From: Cenococcum geophilum 1.58
Lineage: Eukaryota > Ascomycota > Dothideomycetes > Gloniales > Gloniaceae
Direction of reading: 5' to 3'
DNA length: 64,000 bases
Assembly: GCA_001692895.1 (NCBI GenBank)
Contig: KV748217.1
Coordinates: 1,444,356 to 1,508,355, forward strand
Shown here: piece by piece, positions 1 through 64,000 of the stretch
How positions within the stretch are numbered: position 1 is the stretch's first letter
Layout of the letters: each line of letters starts with the position of its first letter
Made by a program: the position numbers and the translations under genes
Notes under the pieces: model-generated
Database searches by the model: none
Seen by the model: only the letters and a program-made list of their open reading frames with translations
What the model was told of the DNA's origin: nothing

Positions 1-917
1 TCGATAAGTAAAGGTGTCCTTATACTTTACCGTCTAATACCCTTTTAGTAAATAGCCGCAACCTTACTAATATAACTCCGTTATAATAGCGCTATTTAGA
101 AGGAAGGAAACACGCATATAAGTTATTTAACTATTACTTCCTTATAAAAACTGACTACGCGGCCAGAGGAAGGTAATTAAGACGTTAAATTAAAGATGTA
201 TATAGGTTAAATTAGACCTAAAACGATACTATAGTATTAAAGAATAACGTTATAGACGTTCTTGACAATTGTATAATAGCTACAATTACTATTATAAAAT
301 GTCCCTATTTGCTAGGTAGTAGAGCTACACTAATATACGGTATAGGACTACCAGATTTAAAACTATATGCACTAAATCTTAAGAGATAAGTCTCTTTAAC
401 TGACTAATTAATACTTTAACCGCATCTAATAGCCTAAGGGTAAATGTGGGAGTAATATATTAGTAACGCAGGGGATTATAAGAAAAGGATTATAAGAAAG
501 GATTATAGACTATATTTTAGTAGTTAAAGACGACGGCAAGCTAAGGCTCTATATGTTAAATCCTATACTAAAAGGTTCTACGGAACTATACTGGAATACT
601 AAATTACCTATAATACTCGTGATTAATTATAGACTGGTATAAAGGCTTAGAAGTAGAGTTGTATAAAAAATCCCTGTATTAGCCTAGGTAGTCACTAGTA
701 TGCTTCTAGTAGGCTTTTAATAGGTCTTTTAGTAATCCTTGCGTTTTTTCTCTAGTTATATTTTTTCCTTATTAAGGTTTTTTAGGAGTTTAAAGTAGGG
801 GTTAGATAGATAGATAATATATAGCGGTATACTAATACCTTTCCGAACCTCTTCCGGGACAAGCCCTTATAATCTCCCTACTATAAGGTAATAGCAATTA
901 GGGGCTAACTGTAAGAA
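1..917. other. RIP-degraded sequence, unassigned
   Basis: This stretch is very rich in TpA and has no long open frame on either strand. Short plus-strand segments near 520-560 read like a lysine/aspartate-rich piece of a retroelement polyprotein, but I could not place it in a family. It lies directly upstream of a poly-G tract and a possible LTR, so it may be the 3' part of a plus-strand LTR element cut by the window edge. Confidence 0.3.
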
Positions 918-1190
918 GGGGGGGGGGTAATATAAGGGATATTATTGCGGATACCTTGGGTTGCCCTTAGGATAACCCCCGGACGCCCCTTAGATAGTTG
1001 CCGGTTATATACTAGAGGCACGTACCCGTAGTATATAGTCTCTATAATCCCAGAGGCCTTACCTTCTTAAGGATTTGTCTCTCTTACTAATCTATTCTAT
1101 TCTAATCGTGTTTTTATAGCCCCCTGTTTATAAGATCCCCTTATATCTAATTATTAAATATAGGGTTGGTTCTATCTATAAGCAATAGGG
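918..1190 (+). mobile_element. Candidate polypurine tract and LTR start (fossil)
   Basis: Ten G residues at 918-927, preceded by an AG-rich stretch, resemble a polypurine tract. They are followed by TAA and a segment beginning TATAAGGG at 931, as expected for an LTR whose first TG has been altered. No partner LTR lies in the window and the right end cannot be fixed, so the call rests on layout only. Confidence 0.3.
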
Positions 1191-1224
1191 GGTCCGCGAC
1201 CTTCGCGGACCGTAATAATACTAA
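1191..1224 (+). other. Perfect hairpin followed by CTAA; possible Helitron 3' end
   Basis: A perfect 9-bp stem (1191-1199 with 1203-1211, GC-rich, 3-nt loop) is followed after nine bases by CTAA at 1221-1224 and then T. This matches the known Helitron 3' terminus (hairpin, then CTRR, inserted before T). The GC-rich stem stands out from its AT-rich surroundings. No matching helicase was read upstream in the window, so the call stays tentative. Confidence 0.33.
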
Positions 1225-2291
1225 TTCTATATATTAGGCTAGGGCCTTAAGGACTATAGTAAGTCTCTAGATATCTAATAACTCTTTACTAGGTATAAGG
1301 GGTTCTCTAGCTTTAAGTAGCTCTTAAAGTTATTTAATTTTAGTATTAGCTACTGCAAGCTCCACCTAGAAGTTTAAGTTAGTTGCTATTTTACTATTGG
1401 AGGTATTTAAGGGTCCTATAGCTGCTTTGCCGGCCGCTGTGGTTCTTAGTATAGTAATATAGTTATTAGGGTAACTTTTAGTAGAATTCTATAGGGGCCC
1501 TAGTCTATACATATTCTATAGGTCTTATTATTCTTTTCTATTATTCTAGTTTTATTTTATTCTTTAAGTTCTAGTAATAGTCTTTAGGTCTATTTCTATA
1601 TTCTATTCTTATTTATAGTCTGTAAATATTTTTTAAGTTCCTTCTTAGGAAGAAAAGTAGACGAGCTTTAGATAATATTAGCGACTTAGTTAATCGAGGC
1701 ATAAGCACAGCAAGAGGGACGCGTAAGCCTATATAATTGGTAGTCTATAAACGAAGATCTAAAGCTAGAGAAAGGAAAGGAGACGGAGGGTAGCGCTACT
1801 TAACGTTATATACGGTCCTCTGGTCACGTGACGGTAACTATTTAAAACTGTATAAAACTATTTATAACTGTTTGTAACTATCCGCTATAATCTACTAATA
1901 TCTATTAGCTATAATCTACTAGTTTTTACTAGTGCCGTAATATATATAAAACTATATAGATTTATAGTTATCTACTACTTGAAGCTATTAATACTTAAAA
2001 GGCGTAATAATTAGGTCCTTCCTTATAAATATATTCCCTTAAGCTATAGTACCTCTACTACTATTAGATATTATATCCGTATATAAAATAAACTATAGAT
2101 CTAAAGAAAATCACTTATTATTAGGGTTAGAAGCGTATAGTTAAATAGAATTACTAGTAGGTTTTATAGAGCTTATATATAATAGGCTCTCCTAAAAGGT
2201 ATATATTAGATAAAATAAATAAAGGTTTTACTAATGTCCTATTAATATCCTAGAGAAAAAATAGTTAAATAGATAAGGGGTAAAGGGTTTT
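1225..2291. other. AT-rich RIP-degraded stretch, nothing recognised
   Basis: No gene or terminal repeat could be supported here. The segment around 1815-1935 has runs related to TAACTATTTAAAACTG and ATAATCTACTA, suggesting a short degenerate tandem repeat. A CACGTGAC motif lies near 1815. The rest is low-complexity TA-rich sequence. Confidence 0.4.
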
Positions 2292-2940
2292 TATTACAGA
2301 CCTTATATTGGCAGTAGTATAACTACTAAAAAAAGATATAAATAGGTTAGTTAAAATAGTACGGAAGGTGTTAAAACTAATTAAGCTATAGTATAAGGGA
2401 TAGCCGAGTTATATAGCTAGTTATATTATAAATTTGGAATATAGAAACGTAGGAACGTGGGAATGTAGGATCTATTGATATACTAACGTATATTTCTTAG
2501 GCGCAGTATTATATATTTAAAGGACTATAGTCTCTACCTAGATAGTTTTTTTCTTTATAGTAAATCTTAGAATATAATTAGAGTTAATCTATTAGACAAC
2601 CTACTCTACTAGTTATATTTATATACTTAGCCTATTAATAAATCTACCATAGTACTTCCTATAAGGCTTTATTATATATTTACTACCTAGTTATAGTATT
2701 AATAAAGTTAAATAATATGCTACCTAAAACACTAGCTATAACACTATTTATAGTAGCAACTACTTTAGGAATAGGAGGAGATATAAGTATAAGGGATAAT
2801 AACTTATAAGTAGTTATAATAAACTAATCTATAAGTGTTATAGAGCAAAATAATACTAATAATATAGTACTACTCTAATAGCTATAAGATATAAAGAAGG
2901 AGAATATTAAAATGCTATTAATTAAAAGGTTTATTGACCC
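2292..2940 (+). mobile_element. Ty3/gypsy fragment: 5' LTR plus start of gag (fossil)
   Basis: The segment 2292-2676 aligns with the solo LTR split at 30135-30251/53531-53837 and, in reverse complement, with the LTRs of gypsy-1 and gypsy-2. The following bases match the leader and gag start of gypsy-1 read from 13138 leftwards. Similarity stops near 2940, where unrelated sequence begins, so the element is a truncated plus-strand copy. It is heavily RIP-altered, broken throughout and probably among the older copies. Confidence 0.7.
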
Positions 2941-3219
2941 AAGGTATAAGTGGTCTATATATTTGGGTCCTGGAATTTAAACCCCCGCCAAGCCAGCTTC
3001 TAATTAGTTAAAAAAAAGTTGCCTATAGTAAGTTATGCCAGATTCCACGTAACGAACTTTAAAAACATTGGGCTCTACAAACGCTCTGTATAAAGCTCGA
3101 CGTCTTTTGACACGTGACCTCTCGATTCCGAATACTAGCTGCTTTATCCCACGTCTCGGCTACGACCTCGCATGAAGAACGGACGCACCGCTCCCTGACT
3201 CCCTTCCTTGACGGAGAGG
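2941..3219. other. Spacer between gypsy fragment and unknown reading frame
   Basis: This stretch is less AT-rich than its neighbours. It contains a CACGTGAC motif near 3111-3118 and could be the upstream region of the broken frame that starts at 3220. A short open frame over 3114-3395 overlaps that frame in another phase and looks accidental. Confidence 0.3.
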
Positions 3220-4530
3220 ATGGCTCCAAAGACGCGGGCGATGACTACAGAAAGGAAGGAAGGGAAGAGAAAGAAGAAGGAACGGACCTCTTTTACGGAC
3301 GACCTAAATCCTTTCTCTCCGCTAGTACAGCCTCCTTTATAGCCTTCTCTACCGTCTCGTTTACCAACTCTAACTCCAACTCTATACCCCCCTAAATCGC
3401 CGCTCCCGCTATGCCCAGCTGTATCTCCTCTATTAATACCTTCGCTATTACCCTCGTTTTTGCCTTTACCTTCGCTAAACCTAACCCCTAGCTTTATAAC
3501 GATATCCTTTTATATAAGCTCGTATATAAACTGGCCCTATTAATATCTCTCCCTAATAAAACTTGCTATCGCCGGCCTCTACTATCTAGTCTTTAATAAT
3601 AACAACTATAAGGATTTTATATAATACGCTTTCTGTAGTATATAGGCGTATAGCTAGAATAATATAGACTACTCTATTGAAGAGTTAATGGTAGAGTATA
3701 ACGATAATTGCTTATGGCTAAAACTTAAAGCCGACTTCTATAACTATTTTACGCCTATATATACACCTAAGCCTAAACCTACGCCTACGCTTACGCCTAC
3801 TACACCTAATATACCTTAGATACCTTAAAAACCGCTTTTAAGCCACGTACCTTAGCTATTACCTAAGCCTATACCTACGCCTACTATACCTTAGACACCT
3901 TAGACACCTTAAATACCTTAAAAACCGCTTTTAAGCCATATACTTCGGCTATCGCTAAAAGCCCCCTCGCTACCCCCTCTACAACCATATATATACGCTT
4001 TAGTACTAGTATTACCCCCCCTATAACTAGTTTGACCTAGACTTTAACCTTAATATTACTAGAAACCACTAAGTCTAGTACTTACAGTTTAAAACCTTAT
4101 AGTATAATTTTATAGTAAACCGTTTCCGTTCTAACGACTATAACTATAACTATAACTATAACCACAACTATAACTACTACTACTACTACCACTGCTAGCA
4201 GCCTAGTCGGTTGCATAATTCCTATTATATATACTACTAGCGTTTATAAATAGGACGGGGGTATAACCTATCTACTACAGTTAAAAACCTCTCCCCCTTA
4301 CGCTTTAACTAACCCACACTATGCACCCTTGTGCCACTAGTAGATCTCGCTTTAATTGCCAAGGATAGGACACTAAATACTTAGAGGAATAGCCCCCTAA
4401 GACTACCTACTACTAACTACCCACAAGATTTCGTAGAATAAGGCATAAGTAATACTAGGAAGTACTAAATAAGGTATATATATGGGCTTATATGAGAATA
4501 TAGCAAGACTAAAGGAAGTGAAATTATATA
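3220..4530 (+). pseudogene. Unknown gene broken by RIP-type stops
   Basis: From the ATG at 3220 one phase reads about 265 codons to near 4018, interrupted only by TAA/TAG/TGA codons that fit CAR, CGA or TGG changed by C-to-T mutation. The product would start MAPKTRAMTTERKEG, with a basic Lys/Arg-rich head, then a Pro/Leu/Ser-rich stretch (about 30-110), a folded-looking part (about 120-185, with FNNNNYKDFI and EELMVEYNDN), and Thr-Pro repeats from about 190. From about 4012 a second phase continues (Tyr/Asn-rich, then VKNLSPLRFN, VPLVDLALIAKD) to near 4530. The phase change may mark an intron or an indel. I do not recognise the family. It may be a dispersed accessory gene or the gag-like frame of an unplaced element; being RIP-mutated implies it was duplicated. 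Confidence 0.45.
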
Positions 4531-4574
4531 ATATAGTACTAGTGCCCTTTAGGCTTAGTGCCTCCAGGCGGAAT

Positions 4575-5622
4575 AAACTTTATTATTATTATTATTATAC
4601 ACAAAGCTCCGTATAAAGCTCTGCGAAAGCTCTACTAAAAGCTCTACTAAAAGCTCTACTAAAGGCTCTGCTAAAGACTTTGCAGCACCTCTACCTACCT
4701 AGTGTACTGGCCATGCAGTAAATGGAGCACGCTATACGCAGGGGTTTAAGGGGGTCTCCCTTTTAAAGCTCTGCTTAAAGCTCTACTTAAAGCTTTACTT
4801 AAAGCCCTATACGGAGCTCTAAAGCTCTACTAACACGCAGTACTAATATACTAGGAAGGTTCTGCAATCGGCTGTATAACCGCCCATACGGTCAATCGCC
4901 GTATAATTATCTCTACTTAAGGCTCTACTTAAAGCTCTATTTAAAGCTTAATACGGAGCTCTAACGCCCTACTAATACGCAGTACTAATATACTAGGAAG
5001 GCTCTATAATCGTTTATATAAACGGCTCTATAAACGGCTCTACAAATGTCTATATAATCGCCTGTATAAACGCCCATACAATTAATTAAATACCTATATA
5101 ATTGATTAATTAAACGCCCATACGAACGACCAATTAAACGTCCATGTAATTGCCTATATAATTATCTCTACAAAAGTCTCTACAGTTAATCGCCCGTGTA
5201 AACGCCTGTGTATAGCTCTATACAAGGCTCTACATAAAGCTCTACTAAAGTTCTATACGAAGTTCTACCGAAGCTCTATATAAAGCTCTACTAAAGCTCT
5301 ATATAAAGCTCTACTAAAGCTCTATATAAAGCTCTACCGAAGCTCTATAAAAGCTCTATAAAAGCTCTACTAAAAGCTCTACTAAAGCCTCTATAAGAAC
5401 TTTGCCTACGCGGTAAATAAAGCACGTAGTGCGCAGGGGGGGGTTCTAAGGGGGTCTCCCCCTTAAGCTTAAAGCTTTACTCGAAACTCTACCTAAAGCT
5501 TAATACGGAGCTCTAAAGCTCCACTAATATGCAGCACTAATATACTAGGAAGGCTCTATAATCGTCTATATAAACGGCTCTATAAACGGCTCTACGAACG
5601 TCTATATAATCGCCTATATAAA
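4575..5622. repeat. Degenerate 12-bp minisatellite array (left half)
   Basis: After a short TTA microsatellite (about 4580-4596) comes a long array of units such as AAAGCTCTACTA, mixed with units around CGCCTATATAAACGGCTCTA. They look like RIP-decayed forms of the GCACGAAGCTCT unit of elements A and B. Two segments near 4730-4765 and 5405-5465, each with a GC-poor unit followed by a poly-G tract, show a higher-order period of roughly 700 bp. The array resumes at 13568, so gypsy-1 inserted into it. Confidence 0.75.
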
Positions 5623-6046
5623 TGTAACGGAACCTTATAGCAAGAACTACGGTGGGCTTGTTAATGGGCTAGGTGTGTAGGTAATGCAAATTAAGTTAAC
5701 AACGTAATAATAACTAGTGGAGTGGTTACCTAACAGATTAACTCTAATTGTATTCTAAGAATCACTATAAGGAAGGAACTTGTCTAGGTAGGGACTAAGG
5801 GTCCTTAAATACACAACTATACTCTTATAAAATCCTTCTTATACATAATATACGTGTGCTTTATCTACTTTATTATAGATTATATAGATTACACAGATTA
5901 TATAGATTATATTATATGACCTCGGTTACTATTCCTTATTACATAGCTCTATCGGCTCTATCTTAGACCGTATTTAAATTAACTAACTAGCTTCTTCTAA
6001 CTCCTCTCTAAGTAGTTATAAAATTGTACTTAAAGCGTCCGTAATA
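5623..6046 (-). repeat. Gypsy-1 LTR, left (3' LTR on the coding strand)
   Basis: Begins TGTAACGGA; the right copy ends TCCGTAACA, giving near-inverted ends. It aligns over its full 424 bp with 13139-13562 and with both gypsy-2 LTRs. Confidence 0.9.
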
Positions 6047-9000
6047 CTATCTCCCTCCTCTTTATCTTCGTCCTTAAAGATTTAAAATATCTCTAAGTTA
6101 TTTACTAGAGGTATAATATCCGTCTAATTAATTTGGTTAATATTATTGCTTATTATACCTAAGGCAATTCCTTCTTCTTCAACTGCTCGTCGTACTCGCA
6201 CCGTCGCTATAATATTGTCTTTTAGTAAGATTATACCGTCTCTATATTCTCGCTGTTCTAAAGAGGGGTTGGTTTATGTTATGTTAATAAACCCATCTTC
6301 GCAATAACCGTTTTCTTACTTAGAGTGTACTAAAGCGAATATTTGTTTGTTTTATAACGTTTGCTCTATCTCTAATATTAAATATACGCGACTTATTATC
6401 CTTAATAGTTATCTAGTTCCCTAATTAATTTATCTTAGGGTCTTATATACAATCTACTACTACGCAGCTAGATAATAAACTATCCGTTACTTTAGTAGAG
6501 TTATATCATTTTTATAATGCTAAGTAAAAGGCTACTAAAGCTTAACAAAGGGCTCTTAACTCTCGTCTCGCTACGTCCGCTTGGTTAATCCGTCTTAAAA
6601 AGGTACGTAAGAAGGTTTGTTTTAAGGAGTAGAAGCTTATAAAATAGGGTTTATAGAAACTTAGTAATAAAAAAATAGATTCTCCTTCAATAGAGAAGGA
6701 AATAGATCTAAGTAGTTCGGTAACTACTCTTCTTAGGTCCCCCTTAGGTGACTTATTTTTTTATAATCCTTTTTTATTAATACTACCTAACCTAATCTCT
6801 TCTAATACTCCTATACCTTTCCTATAGCATTCTTTAAATTTTCTAGTAGTTCCTAGGTAGTCTTAATATAGCCTATCCACTTAACCTCGTACTATATTTC
6901 GCCGTTAATATCCTTATAACTAATAATCTTTAAAACTTACTATTTATCTTCTTCCTATCCTCTATATATGTCTACTTTATAGGCCAATAGCTTAACATTT
7001 CCGTATACTAGTTCTAGCATTATAATATACTGTATAGGGTAGATTTTTATCTTAGCTGGTAGGTTTAACTTAAACGTAACCGGTGAAATTCTTTATATAA
7101 TTTTAAAAGGTCCTAGTCTAATATAGTCTAACTTCTTGCTTAGTCGTTAACTCTTAAAATTTTTGTATAGTAGCCATACTTTATCTCCCTCCTTAAGATC
7201 TAGTCCCTTAGATCTCTTAGCGTTATAGTACTTTTTTATTCTCTCTTATACTTTCTTTACTAATTCTATAAGGTCTATATAAAGATTTATTAGCGTCTTT
7301 ATTCTTTCTTTGGCTGTAGTACTTATTTTCTTTACTTATTATAGTAATAATAATATTCTTAGCTTATATTTATAATTTGCCCTAAATAGTAATATGCCTA
7401 TTCCTTTTTAAGGTGTTATATTGTATGTAAACTATATAACTATTAATAGTAATACCTAATTATTCTATACGTAATTAATATAATGTCTTAAATACTGCTC
7501 TAGTGTCTAATTTAGTCTTTCTATTTAACTGTCTGTCTGCGGGTAATATATAGTAGAAGTTACTGCTCTAACTTTTTATTCCGCTAAGAATACCTCCTAA
7601 AATGCTGCTATAAATCTTAGATCTCTATTTAATATAATCTTGCTTAGTGCTTTATATCTTATAAACACTTCTTTAATATAGATTTTAGTAATATCTTCCG
7701 CTAAGATTTCTTTTGTGCATGCTATAAAGTATCCCCACTTTATAAGCTTATCTACTATTACTAAGATTACGTTATAATCCTATCTAGTAATAGGGTCTCT
7801 TAATTTTAGCAACTTAATAATAAAGTCCCATAATATAACCTTCTATAGTCTCTCTAGTGTTTTAATAGGTTATAGCCCTCCATATAGCTTATACCTTATT
7901 AGTTTATTCCTTTAGCTATCTAGATATTCCTTTATTACTTTTCTTACAATATTCTAGATTCTATTAATAATGTACTCCTCTTAGAGTCTTAACACTAAGC
8001 CTATAGCTCTATTATATCCTTAAGTTAACCCCTTATAGAAATCTTTTATAAATTATTTTGCTATACTTCTTAGGATATACTTTACTTCTCGGTTTTTATA
8101 TATATCCACCTATAGATCTTCTAGCTATGCTTCTAGAATTCTTTATACCTAAAAGCTTTTTAGTAACTTATAAACCTTATCTAATTCTTCTTAAGTTGCT
8201 ATAATCTTTAGGTAATTATACCTAATTAATCTATCTGTATCTCTTCGCAGTAAAGCCCCTAATAGCTTTTCGTCGTTTTATAGTTTAGCTTTTTAACTTA
8301 AAGCGTCTACTTACGTATTGTCTGTACCCTTAGTATACTAAATCTCGAAATAGTATTCTATAAGTATCTCTGCCCATCTAACCTATCTTTAGTTAAGTTC
8401 CTTTATTATTGGGAATCCTATTAGGTTCTTATAATCCGTCTTAACTATAAATAGTTTTTCTATACCTTATAAGAATACTCTCTATTCCTTTAGTGCTATA
8501 ACTATACTTAATAACTCCTTGTTATAAATGTCATAGTTTAACTTTAGTGGTATTATCTTCCGACTATAGTATGCCACTAGGTGCCATCCGTCTTAATATT
8601 TTTATATAAAGTATACCCCTAGTATATAGTCTAATATATCCGTTTCTATAACCGTCTTTAGTCCTAGTTAATATATCTTAAGAACTAGCTCCTAGGTAAA
8701 CAACTCTTTAACTTTCTTAAAGAGTTCCTACTATTCCTCTCCCTATACCTATAGTTCTTCTTTCTTTATTAATCGCGTAAATAGTTTAATGTTTTTTTTA
8801 ACCATTATACTATAAACCTTCTATAGTAATTGCAAAACCCTAGAAACGATCTCAACTACGTAATATTCTCTAGTTCTTGCCAATTCACTATAGCCTCGAT
8901 TTTTTTCGGATCTATACTAAATTAGCCTAGTTTAATAATAAATTTAACGAAATCTATCTTTCTTATAAAGAATTCGCATTTCTTAATTGCTACTAGCATT

Positions 9001-12000
9001 CGTTCTTCTTATAGTCTCTTTAAGACCCATTTAACGTGTTCTTCGTATTCTTCCTTAGTTATTAAGTAGATAATAATGTCGTTAAGGTATACTATAATGA
9101 ATTTATCTAAGTATTCTCCTAATATATTATTAATACGCTTCTAGAATATTACTAGTGCGTTTATAAGCCCAAATTACATAACTAATAGTTTATATAGTCC
9201 TTCCTTTAACCTAAAGGCTGCCTTTTATTTATNGCCTTCCTTAATCCTAATNTAGTGGTACGCCNATNTTAGATCTATCTTTNTAAAGATTTNCGNNTTN
9301 CCTATCCTATCTTAGATTTTGCTAATTAAGGGTAAAGGATACCTATCCTTTCTAGTAATGCTGTTTAACTATCTATAGTTAATATATAGCCTTAGTTTAC
9401 CGTTCTTCTTTAGTATAAATAATACTGGGTAACCTGCTAATAACTGTAATAGTCTAATATATCCCTTTTATAGGTTTTCCTAGATAAACTCTTTTAATAC
9501 TCTACCTTCTTCTTTAGTAAGTTTATAGATTAGAAAGAACTTTAGACTTATCCCTAGTTCTAATTCTATCTTATAATCCTATACTATATATTTTAACAGT
9601 TTTTTACTTTCTAGTAACTATAGTTTCCTACCATACTTATAGTATCTCTTTGGTATATAACTTAAGCCTTACTTAGTCTCTTTATATATCGCTCTAACTT
9701 AATACTATACTAGCTTAGCTTGCTATCGCATTTTACGTCATTAAGTATTCCTAATATCGACCTAACCTATAATCTAATTAATCTTTAGATTGTATTCCTG
9801 TAACTAAGGCATTTCTAGTACTGCCTTATTATTCCTTAATAGTAATATATTAAAAGACATTTTAATTTATCTCCCTTTAATAGTTAACTAAATAGGTCCT
9901 ATTTTAAGATTAATAATACCTCCTTTATAGGCTATCGGATCTCCTAAAATTGTAACTAATAGGTAAGGGTGCTCCTTTTTCCTATGTGGTAATCCCATTC
10001 TCTTAACCGCTACTAGTAAGATATAGTTCCGCGTTGCTTTACTATCTATTAGTGCTTTAAACTACTAATCTTACTATTTAACTCGTAAATTTAGGTGTCG
10101 TCCTTAAATTCCTTTAAGGGTCTAAGGCTCTACTACTAGCTCCCTCTGGTTCTATAGGCCTCTACTTTTCCTAACTATTAGCTACTTAATCCTGTTTATA
10201 CTTAGTCCAACTTAGGCCAATACTTAGTTCGCTTTTTATCTTTAATGTACCATAGACACGTGTTTTCTGGATATTCCCACTACTATTATCTATTTAGGCA
10301 TTCTTCTATAAGGAATCTTTCTGGCTAAAGCGTTAAGTCCCCTAACTCCTAAACTTCTACTAGGTGCCAACTATGCATATACTTAGTATTTTAGTATTTT
10401 GCCTTATCTAATAACCAATACATCCCTATTAGGTACTTTCGGTGCTTATCCTTAGGTGCTCTATGCATATTATATATATTATCCACGCACGCAATCTATA
10501 CTAATATATAATGTGCTTAGTATCTTAGGTTAACTCTTGGCTTATCTTTATCTTTAAGTTTAAACCTTTCTTGTGTTAATTTAAACGTTGCGACTTTATT
10601 TATAGGTACTAAGATTCGTCTCTTAATTCTCTAATCCTTTAATTATTCTTCTAGATCCTTTAATATTATAATTAAGGCTCCCTTAATATAATTTATAGCT
10701 TTTTCCATAATCGGGTGGTTTTAGATAACTTTCTTATCCAACTACATATAGAAATCTTCCTATTTATCGTTATGCCTCTACCTATACTATCTTTAGTATA
10801 GCTGCTAGAGTATATACGGCTTATCCGTAAAGAAGTATCTCCTTATTACTGCATTATAATAGCCTTTAGTGTGTCGTTCCTTAAACCTAGTTAGAATCCC
10901 TAGATCCTCTTCGTTTTCCAATTTAGTAAGCCACTTAGCTCTTAGTGTGCCTACTCTAGGCCTATTAGTAATTTTTTATACTAGTGCTCTATCCCTTATA
11001 CATTCTAGTATACTAAATTTCTTATCTAGTTTCTATTCTTGCTATAAGGTAATTCTTGCCCTAAATTTCTCTATGGTTTTTTTCTTTTCGCGTTTAGCAA
11101 GTGGATCCTTAAAGCCTTCTTGCTTCTTAATCTTGGTATTAACTTTTTAATCTTTAGGCCGAACACTATATTCCCCTAGTAAGTCCTCTAGGTCTATATA
11201 TCTGTCTCCTAATCTAATTGCTGTTTATGCCGCAGATTCTCTAATCTCGTTAATAGTCCTTATTCGTGTCTTAAAATCTTAGTTCTATAGGATTCTTAAT
11301 CCTAAGCTTGCTTTTTTCTTAAGCTTTACTCCTACCTTAGTCTAACTAGGCTTAGGTGTTCTTATCTCGTTTTAAGAGTCTTAAGTCTTACTTATTTTAT
11401 CTTAAGAGTCTTGTACCTATAGGAAACTCTATCCTAAGCTTATTCGTATATCTTTAAACTAAGCTGTTACTCTACTCCATTGGTTCCTATCCGTTATAGG
11501 TCCTTAAGCTTACTTTATTTCGTCTTAAGAATTTTAGTCGTCTCTTATCTCGTCTTAAGAATCTTAAGCTTTTAGCCTTTTACCTTTATTGAGTGCCAAA
11601 ATGGTTTATTGCCCTACTTCTCTTACGTCTTGCGAAGCGATAGACATCATATCTAGTGGGGTCTTAATCCCTACTAATGTTCCCTATTCTGTGGTGGAAT
11701 TATCATCTACCTTTTATATGACATCTCTAAGGTCTATATACTCCTAGTAAGCTGCCCTTATTGCCTTATTATTATAAAATGTTTCGCCTACGTCAAATTT
11801 ATCATCCTTAATGTCCGATCTGCGAACTAGTTCATTAGTTCCTTTATACATTATAGATTTTAGCTCTTATAGCTAATAGCTTACGCTATACTTAGCGTCT
11901 TTATAAATCTGGTATGCGTTATTATAACAAAACGCAAAGCTCCTAATTAAACACTCCTTTATTCCTTACAGTATACTATTATCCCTCTATACGTATGTGT

Positions 12001-13138
12001 CTTCTATAGGTTGGGTTCCCTTTATTATATAGTAACTCTAACCATCTTTATAATCCCTCGCGAAGTAACCTTGTTTTCTGCAATTTATATAAGCTCCGTC
12101 CTTAAACCACTAACTTTACTATAAAGTCCGCCTAAACGTCTTCTACTACTAAAATCCCTAGTTTAGCCTCTGCTCCTTGGTCCTATAATTACTAAATCCT
12201 TAACCTCTAGGTTTCCACGGTTTCTTACTCTATCTCCTATAGGCTTCTTTAGTACCACTTAGGTCTATTAGTTCTGCACTATACTATAGTTTCTAGCTTA
12301 GTCTTAGTTGTGGCGTACTCTACGTCTTATACAACTATAGAACTCTATCTTAGCCTTGCTTAGCCTACTCCCTTTAATAGATCCAATTATTAATCTTAAT
12401 TACTTAATCTATTAAATCCTATAGGGTTTCCGCATCTTTTATCAGGATAATTACGTCCTAGACTTTAGCCTTAAGTCCTTGCTTATACTGTGCCATAAGT
12501 GCCTTATTATTCCACTTAACTTATATTGCTAATATCTGAAACTGCGTTATATACTTAATTACTAAGGTTTGTTATATAATGTCTTAGAGTTTTCTTTCCG
12601 CCGTAGTTACCGCCTCTGGGTCTCTAAATATTTATATAAGTTATTTAACAAATCCGTTCTAGCTTAAGAATATAAACCATACTTCCTGGTTTATAGTTAT
12701 CATTCTATTTACCTAAATTTCCGTAAGGTAAGGCTTAAACTACTTAAGTGCTCTTCCTATTAGGAATAATCCTACATACGCTATTTAATCCATAGGTATT
12801 ACCAGCTTGGCTCCTTCCTACGCGACCTTAAAGTGCATCTACATAAGGAATCCTTTAAGCTTTAATCTTTCTCCTAAGTATCTTTTAATTAATAGTAACT
12901 TAACCTTTACTGCGCCTATCCCGTTAATTCTTTCTTCTAATACTATATTATTAGTTATTAACTAGTTAACTATCTCTTGTAGTTATCCGACCGTTATAGA
13001 TTGCTATAAGTTAGTGTCTGCTATACTAGTATTGCCTGACCTTAAAGTAGTTGCCGCCGTTAATAGCGTTATGGTGGCTGCTTTTGGTGGTATGTTATTC
13101 AACTTTCTATATTTAATACTATAACTAGGTAGTAATTA

Positions 13139-13562
13139 TGTAACGGAACCTTATAGCAAGAACTACGGTGGGCTTGTTAATGGGCTAGGTATATAGGTAA
13201 TACAAATTAAGTTAACAACGTAATAATAACTGGTAGAGTGGTTGCCTAATAGATTAACTCTAATTGTATTCTAAGAATCACTATAAGGAAGGAACTTATC
13301 TAGGTAGGGACTAAGGGTCCTTAAATACACAACCGTACTCCTATAAAATCCTTCTTATACGTAATATACGTGTGCTCTATCTACTTTATTACAAATTATA
13401 TAGATTACACAGATTATATAAATCACATTATGTGACCTTAGTTACCATTCCTTGTTATATAGCTCTATCGGCTCCATCCTAGACCGTGCTTAAATTAACC
13501 AACTAGCTTCTTCCGACTCCTCTCCAAGTAGTTATAACATTGTACTTAAAGCGTCCGTAACA
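13139..13562 (-). repeat. Gypsy-1 LTR, right (5' LTR on the coding strand)
   Basis: Full-length 424-bp partner of 5623-6046. The target duplication ATAAA follows at 13563-13567, and beyond it the interrupted minisatellite resumes (AACGCCTATATAATTA). Confidence 0.9.
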
Positions 13563-14040
13563 ATAAACGCCTATATAATTAGTCGATTAATTAATTAATC
13601 GCCTATAAACGCCTATATAATTAATTAATTAATTAACTAAACGCCCGTACGAACGTCTCTACAAACGGCTTTATAAGTGGCTCTATGTACGGCTTTACGC
13701 ACGGCTCTACAAACGTCTATATACTTAATTAATTAATTAATTGCCCATATAAACGCCCGTATAAACGATTAATTAAACGCCTATACAATTGCCTATACAA
13801 TCGTCTCTACAAATGTCTTTGCAATTAATCGCCAGAATAAACGGCTACACGTCTACACGTCTGCACGTCTGTATATCTGCATATAGGTTTTGCGCAAGGC
13901 TCTGTATAAAGCTTCGTACGAGGCTCTACTAAAGCTCTATACAAGGCTCTACTAAAGCTCTATATAAGGCTCTACTAAAGCTCTATATAAGGCTCTATTA
14001 AAGCTCTACATAAGGCTCTGCCTAAAGCTTACCCCCTACT
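13563..14040. repeat. Degenerate minisatellite array (right half)
   Basis: Continuation of the array at 4575-5622. It has CGCCTATATAA-type units with TTAATTAATTAA stretches, then AAGCTCTATACAAGGCTCTAC units at about 13900-14030. It ends abruptly near 14040 at unrelated sequence. Confidence 0.7.
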
Positions 14041-14480
14041 ATAAAGCATAATAGAGGCATAGGATTTACGGGACAAATCTATACCTACTAGTATATGCTA
14101 ATTAAGCTCTATATAATAAAGCTCTAAATTAAAGCTTTAGGTTAATTAATTGGCTTATTAATTATAAACTCGGGTTAAAATTTTCGTAGGGGGGTACTAA
14201 CGATCCGCATATTTAATTGGCGTAGCCGTAAGGGATATTATAAAAGCTTTGTAATAGATATAGCAGAGCATATTTGTCTTGGCCAAGCGAAATAGTCATT
14301 TTGCACGCTTTCTGTGCGCTTTCCGTCACGTTACCTACTTAAATAACATTAATTGGCTGGTTAAATAATTGCAACTTATTAGAACAGAAAGATATAAGCT
14401 AAGAAATACTATATAGCGCGAAAAGACTTACCTGTAATATAATCTTGCTCTCGCGTTTAGGTTATAGCTAAATTACTAAT

Positions 14481-14799
14481 TGTAAGAGGCCAGCCTAACT
14501 GGAACGTATAATTATCTAATTAACAGTGTCACTGGTAAGTAGAAGGTAAGTTAAAGGTAAGTTAAAGGTAGAATAAGTTTCACGTATTAAAGGATAAATG
14601 CTTCTAACTACTTCTATTTAGAGACTAATCGCTAGTTCTTCTCTAGAGGGGAACCAGCTTCCTATATATTTCTTCTAAGACGCTAGTAAAACCTTTTGCC
14701 CCTAACCTATTTAACTGTGTCTTTTAGAACATAGATGGGATATAGATAAAACCTCCTACTATTTTATCGGATATGTACCTCTTAGGGGATTCTGTTATA
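14481..14799 (-). repeat. Gypsy-4 LTR, left
   Basis: 319 bp, beginning TGTAAGAGG. Aligns with 23994-24312 over its full length, including the internal AAGGTAAGTTAAAGGTAAG repeats. Confidence 0.88.
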
Positions 14800-17180
14800 A
14801 TTGCCTCCTCTTTTAGGGTCTTAGTCCTTTAAGACTTCGCCTCTACTAAGCTTTTATAGAGTTCTAGCTAAAACCACTAGGGAAACCCTTAGTGGAAAGG
14901 TACTTTATAATGCGACTTATTGCCAGCTCTTTACTAGTGCGGAACTTTACTTTATCTTTTATTTCTCTGCTCTTCTTCTACCCTAGCTCCTTATAGTGTT
15001 TTTATAATAAGATTTTAATAATAGTAATAAAAATTTAGTAGGATTTACCTTTCTAATTTTGGGAATTTGTTATAAATAGATCTAGAGGTTGTCTGGTGCG
15101 ACGCGTTAACTAACTACTATTCCTATTTACCTAAATGGGCCTTAATAATAACGTCTTTTATTTTAATTTCTTTCTGTTTATAAGTTATCGTCTTTCCCTC
15201 GTCCTTTTATTAATAACACTATTCGTCTCGTTCTTAAATAGGCTGTTTTTATTATATCTCGCCTTTTAGCTTCTATATCTCTAGCTATACTTCTATTACT
15301 ACCTTATTATCTTTTCTTAACGCGTCTATAAGTAATAGGATCCCTACCTTATCTCTTATAACGATGCTAACTTCTTAGAGTATTCTCTTATAATGGCTTA
15401 TAGTTCTTTTACGCGTCCCTAAACCGGCGGCAGTGTTATTAATCTCCTAGTAACGCCCTAGACAGCGTCTATTGCTCCTACGGCAGTTTCCCTAAAATGC
15501 TATTATTGCTGCGTTCATACTCTTATGTAGAATTCTTCCTACGTCTATAAGATGTCTTGCTCCGGCAAAAACAAATCTAAGTACTCCTATTATCGCAGTA
15601 GGAGAAAGACCTACGTCCTAGTATTTCCTATTCCGTCCTATTCTAGATTTCGCTAATTATACTAGATCCCTGCTATCTATACGTATAAGACTTATAGGCT
15701 CTAACGCGCTATCTAAGATTTCTGCTAATATTTTAATAGTAATAGGCGGGGATAGAAGGTGTCTTCCCTTATTCGCAGACTCTTTAATTCTATAAGGGTT
15801 TCCACTACTATAGAGACGTAACGTTTTTGGATATATAGTGTCTAGGAGTATATATACAAACAGCTCGTCCTTATTAATAATAACATTTGTACTCTTACGT
15901 AGGCTACTTTGGCTAGGTGAGTTTCTCTAGTAACTCGCTTAGGAACCATGCTAACTCCTTTAGCTAATATCTCTTTAATCCCTATTTAGACGCCGATTTG
16001 GAACCTAGGGATACTAAGGATAGTAATGAAGGTTAAGATAAATGTTCTTCTCGCTAGTCTCCTACCTGTACTGGTCCTTCTAGTACCCGTCGTTCTAAGA
16101 AGAATATTAGTAGAAGTGCTAATGCTTCTAGGGATAGAGGAGCTGATAATACTATTAATAATAATGTTAAGATAGACGAGGAGGCTTCTATTGCTACTAC
16201 TAGTGTTTAAGTTATTACCTAGCTCTTTCCTTCTTCTTATAGAATAGCTTTATATAGTGCCTCTTGGGTGCCTTTAGGATGCCCTATTATTGGGAATTAA
16301 CTTTATACTTTAGGGATGCCTTTATTCTAAGCTTTGGTGATAATCTATATAAACGCAGTGCACTACTATAATCCCTATATATAATAAACGGGTGGTATTC
16401 CTATAGGTGCCTTATAATTCCTTAAAATTTCTAATTCTTTATAGGCTGTCCTTTTACTCCTCTTCGTACTATTAACTCTACTGCGTATCTTTAGTGCTAG
16501 GCTAGATACTCTCCTTTTATTCCTAGGGGATCTTTCTAAATCCCTAAGGCTACTTCTTATAGTACTACTGCTCCTTCTTAGACAGCGTCTTCTTTAAATA
16601 ATATCCCTGGTAGTTCTCCTATAGATCCTTATAGGCTTCCTTTTATAGGATTCTAGGATCCCTATTATAATAGCGAAACGTTTCCGTTCTTAATGCCTGT
16701 GCTTAATCTTATAGTTTTAATTTATAGGGTCTTCCTTATTGCTTTACCTATAGCATATCCGGAACTATTTCTAAGTCTTTACCTTTGGTTCTTAGGAAGG
16801 TTTTAATTACGATGTTATATCCCAGCTAAAGGTACTCCTTAGGTTCCCAACTATTATACGCCTAGGAGTATCCTTCCTAATAAACTAAAAATTCGCGTTT
16901 CTTCTAGCGCTATCTTTGGTCTAGAATATCTTTTATATTCTATTCTAGTTCCCTATTAATTTTACTAGGTAGGGGTGGTTCCGTACTATCTCTTCTCTAG
17001 TATAGCTTTAGTAAGGAAATATAAAATATAGAATATATTAGATAAGATTTCGGTAATTTTAATTCGTAGGCTTAGTTTCCTTTGGTTTTTTTTAACTATT
17101 TTAAAGGGTCTGAGCTACTAGTAATCTAGCTTCTTCTTAATGCGTTTTATTTAGATATTTTTTATAGATAGTAAGACTTT

Positions 17181-19315
17181 TTTAAATTTTTTTTTTTTAT
17201 CCATTGTATTATACTACGTACAATACTGCGCATGCAGCCTCTGGGCTATGGCGCTATAGTTCTATATACATAAATCCTTTTTGGGGCAGCTTAATATGTA
17301 CTAGTAGCTATGTCCTAGTAGTTTATAAACCCCTAAATTAGGAGTTTATAGTTTCCTAGTAAAAATACTAAGATACTACAACTACTAGGGAATGAGAAAA
17401 TGGTAAGAAAAACTGTAAGAAATCCTAACCCCTGTCCCTGTCCTTTTGCAATTTATTTCTGTCCTTTTGCTCTCTACTGTCTTTTAACCTAAAAGCCTAG
17501 TAGGAGTTACCTCCTTCTAGACTTCTATTAATTTTATTCTTCCATAGAGTCCTCTACGCTAGTACTATGTACTAATTTAGCTGCTCTAAGATTCTCNCAG
17601 TCTCTACTATTAGCAAAGTGTTTTTCTTTACAATTAATGCAAAGAGGGGTGGTATGCTTGCAAGGCCTACCGCTTATTAAGCAGGTAGGACAGCAGTGGT
17701 CTTTAGATAGATGTGCAGCCGCACAATATCTACAGGCCCTAGTAGAGCATCTGTCTCCTATATGGCCAAATTTTTGGCAGCTATTACACTGCGTAGTAGG
17801 AGAGACTTTAAGGTACTTTACTACCTTAGTAGCTGTACCTGCAATTGATATCTCTTTTTGCTTAAGGATTTCTTGTCTTTTTTCTTCGTTCTCTATAGTA
17901 AAAACTATAGAGCCAAATCTAGTCTGTGGATCGTGTCTTTTTACACTAGATAAGATCCATCTAGGTAGTCCTTGTATCCTTATAGGATTAAAAGTCTCAA
18001 TTTCTTCTTTTAGAAGCTTAGAGCCTCCTTCTCCTAAGAAAGGTAGGGTAGGAACCCNATNGGCTATAATTTGAACCCATGGTTCTAGTTTTTGTTCTCT
18101 TTAAAAGGTAAAGCAGTTATGCCAGATTTCCTTATATTTGACTAGGAAATCTGCATTATACTCTTCCGTAGTCATAAGGAGAATATTTTGTTTTCCTTTA
18201 GTTCTAGCTATAGATGCTAAAACCGGTTTTTTTACTTGCAGTTTTGATGCAAATAGTTGATTGACTTTGTTTCGTATAGAGAAGGTATCTAAAGGTTAGT
18301 CCTTTTAGTCTGTAATTAGGACTAGCTTTCTTTCTTATAGCTGCTTTTTCTTACTTCTAGTAGAAGTAGAAGGANTAGGAANTNGTAGTNANNANNAGGG
18401 TAGAGAGGACGAAGTAGGGAGGTCCTTTTTTAGCCTCTCTGCGTAGGTTTCTTTAGTAGGGGCTACCTCCTTACNGAGAGCTCTTACTTCTTCAACTAGT
18501 CCTTTTAGGACATCTTTTGTCTTTTCTTTTCCTTTTATAAAGGGATTTTCTCCTGCTAGGATACTACGTGTATAGTCCTCTAGCTGTTTAACTTGTTCCT
18601 TTTTATCTTCTTCTTCTTCTTCTTCTAGCCCTTTATAGGCCTAGATTAGGCTATCTAGAGCCTTTTATAGGTGTTGTTCTGGAGAAAGGGAAGAGAAAGA
18701 TATACTAGGTATACCAGCCGTGAAAGTCATTAGTTTAGTTGTCTTTTTTGCAGGTTTTTGGTTTTCTTTTTCGGTNGAAGACTGAGGATGTCCTCTTTTT
18801 TCTCCTGTCCCAAATAGGCCAGGAGAAGGAGAAGGGCCAGAAAAGGTGAATGTAGATATAGACTTATTATCACTTATTTCTATAGGAGGTTTCTTTTTAG
18901 GCCTNCCGGGCCTTGGCATTGTATCTCTTATAGGGGGGTTTTCCTAGTTTNNACTATCCTTATACCCTTTCTCCTTACTAATCCTACTAGAAGATTTCTG
19001 GGGAGATTAGGTTAAGAGGTAGTAGGGAAACTAGCCCCTATTTTATAGTTTTGGTATTGGTGGTATTGGTAATAGTGGTAGTAGTTTTGGTGTTCCTGTC
19101 CGTGCCTCGCTTATAAGCTAGGGCCACCCTTAAAGAAAATTTTTCTGTTGGGAGAAAGGGGGTAAAACGACAAATAAATCCACCTCTAGCTCGCTAGGCA
19201 GTAGGAATTAGGTCTTAAAAGTTAGAAAATCGATTGTTTTTGATGGTAAGATGGGTATGCGTAAGTTTTGGAGTGTGGCGCTACCTTTTGGTAAGGTTGC
19301 ATGTGTGGTGTAATT
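17181..19315 (-). mobile_element. ORF1-only LINE (Tad1-like), non-autonomous
   Basis: A 2,135-bp insertion in the integrase tail of gypsy-4, flanked by the 13-bp target duplication ATAGTAAGACTTT at 17168-17180 and 19316-19328. The minus strand ends at the left in an A-rich tail (complement of 17181-17198), as target-primed insertion gives. It holds about 395 bp of 5' sequence, one ORF1, and about 335 bp after it. There is no endonuclease or reverse transcriptase, and no room for them. It is far less RIP-altered than its host, so it is younger or came from a low-copy source. Several bases are undetermined. Comparable half-LINEs (HAL1 in mammals) are known; another LINE would have moved it in trans. 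Confidence 0.8.
17534..18919 (-). pseudogene. LINE ORF1 (gag-like nucleic-acid-binding protein), nearly intact
   Basis: Starts at the ATG complementary to 18917-18919 (MPRP, then basic RPKKKPP) and ends at TAA 17536-17534, about 461 codons. Order: Ser/Pro-rich basic head, a Glu/Lys-rich coiled-coil-like part (about 85-150), a central domain with FASKLQVKKP and ILLMTTEEYNADFLVKY (about 200-260), then CCHC zinc knuckles (CNSCQKFGHIGDRC, then CRYCAAAH..CCPTC, then CINC). This knuckle pattern is typical of Tad1-clade ORF1, which coats the RNA and acts as chaperone in retrotransposition. At least three in-frame stops at 18665-18667, near 18645 and near 18100 fit CAA/CAG to TAA/TAG, so it is only lightly mutated. 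Ambiguous bases lie near 18058, 18375-18396 and 18775. Confidence 0.78.
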
Positions 19316-22300
19316 ATAGTAAGACTTTGTCTCCTATCTTAAATTCTTTTGGTATATGTTTTTTGTTATAGTACCTTTTTTGCATAGCCTGGGCGTTTAG
19401 CAAGTGCTTTTTAAATTCTTCTTTACGAATTCTTATTTGCTTAATTCTTTCGGACGCTATTAGTGCCTCTCTTTTAGGAATAATGTTCTTAACGTTTTAG
19501 GGGTTATTTACTTTTACCCCAAACAATGCTTTATAAGGGGTTATTTTTGTACTACTATAGATACTTATGTTATACACGTGCTATGCTAGAGCTAACTATA
19601 ATGTCTAATTATCCTGTTAATAATTAATATAGTAGCAGAGGTAGTGTTCTAATAACGTATTTAAACGCTCTATTTACCCGTCTATTTGCGGGTAGAAGGT
19701 AATACTTATTCTTTACTATATTTTTAATAAGAGATAGAATAAAGACTAAAATGCACTATTAAATACGGTACCTCTATTAGACACGATTCCCCTTAGCGTG
19801 CTAAATAAGAGCCACTGTTCTAAAAACAGGTCTGCCAGTTCTGCTGCTGTAATCGTTATTATAATAGCAAAGTATCCTAAAAACTTTATATACCTATTGA
19901 CGATTACTAGGATAGCGTTAGCAACCTCTTTAGTTCTTATTTTAGTAGGGGGTAAGCCTGTAATAAAATCTATTGTTAATTCTAATATGGGTCCCTACGG
20001 AATAGGAAGTACTAATAACTCGCCGTATAGGCGATGCCTAGATATCTATATTCTTTGGCACGTATTATACCTTAATATATAGTCCTTAACCTCTTTAAAC
20101 ATTCTATCCTAAAAGTATTTTCTTTAAACGGCCTTAAGGGTTCTATTAGCACCGTAGTGACCCCTAAGAGGGTTGTTGTGGAAGACCTTTAGAATTTTAT
20201 TTTAAATTGTTTGGTCCTTTGGGATATATATAGCACCCTTAAAGCGTAATAGACCCTTTTAGTCTTACTGCTATAGCTTCTTAGTAACTCTAGCTAAGTT
20301 AGTCTCTACTATATCTTTCTATCTCTCCCTAAAGGCGAAGGCGTCCCTTTATTAAGCTTAAAGAAGAAGATCCGAAAAGGTTTTGTGTAGATTACTTACT
20401 TCCGTTTCGCCTACCGCTATTATAAACTTAAGGCGTAGCACGAGACGTTTTAAACTATTAGTGCCAGCAGATTCTCCTACCGTTATATAGTATACTACGC
20501 TATAGATAGGCATCTCGCCTATCCCCCTTAGATCCGAAAACTTGTAGCTAATATGCCGTTAAGTTAAAGGTGCCGTAATACCTCTAGTACCTTTTATAGA
20601 ATTTTCGCTAATTCTAGGGTACGCTAACTTTATAACGTCTGCTTGGTCTATAACCTAGTCTATAACTATATCCTACGGCTTTATAATTATATCGCTTTGT
20701 AGCTGTATTGCTAGGACCTCTGCCCTACCGCGAAATTCTATAGTTCTAGGGAAAGAGTCTTTTTTCTTCCTAAGCAAATTTTGCAATGTGGGGATTATTT
20801 CCCCTATGCTGTCCTAAATTCTCCCTGTCTCGTAATCCGGACGTCTTAATAACCTATTAGCAGGATTTGTCTTCCCTAGGCGGTATATAATTTTAAAGTT
20901 ATATTATAATAGTGCCTCTACCTATCTCGCTTGTTGACCGCTTAATACCTTTATAGTTATAAAGTGTTCTAGGTTGTTATAGTCTGTAAGGACTTTAATA
21001 GGATAATTGCTTCCTATATAATAATGTCGCCAGTGCTTTATTACTATAATTATCGCGAGTAGCTCCTAGTTATGCGTTATATAACGCTACTTTATAGGGG
21101 TTATTTTTCTTAACTAAAACGCCATAGGATGCCATTTTCTATCTTTTAATTAAGATATAATTGCCCCTAGGGCAAAGCCGAATATATTTATTTTAAGGTA
21201 TATACGTAGCTCCTAGTAGAAGTGTATTAGAATAGGCGCCGACGTAAATAAATTCTTTAACTAGTCTATAGCCTACTTAGTAGCTTCCCTAAATATAAAG
21301 GGTCCTAACTTTTTGCTATTCTTAGATCCTTTTAGTAGATCGGTAATTGGGAGTATTACTTATAAGTAATAAATAATAAACGTTTGGTAGAAGTTCGCCG
21401 TGCTTAAAAAAACCTGTACTTCTCTAAATATTATGGGGTAGGGCTATTCCCTAATAGCGTCCACCCGACTTTTCTTTATTAATACTCCATTAACGCTAAT
21501 AATAAAGCCTAAAAAATTAATGCTAGTAGTATAGAATGTGCACTTTTTTAGGTTTATATAGAGCTTATATTCCTATAGTCTTTCTAGTACTATTCGCACG
21601 TGGTGCGTATATACTTCGTAGTTATTAGAGTAAACTATAATGTTATTAAGGTAGACTATATATATTGTGTCTAACAGGCCTAATAATGCCTTATTAATAT
21701 AGGCCTAAAATATTACTAGTGCGTTGGTGAGCCTAAATAGCATTATTAGGTACTTAAAGTGGCCGTACTATGTTTAGAACGCCGTTTTTTACTTATTGCC
21801 GGCTTTAATCCGGATTTAATGGTATATATCTTTTAGATCCAATTTTATAAATATTTTTGCGCCCAATAGCCTATTAATAAGCTCCCTTATTAAGGGTAAC
21901 GGGTAGTAATTTTTTATAGTAATCTTGTTTAGCGCCCGATAGTTAATATAGAGGTAAAGGGTCCCGTCCTTTTTAGGTATAAATATAATTAGTGCCCCTG
22001 CCGGGCTTATAAAGAGCTAAATCCATCCTTCCTGAAGATTGTCTACTATATATTAACGTAGTACCACTAGCTTATTTTCTAATAGGTTATATAGTGGTTT
22101 AAAAGGAGGTTATTTATCCTCTATATCTATCTTATACTTAACTAATATAGGGTTAGGTAAGGTTTGTATAGCCTCTTTACTAGAAATATTCTCTAAGTCT
22201 GTATATTCCTATAGAATCTCTAGTTCCTTAACTGCGTATAGCCAGACATCCGAAAATAAATATCCCGTGTCCCCGTTCTTGGTGTTAAGAGTAGCATATA

Positions 22301-23993
22301 TAGTATATACCCACCCTTCTTCTTATATATAGTTTAAGAAAGTCTCTTAATCTTTAACTATAATGCGCGGTTAAGACTTCCGATGTTAATATAAGGCTAA
22401 AGGCCAATTAATGTCCGGATTAACTTAGCGAAGCTATAGGTATCCCAAAATAAGGTTATACCCCTTAATTTCTACAGCATAGAAGCGCATCTCCTGCGTA
22501 TCCTATAGACTATTGCGGTCCTGGCTAGCTATAGAAAAAGCCTATTCCCTATAGTATGGAATCCGGTGGCCTCTAATACTTTAAATAGTACGCACCTACG
22601 AGCCGCTAAAGTCCAAATCTAATTCTTTTACTAGTAATTAAGAAATAAACCCTATACTTGCGCCGCTGTCTATAAGGCAGTCTTGCATTACCTATTTATT
22701 ATTAACTTAAATAGAGACAGGAATAACTATGCGGTAGTTTACTCCCTCCTTCTTTTACTAGCCTAGTGTAAGGGAGTAAAAATCTACTAGGCTGTCTCTT
22801 TTTCTAATTAGGCCGACTCTTGCTTTTTCTGCCAGCAGAAGCGGCTTATATAGCCCTTTTTGCCGTAGTTATAACAGGTGCGTATCTCCCAGTTCCCCTC
22901 CTACGGATTAGGTCTCTACCTATTATTATTTTAGGGTTAACTAGCGTTGCTCTAGGGCTGCGAGGCCTACTTATATTATTCTTCTATAGAGCGGTTAGGT
23001 TAGAATCTGCCCCTATTATTAAAGCTAGGTCTAGTCCTACGCTCTTTATTATTAGCGTCTCGTTCCTTTTACTTACCTAAATAGTCTCTTTTAGCACTCT
23101 TAATCCGAGTAGCTTTAGAGATAAGCTTTTCTTAAGAGGTAGGAATTTCGCCCTTCTCTTATATAGCCTGTTAAATCTTAGGTTATAGCTTAGTAAGTAA
23201 CTAGTGAAGTTATATAGCGTTATCCTATAGATCTAAGTAGGGTATATTATCTTCTAGTTCTTCTAAGTAGTTTATAAACTGGACTACAGTTTAACTATCC
23301 CGCTGTTTAGCGTTATAGTATCGCCGGTTATAGTCCATCCCTTAATTAGTAGGGTCTTAGACCTAATTAACTAACTAGGTCCTAAGTTCGCTAAATTTAA
23401 AGGGTATAGTAAGTTTCTTCTTATAGCGTATCCATAAACTCTTAACGGTGCTACGTAAGAAGGTAGAAGCAATTAGTATCTAATTATACTTATTAGAGTA
23501 ACGTTTTAGATCTAGCCGAAACTTAGTTTTGTATTATTGGATAAAATAATTATAGTTTCAAAGACTATTACTATAGTACTTATTAGGTTCCTTTATACGG
23601 AATTTAGGTTTTTTTTAACGTTATAGTATAGTATAGCGTTACCCCTTTAAGTCCGCTTTGTGTCTAAGGTGTTTATACTTCCCCTAATTATTCTTATAAT
23701 TGTTCTTAGTAGTTTTAATATACTTATCTTAATCGTATCTCTAACTTCTTTATTTTTTATAGGGTTTTATATAGCGACCGCTCTAATAACTCCCTAGCGG
23801 TAATTATTCCTAAGGGTCTTGTAAGGTTAGACGGACTAGCCGTAGCTTCTTTGTAGGAAGAGGGAATACGCTCCTCTGGGGAGACTTTTTAAGCCTCTTA
23901 TAGTAAGGGCGTTGCTTTATAGGGTATAGGAGTATAGTCCGTTATTATTAATTAATAGCCGTACGTTCCTAACGGATTATAAGTAATTAGAAT

Positions 23994-24312
23994 TATAAGA
24001 GGCTAGTTTAACCGGAACGTATAATTATCTAATTAACAGTGTTACTGGTAAGTAGAAGGTAAGTTAAAGGTAAGTTAAAGGTAGAATAAGTTTTACGTAT
24101 TAAAGGATAAATGCTTTTAACTACTTCTATTTAGAGACTAATTGCTAGTTCTTCTCTAGAGGGGAACTAGCTTCCTATATGTTTCTTCTAAGACGCTAGT
24201 AAAACCTTTCGCCCCTAACCTGTCTAACTGTGTCTTTTAGAATATAGATGGGATATAGATAAAACCTCCTACCGTCTTATCGGATATGTACCTCTTAGGG
24301 GATTCCGTTACA
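23994..24312 (-). repeat. Gypsy-4 LTR, right
   Basis: 319-bp partner of 14481-14799, ending CCGTTACA and followed by the target duplication CTAAT. Confidence 0.88.
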
Positions 24313-24486
24313 CTAATCTTGCAAGGCTAAAGAGATAAATTTTCACAGCCTAGGGATTAAATCGCAGATTAATATACGGATCGTTAGTACCCCCTAATGA
24401 AAATTTTAACCCAAGCTTATAAGTAATAAGCCAATTAATTAACCCAAAGCTTTAATTTAGAGCTTTATTATATAGGCTTTAATTAA

Positions 24487-25103
24487 TATATATATAGATG
24501 CGGTTTTCTAGGAGGAGACCCCCTAGGACCCCCCTATATAGAGCTTTTACTTAATTTAGAAGTAGTAGTAAGATTAAGGCGCCTTAGTTACCGCTAGGTA
24601 AAGATCTACTATAGTAACTAAGGCGCCCTACTTAAGCTAGGCTTAAAGATTATATTAGTTATAGATTTAGTATATATTTAGACTATAGAGCTTTAATATA
24701 GAGCCCTCTAATATAATAGATTATAATTCCAATTTAAAGCTTTATATACTAAATACAGTTTAGACATATAGTGACGCAATAGCTTAGTAACGACGTAATA
24801 GCTTAGCGCTAAGTAATAGGAGGAGATTTAGGATAGCTCAGCTACTATAAGAAGGTCGTAATATTAGTTTAGTATTAAACTTTAAAAATTATATCCTAGA
24901 AGCTTGACTAATAACCCCTATATAAAACGTTAACAACGTCTAATTATAGAGCTTTAAACCGGTAGATCTCCTAGGAATACTTATTATAAATAGCTCCGAG
25001 TATAAAATCTAGAATATTTAGTAGTAGTATAAGTATAGGACGGGGTATATATTTACGTTCCTAATGTTATTATATAACACAATTTATAGGTGACAAAAAC
25101 CAG
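24487..25103. repeat. Degenerate repeat with 14-bp inverted arms, copy 1
   Basis: Inverted arms GGCGCCTTAGTTAC (24578-24591) and GTAACTAAGGCGCC (24614-24627) form a perfect stem. The sequence that follows to about 25080 resembles 25710-26010 (shared ACGTCTAATT, TTATTATAAATAGCTC-like stretches), suggesting a duplication about 1.09 kb apart that RIP has since blurred. Confidence 0.45.
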
Positions 25104-25600
25104 CCGTTAATATTGCTTAACTAACACCTACCGGAGGTTCCTCCGTCTTCTCTATTCTCTCTCGCCCGTCTCCTTGTCTAATACTATCTATATTACCACG
25201 TTAACTAATAAATCCCTTAGTGGGGACTAAAGAGGAGTATTAAAGAACCACTAGCTCTTATAAGGAAGAAAAAAGAAAAAAGAAAGGTATAGAGAAGGGA
25301 GTATTTATAGATAGGAGGAGGCCTATAAGTATAGGAGATTAGGCAGCCATAATATAGCTATTAACGTTACTTAACTAACACCTACTAGAGGCTCCTCTAT
25401 CCTTCCTATCTTCTCTTTTGCCTGTCTCTTCGTCTAATACTATCTATATCGTTATATTAACTAATAAATCCCTTAATAGAGACTAGGGAGGAGTATTAAA
25501 GTACCTCTAGCTTCTATAAGGAAGAAGAAAAGAAAAGGAGAGGAAGGTATAAAGGAGGGAGTATTTATAGATGGGAGGAGGCCCTATAAGTGCGTAATTT
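25104..25600. repeat. Tandem duplication, period about 257 bp
   Basis: Two units near 25104-25345 and 25361-25595 share TTAACTAACACCTAC, ACTAATAAATCCCTTA, AGGAGTATTAAAG and GGGAGTATTTATAGAT in the same order. They differ mainly by transitions. No coding potential was seen. Confidence 0.75.
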
Positions 25601-26250
25601 AGTAAGTACTAATAGTATAAGATTCTTATATAGAATGGGCTTAATTACTTACCAAAATATAAGGTGTCTTTATTACTATAGTGGCTACTATAGTAGTAGA
25701 GACGCCTTAAATATTTAACGATTTAGACTTCGCATTACTAAAATCTAAAATTTTATTACGGGGAGCGCGATTAACGGCCCCTATTAACAGCTCTAACTAC
25801 GTCTAATTTTTAATTTATAAATTAGCAGATTTATAGATAATAGTTATTATAAGTAGCTCTAGGTGCGGTATATATAAAATCCTAATTATAGTATAAAGAA
25901 GTCGTAGCTACTAATATATAGTTCTAAGTAGTATTACGTAATAGAATTAGTTAGTATAATTACGCGGAAAAAAAATAGAAATTAATTAGGGAAAAAGGAC
26001 AAAAAAAATTAACTACCCCTTACTAATCTTATTAATATTAGAGGTATAGCTAAGCCTACTTATAGAGGGTTTTACTAAATATATATAAAATACCTTATAT
26101 AGCCACTAGGGTAACTAAGTAAGGCTATAAGGCTAGAAAGAAGGTTCTTAGTTAGGAATTATTACATTCTTAGGGGTTACGTAACTTCTTATATAAGTAA
26201 TATTTCCGCCCTTTATAAAAACTTAAAAAATTCTAAAAATTGATTAACAC
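25601..26250. repeat. Degenerate repeat, copy 2, and AT-rich spacer
   Basis: The inverted-repeat segment at 25662-25710 (AAGGTGTCT...AGACGCCTT) is a decayed version of the stem at 24578-24627. The rest to 26250 is TA-rich with no recognised gene. The 3' end of the Helitron whose helicase lies to the right may be in this stretch, but I found no convincing hairpin/CTRR terminus. Confidence 0.4.
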
Positions 26251-26252
26251 TA

Positions 26253-26677
26253 ACGTAATCTATTAGCCAGTAGCCTATATTACTAAGTGGCCTACTTTAA
26301 AAACTCACCAAAAACCCTAAAAATCGTTCTTTAATATCTTAACAATAGCTTAGTAATAATTTATAAAAATTTATAATTAGACTTTTATACTTATTTTAAG
26401 ACCTCTATTATAGTTTTAAAGTAATTGGTTTAGCTATTATTAATATATTAAGATTTATTAAGATTTAGTTCTTAAATTTAAGCTTAATTATTATATCTTA
26501 AGAACTACCTATTAAATTAGTTTAAAACTTTAATAGAGGTCTTAAAATAAGTATGAGAGTCTAATTATAAATTTTTATAATTTATTATTAAGCCGTTGTT
26601 AAGATATTAAAGAACGATTTTGGAGTTTTTTGGAGTGGGCCGCTTAGTAATGTGGGCCACTAGCTAATAGATTACGT
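26253..26677. mobile_element. Palindromic MITE with TA target duplication
   Basis: A 425-bp element beginning ACGTAATCTATTAGC and ending with its reverse complement, flanked by TA (26251-26252 and 26678-26679). The inverted arms run well over 150 bp with few mismatches, so the whole unit can fold back on itself. A TA duplication with long inverted repeats suggests mobilisation by a Tc1/mariner-type transposase. It lies just beyond the C-terminal end of the Helitron helicase. Confidence 0.8.
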
Positions 26678-26879
26678 TATAAACAGCAGCAATATTAATC
26701 CAGTAATACTGCCAATTCTCCCTATATATTATTGTATATATATCTAACAGCTTTAAAAGCGGTAAGAAGGTAAAACAGATAGGGGGGTTAAAAAAAATAG
26801 ATTTCGTGGCTAAGCTATTTAAAAGTTAGGAAACTAAGATAAATACTATATTCTCTGCTTACCTTTAAGCTAGTACATA

Positions 26880-27328
26880 ATTTCCTATTTAGGAAAAGTC
26901 GTTTATAAGTAGTTACTACTGCCTCTGTATAAAATCTTCTTATTATACCTCTTTAGTCTTACTTATAGATAACTAAAATCGTTTTATATTAAACTTATAT
27001 TTAAATATAAGCCCTAAAAGCTTCTTAACTCGTAAGATTGCTATATAGATTAGCCTAGCTATTTTATTCTTTTCCTTAATATCTAGAACCACCTAGTTAA
27101 GTATTAGGCCCTAGCTTTTATATATAGTAAGAGTAAAAGCTAGAGTAACTAGAAATTAACGCTATAAGTAAAAGCCTTTTATACCCTCCTACTTATAAAG
27201 TACGGAAAATATAGGGATAACTTTCTTACTATCCTACTAAGTAAATAGGGCAAGTCCGTTATACTCATTTACCGTAATTAGTAGTAACTAAGGCTGATCC
27301 TTTTTAATATCCGCGTGTCCCTTCTATA
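26880..27328 (-). pseudogene. Helitron-type PIF1 helicase, C-terminal part
   Basis: The minus strand encodes PIF1/Helitron helicase C-terminal motifs: LTIYKS followed by GL and VVLDIKEKNKIARL, then IAILRVKKLLGLIF (motif VI region) at about 27020-27130. Upstream at 27250-27325 is KGHADIKKDQP..LLITVNEYNGLALF. The frame continues on the other side of element A at 29135. RIP-type stops interrupt it. Nothing recognisable follows motif VI toward 26880. Confidence 0.72.
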
Positions 27329-27339
27329 CATCAGCATTT

Positions 27340-27710
27340 TGTTAGGGTGCCAAGATCCTGGAGGCCTCCTGATAGGATTTTGATTTTCCTAATCGTCTTG
27401 ATCGTCCTGATAGGCTCCTAGAGGCTCCTGGCAGGATTTTAATTTTCCTGATCGTCCTGATAGGCTCCTAACAGGAACCTACTATCCTGATGCGATCCTG
27501 ATAGGACCCTACCATCCTAATGCAATCCTGATAGGATTTTAATTTTCCTGATCGTCCTGATAGGCTCCTGACAGGACCCTACTATCCTGATGCGTTCCTG
27601 ATGCGTTCCTGATAAGACCCTATTATCCTAATGCGTTCCTGATAGGACTCTATCATCCTAATGCGTTCCTAACAGGACTATTATCCTGATGCGTTCCTGA
27701 CAGGAACGCC
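27340..27710. repeat. TCCTGATGCGTTCCTGACAG-type minisatellite
   Basis: Imperfect units of about 20-40 bp built from TCCTGATAGG, TCCTGACAGG and TCCTGATGCG, sometimes joined by GATTTTAATTTT. They run from inside the left end of element A up to the 12-bp array. Confidence 0.8.
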
Positions 27711-27713
27711 CCC

Positions 27714-28165
27714 CACGAAGCTCTGCACGAAGCTCTGCACGAAGCTCTGCACGAAGCTCTGCACGAAGCTCTGCACGAAGCTCTGCACGAAGCTTTGCAC
27801 GAAGCTCTGCACGAAGCTTTGCACGAAGCTTTGCACGAAGCTCTGCACGAAGCTTTGCACGAAGCTCTGCACGAAGCTCTGCACGAAGCTCTGCACGAAG
27901 CTTTGCACGAAGCTCTGCACGAAGCTTTGCACGAAGCTCTGCACGAAGCTTTGCACGAAGCTCTGTGCACGAAGCTTTGCACGAAGCTCTGCACGAAGCT
28001 CTACACGAAGCTCTACACGAAGCTCTGCACGAAGCTCTACACGAAGCTCTACACGAAGCTCTACACGAAGCTCTACGCATAGAGGCTCTGCACGAGGCTC
28101 TGCGCGAAGCTCTGCGTACGGAGGCTCTACACGAAGCTCTGCACAAAGGTCTACACGAAGCGACA
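27714..28165. repeat. 12-bp CACGAAGCTCTG array in element A
   Basis: About 37 head-to-tail units of GCACGAAGCTCT with variants (CTTT for CTCT, TACACG for GCACG). A 2-bp slip near 27966 shifts the phase. Because 12 is divisible by 3, all six phases stay open as HEAL, RAS and FVQS repeats; these are not genes. Confidence 0.95.
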
Positions 28166-28172
28166 CATATTA

Positions 28173-28201
28173 CTATCGGGTCCCCGCTATATGCCCGATA
28201 G
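28173..28201. other. Conserved hairpin of the A/B core
   Basis: CTATCGGG (28173-28180) pairs with CCCGATAG (28194-28201) across a 13-nt loop (TCCCCGCTATATG). Element B has the same 8-bp stem and a 13-nt loop at 32634-32662 with only two loop differences. CACGTGC follows a few bases further along in both. Confidence 0.75.
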
Positions 28202-28916
28202 CGTCTACACGTGCCTCTGCCAAGTATGTCTCCTATGTAGCTACCTTATTTTTTTTTACCCTTCCTTCCTTACATCCTCCCTACCTAGGGAGGTACCAGA
28301 ACGGGAGCTAGTAGAGGACCGTCGCCAGAACCAGACGACCGTCGTAGAACTAGACGACCGTTACCAGGACCAGACGACCGTTCGAACAACTAGCCAGCGA
28401 ACACTACGAACGATTCAATNAATCGATCGATCGAATTGAACCAGAGCTTCGATATTGGCCCGTCACCGAATCGAATTAAGGCCTCCTAGGGAGGCACCCC
28501 AGACAACCACCGTTCGAATGTACAGCTAGAGCCTTCGACCAGGCCGACCCCCCAATTAAATCTGATACTAATACATAGGCAGGCAGGCAGGCAGGCAGGC
28601 CCTAGGCCTAGTTAGGAAATCAGTACACGGCCGGGGGATTATCGAGAACACCGCCAATCGACGATTTGGAGCCTCTGCGAAGGCTTCCCCCTCGATCGAT
28701 CGCTCAACGATCGTCCCCCTAGAACGACGCAGGGCTCCTATGACAGACAGATACAGGCAGTAGGCAGGAAGGATCAATTTGGATTATGTATCCTGTATAT
28801 AGCATAGGGCTCAAAATTAAACTAATTTTCATATTTATTGGCTGGCTGTGAATACTAGAGCATTAATACACCTTATTTTTAAATTTCCTAATTATTATCC
28901 TAATTGTCCTAATTGT

Positions 28917-29010
28917 ACTGATGGTCCTGATGGTCCTGGAGATCCTGGAGGTCCTGGAGGTCCTAGAGGTCCTAGTGGTCCGTGTAATCCGTGTAGTCCG
29001 TGTGGTCCGG
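28917..29010 (+). repeat. 9-bp GGTCCTGGA-type repeat
   Basis: About ten 9-bp units reading Gly-Pro-X in one plus-strand phase (collagen-like), ending in GTCCGTGTA variants. It lies in the tail of element A and is absent from element B. It is probably a simple repeat, not a coding gene. Confidence 0.7.
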
Positions 29011-29134
29011 GTGCGCTCCTAATAGGCTCCTAATAGGATACCGAGTGTAAGTGTCTCCTAGGGCTCCTGACAGCCCTGTTAGGAGCTATTAGGAGCTGTC
29101 AGTACTGTTAGGAGGCATGAACATTTTGCTGATG

Positions 29135-30134
29135 TATAATATCTTTAACTATACTAGTAGTACCGTTTACTACGCCTAGTTTAACCTAGGTATTTTATAT
29201 TAGTATTACTTTTACGCCAATATATAGGGCTAGATTATCTATAGTATCGTACTAATTAAAAGTAACTTTCCGTATACCTATACTAGTGTTAACTAACTTA
29301 ATAGCTACTACTAGCTATAAAAGGTTACGAAGCTAAGTAGTATTATATTTACCTATAGTAGCGCGTATACTATATAGCCAAATTATATTATTAAAGCCCG
29401 TAACCTTATTAGTAGATAGGCCCTACTTATACCTAATTAAAAAAAGCTTCTAGGTTAAATTACTTATAGAATTACTACGTAGCTCTATAAGGGCGGTCCT
29501 TAATATAAAGCTTTTAAGATTATTACTACCCTACTATATAACTTAATCTAGGATAGCTGTTTGGTTAATTACCTTATAGGCTCCTTTTTTATAGCTAGCG
29601 AGCTCTAACGGCCTAGCGGGTAGATTACTATATAAGGCCGCCTAATTTATAGGGGGAAGCTAATAGAAATCGCCTACTAGTAAGATATTTAAGCCTTTAA
29701 AGTAGTTATTACTATATATAGGGTAGATCTAACAGAGGCGGCGATTAATTTAGGCTAGATATATTTACCTAATTATAGATTTCTTATTAAGGACAAGATA
29801 GTAAATATTATTAAAAGCTTATTATAGAGGCGTAAGACTAGTAGTAGGCAATTTCTTAAATAGGCGATTTACTAATAACCTTAATAGATTATATATAGCT
29901 CTACTCTTAATATTAAAGGCAGCTACCCTAGTAGGGGTCACTTAAGCTAATAGCATTGGCTTATTATTAGCCCTTACTATATTATAGAGCGTAGTAAAAA
30001 GGACAGTAATAAGATATAATTTACCGGTTTATGCCTCTCTATTAACGTTAATCCGCAGTAGGGAGAAGCTAAGACCTACTTAGATCTGCCTATAGTAATT
30101 AACTATAATATTATAAATATAATACTAGCCTAGT
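29135..30134 (-). pseudogene. Helitron-type PIF1 helicase, central part with Walker motifs
   Basis: The minus strand carries the ATP-binding motif as INVNREA.TGKLYLI (about 30040), which corresponds to the GxAGTGKS Walker A of the family. Then come LVLNKKSII in place of the DEKSM Walker B (about 29760), LLVGDFYQLPP (about 29665) and ALYIGVKVIL..VKLGVVNGTTSIVKDII (about 29140-29240). PIF1-family helicases unwind DNA 5' to 3'; in Helitrons they form the C-terminal half of the Rep-Hel protein. Key residues are altered by C-to-T/G-to-A changes and many stops are present, so it is inactive. It could instead be a free-standing PIF1-like repeat gene, because the Rep half is not visible. Confidence 0.75.
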
Positions 30135-30251
30135 TGTTACGGACCTTATATTAGCAGTAGTAGCACTACTAAGGAGAGATATAAATGGGTTAGTTAAGAT
30201 AGTATAGGAGGCGCTGGAACCAGTCGAGCTATAGGACGAGGGGTAACCGAG

Positions 30252-30419
30252 TTTTTTTTTTTTTTTTTTTGAAATCATACACCGTTTTAGCTGCCCTAAG
30301 GGCGCTATGCCGGGTCTTCTATTTTATAGAGGTAGATCCTAGGTAATCACCCGTCTTATCTACAGCAGTGATTCCGTAAGGCCCTTATCCGCCTATCTAC
30401 TACGTACTATAGGTGTACG
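30252..30419 (-). other. LINE 3' untranslated region and poly-A tail
   Basis: Nineteen T on the plus strand (30252-30270), then a short stretch without recognised coding capacity up to the end of ORF2. This marks the 3' end of the minus-strand LINE. Confidence 0.75.
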
Positions 30420-31090
30420 GTGCCTAGGAGAGAAGCAAACGCCTAAAATCACCAAGTCTGAATTGAGAATTAAACGCCAGAGTAATATAATTATAAGGAT
30501 ATATATAAGCAGGGTAAGTTCCTATATAAAGGAGATAATCGAAATTAAATAATTAAAAAGTAGTAAGTATATAAATTACCTCCGTTCCGTACCGTATATA
30601 AAAGCTAGGCCTATTTTACGGGTCTAGAGTTCTTGCTTTAATACTGTCCGTCTTCCGCTAACGTCGCGTATAACTACTAAGAGAGACTTAGTTAGTTACT
30701 TTAAGTCTATCCCTGGCCTCTAGAAACTGCCCTAGGAGGCCTATTTATATTATATATTATGCTACTTTCTTTACTAACCATACTAGGTTTAAGATTAATT
30801 TATAGCTCTAAGGTTGGCTATTATACAGCCAAACTGCTTTCCTTAGATCCTTAAAGTTGGGGTATTTAATTAGGACGTGTCGCCCTATCTATTTGTCCCC
30901 GCATATACACCTTAAGTTAGGCGCGCGTTTAATCCTATAGAGGTAGCTTTTAAGGGCTACCTTGCCTGTACGGATCTATGTAAGGGTAGCAGAGAAAGCC
31001 TTTAGTAAACCCCTATATACCCTTAGTCTCTGCTTTAAATTTTTTAGTACTAGTCTATATAATTCTCTCCCGGTCTCTCCTGTCTCCTAC
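30420..31090 (-). pseudogene. LINE ORF2, C-terminal CCHC region
   Basis: Reads ETGETGRELYRLVLKNLKQ, then RVYRGLLKAFSATL..IRTGKVALKSYLYRIKRAPN, then LRCICGDK.IGRHVLIKYPNF. This is the cysteine/histidine signature found after RNase H in Tad1-clade LINEs (CxCG...H....C). The frame follows directly from 34192 once element B and one copy of its 2-bp duplication are removed. The stop codon could not be fixed. Confidence 0.8.
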
Positions 31091-31583
31091 TTCATCAGGA
31101 AATTTTTTTTGGGGCTCGTTGTTGCGGTTTGCGGCAAATTGCCGCAAACCGTACGGTTGCGGCAGGTGGATATGGTTGATAGCAATTTGCGCAAAACGCA
31201 CGTTTTATAACAAAATCGCAGCACCTAATAGCAAATTGCGGCAAAATGCTACCCCTATAAATAAATTGCAGTAAAACGCTACCCTATAAATAAATAGCGC
31301 GCAAACTGTACGAATTGTAAAAACTATACGAATTGTATAAACCGTACGAATTGTATAAACTATACGAATTATATAAACCGTACGAATTGTAAAAACTGTA
31401 CAAATTGTAACTATATAAATTATAATTATATTATATAATAACCAAATTATCACATATTCCCATAGATTTCTATAATATACTTTTAAATATATTTATATTA
31501 TAACTATATAAAATGTAGAGCTATCTACTTTGGGCGTTAAGGGGGAAGCCTCTCGCAGAGGCTCTAAATTATCTACCTACCTA

Positions 31584-31584
<1 letters not shown>

Positions 31585-31634
<50 letters not shown>

Positions 31635-31668
31635 ACCTGCCTGCCTACCTACCTGCCTGCCTGCTTGG
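31585..31668. repeat. GCCT tetranucleotide microsatellite
   Basis: About twenty GCCT/ACCT units, extended by TGTC/CGTC variants to about 31705. It corresponds to the GGCA run at 28576-28600 in element A, at the same place in the module order. Confidence 0.9.
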
Positions 31669-31824
31669 CTAACCTACCTGTCTGTCTGTCCGTCCGTCTA
31701 TACCTACCCGTCTATGCCTACCTGTCTGTGCTACCTGTTCTATGTCACCTTGATTCGATCGGATCGATTAAATCGTTTATCGTTGTTCGCTAGCTAGTCG
31801 TTCGAACGGTTGTTGGTGTGGCCT

Positions 31825-32525
31825 CTGGCGACGGTCCGTGTGGCGATGACGACGGTCCGTCTAGCTCTGGCGACCGGTCATCTGGCTCCGGCGACGGCCG
31901 TTCTAGCTCTGACGACGGTCGTCCAGCTCTGGCGACGGTCATCTGGCTCCGGCGACGGTCGTCTGGCTCTGACGGGTCGGTCTAAGCTCTGGCGACGGTC
32001 ATTCTGGCTCCGGCGACGGGCCGTCTAGCTCTGACGACGGTCGTCCAGCTCTGGCGACGGTCATCTGGCTCCGGCGGACGGTCGTCTGGCTCTGACGGTC
32101 GTCTAGCTCTGGCGACGGTCATCTGGCTCCGGCGACGCTCTAGCTCTGACGACGGTCTCTCAGCTCTGGCGACGTGTCATCTGGCTCCGGCGACGGTCGT
32201 CTGGCTCTGACGGTCGTCTAGCTCTGGCGACGGTCATCTGGCTCCGGCGGACGGTCGTCTAGCTCTGACGACGGTCGTCTGGCTCTGACGGTCGTCTAGC
32301 TCTGGCGACGGTCATTCTGGCTCCGGCGGACGGTCGTCCAGCTCTGACGACGGTCGTCCAGCTCTGGCGACGGTCATCTGGCTCCGGCGACGGTCGTTCT
32401 AGCTCTGACGATGGTCGTCTAGCTCTGACGACGGTCGTTCTGGCTCTGACGGTCGTCTAGCTCTGGCGACGGTCGTCTGGCTCCGGCGACGGCTCGTCTA
32501 GCTCCGGCGACGGTCGTCTGCTGGC
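31825..32525. repeat. GACGGTCGTCTGGCTC-type minisatellite
   Basis: Alternating units of CTCTGGCGACGGTCATCTGG and CTCCGGCGACGGTCGTCTAG with a shorter CTCTGACGGTCGTCTAG variant. GC-rich and not RIP-altered. Element A has only two or three such units at 28318-28395. Confidence 0.9.
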
Positions 32526-32633
32526 TGTCGTTTCTGGGTGTCTTCCTAGGTTGGGAGGATGTAAGGGAAGGGTAAAAAAATGAGGTGGCTACCTAGGTTG
32601 TATATAGGGTATACTGCAGAGCACGTGTAGAGG

Positions 32634-32662
32634 CTATCGGGAATACAGCGGGGACCCGATAG
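32634..32662. other. Conserved hairpin of the A/B core (element B copy)
   Basis: CTATCGGG (32634-32641) and CCCGATAG (32655-32662) with a 13-nt loop; the counterpart of 28173-28201. Confidence 0.75.
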
Positions 32663-32689
32663 TAGTGTGTCGCGCGCACACACAAAGGT

Positions 32690-33920
32690 TTTGTGTAGAG
32701 CTTCGTGTAGAGCCTCCGTATGCAGAGCTTCGCGCAGAGCCTCGTGTAGAGCTTCGTAGAGCTTTATGCAGAGCCTTCGTGTAGAGCTTCATATAGAGCT
32801 TTGTGCAGACTTCGTGTAGAGCTTCGTGCAGAGCCTTGTGTAGAGCTTCGTGTAGAGCTTCGTGCAGAGCCTCGTGCAGAGCCTCTATATGCAGAGCTTT
32901 GTGTAGAGCCTCGTGTAGAGCCTCGTGCAAAGCTTCGTGTAGAGCTTCGTGTAGAGCTTCGTGTAGAGCTTTGTGTGTAGAGCTTCGTGCAGAGCTTCGT
33001 ACAGAGCCCCGTGTAGAAGCCTCGTGCAGAGCCTCTGTACGCAGAGCTTTGTGTAGAGCCTCGTGTAGAGCCTCGTGCAAAGCTTCGTGTAAAACTTCGT
33101 GCAGGGGCTTCGTGTAGAGCTTCGTGTAGAGCCTCTGTACGCAGAGCTTCGTGTAGAGCTTCGTGCAAAGCTTCGTGTAGAGCTTCGTGTAGAGCTTTGT
33201 GTAGAGCTCGTACAGAGCTTCGTACAGAGCTTCGTACAGAGCTCGTACAGAGCTTCGTACAGAGCTTCGTACAGAGCTCGTACAGAGCTTCGTGTAGAGC
33301 CTCGTGCAGAGCCTCTGTACGCAGAGCTTTGTGTAGAGCCTTGTGTAGAGCCTCGTGCCAAAGCTTCGTGTAAAGCTTCGTGCAGAGCTTCGTGCAGAGC
33401 TTCGTGTAGAGCTTCGTGTAGAGCCTCTGTACGCAGAGCTTCGTGTAGAGCATCGTGCAAAGCTTCGTGTAGAGCATCGTGTAGAGAGCTTCGTGTAGAG
33501 CTTCGTACAGAGCCTCGTGCGAGCCTCTGTACGCAGAGCTTCGTGTAGAGCCTCGTGTGGGAGCCTTCGTGCAAAGCTTCGTGTAGAGCTTCGTGTAGAG
33601 CTTCGTGTAGAGCTTCGTGTAGAGCTTCGTGTAGAGCTCGTGTAGAGCTTCGTGTAGAGCTTCGTGTAGAGCTTCGTGTAGAGCTTCGTGTAGAGCTTCG
33701 TGCAGAGCTTCGTGCACGAATTCGTGCAGAACTTCGTGTAGAGCCTCGTGCAGAGCCTCTGTACGCAGAGCTTTGTGTAGAGCCTCGTGTAGAGCCTCGT
33801 GCAAAGCTTCGTGTAGAGCTTCGCGCAGAGCTTTGTATAGAGCTTCGTGTAGAGCTTCGTGCAGAGCTTTGTGTAAAGCCTNGTNCAGAGCTTTGTGTAG
33901 AGCCTCGTGCAGAGCCTCTG
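32690..33920. repeat. 12-bp AGAGCTTCGTGT array with higher-order units
   Basis: About a hundred 12-bp units, the reverse complement of the array in element A. A longer landmark, CCTCTGTACGCAGAGCTT, recurs near 32881, 33031, 33131, 33309, 33423, 33523 and 33757, so larger blocks of about 100-230 bp have been duplicated. The long open phases on both strands are a product of the 12-bp period. Undetermined bases occur near 33884-33890. Confidence 0.93.
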
Positions 33921-33922
33921 CA

Positions 33923-34189
33923 TCAGGANTTTTTTTTTGGGNACGTTGTTGCAAGTNAAAATCGGGGTCTNCAAAACCTGCAGGCGTAAGTCGCAATTTT
34001 AGCATTTGCGGCAATTTGCAGCAATTTGCTACGAACACATAGATAGGGCAGGCGCGTGCATAGGTAGCCTATGTGTTTGTAGCAAATTGCTGCAAATCGC
34101 CGCAAATTGCCAAAATTGCGACTTACGCAGGTTTTGCAGACCCCGATTTTCGTTTGCAACAACGTGCCCAAAAAAAAAATTTCCTGATG
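33923..34189. repeat. 267-bp foldback at one end of element B
   Basis: 33923-34048 begins with the same CATCAGG/poly-T/CGTTGTTGCA end as the element and is an inverted copy of 34066-34189. The arms share AAATCGGGGTCT, AAAACCTGC, GTAAGTCGCAATTTT and AATTTGCTACAAACACATAG-like stretches. It is in effect a small palindromic MITE with the family's ends, forming one end of element B. Confidence 0.75.
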
Positions 34190-34191
34190 TT

Positions 34192-36627
34192 ATTTGCCTA
34201 GTAGTTTCCTAGTCTTACTTTAGTTGTTCTTTTTGCTGCGGATGATAGGCTTTAGAGTAATAGGAAGGTAGGGGCTTTTAGTCCTATCTCTCCTCCTTCT
34301 CTCTACCCCATTGCCATCTTTACTAAAATATCCGCTTATTTATTCCCCTTAATGTCCACGTGTAACGGGACCTAGTATATTACTACCCGTATGCTTAGCA
34401 TCTGTATAGCTCGTAGTCTCTTATATACCCTATAGACTAGGTACTAGCCTAAGTAGTTTTATAGTTTAGCTACTGCTTATATTACTACTTAATTATCTAT
34501 AAATATTATTAATCTTCTAATTATTAGCGAGTACTTAAGTGCTAGGTTAAGAGCTAGCTATAGCCCTCTTAGCTCTCCCGCGTATACTATACTGACTTAG
34601 TTTATTCCTATATAGTTGGCTGCTTTAGCTTCTAGTTCGGGAATACACACTAAAGCTCCTACCTCTTTGTTAATTTTACTGCCGTCTATATATACCAGCA
34701 CGTGTTCTAGATTATTCTTAGCTTCTCGTATAATTTAGTTATATTTAAGCTTGCCTGCTTCTATCCCTTTAGTAATATAGATCTTTAGTGGCTTAGTTTA
34801 CGGGCAGATAATTTCCGGACGAATTACTTCTATAGAAGGTGTCTCTTTCCTAAGGCGGAGTGATACCGTGTACTCTAATTTCTAAAGAAGGCTGTACCAT
34901 TTAAACTTTAATAGGGCGGATCTCCGTAGTTATTAAATCTTATAGTATAATGGTGATCCTTTAATTTGGTTTAGAGAGGACTTAACCGCCTAGTAGAGCG
35001 ATATTTTAATTAGTGGAATATACATCTCTACTTCCAGTTTAGCCTTAGCAGTAGTTCTAAAAGCTCCTATTATAAGGCAAAGTGCTCTATACTAAATTCG
35101 TAGTAGAACTTAGTAGATATTCTTTATTTTATTTATAAAACTACGCCCTCTATCTAGTATATACCAGCAGGAGGCTGTATAAAGTATGCGTGGCATAACT
35201 ATAGCTATATAGAGTTGGCGTATATGTCCAGTTATAATACCCTATATAGATCCTGTAATACCTAAAAGGCATATAAGTTGGCTTATAGATCTTTCCGCCA
35301 TATAGTCTAGGTGCGCTTTCCCTATTAGCTTATTGTCTAATATAACGCCAAGGTATCTAGCTTTCGTTATTGGTTATACTGTTTAAGTTCTTCCGTCCTT
35401 TAGTGTAAGCGCTAGTGGATGCTTACATTCCTCTTCTAAGGCCTTCTTCCTAGGCCGTATAAAGTAGATAAGTTCGTACTTTTATAGTGCGAATACTAAG
35501 GCGTATCTATATGCCCACTTCTCTACTCTCTTGTACAGCATTAACAGCGTCTTTATTATCTCTTCTGTGTTTCTCCCGTTTACTATTATACTTATATTAT
35601 TAATGTACCCTATAACTAGGCCATGCCTTAGTCCGTCTTCGTCTATAGCAATATCTAAAAGATCGGCGTTATAGAAAAGGTATAATATTGGCGATATTGG
35701 TAAGCCTTAGGGAATTCCTATTAGTATAGGGAATCTTTTTAATGTTCCTTCTGGTAGTTTGATATATATAGACCTTCCTATAAGGAAGCTTTAGATCTAT
35801 TTAACTATTAGTATAGGGATTCTTTATTTCCGTAGGCAGTAAATAAGCCTCTGATGTAATATATTATTAAATACTCTACTTACATTAAGTATAAGCAGGC
35901 TTACTACGTCTTCGTCACCTGTTTACTATGCAGCGTATATCTTCTCTAGAAGGAGATATACTGCGTGTTTATAACCTACTGCTACTCTTCCACCTATATA
36001 GGTGTGTAGTAGGAGGCTATATACGTCCGCCATAAAGAGTATCCGTTTTGTAAGCACTTTGTCCATAACCTTACCTACTATATTTAGTAAGACTATTAGC
36101 CTATATATCTTAGGGTCCTTAAAGTCTCCTTTCTTTAGTTTTTTTAGTGCTATAGTAATTAATCTTTAAAAGTGTGTAGGGCAGTATCCTACTATAAGGC
36201 ATTAATTAAATAGTTGGGTTAATAGTTCTTTTAGTTCCTTTATAGCCTTATAAAGTACGCGGCTTAGGAGCTAATCCTCCCCTAGTACTTTATTAGGGCT
36301 AGTTATCTTAATAGCTTCTTTTACCTCCTAAGTTTTAATATCCGGGACCTATAGGGGGTTTAGATATTAGTAGTTGTATAGGTCTTTTAGATCTATAGGC
36401 GGTAGTATTAGAAAGAAGGAGGCCTTAAGGGCTGTTATCTTTCCTTCTATAGTACGTTGTGGGGTACCTATTGCGTTTTTAATATCCGGCGTAAATATAG
36501 TTCTTATAGTATTCCGTTTTTAGGCCTATACATATAGGGACCAGAGTCCCTTTATATCTTTAACCTCGCTTACTTTATTTCTATACTCTATTTTAGTTGC
36601 TTTCCTAATAGCTTTATCCTTCTCTTA
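34192..36627 (-). pseudogene. LINE ORF2, reverse transcriptase and RNase H
   Basis: Continues ORF2 after gypsy-2. Reverse transcriptase motifs include VSLLILNVSRVFNNI, FPILIGIP.GLPISPILYLF (about 35700) and LVIGYINNISIIVNG (about 35600), where the catalytic FADD/YIDD-type pair reads INN, a G-to-A change. RNase H follows as VYIDGSKINKEVGALV (about 34690), VYAGELRGL, IIFIDN and VPLHVDIKGNK.ADILVK (about 34370). The reading ends at the edge of element B and resumes at 31090. It is inactive through stops and catalytic changes. Confidence 0.85.
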
Positions 36628-37051
36628 TGTAACGGAACCTTATAGCAGGAACTACAATAGGCTCGTTATTAGGCTAGGTGTATAGGTGATGTAAATTAAA
36701 GTTAACAACGTAATAATAACTGGTGGAGTGGTTGCCTAATAGATTAACTCTAATTATATTCTAAGAATTACTATAAGGAAGAAACTATCTAGGTAGGGAT
36801 TAAGGGTCCTTAAATACACAACCGTACTTCTATAAAATCCTTCTTATATATAATATACGTATACTCTATCTACTCTATTACGGATTATATAGATCCTATA
36901 GATTATATAGATCACGTTACGTAACCTTAGTTACCATTCCTCGTTATATAGCTCTATCGGCTCCATTCTAGACCGTGCTTATATTAACCAACTAGCTTCT
37001 TCTAACTCTTCTCTAAGTAGTCGTAATATTGTTCTTAAAGCGTCCGTAACA
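36628..37051 (-). repeat. Gypsy-2 LTR, left
   Basis: 424 bp, TGTAACGGA to TCCGTAACA; partner of 50089-50512 and homologue of the gypsy-1 LTRs. Confidence 0.9.
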
Positions 37052-40000
37052 CTATCCCCCTCCTCTTTATTTTTATCCTTAAAGATTTAAAACATCTCTA
37101 AGTTATTTACTAGAGGTATAATATCCGTCTAATTAATTTGGTTAATATTGTTACTTATTATACCTAAAGCAATTTCTTCTTCCTTAACTGCTCATCGTGC
37201 TCGTACTATTACTGCAATACTATCTCTTAGTAAGATTATACTATCTTTATATTCTCGCTGTTTAAAAGAGGGGTTAGTTTATATTACGTTGGCGAACCTA
37301 TCTTTATAACAACTGTCCTCTTACTTAGAGTATACTAAAGCGAATATTCGTTTATCCTATGACGTTCGCTTTATCTCTAATACTAAATATACGCGACCTA
37401 TTACTCTTAATAGTTGTCTAGTTCCCTAATTAATTTATTTTAGGGTCTTATATTTAATCTACTGCTGCGCGGCTAGATAATAAGCTGTTTGTTACCCTAG
37501 CGGAATTATGTTATTCTTAGGACGCGGAGCAGGAGGCTACCAATACTCAACAGCGAGCCCTTAAGTCTCGTCTTGCGGCGTCCGCTCAATTAATCCGTCT
37601 TAAGAAAGTTCGTAAAAAGGTTCGTTTTAAGGAGTAGAAACTAGTAAAATAAGGTTTATAGGAACTTAGCAATAAAAGAACGGATTCTTCTCTAATAGAG
37701 AAAGAAATAGATCTAAGTAGCTCGGTAACTACTCTTCTTAGGTCCCCCTTAGGTAACTTATTCTTTAGTAATCCTTCTTTATTAATACTACCTAACCTAA
37801 TTTTTTTTAATACTCCTATACCTTTCTTATAGCATTCTTTAAATTCTTTAGTGGTTCCTAGGTAGTCTTAGTATAGCCTATCCACTTAACCTTGTACTAT
37901 ATTTTGTCGTTAATATCCTTATAACTAATAATCTTTAAAACTTGCTATTTATCCTCTTCCTATCCTTTATGTATGTCTGCCTTATAGACCGATAGCTTAA
38001 TATTCCTATATACTAGCTCTAGTATTATAATATGTTGTATAGGGTAGATCTTTATCTTAGCTAGTAGGTTTAACTTAAACGTAACCAGTAAAATTCTCTA
38101 CGTAATTTTAAAAGGTCCTAGTCTGACATAGTCTAACTTTTTACTTAGTTATCTACTTTTAAAGTTTTTATATAGTAGCTATACTTTATCTCCCTCCTTA
38201 AGATCTGGTCCCTTAGATCTCTTAGCATTATAGTACTTTTTTATTCTTTTTTATACTCCCCTTACTAATTCCATAAGGTTTACATAAAGATTTATTAACG
38301 TCTTTATTCTTTCTTTAGCTGTGCTACTTATTTTCTTCGCTTATTGTAGTAACAATAATATTCTTAGCTTATATCTATAATTTGCCTTAAATAGTAATAT
38401 ACCCATCCCTTCTTAAGGTGTTGTATTATATGCAAACTATATAACTAGTAATAGCAATACCTAATTGTTCTGTATATAATTAATATAATGCCTTAGATAC
38501 TGTTCTAGTGTCTAATTTAATCTTTCCGTTTAACTATCTGTCTATAGATAATATACAGTAAAAGTCGCTGCTCGAATCCCTTACTCGGCTAAAAATACTT
38601 CCTAAAATGCTGCTATAAATCTTGGATCTTTATCTGATATAATCTTACTTAGTGCTCTATACCTTATAAACATTTCTTTAACATAGATTCTTATAATATC
38701 TTCCGCTAATATTTCTTCTGTGCATGCTATAAAGTATCCCTACTTCGTAAGCTTATCCACTATTACTAAGATCGCGTTATAATCTCGTCTGGTAATAGGA
38801 TCTTTTAATTTTGGTAACTTAATAATAAAGTCCTATAATATAACCTCCTATAGTCTTTCTGGTATTTTAATAGGTTGTAGCCCTCTATATAGCTTATACC
38901 TTATTAGTTTATTTCTTTAGCAATCTAAACACTCTTTTATTACTTTTCTTGCGATATTTTAGATTCCATTGATAATATATTCTTCCTAAAGTCTTAACAC
39001 TAAGCCTATAGCTCCATTATGTCCTTAAGTTAATCTCTTATAAAATTCTTCCATAAATTGCTCTACTATGCTTCTTAGGATATACTTTACTTTTTAATTC
39101 TTATATATATCCGTTTATAGATCTTTTAGCTATACCTCTAGAATCCTTTATACCCAAAAGCTCTATAGTGACTTGTAAATTCTTCCTAGTTCCTCTTAAG
39201 TTGCTATAATCTTTAGATAATTATACCTAATTAATCCGTCTATATCTTTTCGCAGTAAAGCCCCTAATGGCTTTTCATTATTTTATAGTTTAGCTTTCTA
39301 ACTTAGAGCGTCTACTTGCGTATTATCTATACCTTTAGTATACTAAATCTTAAAATAGTATTCTATAAGCATCTTTGCCCATCTAACCTATCTTTAGTTA
39401 AGTTCCTTTATTGTTAGGAATCCTATTAGGTTCTTATAATCCATTTTAACTATAAATAGTTTCTCTATACCTTATAAGAATGCTCTCTATTCCTTTAATA
39501 CTATAACTATACCTAATAACTCCTTATTATAGATGTTATAGTTTAACTATAGTATACTACTAGGTGCTATCCATCTTAATATTTCTATATAAAGCATACC
39601 CTTAATATATAATCTAATATATCCGTTTCTATAACCATCTCTAGTGCTAGTTAATAGATCTTAAGAACTGGTTCCTAGGTAAACAACTCTTTAACTTTTT
39701 TAAATAATTCCTATTACTCCTTTCCCTATATTTACAGTTCTTCTTTTTTCGTTAATCGCGTAAATAGTTTAATATCTTTTAACTATTATGCTATAAACCT
39801 TCTGTAGTAATTGCAAAACCCTAAAAACAATCTTAACTGCGTAATATTCTCTAGTTCTTGCCAATTTACTATAGCCTTAATCTTTTTTAGATCTATACTA
39901 AGTTGGCCTAATTTAATAATAAATCTAATAAAATTGGTCTTTCTTATAAAGAACTTATATTTTTTAATTACTACTAGCATCTATTCTTCCTATAGTCTCT

Positions 40001-43000
40001 TTAAGACCCATTTAACGTATTTCCCGTATTCTTCCTTAGTTATTAAGTAAATAATAATATTGTTAAGATATACCATAACAAATTTATCTAAGTGTTCTCC
40101 TAATATANTGTTAATACGCTTTTAGAACGTTGCTAGTGCGTTTATAAGCCTAAATTATATAACTAATGGTTTATATAGTCCTTCCTTTAACCTAAAAGCC
40201 GCTTTCCATTTATTGTCTTCCTTAATTTTAATCTAATAGTATGCCTATCTTAGATCTATCTTTATAAAGATTTACGCATTACCTATTTTGTCTTAAATTT
40301 TGCTAATTAAGGGTAAAAGATATCTATCCTTCCTAGTAATACTATTTAACTATCTATAGTTAATACACAGCCTTAGTTTGCTATTTTTCTTTAGTATAAA
40401 TAGTACTGGATAACCTACTGATAACTGCGATAGTCTGATATATCCCTTTTGTAGGTTCTCCTAGACAAACTCTTTAAGTGCTTTACCTTCTTCTTTGGTA
40501 AGCTTATAGATTAGAAAGAACTTTAGACTTATTTTTGGTTCTAATTCTATCTTATAGTCCTATACTATATAATCTAACAACTTTTCACTTTCCGGTAACT
40601 ATAGTTTTTTGCCATACTTATGGTATCTTTTTAGTATATAACTTAAGCCTTACTTAGTCTCTTTATATATCGCTCTAACTTAGTACTATACTAACCTAGC
40701 TTATTATTATATCTTACGGCGTTAAGTATTTCTAATATTAACCTAACCTGTAATCTAATCAATTTTTAGATTATATTCCTATAACTAAGGCATCCCTAGT
40801 ACTGCCTTATCCCGTCCTAACGGTAGAATATTAAAAGACATCTTAATTTATCTTCCTTTAATAGTTATCTAAATAGGTCCTATTTTAAGACTAATAATTC
40901 CTCCTCTATAGGTTATTGGATCTCCTAAAATTGTAATTAATAGGTAAGGTTGCTCTTTCTGTCTATAAGGCAATCCCATTCTTTTAACTGCTGCTAGTAA
41001 GATATGGTTTTGCGTTACTCCACTATCTATTAGCGCTTTAAACTATTAATCTTACTATTTTATTTATAAATTTAGGTATTATCCTTAAATTCCTTTAAGG
41101 GTCTAAGGCTCTACTACTAGCTCCCTCTAGTCCTATAGGCCTCTACTTTTCCTAACTATTAGCTACTTAATCCTTATATACTTGGCTTATCTTTTAGCCA
41201 ATGCCTTATTTACTTTTTATCTTTAATATACTATAGATACGTATTCTCTAGGCATTCCTACTACTATTATCTATCTAAGTATTCTTCCGTAAGAAATCTT
41301 TCTGGTTAAAGTATTAAGTCTCCTAATTCCTAGACTTTTACTAAATACTAGCTATATATATACTTAGCATTCCTATATTATTGCTTATCTATTATCTAAT
41401 ATATCCTTATAAAGTATTTCCGATTCTTTTCCTTTAGATTTCTATATATCTTATATATATTGTCTATATATGCAATCCATAATAGCGTATAGTATACTAG
41501 GTGCTTTAGGTTAACTCTTAGTTTATCTTTACTCTTAAGTTTAAACCTCTGTTATGCTAATCTAAACGTTATAACTTTATTCGCAGGTACTAAGATACGC
41601 TTTTCGCTTCTCTAGTCCTCTAATTATTCCTCTAAATCCTTTAACGTTATAATTAAGGCCCCTTTAATGTAAGTTATAGCTTTTTCTATAATTAGGTGGT
41701 CCTAGATAACTTTCTCATCTAACTATATATAGAAATCTTCCTACTTGTTATTGTGTCGTTGCCTATACTACTTTTAGTACAGCTATTAAAGTATATACGG
41801 CTTATCCGTAAGGAAGTATCTTCTTATTACTATATTATAACAGCCCTTTATATATCGTTCTTTAAATCTAGTTAAAATTTCTAAATCCTCTTCTTATTCT
41901 AGTTTGGTAAGCCACTTAGCTCTTAATATGCCTACCCTAAGCCTATTAGTAATTCTTTATACTAGTAATCTATCCCTTATACGTCCCAATATACTAGATC
42001 TCTTGTCTAGTTTCTATTCTTGCCATAAGGTAATCCTTACCCTAAATTCTTCTATAGTTTCTTTCTTTTCGCGCCTTATAAGTAGATCCTTAAAGTCTTC
42101 TTGCTTCTTAATCTTAGTATTAATTTTTTGATTTTTAGGTTAAATACTATATTCTACTAATAAGTCCTTTAGGTCTATATATCTGTCTCCTAATCTAATT
42201 GCTATTTATGCTGCGGATTCTCTAATCTCGTTAATAGTCCTTATTTATATCTCGAAATCTTAGTTCTATAGGATTCTTAGTCCTAAGCTTGCTTCTTCCT
42301 TAAGCTTAGCTCCAGCCTTAGTCTAACTAGGCTTTCTTAGTATTCTCATCTCGTCTTAAGAGTCTTAAATCTCACTTATCTTGTCTTAAGAGTCTTATAC
42401 CTGTGGGAAACTCTATCCCAAGCTTATTTATATATCGCTAAACTAAGCTACTACTCTACTCTATTGGTTTCCGTCCGTTATAGGTCCTTAAGCTTACCTT
42501 ATCTCGTCTTAAGAATCTTAAGCTTTTAGCCTTTTACCTTTATCGAGTGCCGAAGTGGCTCGCTGTCCTACTTCTCTTACGTCTCGTAAAGCGATAGATA
42601 TTGTATCTAGTAGGGTCTTAATCTCTACTAATGTTCCCTATTTTATAGTGGAATTATCCTCTACCTCTTATATAATATCTCCGAGGTCCACGCGCTTCTA
42701 GTAAGCCGCTTCCGTTACCTTATCGTTATAAAATGTTTCACTTTTATTAAATTTATCGTCCTTAATGTCCGGTCTGCAAACTAGTTTATTAGTTCCTTTA
42801 TATTCCGCTAAATATAGCTCCTATAGCCAATAGCTTACGCCATACTTAGCGTCCTTATAAATTTAGCATGCGTTATTATAACAAAACGCGAAACTTTTAA
42901 TTAAACACTCTTTTGTTCCTCGCAGTACATTATTATCCCTCTATACGTGTATATCTTCTGCCCTTAGTCTAATTCCCTTTATTATATAGTAACTTTAACC

Positions 43001-43502
43001 ATCTTTACAATCCCTTATAAAATAACCTTATTTCCCGCAATTTATATAAGCTCCCTCTTTAAACTATTAACTTTATTATAGAGTCCGCCTAAACATCTTC
43101 TGCTACTAAGATTCCTGGTTTAGCCTCTACTCCTTAGTCCTATAATTACTAGATCCTTAACCCTTAGGTTTTTATAGTTTCTTACTCCATCTCTTATAGG
43201 CTTCTTTAGTACTACTTAGGTCTATTAGCTCTGCGCTATACTATAGTTTCTAACTTAGCTTTAGTCGTTGCGTACTCTACGCCTTATATAACTATAGAAC
43301 TCTATCCTAACCCTTTTTAGTCTGTTCCCTCTAGTAGATCTAATTATTAATCTTAATCGCTTAATCTATTAGTTCCCTTAGGGTATCCGCATCTTCCATT
43401 AGGATAATTACGTCCTAAACTTTAGCCTTAAGTCCTTGTTTATACTATGCTATAAGCGCCCTATTATTCCACTTAACTTATATCGCTAACGTCTAAAACT
43501 AT

Positions 43503-43703
43503 TGTTGGACTCACAAGGGGATATTACGTAGCTACGGTTCGTAGATAGTATAATAATTGTTCTTATATATTCTTCCAAGAAAGGGGAAGGGTAAGGAACT
43601 TAAGGTTCCTTACTACGCTAGTGCCGCGGCAACACGTGACGGCAACTTGCCTCACGTGACGGCAATTTGCCGCATATGGCGGCAATTTGCCCTATTCCCA
43701 ACA
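43503..43703 (-). repeat. Copia LTR, left
   Basis: 201 bp. Contains two CACGTGACGGCAA motifs and the imperfect repeat GGCAATTTGCC. Partner of 49289-49487. Confidence 0.9.
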
Positions 43704-46700
43704 CTGGCAACTCTTCTTTTTGTAGTTGCCATCTATAAACACCTATAGATTGCTACTATATAAAAGTACAAAGCTAAGGGGAAGAAGGAAAAGAGGAAGG
43801 GTGTTAGGGGGTTAACGCGAAGACGAGTGGGCCGCTAAGGCGCTAGTAGTAAGCGAGCCAATGGCGATTTTTTATGCCGGGCATGGAAAATCCTAATTGG
43901 CTAGATTAACGAATGGCGTCGGCAGAACTCCACGCCACCCGAATCAATTAGGCGCGGCGCTCTTGGCAAGAATCTAACCAATTAGACAACTTCGACCGGC
44001 GGTCGAAGTTCCATAAGATCTCAACTTCTCTAAATTTCCCTTTTAACCCAACCTTTAACTTATATATGTAGAGTATTTATATTAACAAATGTCCCTAGTG
44101 CCTTATTTAGGTTTACCTTTATTATCGCATCTACTAGGTTATCTTAGCCATTAATCCATTAAATCTTAAAGAGTTCTTAACGCTTATAGGATTACTAAAG
44201 TGCCATAATATCAATTATAAGACGCTTCTCCTTTATAGTGCCAAGCTTAACTAAACACTTATAGAGGGAGTATAAGTCGGTATACACGATTGTAGGAATA
44301 GCGGGAATTTTAAGTTGATCTGTAATTATCTTAAGAGTAGTTCCAATTGCAATTGCTATATTAACTCCGCCAACTATTCCATATATCTCTAACACTAGAA
44401 CGCTTTAAGTAACGCGTTTACTCTTAGTTAAGCTCTAATAGATAAAGTTACCGTAGATTATAAAGTCATTCTCTCTAGTAGATTCGTTTGCGATGATAAT
44501 CTTATATCCTAATTAGAAGCTAAAATCTTTATTATTAGCGAATAATCCATTAATAAATACGAAGATCTTAGTAGTGGGGAGATTAATAGGCATGTAGAGT
44601 AGCCCTCAGTTGAGATAATTTATCTGCTAAGAAAGGCGCTTATTTAGAGCAAGAACGTTATCCTTAGTTAGTTCCTAGTATTAGGCGGCAACAGAGAGAT
44701 TAAAGGAAGCCTTAGGTTAACAAATAAAAGCAACATAAGCCCCGTAAGCGCGTTATTCCACGTATCCTTATTTTAGAGAATTAATGTTAATAACGTTAAT
44801 CTTCTTGCCTTAACCCTTCTGGCGTAAAGCAATAGAATCCTTATTTATGGAAAGGATATATCTATTAAAGAGCAATAGTGTTATTAAATTAAGTCTTTCC
44901 TTTGGCTTTGCTATAAGATTTACCTTTACTAGCTTATCTTCTTTAAAAGCTAAGAATTGGTCGTCTCCTAAGATAATTATATCGTTAGTTTATATACCAA
45001 CAATTCCAAATGGAGTTCCTGTAGTTATAATAAGGAAGCAGGGATTAAATATAGAAGTAGTTATTAAAAGCTTCTCTTTATGGTGCTTACTATAAGTAGC
45101 CTACTAATAAGTTCCTGCCTTTGCGATTCCATATAATAGCTTAAGCATAACTATAATCATATCTTTAGGATACTGGTGGCGAATTTGCTCTAAAAGGTAT
45201 GCTAATATTAAGCGCTAAAGGTGCGTCTCTAATTAGGTGTAGGCTTAAGTAATATCTTATAAATAAATTGCTATTCTATTCTTTATTAAGGAGGGAGCTA
45301 ATATAATAATAACTCGCTAACTAGCTCGTTGAATCGTGGGAGATTGTATAAGAATTATCTCTTTATTATTATTGTTGTAACCTTAAATAATAAGCCTTAA
45401 TTTCTTAAATGGGGCGTTAATAGCTTTGCCCTTAATCTTATTAACCATTCTTAACTTAAAGATGCGAACTCTATTAAACTTAGTAGGGTTATATTTCTTG
45501 AATTTAAAGACTCCTCTTATAATAAGACCGTCAATCTCCTACTTATCGGATACTTAGAAAGGAGCTCCTAAGGTTATAATACAACCTTCCTTTTAGAGCT
45601 GTTTTGCGAGCTTAAAGTTAGCCTTCTCTTTAGCTGTTATAAAGGCCATTAATAACTTAACTCTACTCTCTATAGTAGTAACGAATTACTCTTTGAAATT
45701 AATAAGATATTAGTGATTTCGTAATCCCTTTAGGCGACCTCTACCGCGTCGTGGTTGCGGTATGTCTACTACAATTGTATTAGAATCACAGTCGCCTTCT
45801 AGGGCACGTTAATCGTGGTTTTTCTCTAGGGCATCTTCTAGGGTATCTTCTAGGGTATCCTGTAAAGGCTCGGAACTGTTATCTTTATAGTAGGGCCTAA
45901 TAACGGTTAAACGGAATTAAGTAGGTCTATAGGGCATCTAAAGAGTACAAGTTTAACTATTAATTGTAATGAGTTTATATGGGCCTAACCATCCTCCCTT
46001 TTTACACCATACCCGTACTTTAGATTAGAGTGGCAGATTAAGCGTAGTTAAGGTATTTGGGCCATTTCTTATTCCTAGTGCGTTATTAACCTGGCGCGTA
46101 GCGTATAGACGTCGTACCTCCTTTATTACTTTGCAAATAGCCTTAGCTCATTATATAATAGAGGGAGATAGTAGAGAATTATTAGTTATTTAAGGGTAGG
46201 CGCTAAAGACTAGTAATATAGGTACGAGTCCATCCGGGCCAGCGGAATTATTAACAGCTTTAACAGCCATTTACAAGGTAAGTTCTTTGCTAGCGTCCTT
46301 TAGTTCTAAAGAGATAATCTTATATACGCGGCGTAATAGTATATAATATCGCTCTACTTTTCTAATACTATTATATGCCTTAATAGGGACTTCCTTGACC
46401 TTAATTGCTATTGCCTTTATTTATTGTTGGAACTCTATAGATAAGAAGTTCTTTCCTACGTTATAGACGATTTAATTAGGGGGTCCTAGGTAGATATTAA
46501 TCCAGTATAACCAAAGGGTATCCTATACGTTCCTAGCTGACATATCCTTTAAGAATCGTGCGGCTTAAAAGGAGGTTAAGAAGTTAACAACTTAGAGTAC
46601 TAGCTTACCGCTAAGGTATATAACGTTGACAATGATATAGAAGTTAAAGTTATAGTTATCTTTAAGGGTAAACTTAAATCGGCCAGGGGACCTCTAGTTT

Positions 46701-49288
46701 ATTTAGCAGTAATAGCAGTATTTTATAAAATGCTTAATTACCTTAACCTTAACTTTATGGCCTACTCGCTAAAGAACCCTAAGTAATTAGTAAACTAATG
46801 GGTAACTAAAACGACGGTGTAGTTGGCGTAACTCTAACTTAGTTAAATGGCTTTAAGCAACACTCTTTTCTAGTTATTAAAGGAGCAGCTAAGGGTGACC
46901 CTACTTACGTATAATAGGCACCTGATTATCTCCCTGTACGAGTATATTCTTAAGGTTATTAAGCTTAACGCCTAGTTTGTCTATATCTCTAATATAAAAT
47001 AAAAACGGGGTGTTTATAGGAACAACGTGAAAAGTAATGTACCCTAAGGGGGTTTAAACCCTAATTGTGCCGAGAGAGATCGCAGTACCTTTGCTAAAAC
47101 GAATCGTGTGTTAGCCTGCCGTTAAATAGTTAATCTAAATAGAGCTATTAAGCTACTAAAGGGCTCAAACTTAAGGTTCTCCTACTATAGATACTCCTGC
47201 GGCTCTAGTATCCGGCATAATACTATAGAAGACGTTCGCCGAGTATCTATCGTTAAAGGAAAACGCGGAGCTCTCCTTTGGCTTATTAAAGATATCTAAC
47301 TTCGTGATAAAATGGAGCGTAGATTAGTCATTAAGAACAGCGACGGTTTATATACTATTTACCTTACCATACTCAGTAAAGTATTAGTCAGGTAAGTAGT
47401 CCTCAATTTCCATATCTATAAGGAGCTATTCGGTTTTATTAACCTCACCCTTAAGGTCTTTTACGCCTTTATATTAAACTAGGAAGCTTTAGAAGTAGGC
47501 CGTAGTAACCTTGTGATTTCTAACATTTCTTATACTTTAACGGAACTTATTATATACCTCTTTTCGCTTATTAAGGGAGTGTCTAGTTAACTAGCAATTT
47601 AGCTTCTTATAAATATAGCACTTCTTCTAGCAATTACTTTAAAATAAACCTCTATAAGGACCTCTATAATTACCTTATAGTTAACGTTAATTATACCCTT
47701 TGCCGTATTCCCTACTACGGCCGCCATATATTTAATTAGTCTAGTTATAATCGTGTTAGTTAAGAACACTTAGTTAGGTAGGGCTTTTAGTATAGAGCTG
47801 TTAAGATTCTTATATTCGCATCGCAGTACCTATAGCGGAGCGTAGCTCGGCATATACTCCTTTAAACGTATTTATAGGTTTATATAGCGCTAAGTTACAC
47901 TTAGGAACGCTACGGTATACTAAGATAACCTAGTCCCTTAGGCTATTCTTATTTTAGTAAGTTTTGGTAAGTCCGCATTAGATTTTTTAGAGTTTATTAA
48001 AGAGTAGTTAAAGGCACTCTAGGCGAGTCGTTATTGGGTTAGAAGCGATAACTCTCTAGAATATAGTCTCCCGCTATTTGGATATATAGAGTTGGCGGTT
48101 TTTATCGGTTTTAAAGTAGGCTCTAGTAAGCTAAAGCATTATATTAAAGCTATAGTTTTTACCTGCGATATAGTCGTAATAGAACGTCGCCGCCTGTCCC
48201 TTTAATATAATAGAGAAAGCATAATAGAACTAGTAGCGTTAAATTCTGACCTTATTATAGCAGTTATAAAAGACCTATAGTTTTGCTCTAAGTATATTAT
48301 ATAATTCTCCTTTAAACTTCTTCTCTTTATCTAAATATACCTTTATTAGATTCGTAACTTCTTAAAATAGAGGCTTATTAGTTAGCTGGGATAGAGGAGT
48401 TAGAGGTAGTAGAGGTAGAGGAAGAGCACCTCTAGGTGGTAAAGTACCTTTAGGTAGGAGAGTAGCGTTCTAGGGGTTTCGTTCTGAATTAAAGTTGCCT
48501 TTTAAAGAATATAGGTTAGTTTTGGGTTTCCGTAGTTAACGTATAATCTTAGCTTCCGTCTATACTAGTTCTTCTATACTAGTAAGAATGGCGTAAATAT
48601 TACTGGTAATTAGGTTACTGTCTTTAGTAATATATACCCTATTCCTTTAGAGGGAGTCTTAAAAATCCTAAATAATATTAATATTACTAAGTGCCTAGGT
48701 GTCGGCGGTCCATCCTATAAAATCCTCCCTAAAGTATTCCTATAACTATAAATCGGCATAGTAGCTATCTTAGTAGAATAGAATATGGTGTAGGAGAAAG
48801 CTGTTAACTTATTTTACGGTATAGGTTATTATATTAAAGGTAAATGCGTCCTAATCTTCATTAATAAGTTTCGCGTATATAGCTACCCCTAGTAGTAAGG
48901 AGTCTCTCTAGTTATTTAAAGTGGCTATAGTTATATCTTTAAAGGAAGGGAATATTAGTAGTATAGGGATTGTTATTTGGTACGCGTTTGTGACGTATAT
49001 TTATAATTATAGGGCTTAGAACCAGTTCTAGCCTTAAATCGCGAAGACTTATAACACGTGTTGTTCTGCGTGATAGACGCAAGAATCTATAATCTGGGGA
49101 AGGCTTAGGACCAGTTCTGGCCTTTAGATCCTTGGATTTATGGAAGAGTTTTATTTAAGGTTTAGGACTAGTTCTAACCTTAAAAGACAGCTTCCCTTAG
49201 TATAAGTAGCACTGGTATAGTGGCTTGTCTCTTCTTGGTAAATACCTAGCTGTTCTATAGTATAACTATAAAGTTAACTACTGATTAG

Positions 49289-49487
49289 TGTTGGACTCAA
49301 GGGGATATCACGTAGCTACGGTTTGTAGATAGTATAATGATTGTTCTTATATATTCTTCTAAGAAAGGGGAAAGGTAAGGAACTTAAGGTTTCTTACCAC
49401 GCTAGTGCCGCGGCAACACGTGACGGTAACTTGCCTTACGTGACGGCAATTTGCCGTATATGGCGGCAATTTGCCCTATTCCCAACA
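49289..49487 (-). repeat. Copia LTR, right
   Basis: 199 bp; same structure as 43503-43703, shorter by a 2-bp indel near the start. Confidence 0.9.
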
Positions 49488-50088
49488 ACTATATTATATA
49501 CTTAATTGCTAAGATTCGTTATATAATATTTTAGAGTTTTCTTTCCGCTATAGTTACTGCCTTTAGGTCTCTAAATATTTATATAAGTTATTCTATAAAT
49601 CTATTCTAACTTAAGAATATAAACCGTACCTCTTGGTTTGTAGTTATTATTCCATTTACCTAGATCTCCATAAAGTAAGGCTTAAACTACTTAAGTGCCC
49701 TTCCTGTTAGGAACAATCCCGCATACGCTATTTAATCTATAGGTGTTACCAGCTTAGCTCCTTCCTGCGCTACCTTAAAGTGCATTTACGTAAGGAATCC
49801 TTTAAGCTTTAATCTTTCTCCTAAGTATCTTTTAATTAATAGTAACTTAACCTTTACTACGCCTATCCCGTTAATCCTTTATTCCAACGTTATATTATTT
49901 TCTATTAGCTAGTTAACTATCTCTTATAGTTATTTAACCGTTATAGGTTGCTATAAGTTAGTGTTTGCTATACTAGTGTCGTTACCTAATCTCAATATAG
50001 TTGCCGCCGTTAATAGCGTTGTAGTAGCTGCTTTTGGTGGTATGTTATTCGACTTTCTATATTTAATACTATAATTAGGTAGTAATTA

Positions 50089-50512
50089 TATAACGGAACC
50101 TTATAGCAGGAACTACGATGGGCTCGTTATTGAGCTAGGTATATAAGTAATATAAATTAAAGTTAACAACGTAATAATAACTAGTGGAGTGGTTGCCTAA
50201 TAGATTAACTCTAATTATATTCTAAGAATTACTACAAGGAAGGAACTATTTAGGTAGGGACTAAGGGTCCTTAAATACACAACTGTACTCCTATAAAATC
50301 CTTCTTGTACGTAATATATATATACTCTATTTACTCTATTACAAATTATATAGATCCTACAGATTATACAGATTACGTCACGTGACCTTAGTTACCATTC
50401 CTCGTTATATAGCTCTATCGGCTCTATTTTAAACCGTGCTTGTATTAACCAACTAGCTTCTTCCAACTCTTCTTTAAGTAGTCGTAATATTGTTCTTAAA
50501 GCGTCCGTAATA
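50089..50512 (-). repeat. Gypsy-2 LTR, right
   Basis: 424-bp partner of 36628-37051. LINE ORF2 resumes immediately after it. Confidence 0.9.
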
Positions 50513-51600
50513 TCTTGCCTTGCTATTTGTAGTATAATATAGTTTTCTTTAATTAGGTATCTATTAAAGTGCCTATATACGCATTATTCCACCTTAATTA
50601 CTTATATACATTTATCTATCTATCCTAGTTTAGATCGCGGGCTAAGCTTAGCTACTAGTATAAAGAGTTTTACGGCTTTAGTAAGGGTGTCTATAACTCT
50701 AATAATTATTGCGTTAATTTAGTCTTATAATAAAACTAGGGGCACTTCTAAAAGATCTTGGAGTACATTATAAAAGATTTCTTTATTTATCTTCTTAAAG
50801 AGTTACCTAGTTAGCTCCTCTTCTTATTTAAGCCGGTATTTAAATACTATTTCTACCGGAAGGTAGTTAGAGCCTTTATTAAGCTCCTTATTAATTCCTA
50901 TTTAGATTAAGTGGTTTACTATATCTAAGGTAATAAAGCTAAGGTTAATTATTAAGGGGTTAATGCCTACTCCCTTAGCTGGTCTTATAATAAGCCTTAG
51001 CTTAAAGCCTAGTTTAAGCCCATTATTTTCTATTACTTTAATAAGGTATTCCGCCGCTACCCTATAGTTATACCTAGCTTCGGGTCCTCCCTATCTAGGG
51101 TGGTAGAGATTAAAGTCTTCTATAACTATGGTGCTGTAGTCTAGTCCGTTTGTTCTTCTTAAGGCGTTATTTAGCTTTAGGAGTATATAGTTTTTTAAGA
51201 GGCCGTTTAACCAATTATACGGTGGGAGGGGGTTTGGGTTATAGATGTTAAATACTATAATTATATGCTATTGTTCTTCCCCTTAATTTGTAATTAATAC
51301 TACTATAAAGTTACTACCGTAATCTATAATGTGGAGGTATCTAATTAGAATGCTTCTGTTAATAAAAAAACATACCTATATTCCCTAGTAAGGTAGGTAA
51401 TATAGGTAGAACCTATTGCTAATTGGATTTGTGGTTGTAGGGAGGTCCCTTTCCAGTCTCTTACTGCGCTATACCTCTTAGATGGCGATTACGTCGTACT
51501 ATTAAGTCTACTTATCTTACAGGAGCTCCTGCATTCTTATATAGCTCTTTTCTATATTATATTATAGAACCCTAATAGTGCGGATATCCAGGTCCTCCAT
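50513..51600 (-). pseudogene. LINE ORF2, endonuclease domain
   Basis: Likely starts at the ATG complementary to 51598-51600 (MEDLDIRTIRVLQYNIEKS). This is an exonuclease-endonuclease-phosphatase fold. Visible motifs are VLQYNIEKS, YDVIAIQEV (the catalytic Glu), VVLITN, IIIVFNIYNP, VIEDFNLYHPRQGG (the DFNxHHP motif) and LITLDIVNHL near the end. The domain nicks target DNA for target-primed reverse transcription. Several Gln/Trp codons are stops. The frame runs into the gypsy-2 insertion at 50512 and resumes at 36627. Confidence 0.8.
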
Positions 51601-51669
51601 TATTATAAACGGCTGGATATATCTATTTATGGTAGTGTAGGTACTTTTCTTAGACTCTATATAGAGTAC

Positions 51670-53396
51670 TATAAGCTACTACTAAGGTTAGAGCCCTCGT
51701 CTTTAATTTCCGCTTATTTGTCTATAACGATCTTAATTATTTTCCTTTTCTTCTCTTTCTCCTTTTTCGGGTTAGCTTTATTTCTGCTCTTACTACGGCT
51801 TATTATAGCATTATCTTTTAGTTTATTTTTCCTGCTCTTTATACTAGGTTTTACTTTAGCAATATTATAGTTACTTCTTTCTATCCGTATTGGTAATATA
51901 TCCCATTTTAGGTTATTATTATCCGTCTCTTTATCCTAGCTAGGTTTTCTATTTAGGCTCCCTATTAGGCTTTATACGGCCCTTCTTTTATTACTTCTAT
52001 CCGTTATTTCCGTTCCCGTCCTATTTATTTTATTTATGGTATTTACTATACTTTTAGTTATCTATAGTAATAGGGGTAGAAAGCTCCATTAGCTTAAACT
52101 TTAACTCCCTATCTCTAATAGCCCTAGTAATATATATACTGGGTTTTTAGGCCAGTATAGGTTTACATAGAGTCTAGCTTTTGCTTCCTCTACGTATATC
52201 GTCTCCTTCCTATAAATAGAGTAGGCTAGTAACTAGGCGGTATACTTACCTTAACAGAGACAGCACTTAGCCTATTCGGCCTTGTAGTCTTTTATACTAT
52301 AATCTTAAGTGGCGCATTATCCGCATATCTTTATTTCGCGATATTAGGTTCTTATATATCCGTATTAGTAGCATTTAAAATATTACCTTACCTAATAGGC
52401 GCGATTGTATTTTTCAGTTCTCTTATAGGTACTATCCCAGCAGAGGACCTTTGTATAGATTACGGCGTTTACGCCTAGTGCGGTCTTAAATTCTAGCACT
52501 AAAGATACGTCTCTCTATTTCTCCTTTAGAGGCTTTAACTACCTCTACTTAATAATCCTATAGTTGCCAAATGCCCTACGGTTCTTCAGCTTAAACTTTC
52601 TAATTATAGCCTTCTTGTCTATATTAATAACGGACTATATTAGTACGCTATATACTACTACTCTATATATAGGTTTTATTACTTAAGAGCTCCTTCCCAG
52701 TATCTTTTCCCACTTATCTCCGTGTCTACGCAGGTTATCTACCTACGCTGGCGTCTTAGCGAATATAAGAACGTCTCCAGATCTAAAGATCTTTAACGCG
52801 GTAATCCGTGCCTTATTTACTAGAGCATTACCTAATTTAAACAGCGCGTTATTTAGCTTCTCTTAGATAACTTTATACGGCTTTCTAAGGCTCTAAAGGA
52901 CCTCTATATTAGCCTTTTTGCTAAATTTAATAACTACGTATCTGTACTCTAGTGCGGCTAGAGTTGGGGCAACGCTTATAAAGAGACGTGACTGTACAGA
53001 CGGGGGCGGTAGTGCGGCTGCAGCGACGTTCGCCTAGCTTTAAACGGCTAACTGTAGGCTTCTGTTTTATGCGGCAGGGGGGGTAGCTATCTCTTAGTTA
53101 TATTTAATATGTTTAACCGTATTCTTAATAGCTTCTGTTTAGCGTTTAAAACGCATAAGGGTCTCTTCTAGTTTCTTTCTAGTAGGCTATTTAAGAGCTA
53201 TTTTAATGTACTTTAACACTGAATTAAAGAAGGGCTTATATACCCTATACGGGAGGGCCTTTCTATCTGCTTTTTTGTGCGGCGGGGTGCTGAATTTAAG
53301 GATCTTAGCGATTTTAACCATAATGTTTTAACTATACGCGTTATGGTTTGGGTCAACGCGTCCTACTTTAGGCCACCGACCCTTTTTTTCGGCCAT
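51670..53396 (-). pseudogene. LINE ORF1 (gag-like, zinc knuckles)
   Basis: Begins MAEKKGRWPKVGRVDPN at the ATG complementary to 53394-53396. A central region has VVIKFSKKANIEVL and LNNALFKLGNALVNKA. Zinc-knuckle remnants lie near 52210-52390, readable as C.YGYI, then ICGQCA and AKCCLCQGKY, with several Cys/His changed to Tyr. A Lys-rich tail (KKEKEKKRKIIKI) runs to about 51700. The family protein binds LINE RNA and DNA in the ribonucleoprotein particle. About a dozen or more TAA/TAG codons replace Gln or Trp. The exact end is uncertain. Confidence 0.68.
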
Positions 53397-53842
53397 CTCT
53401 GGGTATCGTTCAATAGCTAGAGGGCTTGTAAGAAGAATACAGCTTAAATTAGAGCGCTGGGAGTTGTGGTTATGGAGTTATTTTAAAAATTTAATTTTCG
53501 CAAAGATTGGTGTTTTCCTAGGTAACCGAGTTACGTGGCTAGTCACGTTACGAGTTCGGAACGTAGGATCTGTAAGATCTGTCAGAACGTTACGTACTTA
53601 GATTGTTTAACGTACTAATATACTTAAGTATTTCTTAAGCGCAGTATTGTGTATTTAAAGGACTACAGTCCCTACCTAGATAGTTCTCTTCTTTGTAGTA
53701 AATCTTAGAATATAATTAGAGTTAATCTGTTAGGCAACTACTCCACTAGTTATTATTACGTTGTTAACTTCTTATTTACCTATATACCTAGCCTATTAAT
53801 AAGTTTACTATAGTCCCTACTATAAGGCTTTGTTACACTAGT

Positions 53843-54303
53843 TATAAGGAGAACAGAGTTGCTATTTAGGATAGGCGGCTCTATAGTAGAGGCTATAGCC
53901 ATATTTTCTACCAATAAGTCCTCTTATTAAGTTACGGGTATATACCCTAATATATACTCTAGTTATAGTTATAATTAAGCTCCCTATTACTAAGCCTATT
54001 AAGATCCTTAATTTTAACTCCGTTAGTATTTTAAACGCGGGTATATAGGGCCTTAAAGGACTAGTATAGCTCTAAGTTATCTACGAAATCGCCCTTAAAC
54101 TTATTAATATTATTAGTAGTTTCGCGACCTTTCTCTAGTTTCTAATTATAGAAGTAGTTAGGTAGGTGCTAATAAGAGTTAACGTAAGCTTAATAGGAAG
54201 CTATATAATTAGGGGCCCTAAATCTATTAGTATAAGTAGCTACTTCCTTATACTCTGTTATGGCTTGTATAAATACCTCTAAACCAAAGCTTGTAAAATG
54301 CTA
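53843..54303 (-). pseudogene. Helitron-type protein, region N-terminal to the helicase
   Basis: After the solo LTR and its CTAGT duplication the same minus-strand frame continues: HFTSFGLEVFIQAITEYKE near the right edge, then YVNSYQHLPNYFYN and NNINKFKGDFVDNLELYQSF. This resembles the linker between the Rep and helicase domains of fungal Helitron proteins. The match to the helicase part is inferred from frame and position. The frame stops at 54303, where an LTR-like segment abuts; no HUH Rep motif was found further right. Confidence 0.5.
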
Positions 54304-54441
54304 TATTACGAAGATACTAAGCTAAGGAGCAGAAGGAGGTCGAGGAAAGGATAGGTCTATATACACAAGCCAAGTCTCTAAGCGAGCCCCTAACTAGGCT
54401 GTATATAAACATCGTAGGGGCGGTGCCCCAGCGCTGTTACA
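54304..54441 (-). repeat. Short LTR-like segment (138 bp, fossil candidate)
   Basis: On the minus strand it starts TGTAACAGCGC, has a TTTATATACAG promoter-like stretch near the middle and ends TCTTCGTAATA. Near-inverted TGTAAC/GTAATA ends and the G-run just before it on that strand (polypurine-like) fit a 3' LTR of a copia-type element. No second copy lies in the window and no target duplication was found. Confidence 0.4.
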
Positions 54442-54540
54442 TCACCCCCCCCCCCCTTCCAAAAAAGCCTGCCCTTAGGCTTTATCCCCTTATAGAAAAG
54501 AAAGAGAAAGAAAAAAATCTAGCATCTGGCGCATAATCGC

Positions 54541-54730
54541 AATGCCGGTTAACGTAGAACTTATAGCAGTCCTGTAGCTCCTGCTGCTATGGGGGTATAT
54601 CGCTATACCTAGTTAATGTGGGGTAGGCAGCCGTCCTACAGCTCCTGTAAGGGGTATATCGCTATACCCAGTTAACGTAGGGCAGGCAGCCGTCCTGTAG
54701 CTCCTGCTGCTGTAAGAGGTATATCGCTAG
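54541..54730. repeat. Tandem repeat, about 60-66 bp, three units
   Basis: Units share GTCCTGTAGCTCCTGCTGCT, GGTATATCGCTATACC, AGTTAACGTAGGG and GGCAGCC. The second unit lacks the second CTGCT. Confidence 0.8.
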
Positions 54731-55202
54731 GAGCCCTTTGTTAGTCGTCGTTCCTCCTCTAAAACTCCGGTACCTCCTAGCCCTACTATCCCCCCTTTTA
54801 TTATGGCGCGTCCTAAGCTATAAAAAAAGCCCCCCTAGTTATAAAAAAGCCCCCCTAGTCCCCCTCTTAAAAAAGTTAACGTAAAGGTTTAATAAGGGTG
54901 AGAGAGTTAGGGAGTTACTCGCATGCATATCGGCACGAGTTCTTATCTATTTAGTAGCAGTACGGTGCTAGCAATAGGTCGTTTTCTAGGGAGCAAAGCT
55001 CTACCTAGTCGTATTCGGGCCGTAGGCGTATTAACGCGGTAACTTGTCAGGATTGTAGCAGTACGGTGCCAGCGACCGGCCGTGTTTTAGGGAGTAAAGC
55101 TCTACCTTATATACAGTTATTACTATAGGCGGAGCAGCAGAAGTTAGTTGGCTGCAGGCAGGGTAGTAAGTAGTTAATTAGCCGTAGGCAGAGCAGTAAG
55201 GG
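54731..55202. repeat. Spacer with GCAGTACGGTGC repeats
   Basis: Contains two copies of GTAGCAGTACGGTGC (near 54955 and 55050), each followed about 40 bases on by GGGAG(C/T)AAAGCTCTACC, and GGCAGAGCAGTAAG-type units to the edge of the hAT. The same motifs recur at 58222-58870, on the far side of the hAT. Confidence 0.6.
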
Positions 55203-55570
55203 CAGACATGGCAATAATCAGTTAGTTAGTTACGGTTATATTCAATTATATAGTAACATAACTAATTAAATTATAATCGCACCTAGTAATTTTGTTACGT
55301 AGATATAACAATATAATCACCCGCGGTAAAAACAGGTGGTAGTAGTAAGAGAGCCTTGGTGTTAAGTACTAGATTAGCGCATATATCGCTAGTAATGATC
55401 TATATATCCGTGCATAGCTCCAAACTAATTAAAATGCATACAATATACGTCTGTGCGGGCCTGTAGTAGACTAGGCGTATATAACGCGTCATGGGTACCG
55501 CGTATAGCTCCCTTACCTTTTTATCCACTATTAATCTACCTTACCTTTACTACCACCTACGCTTTAAGCT

Positions 55571-57994
55571 ATGCCTCCCTTAGCTGACTCCTCTATACCA
55601 CCTGCCACCTAAAAGAGAGCCCATAAAGAGGAATAAGCCACTACTAGCTTAATACTTAGCGATCACAATTCGCGTAAGTTTGATGATATTACAGCCGCTT
55701 ACGAGGATCCTAATTACTAGATTAGTAAGCCACCACTAAAGCGACGGCGCGCCCGTGAGGATAAGGCTCTTTAGTCGTTCGCCCTTAATAAGGCTCTAGT
55801 AGGCTTACTAGCAAGAGGCAAATTAAAATAAGAGCTCTTTTACTGTAAGCGGTGTTCCGATTATGGTGTTGTAAAATCTTCCTTAAGTATAACTGCTTTT
55901 CGTTAACACCTTAAGAATATATATGGAATCCTTACTACACTAAAGCGATCCAAAGTTAATATGAATACTAAAGCTATACTTGCTATATTGTTTAATCGAC
56001 AAACTAAGAAATAAGTAACTAGGCGAGATCTAAGAACTATAAAAGTCCTACAAGAGTCAGTAAACGAGAAGACCTTTCTTAACTCCCTTATATACTTAAT
56101 TGTTACTCGCAATCTTCCTTATATAATTATTAAGTGGCTAGAGTTTCGAGCCTTCTTATAAATCTGTAACTACACGTTAATAGAAGAGGGCGGGCCCTTA
56201 TATAAATCTCGCAGGAGCGTGCTCGTTTTAATTGGCAAGACGTTTATAATCTAAAAGGATTACGTAAAGTTAAGGCTCCAGAGAGCTAAGTTAAAGATCC
56301 ACTTTACTACTAACTATTAGACGGCTTTAAATAAGACAGCTTACTAAGTAGTTACTACTTACTTTATAGACGAATTAAGCCAGCTATTAAAAGCCACGAT
56401 CGCGTTAAGAGATCATAAAGAGGTGTATGGAGGTAGATAGCAGGCGGAGGTAATAATAAAGGTAATTAAGGAGTACGAGATTCCTAAGAGCCAGATTGGT
56501 TACCTTACTAGTAGGCTTCATTTCCTGCCTCTACTACTACTAAGTTTTATACTAAATACACCTAATTTAGGTAACAACCACGGCAGCAATAATAAGCTCT
56601 GTTAAATTCTACAAAAGCGCTTCCCTTCTTGGAATGCCGTACAGCACCGAATTCGCTGCATTGGCTATATTATTAACCTCGTAGTATAAGCCTTCCTTTT
56701 TTATAAAGACGAAGAAGCTGTTAAAGTCGCGATTTAGGCAGTAGCGGAACTCCAGCGGGAGGAGTAACACTTAAATATTTACTTTAAAGGAGAGTATAAC
56801 CAAGACGAAGCTACCTAAGAGAAGTGGTGAGAGATTGGAGCCCTGGGTAAGATATACAATATCGCCGTATAGTTAAGGCGTTTAACAGAGCAATATTAAG
56901 CCTTCCTAAAGCTGGCCAAGAAGATGCTAAAGCGCAATAATAATATAAGGTGGAACTTATAGCTTCTTATACTGGAGTTAGTAATAGAGCTTAAGACTAC
57001 AATTTAAGTCTTCCTAGATTTACACCATAAAGAGATAAGCGCTAATACTCTTAGTTGTGACGAATGGGACACAATCTATAAGACGATCGCGATCCTACTA
57101 CCGTTTAAAGATGCAATAAAGGCCTTAGAAGGCGATTTAATAACTCTAAATAAGGTTCTTTAGAGCATAGATTTCCTTATTAAATACGTAAAGGAGATAC
57201 AGCAGGAGTACGCCTCTAACGCTCACCTCTTAGCGTCTCTTTTAACGATGTGGTTTACTTTTAATAAGTACTATACCTTAACTAATAAAACACCAGTATA
57301 CGCGGCAGCCTTACTACTCAATCCAACGCTTCGACAGGCCTATCTTAATGAGAGCTGGAAAACGATTAATAAGCGTTACCCTAGTACAATTAAGCGAGCG
57401 ATTAAGGCTGCGCGAAAGCTATAGCAAAAGGAATATAAGTTTAAGCCAATTAATAGTAAGCTGACTGGGCAAGTAGATCTAGATCTAATTAAGAATATAT
57501 ATAAGAGGTAGCAATATATAAGGGAGCTCAAGAGCCTATCTAACGACGATGAATTTGAACGATTTATTACTATACGATTTGCCTCTAATATTTATGACAT
57601 TACCTAACTTATCTTCTTATAGGCAAATCCTCTATAATTGATTGCCGGCTCCTCCCTTACTTGGTAGCTTGAGCCCTTTTAGTAAAAGCTCTACTTAAGG
57701 CTCTCTCGAATGGCTATTGATATCCTCTCTATACTAGTAATGTCGGCTGAAGTAGAACGAGTCTTTTCGGGTATACGGCGAACGATATTATGGTCGCGAT
57801 GTAGGCTTGGAGCCACGGTGGTTAAGCAGACGGAGTGCTTAAAAAGCTAGGTACGCGAAGTCGTCAAATCTGGTGGTTTTGTGTCAGCAGAGGTGGCAGC
57901 TAAGGTGTTAAATATTAAGGGAGGAGTTGGTAATACGGGGAGCAACAATATAGGCAATAGCCAGGTATTAGATGAGGAAGATTGGCACAATTAA
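55571..57994 (+). pseudogene. hAT transposase, RIP-inactivated
   Basis: One phase runs from ATG 55571 to TAA 57992-57994 if a 60-bp GT-AG intron at 56511-56570 is removed (787 codons). N-terminal BED-type zinc finger: ELFYCKRCSDYGVVKSS, then H and a changed His (about 95-125). The junction gives IGYLTSNNHGSNNK, matching the DNxxxN catalytic region of hAT with Asp changed to Asn. C-terminal hATC dimerisation domain: MAIDILSILVMSAEVERVF and RCRLGATVVKQTECLKS (about 700-750). hAT transposases cut and paste DNA through an RNase H-like fold. About two dozen in-frame TAA/TAG codons replace Gln or Trp; I saw no frameshift. Confidence 0.85.
56511..56570 (+). other. Predicted intron in the hAT transposase gene
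   Basis: 60 bp, starting GTAGGC and ending ATTTAG, with CTAAG/CTAAAT branch-site-like motifs. Its removal keeps the phase across the catalytic region. The length is typical of filamentous ascomycete introns. Confidence 0.65.
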
Positions 57995-58221
57995 GAGCCT
58001 TCCTAAACACTAAGAGGCTATCACCAATTTAGGGTAAATGTAGGAAGATCTAGGTGAGTCCTACAGAGCTGTCTACTATACCAAAAATCAGATCCTAACC
58101 CCAAATATAGGTAATTAATATAACTACGCAATCAAATCGCAATCGCTTCTCGTAATTATATAGTAATCGCAATCGAACGGCTGATTATGATTATATAGTT
58201 ATTGCCATGTCTAAGCAAGGG

Positions 58222-58935
58222 TCAGTCGGCTGCTGATTAAGCAGCTAGGGTTAGTCAGCTACAGGCAGAGCAGTAGGGGTCTATTGTAATAGCAGGCATA
58301 TCGGCGCTATCGTTGTCTAGTTCATCCTAATTGACTTCGCCCATCGCAGCACTAGTCTCAGTTAAGGTCGTTCCTCATAGTGTGTGTAGCTTAGTCTTAG
58401 TCGAAAAGGGTTGTCCTTCCGTAGGCGTATCAGCACGAGGTCTTGTCTACTCGCAGGTATATCAGCGCGAGGTCTTGTTAATATGTCGTAGTTCTACAGG
58501 CATATTGGCGTGGAGCTTATCAATTCGGGTAGCAGTACGGTGCAAGCGTTGGGTGACGATAGTAGTTGAACGCAGAGCTCGTCTATCGGTCGGTCGATGG
58601 GTCGCAGGCATATCGGCGCGACGGTAATCAAGATCGTAGGCATATCAGCACGATTACTATCGGTTTGCATTCGAATCACGTTCGGGCCGCATTCAAATCG
58701 CAGGCGTATCACAGGCGTATCGGCGCGATCGTTTGGTTAGTGGGACTATAGGCGTATCGGCACAGCGTGGTCTAGTTTGTGGTGTCACAGGCATATCGGC
58801 ACGACAGGTTATCGGGTTTAGGGTTTAGGGTAGCAGTACGGTGCAAGCGTTAGGTCCTTCCTAATCGATTTCGTCTCTCCTCGTACAGCTCAGTATTAAT
58901 TAGGGTAGTTATCGCAGCGTAGTAGCCAGAGGATA
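58222..58935. repeat. AGGCATATCGGCACGA-type dispersed repeat region
   Basis: Eight or more imperfect copies of AGGC(A/G)TATC(A/G)GC(A/G)CGA at irregular spacing (58290-58800), with GGGTAGCAGTACGGTGCAAG twice (near 58527 and 58830). It continues the region at 54731-55202 interrupted by the hAT. Short open frames here follow the repeat and are not convincing genes. Confidence 0.65.
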
Positions 58936-59110
58936 ACGGGTAGGATTCGTTCCAGAGGACTTCGCGGATAATATGCACCTACCGCCCAATGGCACGGCGC
59001 GGGTTATAAGTTAGCTCGTTTTAGCCGTCGGCCTGAACCTAATGCATACTAGAGGACTTCGCGGACAATATACACCTACCGCCCAATAGCACGGCGCGGG
59101 TTATATCTAT
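58936..59110. repeat. Direct duplication, about 99 bp apart
   Basis: AGAGGACTTCGCGGA, ACCTACCGCCCAAT and GCACGGCGCGGGTTATA occur in order at about 58949-59010 and 59050-59107. Confidence 0.85.
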
Positions 59111-59689
59111 CACATATCTAGGGGGGTTATTTAGCGCGGTTACGACCCGGGTTAATACGAGGTTAGGGCCACCCCTACTAATAACGCGCCCAACCCCGTA
59201 CTCGGTCGCGCAGCGACCGCCCCCAAGTACCCTCGCACGCGATTTTAGGCGAAAAGGTACATAATTTAAGTTTGATCGGTACTTCTGGGCGGTCGCGTAA
59301 TATTGCTCTAAATTTAAAACACCTGCACTATAGTAACTAAGACGCCTTAACGTAGGACTATACTCTAGTAACCGAGACGTCTTAATATAGGACTGCACTA
59401 TGGTCACTATAGTCCTATATTAAGGCGTCTTAGTTACCACAGTCCTATATTAAGGCGTCTCGGTCGCTATAGTACAGTTATACATTAAGGCGTCTTAGTT
59501 ACTGCAGTCGTACATTAAGGCGTCTTAGTTACTGCAGTATAGTCCTATATTAAGACGTCTCGGTTACTAGTATAGTCTTATATTAAAACGTCTCGGTTAC
59601 TATAGTGTATTCGTATATAGAGGCGTCTTAGTTAGTTACCGTAGTACAGTTATATATTAAGGCGTCTTAGTTACTATAGTAAAATAACT
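59111..59689. repeat. GGCGTCTTAGTTACTGCAGT minisatellite
   Basis: From about 59330 to 59690 there are ten or more units of roughly 28-35 bp made of TATATTAAGGCGTCTTAGTTAC plus a variable GCAGTCC/TATAGT joint. The first two (59335-59405) face the other way (GTAACTAAGACGCCTTAA). The preceding 59111-59330 is GC-richer spacer without a recognised gene. The same GGCGTCTTAGTTAC word forms the stems at 24578-24627 and 25662-25710. Confidence 0.8.
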
Positions 59690-62390
59690 ATTTAGATATT
59701 CTTACAAAGCCAATCCAAAGAATGCCAACCTTGTAGCTATTCTAGCTGGTTAATAGCCTATCTTTTATCTTTTGCCGTACCATCTTCTACACGCCGTCTT
59801 ATATCCTTAATTATCCTACGGCGATGGCTATAGAATATAGCCTTGCTATTAACCTGCTAGCGCGCCCCCTAGTAGCGATTAAGAGCTTTAATTAACGGCC
59901 TACCTATTAGCCCTAAAGTCTACTTAGCCCAGAGCTAGAATACTAAATTACCGCCCCGGAGCATCTTATATTTCCTTAGCGGCGCCTATAGGTTAAAAAT
60001 AAATAGAAGAGGTTAAGCGTTAGCTTGCGGCAGCTATAGCGGGGGTATAGTAGAAGCTTGCGGTAGCTGCGGCGGGGGTATAGTAAAAGCTTACGGCAGC
60101 TGCTATGGGGGTACGGTAGACGTTATAGTAGACGTTATGGTAGACGGCTAAGCAGGCTCTGCGGCGGTAGACAGTTAAGGACCCCTTAGTATCTCTATAG
60201 GGGTTGGATATATAAAAGAGGGTTTATCTAAAGACGGAATCTAGTTATTAACGCGTTTAGGAACGGACGTAGGTACGGGCATAGGTATGGGTATAGGTAT
60301 AGGTATAGGTACGGGGCCGTCTAAAGACGGCCGTATAGACTCTATAGGCCCTATTTAGATACCCGTCTTCCCTTACTAGATCTATATAGGTGCGAATAAT
60401 ACTAATAACCTTTTTATCTCGCTAAGGCGTTCTAAGATCGTCTATACGTGTAATTAAACCCCCTTTATCTCTAAGATCGCGGCCTTATATCTTAGCTTAG
60501 CTATAGCCTTATAAGCGGGCTAGTATTTCCGTATTATTATCTCATCTAGCGTAACTACACTAGCCAGCGAGCTTTCTACCCGCGCGGCGAACCTTTAGTA
60601 CTCCTCGCAGCCAAAAAGGGAGTCCTTTTATAGAGGGTAGAGCGGGAACTGCTTGCGTAGGATCACTAAGTCCTATAATAGGATTACCCTAAGCGCGTGG
60701 AGAAGGCGTAGAAATCCTAAGCCTATAAGGTTAAGCTATATAACTTTATTATCTACCCTCTCTAGGTAGTAAGTCTCCATATATTTTAGCTAGACGTTAG
60801 TCTTAGGCCATATCTTTAAACAAAGTACCTCCTTCGGCACCTCCCGTACGCGGGGAAGAAAGTAGCCTTTTCCTTCCTTTAGGAAGCTAGTGATTAACCG
60901 CATAAATACACGGGATAGGTAGCTAAGGTAGGCTCCTATTATCGCGTCCGTATTCTAGCATCCGGCCCATCTAATTTAGGTCTCCTTAATGCCGCTAAGC
61001 TTAGCGTGCCGGACGCTTTACTTACGGGCGCTATAGGTTTTCTCTTTTAAATAAATCCCTACCCCCTAGAATATCTTTTTATTCCATTTAAACTGCGTAT
61101 AATAGCTTAACGGCTATTACGGTACTTTAATACTACTAGGGAAGACATATAGGTTATAGTAGTCCTCCAGCTGCCAAAAGGATAGAAAGCTCTTAGCGCT
61201 ATCCTTACCCTAGCGGTTAAAGAAGTAAAAGGCTATTATAGAGAGAGGGCAAAGGATAGGGTTAGTATTGCGTATATAGCCTATATACTTAACCTTGCCG
61301 TACTAATTCTACTTCCCCTATATTATTAATATAATTATATATGGCGCTAACTTGTTTAGTTTAGGCCCTTCGTTCTTTAGTTTAATAAGGATAAAGTTAG
61401 CAAGCTAAACGTCCCGTCTACTTTTACCCTAGGTAATAGTAGTATGGCCTAAGGAACGGGTTAGAAAATAGTAGCTATATAGACTAAATAGGGTATATAC
61501 GAACCTAATAAATACTCGGCTGCAGTTTAAAGGTAAGACTTAATTAAGCCTGGCTTCTTAGAGCCTATCTCCTAGCACTAAGTAATTACCTTTTTAAGCC
61601 CTTTAACGTTGTAGCCACTAGTAATTATAAATAGGCCTTAATTAATAAAGTTAACGCGTTAAATCCGGTCCTTATTATAGCGGACGCTGTCTAGTACTGC
61701 TAAGAGCTTCGCCCCCCACAGCGGCTATAAGGTCTTACCTTCTAACTACTACGCGTAAAGCTTAGTAATAGCGGAGACGTAGCTATTTATAACTAAGTAT
61801 TGGACTATCTCATTAAATAGGGCGTCTAGGGCCTCCTCGTCCCATATCTCTTCCTCCTTTATAGCTTCCTCCCCTACGGCTACGGCTGCCCCTACGGCTG
61901 CCTTTCCCCCTAGCGGCCCTCCTACGGTAGTCTTCTGCCTTTTCTTTACCCGCTCGCTATCTTTCTATATCTCTTTTTATTTTAGCTTCCGTCTTTAATA
62001 GCTAGCGGCCCGCGATTCTTAATTAACGACTTACTGCTCTAAAAATAAGTAAAGCTTATCTTCCGTTACCCGGGCGCCGTCTATATTGCCTTCTAGTCTC
62101 GCGTACTAGTCTTCCCACTCTTTCTACTTTGGCTCGTACGCCCTCATAGTATTCTTTAAGCGCTAGGCCTTATAAATATCCTATAGCCGTGCTGTCTGGG
62201 CCTTAAATTCATTCTGGAGAAGGCTATAGGGGGAGGAAGCTAGGGGGGCTTCCGTAGTAGACTATAGGGTAAGAAGATTCTTAAAAGACTCTATATCCGC
62301 AAGAGGTAAGGGGGCAGACGCGTAAGCGCGGTATGGGTAAATAAAGCTACCAAACGCGTAAATATTAATAGAAAAGGAGAAGAAGAGGGC
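59690..62390 (-). pseudogene. Crypton-type tyrosine recombinase (NDC10-like core plus GCR1_C)
   Basis: One minus-strand phase reads almost throughout. N-terminal part: NEFKAQTARL, RLKNTMRAYEPK, KEWED, then VTEDKLYLFLEQ. A middle part has YVSAITKLYA and KLLAVLDSVRYNKDRI. The recombinase core contains FYFFNRWGKDSAKSF (near 61200), then TYSARK and VRHAKLSGIKET, IRWAGCQNADAIIGAYLSYL (near 60950). This is the Arg/His...Arg...Tyr region of tyrosine recombinases. A Pro-rich linker (VPIPIPIPIPMPVP) precedes a C-terminal GCR1_C-like DNA-binding domain: YKMLRGGNLVF, GLIGRPLIKALNRY, FYSHRRRIIKDIRRRV. Family enzymes cut and integrate circular DNA. Start codon and true end are uncertain. A score or so of Gln/Trp-to-stop changes inactivate it. 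Confidence 0.75.
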
Positions 62391-62609
62391 TCTATATTAT
62401 AGAATTAGAATTACAGTAGGCCTTTCTATATAAAATCAGAAGCCCCGCGCGAGCTAGGAGCTAGCGCGGGCACGAGAACAGCAGAGGGTTGGAAAATAGG
62501 TTTATTAAGGCGACGGTGAGGTCGATAGCGCGCGATAAGGACCTTTATACTAACCCAGTACTAACCTAGGCCTCAAAAACGCGTCTAAAAAGTAGGGGCC
62601 ACCACCAAA
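62391..62609 (-). other. Upstream region of the Crypton-type gene
   Basis: Lies between the first readable codons of the recombinase and the poly-G end. GC-richer than average, with GCGCGCGATAAGG and a GGGGCC segment. No separate gene was seen. The promoter and the missing start codon may lie here. Confidence 0.4.
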
Positions 62610-62621
62610 GGGGGGGGGTGA

Positions 62622-62890
62622 TATTTAAACGATATGTCGCAGACCTTAGGGGGTTGTACGTAACCCGAGGTTACGCCAAGCTTAACCCGGACCTCCGATA
62701 CCTCGGCTTATCTTAGCCGACACCGTGTTATCTCGGTCCTAGACGATCAACCAATTATAAGCTGCTTACATAACAGATTAATTATCTTATGTTGTTGTCG
62801 TCTGGTACACCGTTCGGAAATTTGTTAGTCCCTCGCGCCAATTTGTATGTAATTCTTATATAAACTCACGCGCTATACTAAATTCTTTAG
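62622..62890 (+). repeat. LTR-like segment after a poly-G tract (fossil candidate)
   Basis: Starts TATTTAAACG right after GGGTGA, is GC-richer than its surroundings and has a TATATAAA promoter-like stretch near 62855. It could be an LTR following a polypurine tract on the plus strand. No partner LTR is present and the right limit is arbitrary. Confidence 0.3.
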
Positions 62891-62892
62891 CT

Positions 62893-63208
62893 ATTAATTA
62901 ACAATAAACTAACGCCTTTATAAATAATCGGCTAACGTTATATTCTAGAACTTTATAGGGCGATTCTAATGCTACTAAAATTATTGCGAACGGCCTGGTG
63001 GTTACTACTATATTTCGCCTTAAATAAGCGAATCTCCTCTTTAAAGCTCTGCTTAAAACTCTACTACTATTAATTAATAATAAACTAACGCCTTTATAAA
63101 TAATTGGCTAATGTTATATTCTAGAGCTTTATAAGGCGATTCTAACGCTGCCAAAATTATTATAAATGGCGTTATGGTTACTACTACATTTTGCCTTAAA
63201 TATTACCA
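62893..63208. repeat. Tandem duplication, period about 179 bp
   Basis: AATAAACTAACGCCTTTATA, GTTATATTCTAGA, CTTTATA.GGCGATTCTAA and GGTTACTACTA recur in order at about 62893-63030 and 63072-63208. AT-rich, without a recognised gene. Confidence 0.85.
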
Positions 63209-63365
63209 CTAAAATAGTAAATATTTAGCTAGAGCTATTAACCATTACTAATCCTTAACATTTAACCTCCTATATTAATATTTATAGTAGATAAATACCT
63301 AAATAGCTAATGTATTGTATCTAGACTAACTCTGGGCCTTATTACCTGCTTTATTGCTCTTCCGC
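63209..63365. other. AT-rich spacer
   Basis: No gene or repeat recognised between the tandem duplication and the minisatellite. Confidence 0.4.
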
Positions 63366-63795
63366 TGCCTGCATAAACGCCTGCACGAAAGCCTGCACGA
63401 AAGCCTGCACGAAGCCTGCACGAAGCCTGCATGACGTCTGCACGAACGCCTGTACGAATACAAACTCTATATAAAGCTTTGCACAAGGCTCTGCACGAGG
63501 CTCTGCTTAAAGCTCCGGTCGAAGCTCCGGTCGAAGCTCTGGTCGAAGCTCCGGTCGAAGCTCTGGTCGAAGCTCTGGTCGAAGCTCTGGTCGAAGCTCT
63601 GGTCGAAGCTCTGGTCGAAGCTCTATACGAGGCTCTGGTCGAAGCTCTGCTCGAAGCTCTATACGAGGCTCTGCTTAAAGCTCTGCTTAAAGCTCTGCTC
63701 AAAGCTCTATACGAGGCTCTGCTCAAAGCTCTGCACAAGGCTCTGCTCGAAGCTCTACTCAAAACCTTATATAGAGCTTTAAAGCTCTACTAACA
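63366..63795. repeat. 12-bp GGTCGAAGCTCT minisatellite
   Basis: About 35 units. It starts with GCCTGCACGAA units, then GGTCGAAGCTCT/GGTCGAAGCTCC, then GCTTAAAGCTCT and GCTCAAAGCTCT. It ends AAAGCTCTACTAACA followed by GCACTAATATACTA, the same joint seen near 4815-4860. This is a relative of the arrays at 4575-5622, 27714-28165 and 32690-33920. The open frames on both strands are repeat artefacts. Confidence 0.9.
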
Positions 63796-64000
63796 NAGCA
63801 CTAATATACTACGAAGGTTCTATAATTAGCTATATAACCACCTATATAATTATTATTATTAATTCTATTTATTGCCCAATTTAGTCCCCTTTTAGGTCTA
63901 TATAGGAAAAAGCCCTATAAGGGGAAAATCCTAAGTATTTCCTTTTAGCTAGTCCTATTTGTTCCGCCTTTACCTAGCTAGTATATCTTTATATCTTCTA
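63796..64000. other. Unassigned end of window
   Basis: Begins with ACTATATTAT-type sequence like that following the array at 4850-5000, then AT-rich sequence in which I recognise nothing. Confidence 0.35.

Follow-up and report, generated by a model that had tools for sequence, protein, structure and literature searches.

The window analyzed here, a stretch of 64,000 nucleotides, contains two elements, A and B, which we interpret, with a probability of roughly 0.6, as non-autonomous PlavakaB-type DNA transposons that move by cut and paste, hold an internal cassette common by descent, and have since had their ends replaced. Their ends resemble those of a fungal transposon group described recently; what is new is the cassette that the two have in common and that is apparently exchangeable. 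The two elements are placed as follows:

27329-29134, plus strand: element A, a non-autonomous TIR element with a TA target site duplication (TSD; 27327-27328 and 29135-29136); removal of 2 bp restores the flanking frame
31093-34189, minus strand: element B, with A's core in the opposite orientation, TIR and a TT TSD (31091-31092 and 34190-34191); removal of 2 bp restores the flanking frame

Both elements start with CATCAG (at 27329 and 31093) and close with CTGATG (at 29134 and 34189). A search for CATCA and TGATG pairs separated by 80 to 15,000 bp, sharing the same 2-bp flank and agreeing in 6 or more end bases, returned three in the window: A, B, and one that joins A's left end to 35856 and agrees in just 6 bases. 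The pairs of A and B are above chance, as 100 first-order shuffles gave an average of 0.03 pairs per shuffle (with 8 or more matching bases, 11/16, and a TSD of 2 bp required), and the inverted ends and 2-bp duplications proposed in the preliminary description are thereby confirmed. The inverted repeat of B has 18 perfect bases; that of A is short (8 perfect bases, 12/16; with the flank, 19 nucleotides at 84%), and each TSD is read from a single copy. A transition-tolerant search returned no further CATCAG pair in the window besides B, and since it also missed A, the search was strict and leaves room for older copies. The window itself is a mutated stretch of fungal genome, with CpA-type repeat mutation.

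The placement of both elements inside degraded reading frames that rejoin upon their removal was likewise borne out, with continuity judged by eye. Removing 2 bp joined the flanks of A into a PIF1-like helicase remnant and those of B into a LINE ORF2 remnant, and after removal of 0, 1, 3, or 4 bp the downstream part in frame was unlike protein in both cases (removals of 0 to 4 bp were tried; 5 bp would give the same frame as 2 bp). Pfam matches beside A were Pif1_2B (E value, 0.0011) and PIF1 (0.0039), both under the curated cut-offs, and RVT_1 (3e-10) was found beside B; the downstream flank pieces of A and B had no Pfam match. The joined A flank matched PIF1/AAA ATPases in a phmmer comparison with PDB (best, 5.5e-07), although among the three alignments listed only 7otj extends well past the junction, where its support is weak.

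PlavakaB elements have been described with the termini 5'-CATCA..TGATG-3' and TSDs of 2-3 bp (Kojima 2025, PMC12730594), and we found both features here, as CATCAG..CTGATG in A and B and as TA and TT, respectively. Within the open-access library searched, no other work combines the whole words CATCA, TGATG, and transposon. The likeness includes the fungal host, and the differences are that A and B have no transposase and are made of tandem repeats (PMC12730594). The Plavaka families in section 20 of that work come from Agaricomycotina, whereas the window looks ascomycete, judging by its CpA-type mutation. Consequently, the assertion that no described fungal family fits A and B has to be divided: the ends and duplications are those of published PlavakaB, and the cassette layout itself had no match in the open-access literature searched. 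We call A and B PlavakaB-like, a putative membership read from about six terminal bases and the TSD length.

CACTA/EnSpm in the strict sense, with CAC..GTG termini and a 3-bp TSD, was rejected on account of the CATCAG ends and 2-bp TSD. It is very unlikely that A and B belong to another superfamily with 2-bp TSDs (such as Tc1/mariner or Mirage) and resemble PlavakaB by coincidence. Tc1/mariner duplicates a TA target, as is seen in A, but the duplication of B is TT, and Tc1/mariner was rejected. CA..TG termini with duplications of 2-5 bp are in most cases common to lineages of the CMCT clade (CACTA/EnSpm-Mirage-Chapaev-Transib), to which PlavakaB also belongs; for PlavakaB itself, however, a terminus of five bases, CATCA, is described together with duplications of 2-3 bp.

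The cassette of A and B consists of the same blocks in one order: a 12-bp array, a hairpin with CACGTG and a CT-rich block ending in CCTAGG, a GACCGTCG minisatellite, a TCGAACGA..ATCGATCG block, a GGCA microsatellite, and a GCCTCTGCG hairpin. Besides the arrays, these are located as follows:

28162-28300, plus strand: A, hairpin, CACGTG, and CT-rich block to CCTAGG, shared core by alignment against shuffles
28312-28393, plus strand: A, GACCGTCG minisatellite of the shared core
28379-28436, plus strand: A, TCGAACGA..ATCGATCG block of the shared core, overlapping the minisatellite end
28576-28600, plus strand: A, GGCA microsatellite of the shared core
28664-28692, plus strand: A, GCCTCTGCG hairpin, the final core block in common with B
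31540-31569, minus strand: B, GCCTCTGCG hairpin of the shared core
31576-31664, minus strand: B, GGCA microsatellite of the shared core
31753-31808, minus strand: B, TCGAACGA..ATCGATCG block of the shared core
31823-32520, minus strand: B, GACCGTCG minisatellite of the shared core, expanded
32521-32692, minus strand: B, CCTAGG block, CACGTG, and hairpin of the shared core

Alignment of A with B gave scores far over those of letter shuffles (200 for the first block), with 155 for the block from hairpin to CCTAGG (shuffle maximum, 23), 59 for the TCGAACGA..ATCGATCG block (23), and 48 for the GCCTCTGCG hairpin (20), which upholds the ordered, repeat-built core of the preliminary description. Across three local alignments, 208 of 232 gap-free columns were identical in the blocks other than arrays; the first block has 77% identity by blastn, with gaps counted. 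The 8-bp stem attributed to the first hairpin holds for B, and the predicted fold gives 9 bp in A. Its energy was weakly below that of shuffles (z scores of -1.6 and -2.0), and the second hairpin, GCCTCTGCG, had z scores of -0.7 in A and -2.8 in B. Rfam returned 0 matches at the gathering threshold in 27000-34500, and structured RNA was rejected. Seven non-coding repeat blocks in a fixed order act as a fingerprint by which one and the same cargo is recognized between two different sets of ends.

The 12-bp arrays next to these blocks differ in length:

27713-28161, plus strand: A, 12-bp array with unit CACGAAGCTCTG, 36.7 copies
32693-33920, minus strand: B, 12-bp array, 99.8 copies (about 100)

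In ungapped comparison, the 66 core-side nucleotides of B (32690-32755) agree with 28082-28147 of A at 62/66 positions, and this equivalent place in B is the best match for the array nucleotides of A, with a runner-up at 58/66. With gaps allowed, the 93 core-side bases of A score 74 at the equivalent place, up to 99 elsewhere in the B array, and 68 in the median. The gapped comparison fails to single out the equivalent place, and descent of the array therefore rests on the ungapped match.

Outside this core, the following ends were delimited, in addition to the right end of B:

27329-27712, plus strand: left end of A, in which a CATCAGCA terminus is followed by subterminal TCCTRAY repeats
28707-29134, plus strand: A right end, CATCAGCA terminus and TCCTRAY/CATCAG motifs
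31093-31539, minus strand: B left end, CATCAGGAAATTTTTTTT terminus, GCAAATTGC motifs, and an 18-bp tandem repeat

That the outer parts of A and B are unrelated was corroborated, since alignments of the outer 270-450 bp scored 23, 18, and 19, within the shuffle range (maxima, 28, 26, and 26), and blastn on both strands gave no match between A ends and B ends at E values up to 1. The left end of A has 22 TCCTRAY motifs on one strand and 0 on the other (0.38 expected), and its right end has 3 and 7 on the two strands, read inwards, so that the subterminal motifs of A are not neatly inverted. The left end of A also holds four copies of TCCTGATG in one orientation, with 0.03 expected under a first-order model of that end, and TCCTGATG is the complement of the first eight bases of B. 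A history without exchange, in which A and B are one family that kept its core while the subterminal regions diverged past recognition, is unlikely. Both end sets begin with CATCAGSA and are rich in short repeats, and rapid turnover of subterminal repeats is possible in DNA transposons, but the core identity given above contrasts with ends that align no better than shuffles, and the end motifs are distinct (TCCTRAY in A versus GCAAWTTGC in B). Exchange of ends between families, which the preliminary description had offered, is a good explanation for unrelated ends around a shared core.

Alternatively, the core could itself be a mobile element, for example Helitron-like, inserted separately into two TIR elements, which we consider quite improbable. 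The shared stretch does stop at the same base after the GCCTCTGCG hairpin in both elements, at CTTCCCCCT, and non-autonomous Helentrons with central tandem repeats have been described (PMC9659126). However, no duplication was seen flanking the core at its junctions in A or B, and it is unlikely that CATCAG elements 2 kb apart were each hit by an insertion independently. Helitrons start with 5' TC and finish with 3' CTRR after a hairpin; the core has neither a TC start nor a CTRR end, as its hairpin is followed by TTCCCCCT and its other end is a mere edge of the 12-bp array, different in A and B. Helitron identity was rejected accordingly.

In favor of replaced ends, B seems to show an end swap frozen at the junction of a MITE with the array:

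33921-34189, minus strand: B right end, a complete palindromic MITE of 269 bp with CATCAGGA at both tips, adjoining the 12-bp array

This piece is palindromic over its whole length (fold z score of -24.2, with N read as A) and, being non-coding with long inverted repeats, conforms to the definition of a MITE. It has no TSD of its own at the present site, as its inner flank is TG and its outer flank TT; element B as a whole, unlike its terminal MITE, has TT on both sides. From this single copy and its two flanks, we infer that the right end of B looks gained by nested insertion, with subsequent mobilization from the outer tip of the MITE.

Under the history we propose, a PlavakaB-type transposase encoded elsewhere would bind both the CATCAG ends and the motifs repeated in the subterminal regions, excise the element, and reinsert it with a 2-bp duplication. 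The cassette of A and B would have been inherited from one ancestral element, its arrays growing and shrinking via slippage or unequal exchange, and the ends would have been replaced after this common origin. In B, a short palindromic MITE with the same type of end likely landed in the 12-bp array. The transposase would later have paired the far tip of this MITE with B's other end, probably making it the new end with loss of the sequence beyond.

Studies of how non-autonomous elements acquire or change ends have usually relied on gene cargo or on elements with long TIRs. Cargo genes (TET/JBP) without ends of their own pass between fungal DNA transposon superfamilies (PMC12730594), and A and B similarly share internal, endless cargo between different ends; here, however, the cargo is non-coding tandem repeats and both end sets look like one superfamily. 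In Drosophila mojavensis, Galileo resembles A and B in having non-autonomous copies whose ends contain tandem repeats, as well as chimeric copies in which the ends of one subfamily flank the internal region of another, but it is an animal element of the P-element superfamily, and its TIRs are long and its TSDs 7 bp (PMC3573991). Satellite-like arrays inside transposons are known from the Helentron CgHINE, MITEs with (GTCY)n, and Atenspm/ENSAT1, which belong to other superfamilies or hosts and are described there with single arrays rather than an ordered repeat set under two kinds of ends (PMC9659126).

The observation that A and B have no recognizable transposase or protein stands, with Pfam matches confined to repetitive frames and no credible domain in A (four of six frames) or B (six). 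In B, NNH2 reached 31.3 bits, above its 27-bit cut-off; DUF445, CIS_TMP, Collagen, RelB_like_antitoxin, DUF7750, and NNH2 were below cut-offs in A. We took these matches as composition artefacts, as the 12-bp repeat keeps frames open. No Plavaka transposase was found by Pfam in the scanned parts of the window, where mutation lowers sensitivity; all six frames were covered in 1-5621, 14030-26500, and 50511-63366, four of the six in 43500-49490, and one or two frames of the minus strand in the flanks. A viral contig collection had 0 stretches matching the 12-bp dimer, degenerate 12-bp unit, B terminus, hairpin, or minisatellite. Three 20-base matches in bacterial contigs of a genome contig collection, single at each locus and hence not arrays, were taken as chance. 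These collections are described as viral, bacterial, and archaeal, and the absence of matches there carries little weight for a fungal element.

Two more repeats in the window, C (4598-5622 and 13563-14029) and D (63367-63850), contain related 12-bp arrays. Outside these arrays, blastn against the window gave no match of C or D to the cores and ends of A and B (weak matches elsewhere, E values of 0.007 to 1, were dropped). C and D are a second kind of repeat, built differently from A and B. It is possible, though doubtful, that the cassette is a transferable module whose arrays act as targets of recombination or nested insertion, repeatedly changing the ends, hence the transposase, of one non-autonomous cargo; if so, the 12-bp array in C and D would belong to the same traffic. 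The ends of A and B also suggest that a genome with repeat mutation of the CpA type harbors elements of the PlavakaB type.

The two elements compared here, A (27329-29134, plus strand) and B (31093-34189, minus strand), were expected from the preliminary description to share an ordered core, and this was borne out by the alignments. Their core blocks align in one order with scores of 155, 59 and 48, far over the maxima from 200 letter shuffles of each (23, 23 and 20), and three tandem arrays are also common to both copies, the two compared here from a single window. Tandem repeats are likewise present in the Aspergillus MATE element. The 12-bp array measures 449 bp in A versus 1228 bp in B. 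Compared without gaps, its 66 core-side nt in A find their best B match at the equivalent place (62/66; second best, 58/66), which favors descent of the array from a common source. A gapped comparison of the 93 core-side nt did not single out that place in the B array (74, against up to 99 elsewhere in B, median 68). The block next to the core recurs several times in the B array, so this array has grown through duplication of larger units. The far edges of the two arrays did not correspond (score of 92 versus a median of 99 at other B places).

The outer parts of A and B yielded alignment scores within the shuffle range, and blastn listed no match between A and B ends on either strand, in agreement with the earlier claim that only their first bases match. 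CATCAG is common to both. The ends of A are dense in TCCTRAY (left end, 22 on one strand and none on the other; right end, 3 and 7; 0.38 and 0.17 expected), those of B in GCAAWTTGC (3 at left, 4 at right), and the left subterminal repeats of A carry TCCTGATG, the complement of the first eight bases of B.

A starts with CATCAGCATTTTGTT and finishes with AACATTTTGCTGATG between TA flanks, while B starts with CATCAGGAAATTTTTTTT and finishes with its complement between TT flanks. Since TATA is common to both flanks of A, the letters alone leave its duplication length ambiguous. With 0 to 4 bp tried, VNGTTSIVKDII reads on into XKGHADIKKDQPXLLLITVNEYNG only with 2 bp removed, which settles the length as 2 bp; around B, RLGNYXAN reads on into KXETGETGREL..CICGDKXIGRHVLIKYPNF under the same removal only. 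The proposed 2-bp duplications and rejoining frames thus hold for both elements. Upstream, the interrupted frames are a PIF1-like helicase (A) and a LINE reverse transcriptase (B); the downstream parts matched no Pfam profile and presumably belong to the same proteins, according to a by-eye reading of motifs.

The statement that no described fungal family has this layout needs correction as regards the ends, as the part of Kojima's paper treating PlavakaB (PMC12730594) gives these families 5'-CATCA..TGATG-3' termini and duplications of 2 or 3 bp. Because of these two features, we call A and B PlavakaB-like, non-autonomous elements, a likeness rather than a claim of membership. The Plavaka families in section 20 of that paper, however, have Agaricomycotina hosts. 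Precedents for the mechanism are cargo passing between transposon families (PMC12730594) and chimeric Galileo copies (PMC3573991), and tandem arrays inside other transposons are already known (PMC9659126).

The final 269 bp of B (33921-34189) form a complete palindrome with CATCAGGA at each tip, and the inner tip adjoins the 12-bp array. The palindrome's own flanks are unlike (TG inner, TT outer), whereas the complete element B is bordered by TT at either end. The simplest history, judged from this one copy, would be a MITE nested in the array and later used for movement: it would have inserted into the array of a B precursor, and the element would then have moved using the outer tip of the nested MITE as its end. 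Less simply, B may have had its palindromic end from the outset.

Related 12-bp arrays occur in two further repeats of the window:
4598-5622 and 13563-14029: repeat C, related 12-bp unit, heavily mutated, split by an LTR element
63367-63850: repeat D, related 12-bp unit

Both carry a ACTAATATACTAGGAAGG-like tail (4765-4888 versus 63725-63846, 80%) for which blastn found no counterpart in A or B, so two or more repeats of different construction contain the 12-bp unit. The insertion in C (5623-13562) is marked by the 5-bp duplication ATAAA and ends in LTR-like direct repeats of ~425 bp; positions 36627-43500 are occupied by a 6.9-kb relative.

Most of the window is repeat DNA with strong CpA-type mutation. 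The (CA+TG)/(AC+GT) ratio is 0.30 left of A, 0.31 between A and B and 0.48 right of B, compared with higher values inside the elements (A, 1.12; B, 0.87); it is a guide only, as array values depend on the repeat unit and some element parts are lower (0.73 in the non-array core of A, 0.59 in the GACGGTC array of B). A and B seem younger than the surrounding DNA or spared mutation. Against a fixed consensus, C>T/G>A makes up most unit differences in the 12-bp arrays (18/25 in A, 99/143 in B), and the arrays therefore look lightly mutated.

Further features of the window were also noted. At 59737-61455 (minus strand), an NDC10_II match (E 1.8e-26; single frame, stops read through) shares its frame with a GCR1_C match (0.00038, under the GCR1_C cut-off), a pattern expected for a Crypton-type tyrosine recombinase, and a hAT dimerisation domain (57686-57847, plus strand; E 1e-09) marks a hAT transposase remnant. 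Within 14478-24310, two 320-bp direct repeats (94% alike) enclose RT, RNase H and integrase H2C2 matches and weak chromodomain matches. An open frame there (17534-18100, minus strand) shows CCHC-like knuckles by eye with no Pfam match, and the stretch around it bears fewer signs of mutation.
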